Shown: one piece after another, positions 1-25,611 of the stretch
How the letters are laid out: the number at the start of each line of letters is the position of its first letter
Position numbering within the stretch: position 1 is the stretch's first letter
NCBI GenBank assembly: GCA_937893635.1
Contig: CALBGF010000266.1
Location: 1-25,611 of the forward strand
Reading direction: 5' to 3'
DNA length: 25,611 nucleotides
Origin: an uncultured Mollicutes bacterium
GTDB taxonomy: Bacteria > Bacillota_I > Bacilli_A > RFN20 > CAG-826
Notes under the pieces: model-generated
The model's database searches: none
Told to the model about the DNA's origin: nothing
What the model saw: the letters and a program-made list of their open reading frames with translations, nothing else
Program-made: the position numbers and the translations under genes

Positions 1-72
1 AGACATGAAAATGTTACAATATTTTGTGATGAAGAAGCTGCTTCATTATTATTAGAAGAAATGAAATTATAA
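1..72 (+). CDS. 3' end of an unidentified protein gene (partial)
   Basis: An open frame runs from the first base to a TAA at 70-72 and gives 23 residues ending in LLLEEMKL. The gene starts outside the window. The fragment is acidic and helix-like at its end and carries no recognisable motif, so no function is assigned. It converges on the AraC gene, which ends at 141. Confidence 0.5.
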   Translation, partial: RHENVTIFCDEEAASLLLEEMKL

Positions 73-78
73 AATCTT

Positions 79-118
79 TAAGCGCTTATGTGACAATTGC
101 AAATAAAAAAACTAATAC
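79..118 (+). promoter_or_regulatory. Palindrome plus promoter-like motif in the convergent gap
   Basis: A perfect palindrome TAAGCGCTTA lies at 79-88. Two bases after its AAGCGCTT core comes GTGACA (90-95), then 17 bp, then TAATAC (113-118). This is a plausible sigma-A -35/-10 pair. The same spacing, core then 2 bp then -35 then 17 bp then -10, occurs at the promoter of the - strand gene at 25.3 kb. The core resembles LacI/CcpA-type operators. The oddity is its place: + strand transcription from here would run antisense through the AraC gene. It may be chance or a degenerate site. Confidence 0.35.
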
Positions 119-140
119 ATGGCTAATTATTATAATTTTT

Positions 141-941
141 TTACCTAATTTGTTTTGGAGTTGTATTAAATGTTTTTTTGAATAATCGATAAAAATAAGT
201 TTCGTTTTCAAAGTTTATTTTTTCACAAATTTCACTGATTGTAATATCAGTGTTTTTCATTTGGTTATAGGCATAATTCATTTTTTGTCTATTCCAGTAA
301 TCAGTAATTGATTCACCTTGATATTTTTTAAATTCTCTTCTTATGTGTTCTTTTGTGTAACCAAAAGTATCTAAAATTGAATTGATATCTTTAGAGAAAT
401 AGTTTGGTGATTTTAAAATTGCAATTAGAGTGGTAAGCCAAGATTTTTCAACTTTTTTATGAATGGTAGTTGATTTATAAATGAGCATTAATAGATAATT
501 TACTATAACTTTTTCGGCATCAGAATCGCCTTTTAAATATGTGCACAAATATTCACTAGTATCAATATCTTGAACGCTTATATTTAGTTGGTAAATTTTG
601 TCAGTCCTAAAAAATTTATATTGAGAAACTAATTTGTTAAAATAATTTGGTTTTATGATTATATCTCGATGTATGAAATCATATGTTGAATTTTTTAAGG
701 TATGCGAAACACCAAGCGGGATAAAAATGAAATCACCACTTTTAATTTCACTTTCTTTACCATTTAACACATGAATGCAAGATCCTTTGACTACATACAA
801 AAATTCATAAAACTCGTGAGAATGCAATGCTACATCTTCAAAAGCTTTAAGGTGAGTGTGGAGATTTCTGTCTTTTTCAAAGTTATCGACTATTTTAAAA
901 ATTAATGAATTATTATACATTGCAATATCATTGTAGTTCAT
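141..941 (-). CDS. AraC-family transcriptional regulator with N-terminal cupin
   Basis: This 266-residue protein has the usual AraC/XylS layout. Residues about 28-85 form a cupin-like sensor (HSHEFYEFLYV at 40-50, then a GDFIFIPLGVSH segment at 69-80). The last 100 residues form the double helix-turn-helix DNA-binding domain, with ITDYWNRQKMNYA, ISEICEKINFENETYFYRLFKK and a terminal TPKQIR as expected for the family. In such proteins the cupin binds a sugar or similar ligand. It is divergent from the 22.5-kb glycan operon, with only 77 bp between the start codons, so it is the likely local activator (inference). The start is the first ATG. No clear Shine-Dalgarno site precedes it, and an ATG at codon 8 is no better placed. 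Confidence 0.93.
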   Translation of the reverse strand: MNYNDIAMYNNSLIFKIVDNFEKDRNLHTHLKAFEDVALHSHEFYEFLYVVKGSCIHVLNGKESEIKSGDFIFIPLGVSHTLKNSTYDFIHRDIIIKPNYFNKLVSQYKFFRTDKIYQLNISVQDIDTSEYLCTYLKGDSDAEKVIVNYLLMLIYKSTTIHKKVEKSWLTTLIAILKSPNYFSKDINSILDTFGYTKEHIRREFKKYQGESITDYWNRQKMNYAYNQMKNTDITISEICEKINFENETYFYRLFKKTFNTTPKQIR

Positions 942-960
942 AAAATATCATTATGCAACA

Positions 961-988
961 TTGTTTTTAACATTTATTAGTTTAAAAT
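961..988 (+). promoter_or_regulatory. Candidate promoter of the glycan operon
   Basis: In the 77-bp divergent region, TTGTTT (961-966) and TAAAAT (983-988) form a weak -35/-10 pair with a 16-bp spacer, about 30 bp before the chosen start at 1019. AACATT occurs twice in direct orientation (957-962 and 969-974), overlapping the -35. Direct half-sites beside a weak -35 are typical of AraC-type activation, but the repeats are short and AT-rich, so this is tentative. Confidence 0.35.
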
Positions 989-1018
989 AAAATTATGAAT
1001 AGGAAATGGAGCACAACA

Positions 1019-2848
1019 ATGAAGTTAATTAGTAAATTAAAACGCAGTAGTTTTGTCGTATTCTTCAGCCTTTTATTATTATCTTCTTGCAATAATGTTG
1101 ACACTAATGCAACTTATAAAGTTGACTTTGCTTTAAACACGCCAACTGGACTAGTTACAACAGAACATAGCGCTCAATACATCAAGTACAATGGATTAGT
1201 AGAAAAACCTGTTGTTACAGTTATAAGTGATAATGTTGATAATTATCGTATTGAAGGATGGTACACAGATTCATCTTATGCAAGTGATAGTTTATGGGAC
1301 TTTGATATTTACCCAGTTAAAAATAATTTTACTTTGTACGCTAAATGGACAAAGATGTATTCGGTTAAATTCTTTTTAGAAGGTAACAATGATACACCAG
1401 TTTATGAAACTTTGGTTAAACCAAATCATAAAGTCAACAATTGTGATGATAAAGTGGCTGGTTATAAAATTGATGGATATTATACATCAAGTTCTTTTAA
1501 AAGTAACGAGGAATTTGATTTTAATACACCAATTAATAATCACACGTCTTTATACTTAAAAACAGATGGATTACTTTATTTTTCTGCTAATACATTAAAA
1601 AGAAACTTTACACCAGTTGCCGCTAGTATCAGTGGTTCAACAGTAGGCAATACCACATTGGTTAACACTAATAATGAAGAAGCTCTTCAAGTTAATTTTG
1701 GATATTCCGCTAAAGCAAGCAATGGTAATAGTGATCCACATTTACTTTTTGCGGGTGGAAACATTTCTATTTTAAAAAGTCAAGTTGTCACTATAAAGAT
1801 GAAAAATCTTGGTCCAGCTAAACAAATAGGCTTTTATTTTGTTGGTAAAGATAAATATGGAAACTTTATTGGCGGGGAAGACTTTAGTGCCACAAATGCA
1901 TTGTATTATAATTTCAAAAGCAATGAGATTAATATGAAAGAATCTGATGAATGGATAGATGTTGAGTTTAATCTAGCTAAAGAAACACTTAACTGGACTA
2001 AGATAGATACACTTAATAAAATTCGAATTGAGTCTACTTATGCATCTAAAGATACAAAAGACACCACAAATGTGTTCTTGATAAAAGAAATATCAAGTAA
2101 AAATGTACCTAGTTATGATACTCGTAATCCAATGGTTTCTTTTTATGATGGAGAACAAGTAATTTATTCTACAAGAGTTAATAAAAATTTTTTACTAACA
2201 AAAGAAACCGCTATCAATATGTGTGCGGGCTATAAAGTAAAAGAATTTTATAAAGATGTTAATAAATCACAAATTTATGACTTTAACAATGCAGTTGATA
2301 GTAACGTTAATATATATGTTGACTATGATGATACATTCTATTTTGATGGTAAAGCTATTTCCTCACGTTTTGATATGATGGCTTCTAATGATAGTGGCAC
2401 AAAAGACTTTGTCCCTACTAAAGGAACAATTCAATATAATGAACAATATGATGCTGCTGACGTAAACTTTGGTTTATCAACTATTGCGGATCCTTACTTA
2501 TATGTTAGTGAATGCTATGTTCCAATAAATGGCAAAACACAAATTGAAGTTACTTTAAAAAACTTAGGAAATTGTAAACAAATTGCTTTATATTGGGCAG
2601 GAGAAACTATTCAAGGTAATGTAATAGATGATTTTGCTGCAGGTTACGAATATTGGAGCAACGCTAATTTAAAAAATAATATGAAAATTACAGATGATTA
2701 TACTACTTATACTTTTGATTTAGCTTCTAATTCAAAGTGGACTAGTATGAAAGCTATTACTAAATTTAGATTACAAGCGGCATATATCTCAACTTCAAAA
2801 GATGATATGTCTAATCGTATGATTATTAAATCAATTTCTGGGAGGTAA
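1019..2848 (+). CDS. Surface lipoprotein with InlB-like repeats and two carbohydrate-binding-like domains
   Basis: The start is placed at ATG 1019 because GGAG (1008-1011) lies 7 bp ahead of it. The upstream in-frame ATG at 995 has no such site and would lengthen the signal peptide. The 609-residue product begins with KLKRS, a hydrophobic stretch and lipobox LSSC (Cys24), so it is lipid-anchored. Three InlB/Flg_new-like modules follow a pattern of GYK.DG/EFY with a closing aromatic beta strand (about 35-110, 112-180 and 370-440). Two beta-sandwich-like domains (about 182-360 and 440-609) are internal duplicates: VTIKMKNLGPAKQIGFYFVG in the first matches EVTLKNLGNCKQIALYWAG in the second. Such sandwiches often bind glycans (inference). 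It is the first gene of the operon and probably a glycan-capture or adhesion protein. Confidence 0.75.
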   Translation: MKLISKLKRSSFVVFFSLLLLSSCNNVDTNATYKVDFALNTPTGLVTTEHSAQYIKYNGLVEKPVVTVISDNVDNYRIEGWYTDSSYASDSLWDFDIYPVKNNFTLYAKWTKMYSVKFFLEGNNDTPVYETLVKPNHKVNNCDDKVAGYKIDGYYTSSSFKSNEEFDFNTPINNHTSLYLKTDGLLYFSANTLKRNFTPVAASISGSTVGNTTLVNTNNEEALQVNFGYSAKASNGNSDPHLLFAGGNISILKSQVVTIKMKNLGPAKQIGFYFVGKDKYGNFIGGEDFSATNALYYNFKSNEINMKESDEWIDVEFNLAKETLNWTKIDTLNKIRIESTYASKDTKDTTNVFLIKEISSKNVPSYDTRNPMVSFYDGEQVIYSTRVNKNFLLTKETAINMCAGYKVKEFYKDVNKSQIYDFNNAVDSNVNIYVDYDDTFYFDGKAISSRFDMMASNDSGTKDFVPTKGTIQYNEQYDAADVNFGLSTIADPYLYVSECYVPINGKTQIEVTLKNLGNCKQIALYWAGETIQGNVIDDFAAGYEYWSNANLKNNMKITDDYTTYTFDLASNSKWTSMKAITKFRLQAAYISTSKDDMSNRMIIKSISGR

Positions 2849-2851
2849 GTT

Positions 2852-5437
2852 ATGAAAAAATATAAAATATTGTTATTAGGCGCTATTTATTGCTTATTCA
2901 TAAGTGGTTGTTCAACCAACAATAATAATGATGAACCAAGAGATGATAAAATAGCTAATTCTCAATACATTTATAATTTACCAGAAGTTAATAAAGAAGA
3001 GTTGACTAATTTATCTTCAATGCATGAACTAGGTAGTTCAATTTATCATAGCAATAGAATTAAAAATGCTGTTCAAGGATATTATAGTGACTCTTCGCGT
3101 AGCAGTTTTATTGTAAAAAACTCCACGATGCAATTAGATCACAAATTATCTAATGTTGATGGCGATGTTTCAAAATCAAAAGTAGTTTCATCATTTAAAA
3201 ATAGTAGAGGAGGAGACTACTTTAAAAACTCTATGGATGTTTATATTAAAAGTGGCGAAGATTATGTTTATGGTAAAGATTATGAAGGATACGCTCGTGT
3301 AAATACTAATAAATTAGGATATTATTATTATGAAGTAAACGTGAGAGATTACGACTTTTCATCTTTAGGATATGATTTAAATTTAGAAAAAACATTTCAT
3401 ACATATTCTGACCAATTAAGAACTAATTTTAGAGCTATCTCTCAAGGTACAACATCAATTGATGCAATTGGCTTTGAACTTAAGATTTTAAATGAAACTA
3501 TCAATAAGATAGAAATATATGATGGAAAAGATTATTTTTCATTAAATGATAAACAATTAAATAATGCAAAAAACATTCAATATGTGGCATTTCATATAAA
3601 GAATGTTGGTGTTATTGGAACAATCTTTCCTAATAGTGACAACATTAGAGTTAGTTTATCAAAAAATAAATATGCGACAACTTTAAAACAAGAAATGCTA
3701 GTCTCTGATGGAAAATTAACTGCAGGACAAGATGCATCGGTTTATAATCGTATTTATAATGATGAAACGAATTCTTTTGAAGGTATTAGAAAAGCCAATC
3801 AAATCGAACAAAATCCATATGGCAGTCAACAAATAAATGTTGATGAGTCAAAAGATAATGCTAAATTTTTAGGATATGATTTTGCTCGAGGTGCTTATAC
3901 ATTTAATTTAGATTCCATGTCATTTTATAATGCTTATTATTTGACACCGGATAAAAAATTCTTTGAAAGTATTAATATTACTCCTATTGATAATCGTGAC
4001 ATTTACGTTTATATAAAATGCGATCGACCAGTAGAGGGTGCAACAATTATCGATAAAGATAATGTGCAAATACCAATACCAGTAGAAATATGTAAAAACT
4101 TTGGTCATGAAAACGAAGAACCAATATATGAGACAGGGGATCCGTTCTATGGAATATTTATTTTTCCTATTTCAACTACAAAAGGCCAAAATCTATCATT
4201 TACATTAATAAGTGTAATGCAAAACTGGGGTAATTATAAAATTAAGCAATTATCTTCAATATCTTACTCAACTGGTTATTACCATATGTCCACTGGTGTT
4301 ACTGAAACAAACTGTATTGCTCCTTATTTCTGTAATAACTTGGCTACTTATGAAGATTATGGTTGGGGCTGGTTTATTCCTGACTTTAGAGGACCAAGCG
4401 GAAAAATGTGGGAGTATGGAGATCCACAATTTAATAGTGTTGGCATTGTGTGTATTCCAACTAATAATTCGACAAGAACAAAAGCTAATTATGTTGGATC
4501 AAATATTATATCTTCTGGATTAGTTTATAACGATCTTAAATATAGTTATATCTCTGATGATAATACTTATAAGTTTGATTTACGTCATGTAGAAATGGCG
4601 CAAGATGATGAATCTAGAACTTATTATGAAATAGATTTTGAAATGTTAGAAGATGTGAATTTAAAATCAAAAGAATTTTCAATTATTGGCTTTGATGGCA
4701 AAAATACTGATTATAAAAAATATGCTTATTTAGATGAATCTAATAATCATGTCGTACTTGATGCAAAAAGAAGTAAAGGTGAAGAAACTTTTAATGTTTT
4801 ACATCAAGGCACAAGTTATATGTCAGTCTATGATAAGACAAATAATGTAGTTGAAAACAATAATTTTGGTTTAATTGTTAAAGATGCTACAGTAACAAAA
4901 AATAATGAAACTAAACCACTGGGTTTAGCAATGTACACTAATTATGGCAAAATTCATGTTAAATCTAATTACGCATCATTGACATTAAAAGAAAATTTAA
5001 GACTTAAAAAAGGCGATAAATTGCATTTAGAAATTATTTTATTACCTTTCGGTGATGAAGGAAAGATGTTAGAAAATGGCGATAATGTCTTAAAAGTATA
5101 TGAAGATAGTGTCGTAGATTCATTAACCGCGATATCAGAAACTGGTACAAATATTAAAGATGGTTATGTGAACACTATTAAAGCCACTAATAATAATGCC
5201 AAAGCAATCTATGTGGGTGGCAGTTATAAAAATTATGATGTTACATATGCCTTGAAATTCACTAATTTCACCAAATTAGGAAAGCCAACTATTACTAAAG
5301 ATAATACTAGTTATCAATATAATAAAGAAGCATTAGGATACGATGGCTATCAAGTTAGTTATGAAAATGGTAGTTTTACTTATTCATTCAATATTACTAA
5401 AGCCAGTAGTAATTCAACATATTCAATATCGTTATAG
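2852..5437 (+). CDS. Large surface lipoprotein of unknown function
   Basis: This 861-residue protein has a short signal peptide ending in lipobox ISGC (Cys20), followed by an Asn-rich linker. GGGAGG just before the previous stop provides its ribosome site. I recognise no catalytic motif. The body is rich in Tyr, Asn and Asp and looks beta-stranded throughout. A notable aromatic cluster lies near residues 498-527 (YGWGWFIPDF, then MWEYGDP), the kind of surface often used to stack on sugars. It is not homologous by eye to its neighbours and has no InlB-like modules. Its place between a binding lipoprotein and the solute-binding protein suggests an extracellular role in glycan binding or cleavage. 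It is the best candidate in this operon for an undescribed secreted glycan-active protein, but that is only inference. Confidence 0.8.
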   Translation: MKKYKILLLGAIYCLFISGCSTNNNNDEPRDDKIANSQYIYNLPEVNKEELTNLSSMHELGSSIYHSNRIKNAVQGYYSDSSRSSFIVKNSTMQLDHKLSNVDGDVSKSKVVSSFKNSRGGDYFKNSMDVYIKSGEDYVYGKDYEGYARVNTNKLGYYYYEVNVRDYDFSSLGYDLNLEKTFHTYSDQLRTNFRAISQGTTSIDAIGFELKILNETINKIEIYDGKDYFSLNDKQLNNAKNIQYVAFHIKNVGVIGTIFPNSDNIRVSLSKNKYATTLKQEMLVSDGKLTAGQDASVYNRIYNDETNSFEGIRKANQIEQNPYGSQQINVDESKDNAKFLGYDFARGAYTFNLDSMSFYNAYYLTPDKKFFESINITPIDNRDIYVYIKCDRPVEGATIIDKDNVQIPIPVEICKNFGHENEEPIYETGDPFYGIFIFPISTTKGQNLSFTLISVMQNWGNYKIKQLSSISYSTGYYHMSTGVTETNCIAPYFCNNLATYEDYGWGWFIPDFRGPSGKMWEYGDPQFNSVGIVCIPTNNSTRTKANYVGSNIISSGLVYNDLKYSYISDDNTYKFDLRHVEMAQDDESRTYYEIDFEMLEDVNLKSKEFSIIGFDGKNTDYKKYAYLDESNNHVVLDAKRSKGEETFNVLHQGTSYMSVYDKTNNVVENNNFGLIVKDATVTKNNETKPLGLAMYTNYGKIHVKSNYASLTLKENLRLKKGDKLHLEIILLPFGDEGKMLENGDNVLKVYEDSVVDSLTAISETGTNIKDGYVNTIKATNNNAKAIYVGGSYKNYDVTYALKFTNFTKLGKPTITKDNTSYQYNKEALGYDGYQVSYENGSFTYSFNITKASSNSTYSISL

Positions 5438-5449
5438 GAGGAAATTGTT

Positions 5450-7177
5450 ATGAAAAAAAGATATTTATCAATAAGTTTATTATTACTTTCTTCATTTAGC
5501 TTATTTGCATGTGGAAAACAAGAAAATAGTGGTAATCAAACTAAATACATTGATGTTGACCCACTTGAAATTGAAGGATTTAATAAACAATATTTACCGG
5601 TTAAAGACAAAATTTTAAAAAGACAAGGTAATATTAATATTTGCTTAGAATTTGATGGTGCTGAAGAAGCTTATCAAAAAGTTGCAAATGAATATATGCG
5701 ACTTCATGGTGGCTCTGTTAATGTAAGTATTAAACAATATACAGGCAACTATAGTGACTATATTACTAATCAAATGAATACTTTAGATATTGTACAAGGT
5801 AACTTTATTAATAACATTGAAAATTATTGTTTAAACATGTATCAAGATATTTATAAAGAAAATCCATACGCAGGAACAAATAGTGATGGCGATATTAATT
5901 ATTGGGGCGATGTATTAACTGAAGAAGCTTATGTTAGTTCCAAAAGTGCCACAAATGCCACATATATTTTAAACTCAGAAAATTTACAAACTGCGTGGTT
6001 CGTTAATAAAGTGGCATTAAATGAGGCTGGAAAACATGGCTATAATGTTAGAGACAATAACAATGAACTTACAACCCCAAGAACTTGGGATGAACTAATT
6101 GATTTATGTGAAGCAATGTATCAAGCGGGTTATACTCATCCACTTGGTATATCTTTAAATGATGAATCGATTGATTCAATTCAATTTACTTGGTTACTTA
6201 GAGTATATGGTGATTATTATTACCGTAATGAATATAAAAATATTGTTACAAATGCTGGATATGAATATGATCCAACCGATAAAAACCCAGAAACAGATGG
6301 CGATTGGAGTATTAAAGATACAGTATTCTATAATTCTCTTTTAGATGATCGCCAAGGAGATGACCGTCCTTATATTCAAGGTAGTCAAAAGAAAACAAAT
6401 TACGTTGGTGCAACAAGTGGAAAATATAAAGAATTTTTGGAACAACTTTATAAAATGAGAAAATACCTTTCTTCTGATGCTAGCCAAACAAATTACTCAT
6501 TAAATAATGTTCGTAATTATTTTGCATATCAAACAAGAGGCAAAGAAAATTCTCCTCAAATAATATTAGATTATGCTGGTGAAGGATTACTTTTTGCTAA
6601 GAGCGATAAGATTGAATATGATTTCTTTGATTATCCTAAGATGGTTTCTGAAGGTGGTTACATTGATGAAAATAGTATCGTAAGAGATGTTGGCGGTAAT
6701 GGTGGATATTTATCAATCATTAAAAATGGAAAGAGTAATGATCAAGTTAATTTATCATTAGATTTCTTAATGTTCTTAATGTCTCCATATGGTCAAACAA
6801 TTTATTACGATGCATTAAGTAAAACAAACTTTGCTCCTAAAGGTTTAACAACAGTTATTAATGATTATGTTTTAGTTCCAAGTGAATGGGAATCATTCTT
6901 TAAAACAGATAAAATTAGTTTTAATGGACTAGTTGATGAAAATCCTTATGTCATCAGTTATTTAAGAGGTATTGGTGGTATGAGCGAAACTAAAGATGCC
7001 TTAAAAACATTAATGCGTGGACTTTTATCTGACACAGGTAGTGATGAAAAAACTGTTAGCCAAGTACAAACAGAATGGCAAAAAGCTTACTTAAATGGTT
7101 GGAATGCTTATTGTGATAAGGTTGGTTACAATAAAGAATCTTATAAACGACCTGGAAGCGATGTGACTGGTAAATAA
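5450..7177 (+). CDS. ABC transporter sugar-binding lipoprotein (SBP family 1)
   Basis: This 575-residue extracellular solute-binding protein has a lipobox LFAC with Cys21. AGGAGG lies at good distance before the ATG. Family features include an early strand INICLEF followed by an AEEAYQKVANEY-like helix, the segment PRTWDELIDLCEAMYQAGYTHPLGI typical of sugar-binding proteins, and a late region GGNGGYLSIIKNGKSNDQVNLSLDFLMFLMSPYGQ corresponding to the C-lobe. At 575 residues it is longer than the usual 420-450. The two permeases and an ATPase follow directly, so this is the substrate receptor of that importer. An oligosaccharide ligand is expected. Its identity cannot be read from the sequence. 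Confidence 0.9.
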   Translation: MKKRYLSISLLLLSSFSLFACGKQENSGNQTKYIDVDPLEIEGFNKQYLPVKDKILKRQGNINICLEFDGAEEAYQKVANEYMRLHGGSVNVSIKQYTGNYSDYITNQMNTLDIVQGNFINNIENYCLNMYQDIYKENPYAGTNSDGDINYWGDVLTEEAYVSSKSATNATYILNSENLQTAWFVNKVALNEAGKHGYNVRDNNNELTTPRTWDELIDLCEAMYQAGYTHPLGISLNDESIDSIQFTWLLRVYGDYYYRNEYKNIVTNAGYEYDPTDKNPETDGDWSIKDTVFYNSLLDDRQGDDRPYIQGSQKKTNYVGATSGKYKEFLEQLYKMRKYLSSDASQTNYSLNNVRNYFAYQTRGKENSPQIILDYAGEGLLFAKSDKIEYDFFDYPKMVSEGGYIDENSIVRDVGGNGGYLSIIKNGKSNDQVNLSLDFLMFLMSPYGQTIYYDALSKTNFAPKGLTTVINDYVLVPSEWESFFKTDKISFNGLVDENPYVISYLRGIGGMSETKDALKTLMRGLLSDTGSDEKTVSQVQTEWQKAYLNGWNAYCDKVGYNKESYKRPGSDVTGK

Positions 7178-9435
7178 TGGAAACTAATAGTAAAAGACAC
7201 TTTGCTTTTAAAATTACTGCAATAATATCAAGCGCTATTGCATTAATTTTTCTTGTGCTTTCTATTGTTTCTATAATTTTAATTCCCAAAGTATCTCCTT
7301 TAAATCCATCAAATAATGAACCGGTTGTTTCTTTAGTAAGCGACACGGATAATTTGTATTATTCAACAACAAATAATATAAATAAAGCTACTAAGGAAAA
7401 TGAATTAATTAGTTCATATAATTTGATAGAAGATGTTAATACTAAATATTTATTGGATATTACATCTATAAAAAGTCTATATGAAACAGATACTAACCAA
7501 TTAGTGGCGGTTTCTCAAAACGCTAATGATGGATATTTATTCTTAATTAATAAATTTGATTTATCTTTAAATAGTTATGCTAAATTTAATGGTGAATTTT
7601 CTAAATTTGCCACAAGTGGCGATGACATTGTTATTGCATCTAAAACTGGTAAATATACATTATATTCAAGATATAGCATTAATAGTTTTTCTAGTGGCGT
7701 TTATAAAAGTGGTTATTATTATCGAATTACTGTAGGAAAAGATCGAAATAGTTATACATTAAATCGAAATGAATCTATTACAACATTAGAAATAGCAATT
7801 AAAGATAATTATTTATATGCAATAAATTCTGCTGGAATTAGTGTAATGGATTTAGATTTCACTTATAATAACTTCCATACTGATGAAGTAAAAAACAAGT
7901 GGGAAAACACAGAATTTATTGATAAATATGGTGTTAAAGATACACCGACTAAAGATACAATTACCCTTGATTCAAGCTCGTTTAAAGAAAGTACATCTTA
8001 TTATGATGTAATTGGTCTTTCTATCAGCGGTGGCTTTTTAAATTCTAAACAAAAAGCAGTTTATTATATCGGAACAGATAATTCTTTATATTCCTTAAAC
8101 TTTAGCGATATAAAAAGAAAAAGACCCGAAGGATCAATAAGCGAAGATAAAATAAATAGATATGAAAATATAAAGTTTAAAAATTTAGTCGAAACTGATG
8201 GATGTTTATTTTATGACGATAAAGCAGAAATTGCCTATGTTATTTTTAAAGCATCAAATAATGTTAGTAAAATAGCTTTTGAAAATGAGTCACCTGTATT
8301 AGATTTTACAATTAGTGTGGAATTTAATATTGTTTATTTAGTTACTGATCACACTGACGATTATGTTGCTTATTTATTTAACAATAGTAATAAGAGTGAA
8401 AGTGGCGTATATTTAGCTAAATATTTTAATCCAACCGCATATTTACATTTTGGATGGACAAAATCAGCATTTATTTATTTCATTGTATTTACAGTGTTAT
8501 TTGTTCTTGTGTCTATTATTTCATGGCTAGGGACATTAAAGAAAGATTATGATAAGAAAATAATCAAGCAATTTAAGGCTATTTATAAATGTAAGTTTAT
8601 ATATTTAGCAATGGCTCCATCATTAATATTGCTAATTATGTTTTGCTATTATCCCGCAATTGCTTCGATTGGATTATCATTCTTTGATTATACAAAAGAA
8701 AATCCAGCGTTTAACTGGAACAATTTTGCTAATTATAAATTTGTATTTACAGATCCTAATATGCTAAGTGCGTTTAAAAATATGTTTTTATTCTTACTTG
8801 TTGATATTGTTACGGCAGTATTGCCACCTTTGATTTTCGCTTTCTTCTTATCAACAATGAAAAATAAAAAATTATCCAAAATAATGCGAACATTATTATT
8901 TATTCCTGGCATAATTCCTGGCATTGCTGGTAATCTTATTTGGAAAGAAGCAATACTAGGTAATTTTGGTGTTCTTAATGAATGTATTAAAGCTTGTGGC
9001 GGTAGTGTGATTAGCTTTTTAGCTCAGTCTTCAACGGCAAAGTGGTCACTATTATTAGTGGGATTCCCTTATGTAGGAAGTTATTTAATTTTCTATGGCG
9101 GAATGATGAATATTCCAAGCAGTTATTACGAGGCTTGCGAATTAGAAGGAGTAGGGCCATGGAGAAGATTTGTACGTATTGATATTCCGTTAGTATTTCC
9201 ACAATTAAAATATGTCTTTGTTTGTTCGATAATCAATTCAATGCAAAACTTTGCTCGAGTTCAATCAATTACTAATGGTGCTTATGACACTAATGTGCCG
9301 GTACTTGAAATGTATGATCAAATTATGGATGGAAATTATGGCAAAGCTTCGGCAATTGCATCAATTATATTTGTTTTATTGTTCTTTGCAACATACTTCA
9401 CAATGAAACAAAAGAAAAAGGAAATGAAGGTGTAA
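7177..9435 (+). CDS. MalF-type ABC sugar permease with large N-terminal extracytoplasmic domain
   Basis: The ATG shares its A with the TAA of the upstream gene, so translation is probably coupled. The product is 752 residues, against about 290-320 for a simple permease. Residues 9-36 form a first membrane helix, followed by about 390 extracytoplasmic residues (37-428). A second helix lies at about 431-452. From about 470 it is a standard binding-protein-dependent permease, with the EAA loop YYEACELEGVGPWRRF starting at 650 and then IDIPLVFP. The extra domain has repeated short strands of the type LYYSTTNN, YLYAINSAGISVMDLD and VYYIGTDNSLYSLN, suggesting a beta-propeller-like fold (inference). 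E. coli MalF also has an extracytoplasmic domain, P2, but it is smaller and lies between helices 3 and 4. The partner permease is next. Confidence 0.88.
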   Translation: METNSKRHFAFKITAIISSAIALIFLVLSIVSIILIPKVSPLNPSNNEPVVSLVSDTDNLYYSTTNNINKATKENELISSYNLIEDVNTKYLLDITSIKSLYETDTNQLVAVSQNANDGYLFLINKFDLSLNSYAKFNGEFSKFATSGDDIVIASKTGKYTLYSRYSINSFSSGVYKSGYYYRITVGKDRNSYTLNRNESITTLEIAIKDNYLYAINSAGISVMDLDFTYNNFHTDEVKNKWENTEFIDKYGVKDTPTKDTITLDSSSFKESTSYYDVIGLSISGGFLNSKQKAVYYIGTDNSLYSLNFSDIKRKRPEGSISEDKINRYENIKFKNLVETDGCLFYDDKAEIAYVIFKASNNVSKIAFENESPVLDFTISVEFNIVYLVTDHTDDYVAYLFNNSNKSESGVYLAKYFNPTAYLHFGWTKSAFIYFIVFTVLFVLVSIISWLGTLKKDYDKKIIKQFKAIYKCKFIYLAMAPSLILLIMFCYYPAIASIGLSFFDYTKENPAFNWNNFANYKFVFTDPNMLSAFKNMFLFLLVDIVTAVLPPLIFAFFLSTMKNKKLSKIMRTLLFIPGIIPGIAGNLIWKEAILGNFGVLNECIKACGGSVISFLAQSSTAKWSLLLVGFPYVGSYLIFYGGMMNIPSSYYEACELEGVGPWRRFVRIDIPLVFPQLKYVFVCSIINSMQNFARVQSITNGAYDTNVPVLEMYDQIMDGNYGKASAIASIIFVLLFFATYFTMKQKKKEMKV

Positions 9436-9438
9436 TTT

Positions 9439-10311
9439 ATGGTTAAACAAGGAATTATTAAAAAGACTATTGACCGTCGTACATTTCAAATTGGTATTAA
9501 CATCTATATTATTTTGTGTACAATATTTTGCTTGATACCATTATTTGTAACGATTTTAAACTCTTTGAAATCTAATGAAAATATTATCTTATCTATATTT
9601 GGATTCACAATTTCTGGAAGTGCAACAGCCGAAAACTACACACTAGCTTTCAATGCTATTAAAACTTACTTCTTTAGAACGATAATACTTTCCTTAATTG
9701 GCGCAACAGTGGATGTTATGCTTGGTGCTTTATTAGCGTATATATTTTCTTTTAAAGAATTTCCTGGCAAAAACTTCCTCTTTATGATGTTTATATCAGT
9801 AATGTTATTACCATCAATTATGGGTATGCCAATCTTACTTCCATTAGTGAAAGATACTCTTCATTTAGCAGATTCAGAGTTTTTATCTTATATTGGTTAC
9901 TTATTACCAAACTTTGCTGGTGGACAAGTAACAGCTTTATTCTTGTTTAAAACATTCTTTTCACAACAACCCAAAGATATTTATGAATCAGCAAGAATAG
10001 AAGGCGCAAATGATATTACAATATTTTTCAAAATCACATTTCCACTAGCGTTCCCAATTATTTTATTCCAATTTGTTGGAATATTTACAAGCTTATATAA
10101 CGATTATTTATGGCCTAGTTTGTTATTTAATACTGATTATACAACTTTAATGCCAATACTTGTTAAGCAACAAACGGTATTCTCAAACTTAAGCCAAAGT
10201 GGCGCGACATATGCAATGTATATGCTTTCTTCGATACCATTAATTATTGCCTCAATTGTTTCAATGAAACACTTTGTAGGCGGAGATTTTGCTAGTGGTA
10301 TGAAGTTATAG
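9439..10311 (+). CDS. MalG-type ABC sugar permease
   Basis: This 290-residue inner-membrane protein has about six hydrophobic helices. It opens with TFQIGINIYIILCTIFCLIPLFVTILNSLKS, usual for the MalG/CUT1 subfamily. The cytoplasmic EAA loop is clear at 182-199 (YESARIEGANDITIFFKI, followed by TFPLAFP) and is the contact site for the ATPase. AAGGTG lies 8 bp before the ATG. It starts 3 bp after the MalF-type gene and should form the heterodimeric channel with it. Length and topology are normal, unlike its enlarged partner. Confidence 0.92.
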   Translation: MVKQGIIKKTIDRRTFQIGINIYIILCTIFCLIPLFVTILNSLKSNENIILSIFGFTISGSATAENYTLAFNAIKTYFFRTIILSLIGATVDVMLGALLAYIFSFKEFPGKNFLFMMFISVMLLPSIMGMPILLPLVKDTLHLADSEFLSYIGYLLPNFAGGQVTALFLFKTFFSQQPKDIYESARIEGANDITIFFKITFPLAFPIILFQFVGIFTSLYNDYLWPSLLFNTDYTTLMPILVKQQTVFSNLSQSGATYAMYMLSSIPLIIASIVSMKHFVGGDFASGMKL

Positions 10312-10323
10312 GAGGAAAAAACA

Positions 10324-11625
10324 ATGGCAACATTAAAACTTGAAAATATCAATAAAATTTATGATAACAATGTGCAAGCAGTTCATGATTTTAATTTAGA
10401 TATTAATGATAAAGAATTTATTGTATTTGTTGGACCATCAGGATGTGGTAAATCCACAACTCTTCGTATGATTGCGGGTCTAGAAGAAATTACTAGTGGT
10501 AATTTATATATCGATGGCACTTTAGTTAATACGATGATGGCAAAAGATCGTGATATTGCAATGGTTTTCCAAAATTATGCTTTATATCCACATATGACAA
10601 TATATAAAAACATGAGTTTTGGATTAGAAATAAGAAAAATTCCTGTTCCAGTCTTAGATAAAGATGGTAATGAAATAAAAGTCATTGATAAAAAAAGAAT
10701 TAAATATTTATCTAACAATATCCGTGAATGGAAAAGACAAGATGAAAATAACAATCCGAAAAAGTATAATGAACAAATTTCAAAAGCAGAGGAAGAAATT
10801 AAATATTTAAGTTCTAATGCCACTGCAACAAAAGTTAAGTATATTCATATGAGTAAAGCGGAAATTGATAAGCGCGTGAAAGATGCAGCGGAAATTTTAG
10901 GATTAACACAATATTTAAAAAGAAAACCAGGCGAACTTAGTGGCGGACAACGCCAAAGAGTGGCACTAGGAAGAGCAATAGTAAGACATCCTAAAGTATT
11001 CTTAATGGATGAACCTTTAAGTAATCTTGATGCTAAATTAAGAGTACAAACACGTAAAGAAATTATAAAAATCCATCAAGAAGTAAACGCCACAACAATA
11101 TATGTTACTCATGATCAAACAGAAGCAATGACTATGGCAGATAGAATTGTCATTATGAAAGATGGATTTATTAAACAAATTGGAATTCCTAAAGAAGTAT
11201 ATAATGACCCAAATAATATGTTTGTTGCAGGATTTATTGGAAGCCCAAGTATGAACTTTTTTAAAGGAGTCATAAAAGGTAACAAATTCATCTTTAATGG
11301 AGATGAACAAGTATCTGTAACTTTAAAAAATGCCCCTAAAAAATATAGTGATAAAGAAGTTATATTAGGCGTTAGACCAGAAAGCGCATATATAAAAGGT
11401 GATTTAATTAATAAAGAGTTAACAAATTATTCTATTAAAATAAATTGTACTTTAGTGGAAATGTTAGGCAACGAACAACTTGTTTATGGTGATATTTCCG
11501 GACAAAGTTTTTATAGCAAAATTTCTAGCGATATTGATGTTAAAGTTGGTGGAACTTATGAATTTGCTTTCGATGTCGATAAGATGTATTTGTTCGATAT
11601 AGATACAGAAGAAAGGATTAAATAA
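10324..11625 (+). CDS. Sugar ABC transporter ATPase (MsmX/UgpC/MalK type) with helical insertion
   Basis: This 433-residue protein hydrolyses ATP to power the importer. All nucleotide-binding motifs are intact: Walker [10 protein letters not shown] (37-45), Q-loop Gln83, signature LSGGQRQ (205-211), Walker B VFLMDE (225-230) and switch His263. The C-terminal third is the TOBE-type regulatory domain (GVRPESAYI). The usual length is about 370. The extra residues form a Lys/Glu/Asn-rich insertion at about 106-177, between [12 protein letters not shown] and the SKAEIDKRV helix, where standard members have almost nothing. AGGAGG precedes the start. MsmX-like ATPases often serve several importers, so other transporters may share it. 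Confidence 0.95.
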
Positions 11626-11626
11626 A

Positions 11627-11983
11627 ATGTTTGATTCTATTAAAAAAGTGTTTGAAAAGTTTTCTTTCACTGACGAAGAATCTAGTGACATAAAAAGACA
11701 TCCGATTTTAAGTAATAGAAATATAAATTATTGTTTTAAAGTATTAACTAATTATGTAAATAACAACAATTTTAAAGATGTAATTATAAAAGCTGATTAT
11801 GGGGAAATCTATTATGTCGATGATATATACGAAGTTACTTTGATATTACTAAGTAATGAAGAGAATAAAACATTAGTGTCTTGCCATGTTTTATCTTCTA
11901 AAAGAGGTAAAAGCCGAGAAAAATTATATGCAGTACTTGACACTATCAACAAGGTTATAAACGAAAGGGTAAGTAATTTATGA
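11627..11983 (+). CDS. Small conserved-looking protein of unknown function
   Basis: This 118-residue gene has an AAAGGA ribosome site and begins 1 bp after the ATPase stop. Its TGA stop overlaps the next start (ATGA), so it is embedded in the operon and almost certainly expressed. The product is soluble, with no signal peptide, and looks alpha/beta: an N-terminal amphipathic segment, a central strand pair DVIIKADYGEIYYVDDIYEVTLILL, and a C-terminal helix. I recognise no family. Its position between the transporter ATPase and an intracellular glycosidase suggests a cytoplasmic accessory role, but nothing in the sequence says what. Confidence 0.75.
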   Translation: MFDSIKKVFEKFSFTDEESSDIKRHPILSNRNINYCFKVLTNYVNNNNFKDVIIKADYGEIYYVDDIYEVTLILLSNEENKTLVSCHVLSSKRGKSREKLYAVLDTINKVINERVSNL

Positions 11984-13617
11984 AATATATATTTCCTAAA
12001 AGAATAAAAGCATCATCTAACATTGCTAATGTTAGTGATTTATTAAAAGAAGATACAATACAAGTGGATATTGATCCAATTGGTTCTATCTGCTTTCAAA
12101 ATAATGATTATGTTATTTTCGATTTTGGCAAAGAACTTAATGGTGGTATTCGCTTACTTACATCATCTATCTCTCAAAACGGAAAAATTAGATTAAGATT
12201 TGGCGAATCTCTAACTGAAACATGCATTGATATAAATGAAGAAACATGTGCCACAAATGACCACGCTTTAAGAGACTTTGAAGTTAAAGTACCACAAATG
12301 AGTGATCAAACATTTGGACAAACTGGATTTAGATTTGTGCGAATTGATTTTAGTGGTGACTTTTGGAATGTTCAACATATCATTGGCGCAATTGACGTTG
12401 ATGACCGAGAAGAAGTGGGCGTTTTTAAAAGCGATGACCAAAGATTAAATGATATTTGGAATATTGCTTCTTATACTTTGAGAGTAAATTTACATAATGG
12501 TGTTATATGGGACGGAGTTAAAAGAGATCGCCTTTGTTGGATTGGCGATGCTTATAATGAAATTAAAGCATTAGAATGTCTTTATGATAAACAAGATGAA
12601 ATTAAAAACGTTTTAGAATTTACTATTAAAGATTTAGAAAACATTTTCTTTAACGCTAATATGATTCCAACAAGTTATACATTGTGGTGGATAATAATTT
12701 TATTAGAAAAATATAAACACGATGATGATGCTAAATATTTAGAAAAACAAGTAAGCATCTTAAAACCATTAATTAAGAGAATTAATAGTTATATTGATGA
12801 AAATGGAAGTATTAAATTGCCATTTAATTTCGTTGATTGGCCAACACACTGTAATAATCCACAAAACGAATTAGATTATATGAAATTAAATGACGAGGAA
12901 GTTGGCGTTAAAGCCTTAACTCTTATTGCTTTTAAAAAATTAAAGAAAGAACTAAATAAAATAGATGTTCATAACTTAGATGAAGATTTAAACTCAGCAA
13001 TAAGTAAATTAGATAATTCTACTTATGAAGTTCAACATTTTAAACAAGTTGCAGCTTTAGTTTATCTAGCTTCTAAAGAAGATAAAAATTGTCTAGATAT
13101 TCTTGAATTAGGAAAAGCTAAAGGATTATCTACATTCCAAAGTTACACAATTTTATCGGCATTAGCTAAATTAGGCAAGCATGATGAAGCATTAGAAATT
13201 ATTAAAGAATATTATGGCAAAATGATTGATTTAGGCGCTACGACATTCTTTGAAGACTTTGATATTGATTGGGCAAATAATGCTGCAAGAATTGATGAAT
13301 TCCCAAAAGAAAATGAAATTGATTTCCATGCAACATATGGTCAGTTTTGTTACAAAAAATATCGTCACTCTCTTGCACATGGTTGGGCAGTAGGTGTCAT
13401 TCCTTACATTGTGGAAAATGTTATTGGTTTAAAGCAAATTTCTAAAAATCATTTTACATTAAAGCCAAATTTATCGTCGTTAAATGAAATTCATTATGTT
13501 TATCCTCATGAATATGGAAAGATAAAATTCGATATGAAAAAAGTAAATGGTCATGTTGAAGTAGAAATAAATGGTCCTAAAGGAATAACAATCGAACTCC
13601 AGGAGGTAATGTTATGA
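11980..13617 (+). CDS. GH78-like (alpha-L-rhamnosidase-related) intracellular enzyme, short form
   Basis: This 545-residue protein has no signal peptide, so it should act in the cytoplasm on imported sugars. An N-terminal beta-sandwich (about 40-140, with RFGESL and FGQTGFRFVRIDFSG) precedes an alpha/alpha-barrel. The GH78 signature normally reads DCP..RxERxGWxGD. Here it is W177 D178 GVKR D183 RLCW187 I G189 D190, so the Glu of the RxER part is Asp183. The C-terminus (SLAHGWAVGVIPYIVENVIG, then LKPNLSSLNEI and a final beta domain) matches rhamnosidase C-terminal regions. It is far shorter than typical GH78 enzymes (about 900 residues) and lacks their extra N-terminal modules. The altered motif makes the exact substrate, or even activity, uncertain. 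AAAGGG precedes the ATG, which overlaps the previous stop. Confidence 0.75.
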   Translation: MKYIFPKRIKASSNIANVSDLLKEDTIQVDIDPIGSICFQNNDYVIFDFGKELNGGIRLLTSSISQNGKIRLRFGESLTETCIDINEETCATNDHALRDFEVKVPQMSDQTFGQTGFRFVRIDFSGDFWNVQHIIGAIDVDDREEVGVFKSDDQRLNDIWNIASYTLRVNLHNGVIWDGVKRDRLCWIGDAYNEIKALECLYDKQDEIKNVLEFTIKDLENIFFNANMIPTSYTLWWIIILLEKYKHDDDAKYLEKQVSILKPLIKRINSYIDENGSIKLPFNFVDWPTHCNNPQNELDYMKLNDEEVGVKALTLIAFKKLKKELNKIDVHNLDEDLNSAISKLDNSTYEVQHFKQVAALVYLASKEDKNCLDILELGKAKGLSTFQSYTILSALAKLGKHDEALEIIKEYYGKMIDLGATTFFEDFDIDWANNAARIDEFPKENEIDFHATYGQFCYKKYRHSLAHGWAVGVIPYIVENVIGLKQISKNHFTLKPNLSSLNEIHYVYPHEYGKIKFDMKKVNGHVEVEINGPKGITIELQEVML

Positions 13618-15395
13618 GAGTAAATTCTAAATTATTACTTTGTATGACTTTAGCGCTTGCTATGGCTAGTTGTAATAACACCAAAACATATACGCTTACT
13701 TATGTAAATGGTGATAGTAGAACGACAATTAAAGTAAAAGCAGGTGAGGTAGTGGAAGAGTTATTAAGTATTGAAACCAAAACTGGTTATGATGCTTATT
13801 GGACCATTGATGATAAACAAGTTAGTGATGGCTTAGTTTATGATTATGGGGAAGATAAAGAAGCAGTATTAGTTTATGTGCCACATACTTGGAAAATTGT
13901 TTTTGATAATGAAGAACATACAAGAATTAATGTGACATATGGTCAAGCTATAGGAACATTACCCGATATTCCTTCAAAAACCGGTTATAAAAATGGTGTT
14001 TGGAAAATTGAAGATACTATTATTACTTCTTCAACTATTTATAATTGGGACAAAGATACATTAGCAACACTAGAATATGACAAAGAATTATACGTTTTAA
14101 GCTTCGAAGGTCTTCCTGAGGGCAATAATATTAAAATTGCTTATAACTCGTTTGTAGGGGCCTTGCCGGCCGTTCCAGAGTATACTGGCGATATTAAAGA
14201 ACATTTTGTTGGTTACTGGAGCATTGATAATGAAACAATTAATGAAAACACCATTTGGAAATATGAAGAAAATAAAGCTGCTAAACCAGTTTATAAAGCA
14301 TTTAGTAACAATTTAGAAAATGGCACTACAATTAATACAATGTCTAGTGTTATTCAAGAATTATATGACGCTAAAGAAGAAATGCCTTCTAGTGATGGTG
14401 GTTCATTATTGGAAGTTGCTAAAAAATATATTAATAAAGAAAACAATTTGACTAATATTAGTTATAAATTAAGTTGGAGTGAAGTAAAACCATTTGAATA
14501 TTCTATAGTTAGTGTAAGTGATAATATTAATTTCCAGAACGCAAAAAAATATGTAACATACAATCATTACATTAATTTGAGTGATTTAAAAATGAATACT
14601 ACTTATTACTATCAAATAGAAGGTGTTGAAGGCAATTATTCTGTATTGTCTGATATATATAATTTCAATGTATCAGATGGTGCAAGAATCATGTCTATTG
14701 ATGGAGTTGAGAACTTCCGTGATATTGGTTCATATCAAACTACTATTGAAAACAAAAAGATTAAACAAAATATGATTTACCGAAGTGGTAACGCTGATGG
14801 AATTACTATTTTAGGTAAAAAACAAATTAAAGAATTGTATAACCTTAAAACAGAATTAGATTTAAGAGAAAAATCTTATTGGGTTAATCAATCTTATTTT
14901 GGCGAAGATGTTCAATATAAACATGTAAGTAACGAACAAGGTGGGGTTTATTATATTGATCGTGGTGTTGATTTAGATCAAACTGGCATTGCTACTGGTG
15001 GAGTAACATTAAAAGAAGAACTATTAACTTTTATAGATAGTAATAATTATCCAATTAATTTTCATTGCGCCATTGGTAGAGATAGAACAGGTACGCTAGC
15101 AATGTTTCTATTAGGACTACTTGGAGTAAGTGAAGCGGATATTTGCTTTGATTATGTCATTAGTTTAATTAGTGGTAATGCTAAAGCAAATAATGAAGCA
15201 CAATTATTAGAACTTTATAACAATATTTATCAAACAATGCAACATATAAAGAATTTAACAGGTCAAACAAAATTTGATGAAGCTGTTAAAGCTTATTTAA
15301 CCACTAACTTCACTGGATCTAACGAATCGGCCAAAGTGGGATTAACTAACGAGCAAGTTGATTCGATTAAAAATATTATGTTGGAGGATAAATAA
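13614..15395 (+). CDS. Lipoprotein protein-tyrosine/phosphoinositide-phosphatase-like enzyme
   Basis: This 593-residue surface lipoprotein (lipobox MASC, Cys20) starts in an ATGA overlap with AGGAGG upstream. Three InlB-like modules (about 25-90, 91-157 and 158-230) share the pattern ..LP.I...GY..G.W.I....I...T.YNW... A fibronectin-III-like domain follows (about 278-355, with YYYQIEGVEG). From 358 it is a Y_phosphatase3/LipA/MptpB-type phosphatase: VENFRDIGSY (365-374), MIYRSG, TELDLRE, and the P-loop HCAIGRDRTG at 484-493 with nucleophile Cys485 and Arg491. The catalytic residues look intact. Related bacterial enzymes hydrolyse phosphotyrosine or phosphoinositides. Being extracellular and inside a glycan operon, a phosphorylated sugar or host lipid is plausible (inference). 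Confidence 0.88.
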   Translation: MRVNSKLLLCMTLALAMASCNNTKTYTLTYVNGDSRTTIKVKAGEVVEELLSIETKTGYDAYWTIDDKQVSDGLVYDYGEDKEAVLVYVPHTWKIVFDNEEHTRINVTYGQAIGTLPDIPSKTGYKNGVWKIEDTIITSSTIYNWDKDTLATLEYDKELYVLSFEGLPEGNNIKIAYNSFVGALPAVPEYTGDIKEHFVGYWSIDNETINENTIWKYEENKAAKPVYKAFSNNLENGTTINTMSSVIQELYDAKEEMPSSDGGSLLEVAKKYINKENNLTNISYKLSWSEVKPFEYSIVSVSDNINFQNAKKYVTYNHYINLSDLKMNTTYYYQIEGVEGNYSVLSDIYNFNVSDGARIMSIDGVENFRDIGSYQTTIENKKIKQNMIYRSGNADGITILGKKQIKELYNLKTELDLREKSYWVNQSYFGEDVQYKHVSNEQGGVYYIDRGVDLDQTGIATGGVTLKEELLTFIDSNNYPINFHCAIGRDRTGTLAMFLLGLLGVSEADICFDYVISLISGNAKANNEAQLLELYNNIYQTMQHIKNLTGQTKFDEAVKAYLTTNFTGSNESAKVGLTNEQVDSIKNIMLEDK

Positions 15396-15397
15396 TC

Positions 15398-17740
15398 ATG
15401 GAAAGAAAATTATTTATAAGTTTAGGAATGTTACTATTCGGTGTAATAAGTTCAAATGTTTCCTCTAATAATGCTTTAGTTAATAAACAAATTAGAAGAG
15501 CTACCGGCGATGAGCATAAACTAATTTTTAAAGATAATGCTCGAGGAGTAGGAAACTATGCTTCATCTAAAAATGGTTGGTGGAATGTTGATAGTTGTAC
15601 ATTTGCAAATAACACAGTAACTATACCAAATGGTTCAACAGCCTACTTTTCTAATGGTAGTATTAAAGCAAATGAAACTTATGTTATCTCTTATGATTTA
15701 AAAACTAAAGGAGATGCTTATTTCAAATTTGAACTTAATACACCTACATGGAAAAACTTTCAAATTGGTACATTTAACAATAGTGACTATGTCCATTATG
15801 ATTTAATTTATACATCAACTACTGATTATAGTGATATGCAATTTTATTTCCAAGTAACTGGTGGAGTAGAAATATATGTTCAAAACTTATATGTGTATAG
15901 TACTACTTCTATATCAGTAACTGAAGGACAAGCAATAGGTACTTTACCAGAAATAGCTTCAGCAGAAGGTAAAAAAGGATATTGGACTATTGATGATACT
16001 AAGATTACTAATGAAAGTATTTATAATTATAGTGTTGATAAAGTAGCTCATGCTAAATATGAGGATGTTTGTTCAATTACTTATCATAATGGCGGTGCAG
16101 TAGATTTTGCTAGTGATACTAAATATTGGAATAGTGGAACAAACTTAGTTAAAGAAGATAATGTACTTCATATGAAAAATGAAGATAACTTAACTGATCA
16201 ACCAATACATACTTATGATGTAAGTGATTCATCATTTACAATGTTAGAAGCAGGTAAGAAATACAAATTAGTATTTGATATAAAGTGTGATAATTTATAT
16301 TTACGAATTGCTAATTGTTCGCCTTGGGAAATGCTATTAGAAGGATGGACTAATCACACAGAATACACAAAGAAAGAATTAACATTTGTAGCTTCCTCTA
16401 GTGGAGTAGCAACAATAAGATTTAGAGTAGATACAACAGGTAATGTATTTATTAAAAATTTAAGATTATATGAAATTTCTACCATTGAATATTCTAAAGA
16501 CCAATCATTAGGTACTTTGCCTACAATTAAGTCACAAGGAAAGTATAATGAAGGCACTTGGACTATTGATGGACAAGATATTACGAGTGAAACAATATTT
16601 AACTATGAAACACTAAATAAAGAAGCATATGTTAAATATTTAGAAAAGTTTACACTTACTTATTATGGCGCAGAAGATATTTATACAACTAATTTAGCAA
16701 AAAATATTAATTATTGGACTAAACAAGGCAATGTAGATTTATCAAAATCTTATGATGAAGAGGCTTTAGTATTTAAAGGTGAAAACTCAGCAATGATAAG
16801 ATATTGTGAACCTAATGTATTTAAGTTGATTGAGGGCGAAACATATGTTATTAAAGGTAAAATTAAAACAGGTGATAGTAAAATTCATTTAGTTATTAAT
16901 AATGACTGGGCTAACACAATTTTATTAACTCATTATCAAGCTAAAGAATATCAAGAAATAAATATTGAATTTATTGCTCCTAAAAACGATGGTGATAATT
17001 CTTTTATTGATTTTCAACTTGCTAGCGCTAATGGGGAAAAACAATTTTCTATCAAAGATTTTTATATAACCCATATTACAAAATTAAATTATTCCGCTAA
17101 TGATAGTTTGAGTGATTTGCCAAACTTTCCACAAGGTAGCGGATGGGTGGTTGATAATACTTTGATTAATAAAGAAACTAAATATAATTTTAGTGATGAT
17201 AAAATTGCTTATTTAGCTCCAATTATCTCCTATAATGGTGAAGAAAATATTACTTATCGAATTGGAAGAGAAATAACTATTGATGGTTTGGATATTAAGT
17301 CTTTCTATGCTGGTGAAAACTCTTATAAATATACTTGGTATAACACTAATAATGAAGTTGTTAATGAATTAACTCAACCAGGTAGTTATAAATTAGGCGT
17401 AAGAGCAGTTGATATTAATGGAAGTATTTCATTAAATGAAGTAAGAATTAGTGTTAATGTTTTAGAAAGAGATTCAATTGCTCCTAATTGGACAAGAGAC
17501 GGAGAAAAATATATTTATCCAGAAGAACTTAATTTAAAAGTTCATGCTGGATGGTATGCACAATTAAATTTAGAAGCTTTAGATGATATCGATGGTATCG
17601 TTGAGGTTACATATGATTTTAATGGTTTAGTAGATGAATTTAATAGATTTGTTGTTGGTAGTGGTGACGTAAAATGTATTGCTAAAGATTTTAGCGGCAA
17701 CCAAATTCAAATTATTATTCATCTTGTAGTTGTGGAGTAA
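15398..17740 (+). CDS. Secreted multi-domain carbohydrate-binding-like protein (paralogue A)
   Basis: This 780-residue protein has a signal peptide (basic start, then LFISLGMLLFGVISS) but no lipobox and no C-terminal anchor, so it is probably released. Three CBM4/9-like jelly-roll domains (about 40-168, 225-360 and 418-560) alternate with InlB-like modules carrying LGTLP.I...G.WTID...I...T..NY (about 169-222, 361-415 and 560-607). Each jelly roll has the ETYVISYDLKTKGD-like or GKKYKLVFDIKCDN-like strand. The end (about 608-780) looks like Ig/HYR repeats (VKCIAKDFSGNQ). No catalytic motif is seen. Residues 147-368 are identical, in protein and in DNA, to residues 152-373 of the opposite-strand gene at 23584-25236. 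GGAGG lies ahead of the ATG. A scaffold or glycan-binding role is inferred. Confidence 0.8.
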   Translation: MERKLFISLGMLLFGVISSNVSSNNALVNKQIRRATGDEHKLIFKDNARGVGNYASSKNGWWNVDSCTFANNTVTIPNGSTAYFSNGSIKANETYVISYDLKTKGDAYFKFELNTPTWKNFQIGTFNNSDYVHYDLIYTSTTDYSDMQFYFQVTGGVEIYVQNLYVYSTTSISVTEGQAIGTLPEIASAEGKKGYWTIDDTKITNESIYNYSVDKVAHAKYEDVCSITYHNGGAVDFASDTKYWNSGTNLVKEDNVLHMKNEDNLTDQPIHTYDVSDSSFTMLEAGKKYKLVFDIKCDNLYLRIANCSPWEMLLEGWTNHTEYTKKELTFVASSSGVATIRFRVDTTGNVFIKNLRLYEISTIEYSKDQSLGTLPTIKSQGKYNEGTWTIDGQDITSETIFNYETLNKEAYVKYLEKFTLTYYGAEDIYTTNLAKNINYWTKQGNVDLSKSYDEEALVFKGENSAMIRYCEPNVFKLIEGETYVIKGKIKTGDSKIHLVINNDWANTILLTHYQAKEYQEINIEFIAPKNDGDNSFIDFQLASANGEKQFSIKDFYITHITKLNYSANDSLSDLPNFPQGSGWVVDNTLINKETKYNFSDDKIAYLAPIISYNGEENITYRIGREITIDGLDIKSFYAGENSYKYTWYNTNNEVVNELTQPGSYKLGVRAVDINGSISLNEVRISVNVLERDSIAPNWTRDGEKYIYPEELNLKVHAGWYAQLNLEALDDIDGIVEVTYDFNGLVDEFNRFVVGSGDVKCIAKDFSGNQIQIIIHLVVVE
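15489..15547. repeat. 59-bp identical inverted block, copy 1
   Basis: These 59 bp in the 5' part of gene A are identical to the reverse complement of 25081-25139 in gene B. They encode the shared segment just after both signal peptides (RRATGDEHKL and following). Between this block and the 666-bp repeat the genes are clearly diverged, so this may be a separate short conversion tract or conserved coding sequence. Confidence 0.9.
15835..16500. repeat. Perfect 666-bp inverted repeat, copy 1
   Basis: I compared every base of this stretch with the reverse complement of 24119-24784 and found no difference. It covers codons 147-368 of gene A, including an InlB-like module and the second jelly-roll domain. 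The first mismatch on the right is a synonymous C/T at 16501 (GAC against GAT). On the left identity stops just before the ATG codon at 15836. The flanks are homologous but diverged. Confidence 0.97.
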
Positions 17741-17744
17741 GTTT

Positions 17745-19934
17745 ATGAAAAAGGGATTTATTACAATACCAACAGATAGCAATTTTGTTGAAGGGACTAA
17801 AAAGTTCATTGACTATTGGGGAGCGGATGCAGTTAGAGATTGTGATGGTACAACTCTACCTGAAAATGTAAAAGATTTTAACTGCGAAGTTTATAAAACA
17901 TATTTTATTGTTCGTGGTGATAATGCATACGCTAAAAAGCATAAAGAATATCTTCAAAATTTTGCTTTGATTTCAAAAAGATATACAGCATTTAGTGATA
18001 CTTTAGAAATACCGTTATTAGAAGATATTATTGAAGGTCAATGCGAAGTTAATTTATTTGAATATAAAAAATATTGGCAAGTGTTTGATCGAACAACTGG
18101 TAAATTGCATCAAGATTTTGATTATATTGGAGATAACAAGGTACTAATTAAAAATGCTAAAAAGTTCCATGAGTATACTGTGAATTATTTTGCTTTAAAT
18201 ACTTGGGATCCAGTTCAAATTTATAATTATGTTACTAATAATTGGACATGTGAAAAAGATTTAGATTTAGATCCGATTTATGATGAAGCATTAGAACATA
18301 TGTTGGTCAATATGGAAAATTGGCTTAAAGAAAACAAGGATGTTACAGTTGTAAGATTTACTACTTTCTTTTATAACTTTTTCTTCTTATGGATTGATGG
18401 CAAAAAACAAAAATTATTCGATTGGCATAACTATGCTTCGACTGCTTCACCAAAAATGTTTGAAAAATATAAAGAAATATATCACGAGGAAATTACATTA
18501 GAAGATTTAGTAACTGAAGGATATTACGCTAATAGATTTATAGTTCCTAATGCAAGAACAAGAAAGTATATAGATATGGTACAAAAACTTTGTTGTGGTT
18601 GGGCAAAACAATTTGTTGATTTGTGCCATAAGTATAATAAAAAAGCTATGATGTTTGATGGGGATAATCGTATTGGCACTGAGCCATATAATCCTTATTT
18701 TGCTTCAATTGGCTTAGATGCTGTTGTTGGTGCACCGCATAGTGGTATATATATTCGTCAATTATCATCAATGACAGGAATTAAATACGTAGAAGGAAGA
18801 TTAAATCCTTATTTCTTCCCAGATACTATTCCTAATGATGAAAAAGCTACGAACGATTTAACAATATTTTGGAATAATGAAAGAAGAGCTATGCTAAAGA
18901 AACCTCTTGATCGTATCGGCTTTGGTGGTTACTTATCTTTAGCAAGTAAATATCCAAAATTTTGTGAAACAATTAAAAATATATGTGATGAATTTAGACT
19001 TATAAAAGAAAATGCTGGTAAAGAAGGTGCCTTAAATCATGTTAGTGTTGGAATCATTTCTTATTATGGAAAACTAAACACTTGGATGATGAATGGTATT
19101 GGCATTGATGATGTTTGGCAAGATAATGAAGCTTATAGTGGATTATTATTAGCTTTAGTGGGACAACCAGTTGATGTAAAGTTTATATCATTTGATGAAA
19201 TCGTTAATGGAGAAACTATTGACGTCGATGTATTAATTACTAATGGAATTCCTCAAACATCTTTCTCCGGAGGAGAATGTTGGAAAAACGAATTATTGGT
19301 TTCTAAAATTCGTGAATTTGTCTTTAATGGTGGTGGATTTATTGGCATTGGTGATGCAAGTGGATACCAATATCAAGGTAAATATTTCCAATTATCAGAT
19401 GTAATGGGTGTTGATAAAGAAGTTGGTTTCTCTTATATGCTCTACCATGATTTAGATGTTGATTTACATAAACATTTTATAACAGATGGATTAGATAATT
19501 TAAATCTTCTTAATTATAGTGCTTCGGCTTCTAAAAGTGTTTATTCACTTGGCGCTAAAGTGCTAGATGTTCGTTATGATAATCATTTTCCAAAAGGTTC
19601 TCCACATACTGGACATTTGTCTTTAGCAATAAATAATTATGGCTTAGGCAGAAGCGTGTATTTTGCTGGTTTAGCGGATGGATATGAAAATAGAAGAACA
19701 ATCTATAAATCAATTTTATGGGCCGCTAAAAAAGAAGAAAAATTATATAAAGCATTTAGTAAAGCTTTTGAAACTGACTGTTTCTATTATCCATCAAGTG
19801 GAAATTACGCAATTATAAATAATGTTAATAAAGAAATCAAAACTACTTTTTATGATATAAATCAGAAAAGTAAAGAGATTATATTAAAACCAAATGAAAT
19901 TAAATGGATTAAAGGTGATAAGCATGAAAATTAA
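17745..19934 (+). CDS. GH112 beta-galactosyl phosphorylase (GLNBP or galactosyl-rhamnose phosphorylase)
   Basis: The start is ATG 17745, with GTGGAG ahead. A TTG at 17730 would place the start inside the upstream gene. The 729-residue cytoplasmic protein matches GH112 from end to end: ITIPTDSNFVEGTKKFIDYWG then ADAVRDCDGT near the N-terminus, KFHEYTV and TWDPVQIYN, VVRFTTFFY, and MMFDGDNRIGTEPY at 302-315. The Asp of the GDN part (Asp307) aligns with the general acid of bifidobacterial galacto-N-biose/lacto-N-biose phosphorylase. The end is the usual small beta domain. GH112 enzymes split beta-1,3-galactosyl-HexNAc, or beta-1,4-galactosyl-L-rhamnose, with phosphate to give alpha-galactose 1-phosphate. 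Two rhamnosidase-like neighbours favour the second specificity, but the sequence alone does not decide. No galT, galK, nahK or galE lies in the window. Confidence 0.95.
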   Translation: MKKGFITIPTDSNFVEGTKKFIDYWGADAVRDCDGTTLPENVKDFNCEVYKTYFIVRGDNAYAKKHKEYLQNFALISKRYTAFSDTLEIPLLEDIIEGQCEVNLFEYKKYWQVFDRTTGKLHQDFDYIGDNKVLIKNAKKFHEYTVNYFALNTWDPVQIYNYVTNNWTCEKDLDLDPIYDEALEHMLVNMENWLKENKDVTVVRFTTFFYNFFFLWIDGKKQKLFDWHNYASTASPKMFEKYKEIYHEEITLEDLVTEGYYANRFIVPNARTRKYIDMVQKLCCGWAKQFVDLCHKYNKKAMMFDGDNRIGTEPYNPYFASIGLDAVVGAPHSGIYIRQLSSMTGIKYVEGRLNPYFFPDTIPNDEKATNDLTIFWNNERRAMLKKPLDRIGFGGYLSLASKYPKFCETIKNICDEFRLIKENAGKEGALNHVSVGIISYYGKLNTWMMNGIGIDDVWQDNEAYSGLLLALVGQPVDVKFISFDEIVNGETIDVDVLITNGIPQTSFSGGECWKNELLVSKIREFVFNGGGFIGIGDASGYQYQGKYFQLSDVMGVDKEVGFSYMLYHDLDVDLHKHFITDGLDNLNLLNYSASASKSVYSLGAKVLDVRYDNHFPKGSPHTGHLSLAINNYGLGRSVYFAGLADGYENRRTIYKSILWAAKKEEKLYKAFSKAFETDCFYYPSSGNYAIINNVNKEIKTTFYDINQKSKEIILKPNEIKWIKGDKHEN

Positions 19935-21201
19935 GGCAATTGTCGTAGGATATGGAGATCGAGGTAGTGTTTATAGTAATTATGCTATAACGAATCCAGA
20001 TAAATTTGAAGTTGTGGGTGTCGTAGACCCTAATCCTTTTAAGCAAGCATTATGTAAAGAAAAATTTAATTTAAAAGATTCACAAGTTTTTTCTAGCATT
20101 GATGATTGCTTAAAAACTAAACCACAATGTGATTTATTTATTAACGCCACTATGGATCAATATCATTATGAGATTATGAAAGCAATATTAAATGCTAAGT
20201 ATAATCTTTTAACAGAAAAGCCAATTGTGGGTGACAAAGATCAATTATTAGAACTTAAGTCTTTAGCAGAAAAAAATAATTGCCAAGTATTTGTTTGTCA
20301 TGTTTTAAGATATACTCCTTTTTATGCCACTATTAAAAAGATGATATTAGAAAATAAAATTGGTAAAATTTTTTCTATCCAAATGGATGAACATGTAGGC
20401 ATTGCTCATTATGGTGGAAGTTATGTTCGTGGTAAATGGAACAATGAAGAAAAATGTATGTCTTCTTTCTTATTAGCAAAAAGTTGTCATGATATTGATA
20501 TTATGTGTTGGCTTAATAATAATACAACACCAACTGAGGTTGCGGCTTTTGGTGGAAGATACTTTTTTACAAGAGAAAATGCACCCAAAGAATCTACTGA
20601 ATCATGCTTTGATTGTCCTTTAGAAAAAGAATGTTTATATAGTGCAATAAAACATTACATTGAATGTAACTGGTCGAGCAATTTAACTTGGCCACAAATT
20701 AATAAAAAAATAGAAGATATAACTTTAGAAGATAAGGTTAATTTCTTAAAAAATTCTTTGTATGGGAAATGTATCTTTAAAGTTGATGAAGCAGATATTA
20801 CTGATCGTGAAGCAATTATAGTTAATTTTAAAGATGGATCAGTTGGAAACTTTAATCAAATTGGCGGAGCGCCACAAGCAGGAAGATACATTCACATCGT
20901 TGGCAGTTTAGGAGAAATTGTTGGAAATGCCGAAAGCGGCATTATAACTTATATGCCTGCAAGCAGAGATTCTTTGATTTGTGAAAAAATTGAAATAGAT
21001 GTTAATAAAGAAATTAATACAAACTTTGGTTTCAGTGGACATATGGGCGGAGATTACGCCATTATGGAGTCAGTCATAAATTATTTAAATGGTGACAAAT
21101 CATCAATTTCAATAACTTCACTTAATGATTCGATTAATAGTCATCTTGTTGTTTTTGCTTCCGAAGAAGCTAGAAAAAAAGACAAAGTAGTAAAGGTATA
21201 A
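19924..21201 (+). CDS. Gfo/Idh/MocA-family NAD(P)-dependent oxidoreductase
   Basis: The start is set at ATG 19924, which has AAAGGTGA ahead and puts the Rossmann strand KIKAIVVGYGDRG at the very N-terminus. It overlaps the GH112 stop by 11 bp. An ATG at 19894 would add ten residues unlike the family. Of 425 residues, the first 120 form the nucleotide fold (GYGDRG at 9-14; TEKPIV with Lys99-Pro100). The catalytic segment is KSCHDIDIMCWL (Lys186, His189, Asp190). A CxxCPxxxxC cluster (Cys228, 231 and 237) is a feature of one branch of the family. These enzymes oxidise or epimerise sugars and cyclitols, or hydrolyse glycosides by an NAD-dependent route. The substrate here is probably a sugar released in this pathway. 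Confidence 0.93.
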   Translation: MKIKAIVVGYGDRGSVYSNYAITNPDKFEVVGVVDPNPFKQALCKEKFNLKDSQVFSSIDDCLKTKPQCDLFINATMDQYHYEIMKAILNAKYNLLTEKPIVGDKDQLLELKSLAEKNNCQVFVCHVLRYTPFYATIKKMILENKIGKIFSIQMDEHVGIAHYGGSYVRGKWNNEEKCMSSFLLAKSCHDIDIMCWLNNNTTPTEVAAFGGRYFFTRENAPKESTESCFDCPLEKECLYSAIKHYIECNWSSNLTWPQINKKIEDITLEDKVNFLKNSLYGKCIFKVDEADITDREAIIVNFKDGSVGNFNQIGGAPQAGRYIHIVGSLGEIVGNAESGIITYMPASRDSLICEKIEIDVNKEINTNFGFSGHMGGDYAIMESVINYLNGDKSSISITSLNDSINSHLVVFASEEARKKDKVVKV

Positions 21202-21202
21202 T

Positions 21203-23482
21203 ATGGAAAAGAAATATTTTGAGTTAGCTAAACCAATTTGGGCTAAAGGCAAAGAAGAAGAGTTAAATAGTTGTTTGTTTTTTAAAACAATTATTAATAA
21301 AAAAGGAATTTGCAAAATTAATGTAACCGCAAATAATTTTTATCGTATTTTTATTAATGGCAAACTTAAATTTTATGGTCCTAGTAGAGATGCACATTTT
21401 TATTATCGTGTTGATGAATATAAAGTTAATTTGAATCAATCGGAAAATATTATCATTATAGAGGTATCAGGAAGTAATTGTTATTCATTTTATACCACTA
21501 ATACAAGACCATTTTTACTTTGTGAAATAAAAGATGAAGATAATAGTGTGTTAAGCTATACAGGTGATAATGAATTTTTAACTTTTAATAATGATACAAG
21601 AATTAGAAAAGTTACACGCTTTTCTTATCAAAGACCATTTAGTGAATCGTATGTCATTGATCGAAAATTACATTATTTCTTTCTTGATGGTATTAATGCA
21701 TATACCAAACTTGAAACTAAAATTTTAGAAAATGTAAAATTAGATAAAAGAATAGTTCACTATCCTAAATTATCTAAAGTTAAATTTAATTTAGAAGAAT
21801 TTGGAACTGCCTTTATTAATGAGAACAAAAAAATATATGAAGATCGTTATCAAACAGCAGATTTCTTAAAACTATTTCCAAAAAGTGAATGGGAAATAGA
21901 CTCTAATAAAGTTGCTAGTCAGTTAGATTTTAAATTAGGACAAGAGAAATCTAAACTACTCAAGAGTATGGAATTTAACACATATTCTAATGATGTTTCT
22001 TTAACTGGCTTTATTAATTTAAATGTTAATGTAAAAAAAGAAACACTCATATATATTCTTTTTGATGAAGTAGATATAAGAGATAACAATAATCCTAATT
22101 TAATTGGTATTACTTTTTACCGAAATACTACACATAACTGTGTGACTTATTCTTTGAAACCAGGATATTATAATTTAATCACTTTTGAACCATATACTTT
22201 AAAAAATGCTCGAGTTGTTGTATTGAGCGGAGAAGTATTTATTCATAGCTTTAGTTTAATAAAATATGAAAATCGAGATGTAAAAATTAAATATGAGTTT
22301 GAAAATGAAAAAATAAATCTTGTATTAGATGCTGCAATTAATACTTTTAAACAAAATGCAGTTGATTTATTGACTGATTGTCCGAGTAGAGAACGTGCGG
22401 GTTGGTTATGTGATTCATTTTTTAGTGGACAAGCTGAACCAATCATTACTGGAATAAATTTAGTTGAAGAAGCATTTTTAGATAATTATTCAAAATGTGA
22501 TAAATCGCAAGTTCCTTCTGGAATGATACCAATGTGTTATCCAGGTGATTTTCCTGATAAAGGATTTATCGCTAATTGGAGTCTATGGTATATTTTAGAA
22601 ATTTATAATTATATAAATAGAGGCGGAAACAAATCTATTTTAAAATCTTCAATTTCTAATATTAAAGGGTTACTTAATTATTTTAAAAATTTTGAAAACG
22701 AATATGGTTTACTTGAAAATCTTCAAGGTTGGATTTTTGTTGAATGGAGCAAAGCTAATGATTTAGATTTTGTTAAAGGTATTAACTATCCTTCTAATAT
22801 GCTTTATAGTGAAGCACTTATTAAAGCTGGTGAACTACTAAATGATAAACCTTTAATCAAAAAAGGTAATGAATTGAAAAAGACAATTCATAAATTTTCT
22901 TTTAATGGCGAGTTTTTTATTGATAATTCAATTAGAAATGAAAAAAATGAAATTGTTCCAACTGACCATACAACAGAAACTTGTCAATATTATGCATTTT
23001 ATTTTAATATAGCTAACAAAGAAGAAGATTCTAATTTGTTTAATACTATGATTAAGTATTTTGGAGAATATCGTGATGATAAAACTGTTTATCCTAATGT
23101 TTATAAATCAAATGTTTTGATGGGAAATCTTTTAAGATTAATGATTTTGAATAGATATAATTTATCAAAACAAGTTTTTAAAGAATCAATTGATTATTTT
23201 TACAAGATGGCTATAAAAACTGGAACATTATGGGAATTTGATTCAGTGTATGCAAGTTTAAATCATTGTTTCACGAGTTTTTTAGTTAATATTATTTTAA
23301 CCGCTAATTTTGGGCTAGAATCAATTGATTATAAAAACAAAATTATTTATATGAAAAATAGCGCTTTATTAGAAACCGCTAAGGTGGAAATACCAATTAA
23401 AAATGATAAATTTATAATTACTGCTAGTGAAGGAAAGTTAAAATATAAATTGCCAAAAGATTATAAGATAATTTGGAAATAA
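21203..23482 (+). CDS. GH78 family alpha-L-rhamnosidase-like enzyme, intracellular
   Basis: This 759-residue protein has no signal peptide. N-terminal beta domains (about 1-350) include the lectin-like segment TANNFYRIFINGKLKFYGPSR seen in GH78 proteins. The alpha/alpha-barrel signature is intact: D392 C P S R E397 R A G W401 L C D404 S, where the Glu of the RER part is the likely general acid. Further family-like features are PSGMIPMCYPGDFPDKGFIANWSLWYI and a terminal beta domain. GH78 enzymes release terminal alpha-L-rhamnose, but many members with the RERAGWLCDSFF type of motif are uncharacterised. It starts 1 bp after the oxidoreductase, is the last gene of the operon, and is followed by a terminator. 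A working pair with the shorter GH78-like protein at 11980 is plausible. Confidence 0.85.
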   Translation: MEKKYFELAKPIWAKGKEEELNSCLFFKTIINKKGICKINVTANNFYRIFINGKLKFYGPSRDAHFYYRVDEYKVNLNQSENIIIIEVSGSNCYSFYTTNTRPFLLCEIKDEDNSVLSYTGDNEFLTFNNDTRIRKVTRFSYQRPFSESYVIDRKLHYFFLDGINAYTKLETKILENVKLDKRIVHYPKLSKVKFNLEEFGTAFINENKKIYEDRYQTADFLKLFPKSEWEIDSNKVASQLDFKLGQEKSKLLKSMEFNTYSNDVSLTGFINLNVNVKKETLIYILFDEVDIRDNNNPNLIGITFYRNTTHNCVTYSLKPGYYNLITFEPYTLKNARVVVLSGEVFIHSFSLIKYENRDVKIKYEFENEKINLVLDAAINTFKQNAVDLLTDCPSRERAGWLCDSFFSGQAEPIITGINLVEEAFLDNYSKCDKSQVPSGMIPMCYPGDFPDKGFIANWSLWYILEIYNYINRGGNKSILKSSISNIKGLLNYFKNFENEYGLLENLQGWIFVEWSKANDLDFVKGINYPSNMLYSEALIKAGELLNDKPLIKKGNELKKTIHKFSFNGEFFIDNSIRNEKNEIVPTDHTTETCQYYAFYFNIANKEEDSNLFNTMIKYFGEYRDDKTVYPNVYKSNVLMGNLLRLMILNRYNLSKQVFKESIDYFYKMAIKTGTLWEFDSVYASLNHCFTSFLVNIILTANFGLESIDYKNKIIYMKNSALLETAKVEIPIKNDKFIITASEGKLKYKLPKDYKIIWK

Positions 23483-23496
23483 GATAATATTATTTT

Positions 23497-23528
23497 AAAA
23501 GTGGGTTCTGGATTGAACTCATTTTTTT
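23497..23528 (+). terminator. Rho-independent terminator of the main operon
   Basis: A 12-bp stem (23497-23508 with 23515-23526, including two G-U pairs) closes a 6-base loop. The right arm runs into a T-run at 22-28 of the 23500 block, that is 23522-23528. It lies 14 bp after the stop of the last operon gene and is correctly oriented for + strand transcripts. Confidence 0.85.
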
Positions 23529-23538
23529 GTGCAAATAA

Positions 23539-23570
23539 AAACACAAGAGGCTGAATTTTCTCTTGTGTTT
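23539..23570 (-). terminator. Rho-independent terminator of gene B
   Basis: AAACACAAGAG (23539-23549) and CTCTTGTGTTT (23560-23570) form an 11-bp perfect stem with a 10-base loop. Read on the - strand it is followed by TTATTTG. It lies 13 bp after the stop of the - strand gene. Together with the terminator at 23497 it insulates the two convergent transcription units. Confidence 0.85.
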
Positions 23571-23583
23571 AGATAAGTGTTAA

Positions 23584-25236
23584 TTATTTAGAATATTTTT
23601 TCTTTTCGATAACATAATAACCAGAAATTGTTACAATTCCTAAAATTGCAAATAATACAATTAATGAAGTCTTATCATAATTATTAGAAGAAGTAATAAC
23701 TATGCCAGAATTAATTCCATATTCTCCTTCAGTTTTAATGGATCCATCTAAAACATTTTTAATGTAATTGATTGTTGCTCCAATTGTAACTTCTTCAACA
23801 TCAAGTGTATTATTAATAATATTTTTATCAGTATCACTTAATGATTCATATTTTTCCATTAAATTGTTAAATGTTGTTTGAGCTTCGCTATTTTTAACTA
23901 ATATAGCACAAATACCATTTTCTCCACCAAGTGCACGTAATTGTTTCCATTCGGCAACGAATTTGTCAGTTGTGTATAAATCATATTTTACATAAGCGTC
24001 TTTATTTGCAGAACTATAATTAAATTTTGTTTCATTGGTAATAGTTTCACCATCAATAGTCCAAACACCAGTATCAAACTTTCCAAGATTGATTTCAGGC
24101 AAAGCACCTAATGATTGATCTTTAGAATATTCAATGGTAGAAATTTCATATAATCTTAAATTTTTAATAAATACATTACCTGTTGTATCTACTCTAAATC
24201 TTATTGTTGCTACTCCACTAGAGGAAGCTACAAATGTTAATTCTTTCTTTGTGTATTCTGTGTGATTAGTCCATCCTTCTAATAGCATTTCCCAAGGCGA
24301 ACAATTAGCAATTCGTAAATATAAATTATCACACTTTATATCAAATACTAATTTGTATTTCTTACCTGCTTCTAACATTGTAAATGATGAATCACTTACA
24401 TCATAAGTATGTATTGGTTGATCAGTTAAGTTATCTTCATTTTTCATATGAAGTACATTATCTTCTTTAACTAAGTTTGTTCCACTATTCCAATATTTAG
24501 TATCACTAGCAAAATCTACTGCACCGCCATTATGATAAGTAATTGAACAAACATCCTCATATTTAGCATGAGCTACTTTATCAACACTATAATTATAAAT
24601 ACTTTCATTAGTAATCTTAGTATCATCAATAGTCCAATATCCTTTTTTACCTTCTGCTGAAGCTATTTCTGGTAAAGTACCTATTGCTTGTCCTTCAGTT
24701 ACTGATATAGAAGTAGTACTATACACATATAAGTTTTGAACATATATTTCTACTCCACCAGTTACTTGGAAATAAAATTGCATAGAATCAGTATCTTTGC
24801 TTGGTGTATAAACAAAATCATAATGGATATAATCACTATTATTTGTTAATACTTCTGGTTGGAGATTTGTCCAGTCTGGTGAATTTGCATTAAACAAGAA
24901 ATATGTATCTCCTTTAGTTTTTAAATCATAAGAGATAACATAGGTTTCATTTGCTGCAACACTACCTACATTAAACCAAGAGAGAGCACCAGTAGGTATA
25001 GTTACTGTGTTATTTGTAAACGATGCAGCCCCAGTACCTGTCTCCCACCAACCAGCATTAGATAAAGCATAGTTTCCTAATCCTCGAGCATTATCTTTAA
25101 AAATTAGTTTATGCTCATCGCCGGTAGCTCTTCTAATTTTTCTTACATTATTAGCAGAATTATTACTTGCGGAACCGGCGCCAAATACTACTGCTAAAGA
25201 TGCTAATAATATAGACGTCTTTTTTAAGTTTTTCAT
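23584..25236 (-). CDS. Membrane-anchored carbohydrate-binding-like surface protein (paralogue B)
   Basis: The start is at 25236: GGAGG lies 10 bp ahead and MKNLKKTSILLASLAVVFGAG is a good signal peptide. An open frame extends further upstream but would cross the promoter. The product has 550 residues. Two CBM4/9-like jelly rolls (about 42-173 and 230-365) alternate with two InlB-like modules (about 174-228 and 366-420). Next comes a short helical domain (425-500, with EWKQLRALGGENG and TIGATINYIKNVL), then a linker and a single membrane helix (523-543) with a basic tail KKKYSK that should keep the C-terminus inside. Residues 152-373 are identical to 147-368 of protein A. No catalytic motif is visible. 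It probably displays glycan-binding domains on the cell surface. Confidence 0.82.
   Translation of the reverse strand: MKNLKKTSILLASLAVVFGAGSASNNSANNVRKIRRATGDEHKLIFKDNARGLGNYALSNAGWWETGTGAASFTNNTVTIPTGALSWFNVGSVAANETYVISYDLKTKGDTYFLFNANSPDWTNLQPEVLTNNSDYIHYDFVYTPSKDTDSMQFYFQVTGGVEIYVQNLYVYSTTSISVTEGQAIGTLPEIASAEGKKGYWTIDDTKITNESIYNYSVDKVAHAKYEDVCSITYHNGGAVDFASDTKYWNSGTNLVKEDNVLHMKNEDNLTDQPIHTYDVSDSSFTMLEAGKKYKLVFDIKCDNLYLRIANCSPWEMLLEGWTNHTEYTKKELTFVASSSGVATIRFRVDTTGNVFIKNLRLYEISTIEYSKDQSLGALPEINLGKFDTGVWTIDGETITNETKFNYSSANKDAYVKYDLYTTDKFVAEWKQLRALGGENGICAILVKNSEAQTTFNNLMEKYESLSDTDKNIINNTLDVEEVTIGATINYIKNVLDGSIKTEGEYGINSGIVITSSNNYDKTSLIVLFAILGIVTISGYYVIEKKKYSK
24119..24784. repeat. Perfect 666-bp inverted repeat, copy 2
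   Basis: This is the inverted partner of 15835-16500, identical over all 666 bases by direct comparison. It covers codons 152-373 of gene B. The two copies face each other with 7618 bp between them. No transposase, integrase or terminal repeats border either copy. Confidence 0.97.
25081..25139. repeat. 59-bp identical inverted block, copy 2
   Basis: This is the partner of 15489-15547, located in the 5' part of gene B just after the signal-peptide region. It is identical in reverse complement. Confidence 0.9.
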
Positions 25237-25297
25237 TTTCAATTTTCCTCCTTTTATTTTGTTTGAAAAAATTAAACTTGTAATATATATATAATAT

Positions 25298-25326
25298 ATA
25301 TTACACCACATAAATATTAGTGTCAA
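25298..25326 (-). promoter_or_regulatory. Sigma-A promoter of gene B
   Basis: On the - strand a consensus TTGACA (25326-25321) is followed after 17 bp by TAATAT (25303-25298). The predicted transcript starts near 25291, leaving about 55 bases of leader before the ATG at 25236, with GGAGG close to the start. It is the best promoter match in the window. Confidence 0.75.
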
Positions 25327-25353
25327 TAAAGCGCTTCCATATTTACCGCGCTT
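25326..25353 (-). promoter_or_regulatory. cre-like/LacI-type operator upstream of the gene B promoter
   Basis: On the - strand TGGAAGCGCTTTAT (25339-25326) matches 12 of 14 positions of the CcpA cre consensus TGNAANCGNWWNCA, and its palindromic core is AAGCGCTT. It abuts the -35. A second AAGCGC lies exactly 17 bp further upstream (25353-25348) but with a poor second half. A CcpA-like or LacI-family regulator is likely to bind here. Whether it represses or activates cannot be read. Confidence 0.55.
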
Positions 25354-25450
25354 TTTGAAAAAAATTAGCCTAATTTTTGTAAAAAAAATATCATAATTTG
25401 ATTTATTAGCATATTTAAAAAAATATCTATTAAAAATGTCACTTATTTTA

Positions 25451-25456
25451 TATAAT
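25451..25456 (+). promoter_or_regulatory. Candidate -10 element of the last gene
   Basis: A consensus TATAAT lies 27 bp before the ATG at 25484. No good -35 is found at 16-18 bp upstream, so this is weak support. The stretch 25237-25483 otherwise holds the gene B promoter and an AT-only hairpin. Confidence 0.35.
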
Positions 25457-25483
25457 AAAAATACATAAGGGAGAGGTAAATTT

Positions 25484-25611
25484 ATGAAGAAAATTAAAGC
25501 AATTGTTAAAGATAAAACCACTATCGAATTAGTGGAATCAGGAGAAGTTGGAGATATTATTGATTTAAGTGATTTAGTGGAAGTTGACACAAGTTATTTA
25601 GAAACAATTAT
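25484..25611 (+). CDS. 5' end of an unidentified protein gene (partial)
   Basis: The start ATG has AAGGGAGAGG ahead, and the frame is open to the window end (42 complete codons). The fragment begins MKKIKAIVKDKTTIELVESG and continues with an acidic stretch (EVGDIIDLSDLVEVD). It has no signal peptide and no motif I recognise. It is divergent from gene B, with about 250 bp between the start codons. Confidence 0.65.
   Translation, partial: MKKIKAIVKDKTTIELVESGEVGDIIDLSDLVEVDTSYLETI

Follow-up and report, generated by a model that had tools for sequence, protein, structure and literature searches.

In the literature consulted here, cases of gene conversion between paralogous surface-protein genes come mostly from pathogens, those in Helicobacter, Borrelia, Neisseria and mycobacteria being among them, and are usually explained by immune escape or a change of receptor. 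In antigenic variation from silent cassettes, of the pilE/pilS and vlsE type, the donors are silent or incomplete and constant ends flank the variable part. The excerpted account of babA and babB of Helicobacter pylori describes one segment that is alike within a strain and others that are alike between strains, with conversion put down to intragenomic recombination, and also chimeric genes (PMC3960876, citing Pride and Blaser 2002). For homA and homB of the same species, the portion of the source used here distinguishes three segments, one under concerted evolution and one that is highly variable and allelic (PMC2795765); here too the likeness within a strain is put down to intragenomic conversion. 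The conversion of vlsE is segmental and unidirectional, as stated in an extract of PMC11499132. No report of the gene pair described below was found in a limited literature search on surface-paralogue conversion, conversion of carbohydrate-binding modules (CBMs) and phosphorylases.

The pair lies in a 25,611-nucleotide stretch of DNA from an uncultured Mollicutes bacterium, which was analysed whole (the window; 28.5% G+C). The genes of the region are as follows.

15398..17740, plus strand: gene A, 780 aa, with a signal-peptide-like start, CBM-like modules and a beta-rich C-terminal part; probable donor
17730..19934, plus strand: lacto-N-biose phosphorylase (LNBP) family gene with a three-domain Pfam match; a TTG start is listed and the true start may be slightly later
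19894..21201, plus strand: Gfo/Idh/MocA-type oxidoreductase gene (Pfam)
21203..23482, plus strand: alpha-L-rhamnosidase-like (six-hairpin) glycosidase gene, its 3' end towards gene B
23584..25236, minus strand: gene B, 550 aa, with a signal-peptide-like start, two CBM-like modules and a helical part; probable recipient
25298..25326, minus strand: promoter-like site upstream of gene B, TTGACA-17-TAATAT, 10 of 12

The 3' ends of genes A and B point towards each other across three genes, and the description of the pair in the initial annotation as two convergent paralogous surface-protein genes holds for layout and paralogy; the surface location is probable from the signal-peptide-like starts, the terminal hydrophobic stretch of B and the CBM-like folds. 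Gene A is one of a series of plus-strand genes that spans 995 to 23482 and includes parts of an ABC sugar transporter; B faces this series from the far end. The start of gene A is 2 bases past a gene with a tyrosine-phosphatase domain, and its 3' end abuts or overlaps the start of the LNBP family gene. The product of the latter matches Lact_bio_phlase, LBP_M and LBP_C, all above cut-off, and a solved LNBP (4e-143); by this architecture it is assigned to the LNBP family, with a putative substrate. The likely start of gene B is 25236, the GTG at 25590 being just the mechanical start of the open reading frame (ORF). Promoter-like sites showed no excess in the region (77, against a mean of 72.9 and sd of 7.9 in shuffles).

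Some neighbouring genes have features of their own. The MalK/UgpC-like ATPase at 10324-11625 has an apparent insert of ~65 residues in its helical part, with a Pfam match that spreads 212 residues over 135 model positions and NCBIfam matches in two stretches; the insert looks longer in the ATPase beside the A-like gene of another genome (G195, L003). The MalF-like permease at 7177-9435 (752 aa) is matched by transporter models only from about residue 467, its long N-terminal part lying outside them. The product of the gene at 13614-15395 is lipoprotein-like and tyrosine-phosphatase-like; to the eye, the repeats at its N-terminus recall the linkers of A and B, and a remote relative, P0015, has both PF13350 and PF16820. 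At 25484-25611 another plus-strand gene begins and is cut by the end of the window; its 42 residues gave no Pfam or PHROGs match.

The predicted models of A and B (mean pLDDT 81.8 and 77.5, respectively) both contain tandem beta-rich modules. Compared with solved structures, the model of B gave Z scores of 11.9 to 13.8 among the 50 matches listed, many of which are carbohydrate-binding modules (CBM4, 16, 22, 29 and others; 6-20% identity for the CBMs), and same-fold proteins of non-CBM kind are also among them. The best listed match was 8xmz for module 1 of B (rmsd 2.2 over 122 residues) and 1w8z for module 2 (rmsd 2.4 over 119 residues). In the predicted models the modules of A and B have the jelly-roll fold of known CBMs, so that both genes appear to carry tandem jelly-roll modules resembling carbohydrate-binding modules, and glycan binding by them is plausible. 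Pfam gave a PKD_3 match in gene B and no CBM match for A or B; the remote relative P0014 carries PF02018, which we take to be CBM_4_9. The C-terminus of gene B has a hydrophobic anchor-like stretch and a basic tail, as read from sequence and model, and in gene A no C-terminal anchor was seen, further beta-rich domains following the repeat. A sequence search of the PDB returned two weak matches (E 0.012 and 0.017), which were taken as chance. The 50 Foldseek matches listed for the whole A model include Cry and Vip3 insecticidal proteins, reelin, CBM22 tandems and glycosidases; with TM-scores of at most 0.15 by query length, they were read as common beta-sandwich modules and as nothing more specific.

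The shared parts of the two genes, and the part of module 1 beside them, are as follows.

15835..16500, plus strand: repeat copy 1, in gene A, whole codons 147-367, covering the last strands of CBM-like module 1, a linker and module 2
24119..24784, minus strand: repeat copy 2, in gene B, about residues 152-372
15578..15834, plus strand: the portion of gene A's module 1 not covered by the tract, with 55% amino acid identity to B and dS 0.46
15489..15583, plus strand: second near-identical patch, gene A side, paired with 25045-25139 (95 nt, 95%)
25045..25139, minus strand: second patch, gene B side, partner of 15489-15583

The sequence 15835-16500 is the reverse complement of 24119-24784 over 666 bp with 0 mismatches, and it is not extendable by one base at either end. 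Around this exact repeat (the tract) the inverted likeness continues imperfectly, over 15776-16530 / 24089-24843 (755 nt in all, 97%); judged by the strands of the A model, the tract ends at about the end of module 2. A third, separate inverted patch, 15656-15763 / 24859-24966 (108 nt, 79%), lies nearer the 5' ends of both genes. The second patch, in which residues 31-60 have 0 synonymous differences between A and B, is perhaps an earlier or shorter conversion tract.

The homologous part in the codon alignment of the two genes is residues 31-414 of A (1149 sites), with 118 mismatches and a longest clean run of 666. When the 118 mismatches were placed at random in 20,000 trials, the longest clean run reached at most 152, and the 666-bp identity is far beyond chance. 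All 221 whole codons of the tract and 80 of its 80 fourfold sites are identical, as against 28 of 36 fourfold sites in the 162 codons outside it, where codon positions 1, 2 and 3 differ about equally (75, 78 and 74% identical). The Nei-Gojobori dS, which is 0 across the 147 synonymous sites of the tract, reaches 0.46 in module 1 and 0.48 in the linker that follows. The DNA-level alignment along both genes, which had been proposed as a check, thus bears out both the identity at every third position and the clear divergence of the flanking parts that the initial annotation had reported. Diversifying selection in module 1 was not shown, its dN/dS of ~0.77 having a bootstrap range of 0.45-1.31. 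The same annotation had seen a mobile element beside neither copy; in agreement with this, Pfam gave no mobile-element family in 15 of the 18 listed ORFs and one end fragment, the other three being small antisense ORFs outside the scan.

A search with A returned 15 proteins and a profile search with B-types returned 12, all within the 15 and including the B of the window; the family may be larger because each search scored only ~8000 candidates. The alignment holds 13 rows, namely seven A-types (gene A and P0001-P0006) and six B-types (gene B, P0007 and P0009-P0012), 11 of them relatives, and the remote P0013-P0015 were left out of the segment tables. Relatives were compared as proteins; the analysis of silent sites, and of where the tract ends, covers only the DNA of the window. 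The pairing of A and B within one genome is certain for the window pair only, P0002/P0007 and P0005/P0012 having been paired by likeness; P0006 and P0011 likely share a contig, a longest contig of 157126 bases being listed for both. Across the 11 relatives, the C-termini of A- and B-types remain distinct, and so do the signal peptides except in one pair.

The search was also extended beyond these proteins. GTDB contigs scanned with the A-type alignment yielded 106 pattern-matching stretches, none of which encodes a relative, the IMG/VR scan for A relatives yielded 0 of 124, and a search of phage records gave no match. With the LNBP protein, one locus was found in GTDB contigs, in a Bacillales bacterium MAG (57% identity), and one match in plasmid records (36%); a search of that MAG with A gave no match, which alone shows little. 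Among genomes related to this MAG, only weak A matches (27-42% identity over parts of A) occurred: in 6 of 224 at the level of its family, in those six again among the 279 of its order, and in 1 of 395 for its class. One genome (G196, L009, 5004-8189) has an A-like gene (~30% identity) after a rhamnosidase-like gene, cut by the contig end and without a second copy to compare. Three named relatives of the rhamnosidase-like protein come from Coprobacillus sp., Bacillales and Bacilli MAGs (43-49%). With the G+C content and the LNBP match, this makes the class Bacilli likely for the source organism, and a gut origin is a guess. There was no sign of a conserved A/B-rhamnosidase layout, as none of the 120 listed of 2606 rhamnosidase-like relatives has a longest contig equal in size to those of the A/B relatives, a weak test with one contig per cluster.

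The identity of A- and B-types was then tabulated by segment, in the order signal, patch, module 1, tract-a, module 2 and linker 2 (% identity).

Gene A and gene B (window): 29/85/55/100/100/63
P0002 and P0007: 29/100/99/100/100/61
P0006 and P0011: 14/88/100/93/52/61
P0005 and P0012: 100/97/100/84/18/27
P0009 (B-type) and P0002: 29/89/92/100/72/59
P0010 (B-type) and P0002: 29/70/48/54/97/63

Every B-type thus has an A-like block, but not one and the same. The comparison with orthologues that had been suggested for a strain-shared tract was run on proteins, setting the window pair against P0002/P0007. All 14 informative sites of the tract place the A and B of the same lineage together, with 0 paralogue-shared, and in linker 2 there is 1 strain-shared site against 11 orthologue-shared, with 7 more of other patterns (Fisher p 1.6e-6). 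The ratio of 14:0 is partly built in, because both pairs are 100% alike in the tract and P0002/P0007 were paired by likeness, and its weight lies in two lineages having apparently been homogenised to different sequences. Residues 31-60 hold 4 strain-shared sites, 1 orthologue-shared site and 4 found in one sequence only; module 1 holds 3 strain-shared and 0 orthologue-shared sites, 24 in gene B alone, 4 in gene A alone and 9 others. In trees, monophyly of the B-types was rejected for the tract (AU p 1.5e-5, in a test that left free two groups of A/B rows with identical sequence) and weakly rejected for module 1 (p 0.032), where there was no starred branch and branches were long.

The B-types are mosaic among themselves. 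P0007 and P0010 agree fully in the signal (100%) and closely in linker 2 and the C-terminus (98-99%) and in module 2 (97%), but in module 1 they are just 48% identical; P0007 and P0009 are 91% identical in module 1 and 72% in module 2. Over the six pairs of gene B, P0007, P0009 and P0010, the signal is 97-100%, the C-terminus 82-99% and module 1 46-91% identical; the more distant B-types P0011 and P0012 are without those ends (P0011: signal 44%, C-terminus 32-36%). Among A-types, the distances measured in module 1 and in the tract correlate with those of the A C-terminus at Spearman 0.89 and 0.82 (21 non-independent pairs), and in the pairs with P0006 the tract (48-53%) is less alike than the A C-terminus (57-65%). 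Because A-type distances agree across segments while those of B-type pairs do not, the simplest reading of these 13 sequences is that copying ran mainly from A to B. The common signal of P0005 and P0012 is 36% identical to that of B and 20% to that of A, and in this lineage copying may have run from B to A, or an inversion may have occurred. The divergent module-1 alleles of gene B and P0010 suggest sources outside those found.

Very probably, then, the old paralogues A and B undergo recurrent segmental gene conversion, mainly from A to B, and this mechanism, the first of the two offered in the initial annotation, is favoured by the blocks that differ in place between lineages, the mosaic B-types and the strain-shared tract. 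A, which lies in line with a putative glycan-use operon and has no visible anchor, and B, with its anchor-like end, would exchange segments through ordinary homologous recombination without crossing-over, A serving mainly as donor and B as recipient. In the latest event here, B would have received from A at least 666 bp, running from the end of module 1 through the linker and module 2. The tract stops where likeness stops: it is bounded on one side by the divergent module 1 of B and on the other by the linker and end peculiar to B, a pattern to be expected when heterology halts strand exchange. Since relatives show copying at other places in the pair, a repeated process is indicated and no one-off duplication. 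Were crossing-over to occur at the site of such copying, ~7.6 kb would be inverted and A and B would trade C-termini.

If such crossing-over were the main process, the ~7.6-kb segment with its three enzyme genes would flip, anchored and anchor-less forms would alternate and conversion would be a by-product. We consider this improbable, and repeat-mediated inversion, the second mechanism offered, found little support. It could act on the long perfect repeats, which face each other within the two genes and keep register with both reading frames, and P0005 has an A-type end with a start nearer to B's (36%) than to A's (20%). Yet start and end are of one type in 11 of the 13 aligned proteins, and P0005 and P0012, which share an identical start, are uninformative; moreover, inversion alone does not give mosaic B proteins or blocks that differ in place between lineages. 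The matched ends speak against frequent or fixed inversion, not against rare inversion. No recombinase was present among the 15 of 18 ORFs scanned, although general recombination needs no dedicated one. Site-specific invertible DNA has a dedicated recombinase and short inverted sites; here the repeat is 666 bp long, and a recombinase, absent from the same 15 of 18 ORFs, could lie elsewhere.

Still less probable is an assembly artefact, by which a metagenome assembler or scaffolder would have put one version of the segment into both genes. Each copy sits in its own flanks, which have relatives, and similar blocks occur at other positions in proteins of other assemblies, including P0006/P0011 with the 157126-base contig; the second small patch is mostly strain-shared too (4 against 1). 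The case suggests that perfect inverted repeats in metagenome contigs may be genuine and merit a check.

Horizontal import of the segment from another strain into B or both genes is hardly credible as the main explanation: the divergent module-1 alleles of gene B and P0010 do suggest other sources, but the tract in A roughly tracks the rest of A, which was probably not replaced, and the copy in B equals the A of its own contig and not that of P0002 or P0003. A very recent partial duplication of A that made or extended B, with no exchange between old paralogues, would account for 0 differences in 666 bp and is just as implausible, being already contradicted by P0007, P0009 and P0010, which share the signal region (97%) and C-terminus (86-90%) of gene B, by the A/B flanks with dS 0.46-0.48 and by A/B C-termini that align poorly; of the very recent homogenisation or duplication first proposed, homogenisation is upheld and simple recent duplication is not, both genes having older relatives with distinct ends.

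Under recurrent conversion, the exchanged unit is a set of modules of sugar-binding type, common to an anchor-less and an anchored protein and lying beside glycan-use genes. This raises the testable question of whether conversion keeps A and B matched to the same glycan or diversifies the anchored B. A tentative extension, which we hold to be possible though rather unlikely, is that B is an anchored display site that swaps glycan-binding modules by conversion, with a constant signal and anchor, A as the standing template and further unseen donors; the facing layout could then allow an occasional inversion that swaps C-termini.

As compared to the known systems, the A/B pair is closest to the bab and hom genes. 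It consists of two paralogues on one contig that are older than the strains compared, as seen from their own relatives and distinct ends, and one segment is alike within a genome and others between orthologues, same-genome status being certain for the window pair only; at the protein level the process would be of a known kind. As far as the excerpted account goes, babA and babB are likewise a pair of paralogous surface adhesin genes with one segment homogenised within the strain, but there it is the 3' segment and both products are outer-membrane proteins, whereas in A and B it is the middle, module-bearing part and the ends are unlike in kind. The copies of A and B also face each other across three enzyme genes. 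With homA and homB, set beside A and B by their description in the portion of the source used, the pair shares one segment under concerted evolution and a variable segment; the hom genes have six discrete alleles of one variable segment, whereas modules 1 and 2 of B vary separately, in far fewer sequences. What the pair has in common with the vlsE type, within the limits of that extract, is segmental copying, probably for the most part in one direction, into a surface gene whose ends stay constant; such ends around a variable part were found in gene B, P0007, P0009 and P0010. The window differs from the vlsE type in being without an array of silent cassettes, the probable donor A being an intact gene of 780 aa with its own export signal-like start, in line with plus-strand genes. 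What appears new relative to the bab and hom genes is the locus itself, the exchange of CBM-like middle modules, the unlike ends, the mainly one-sided, anchored mosaic recipient and the facing layout.
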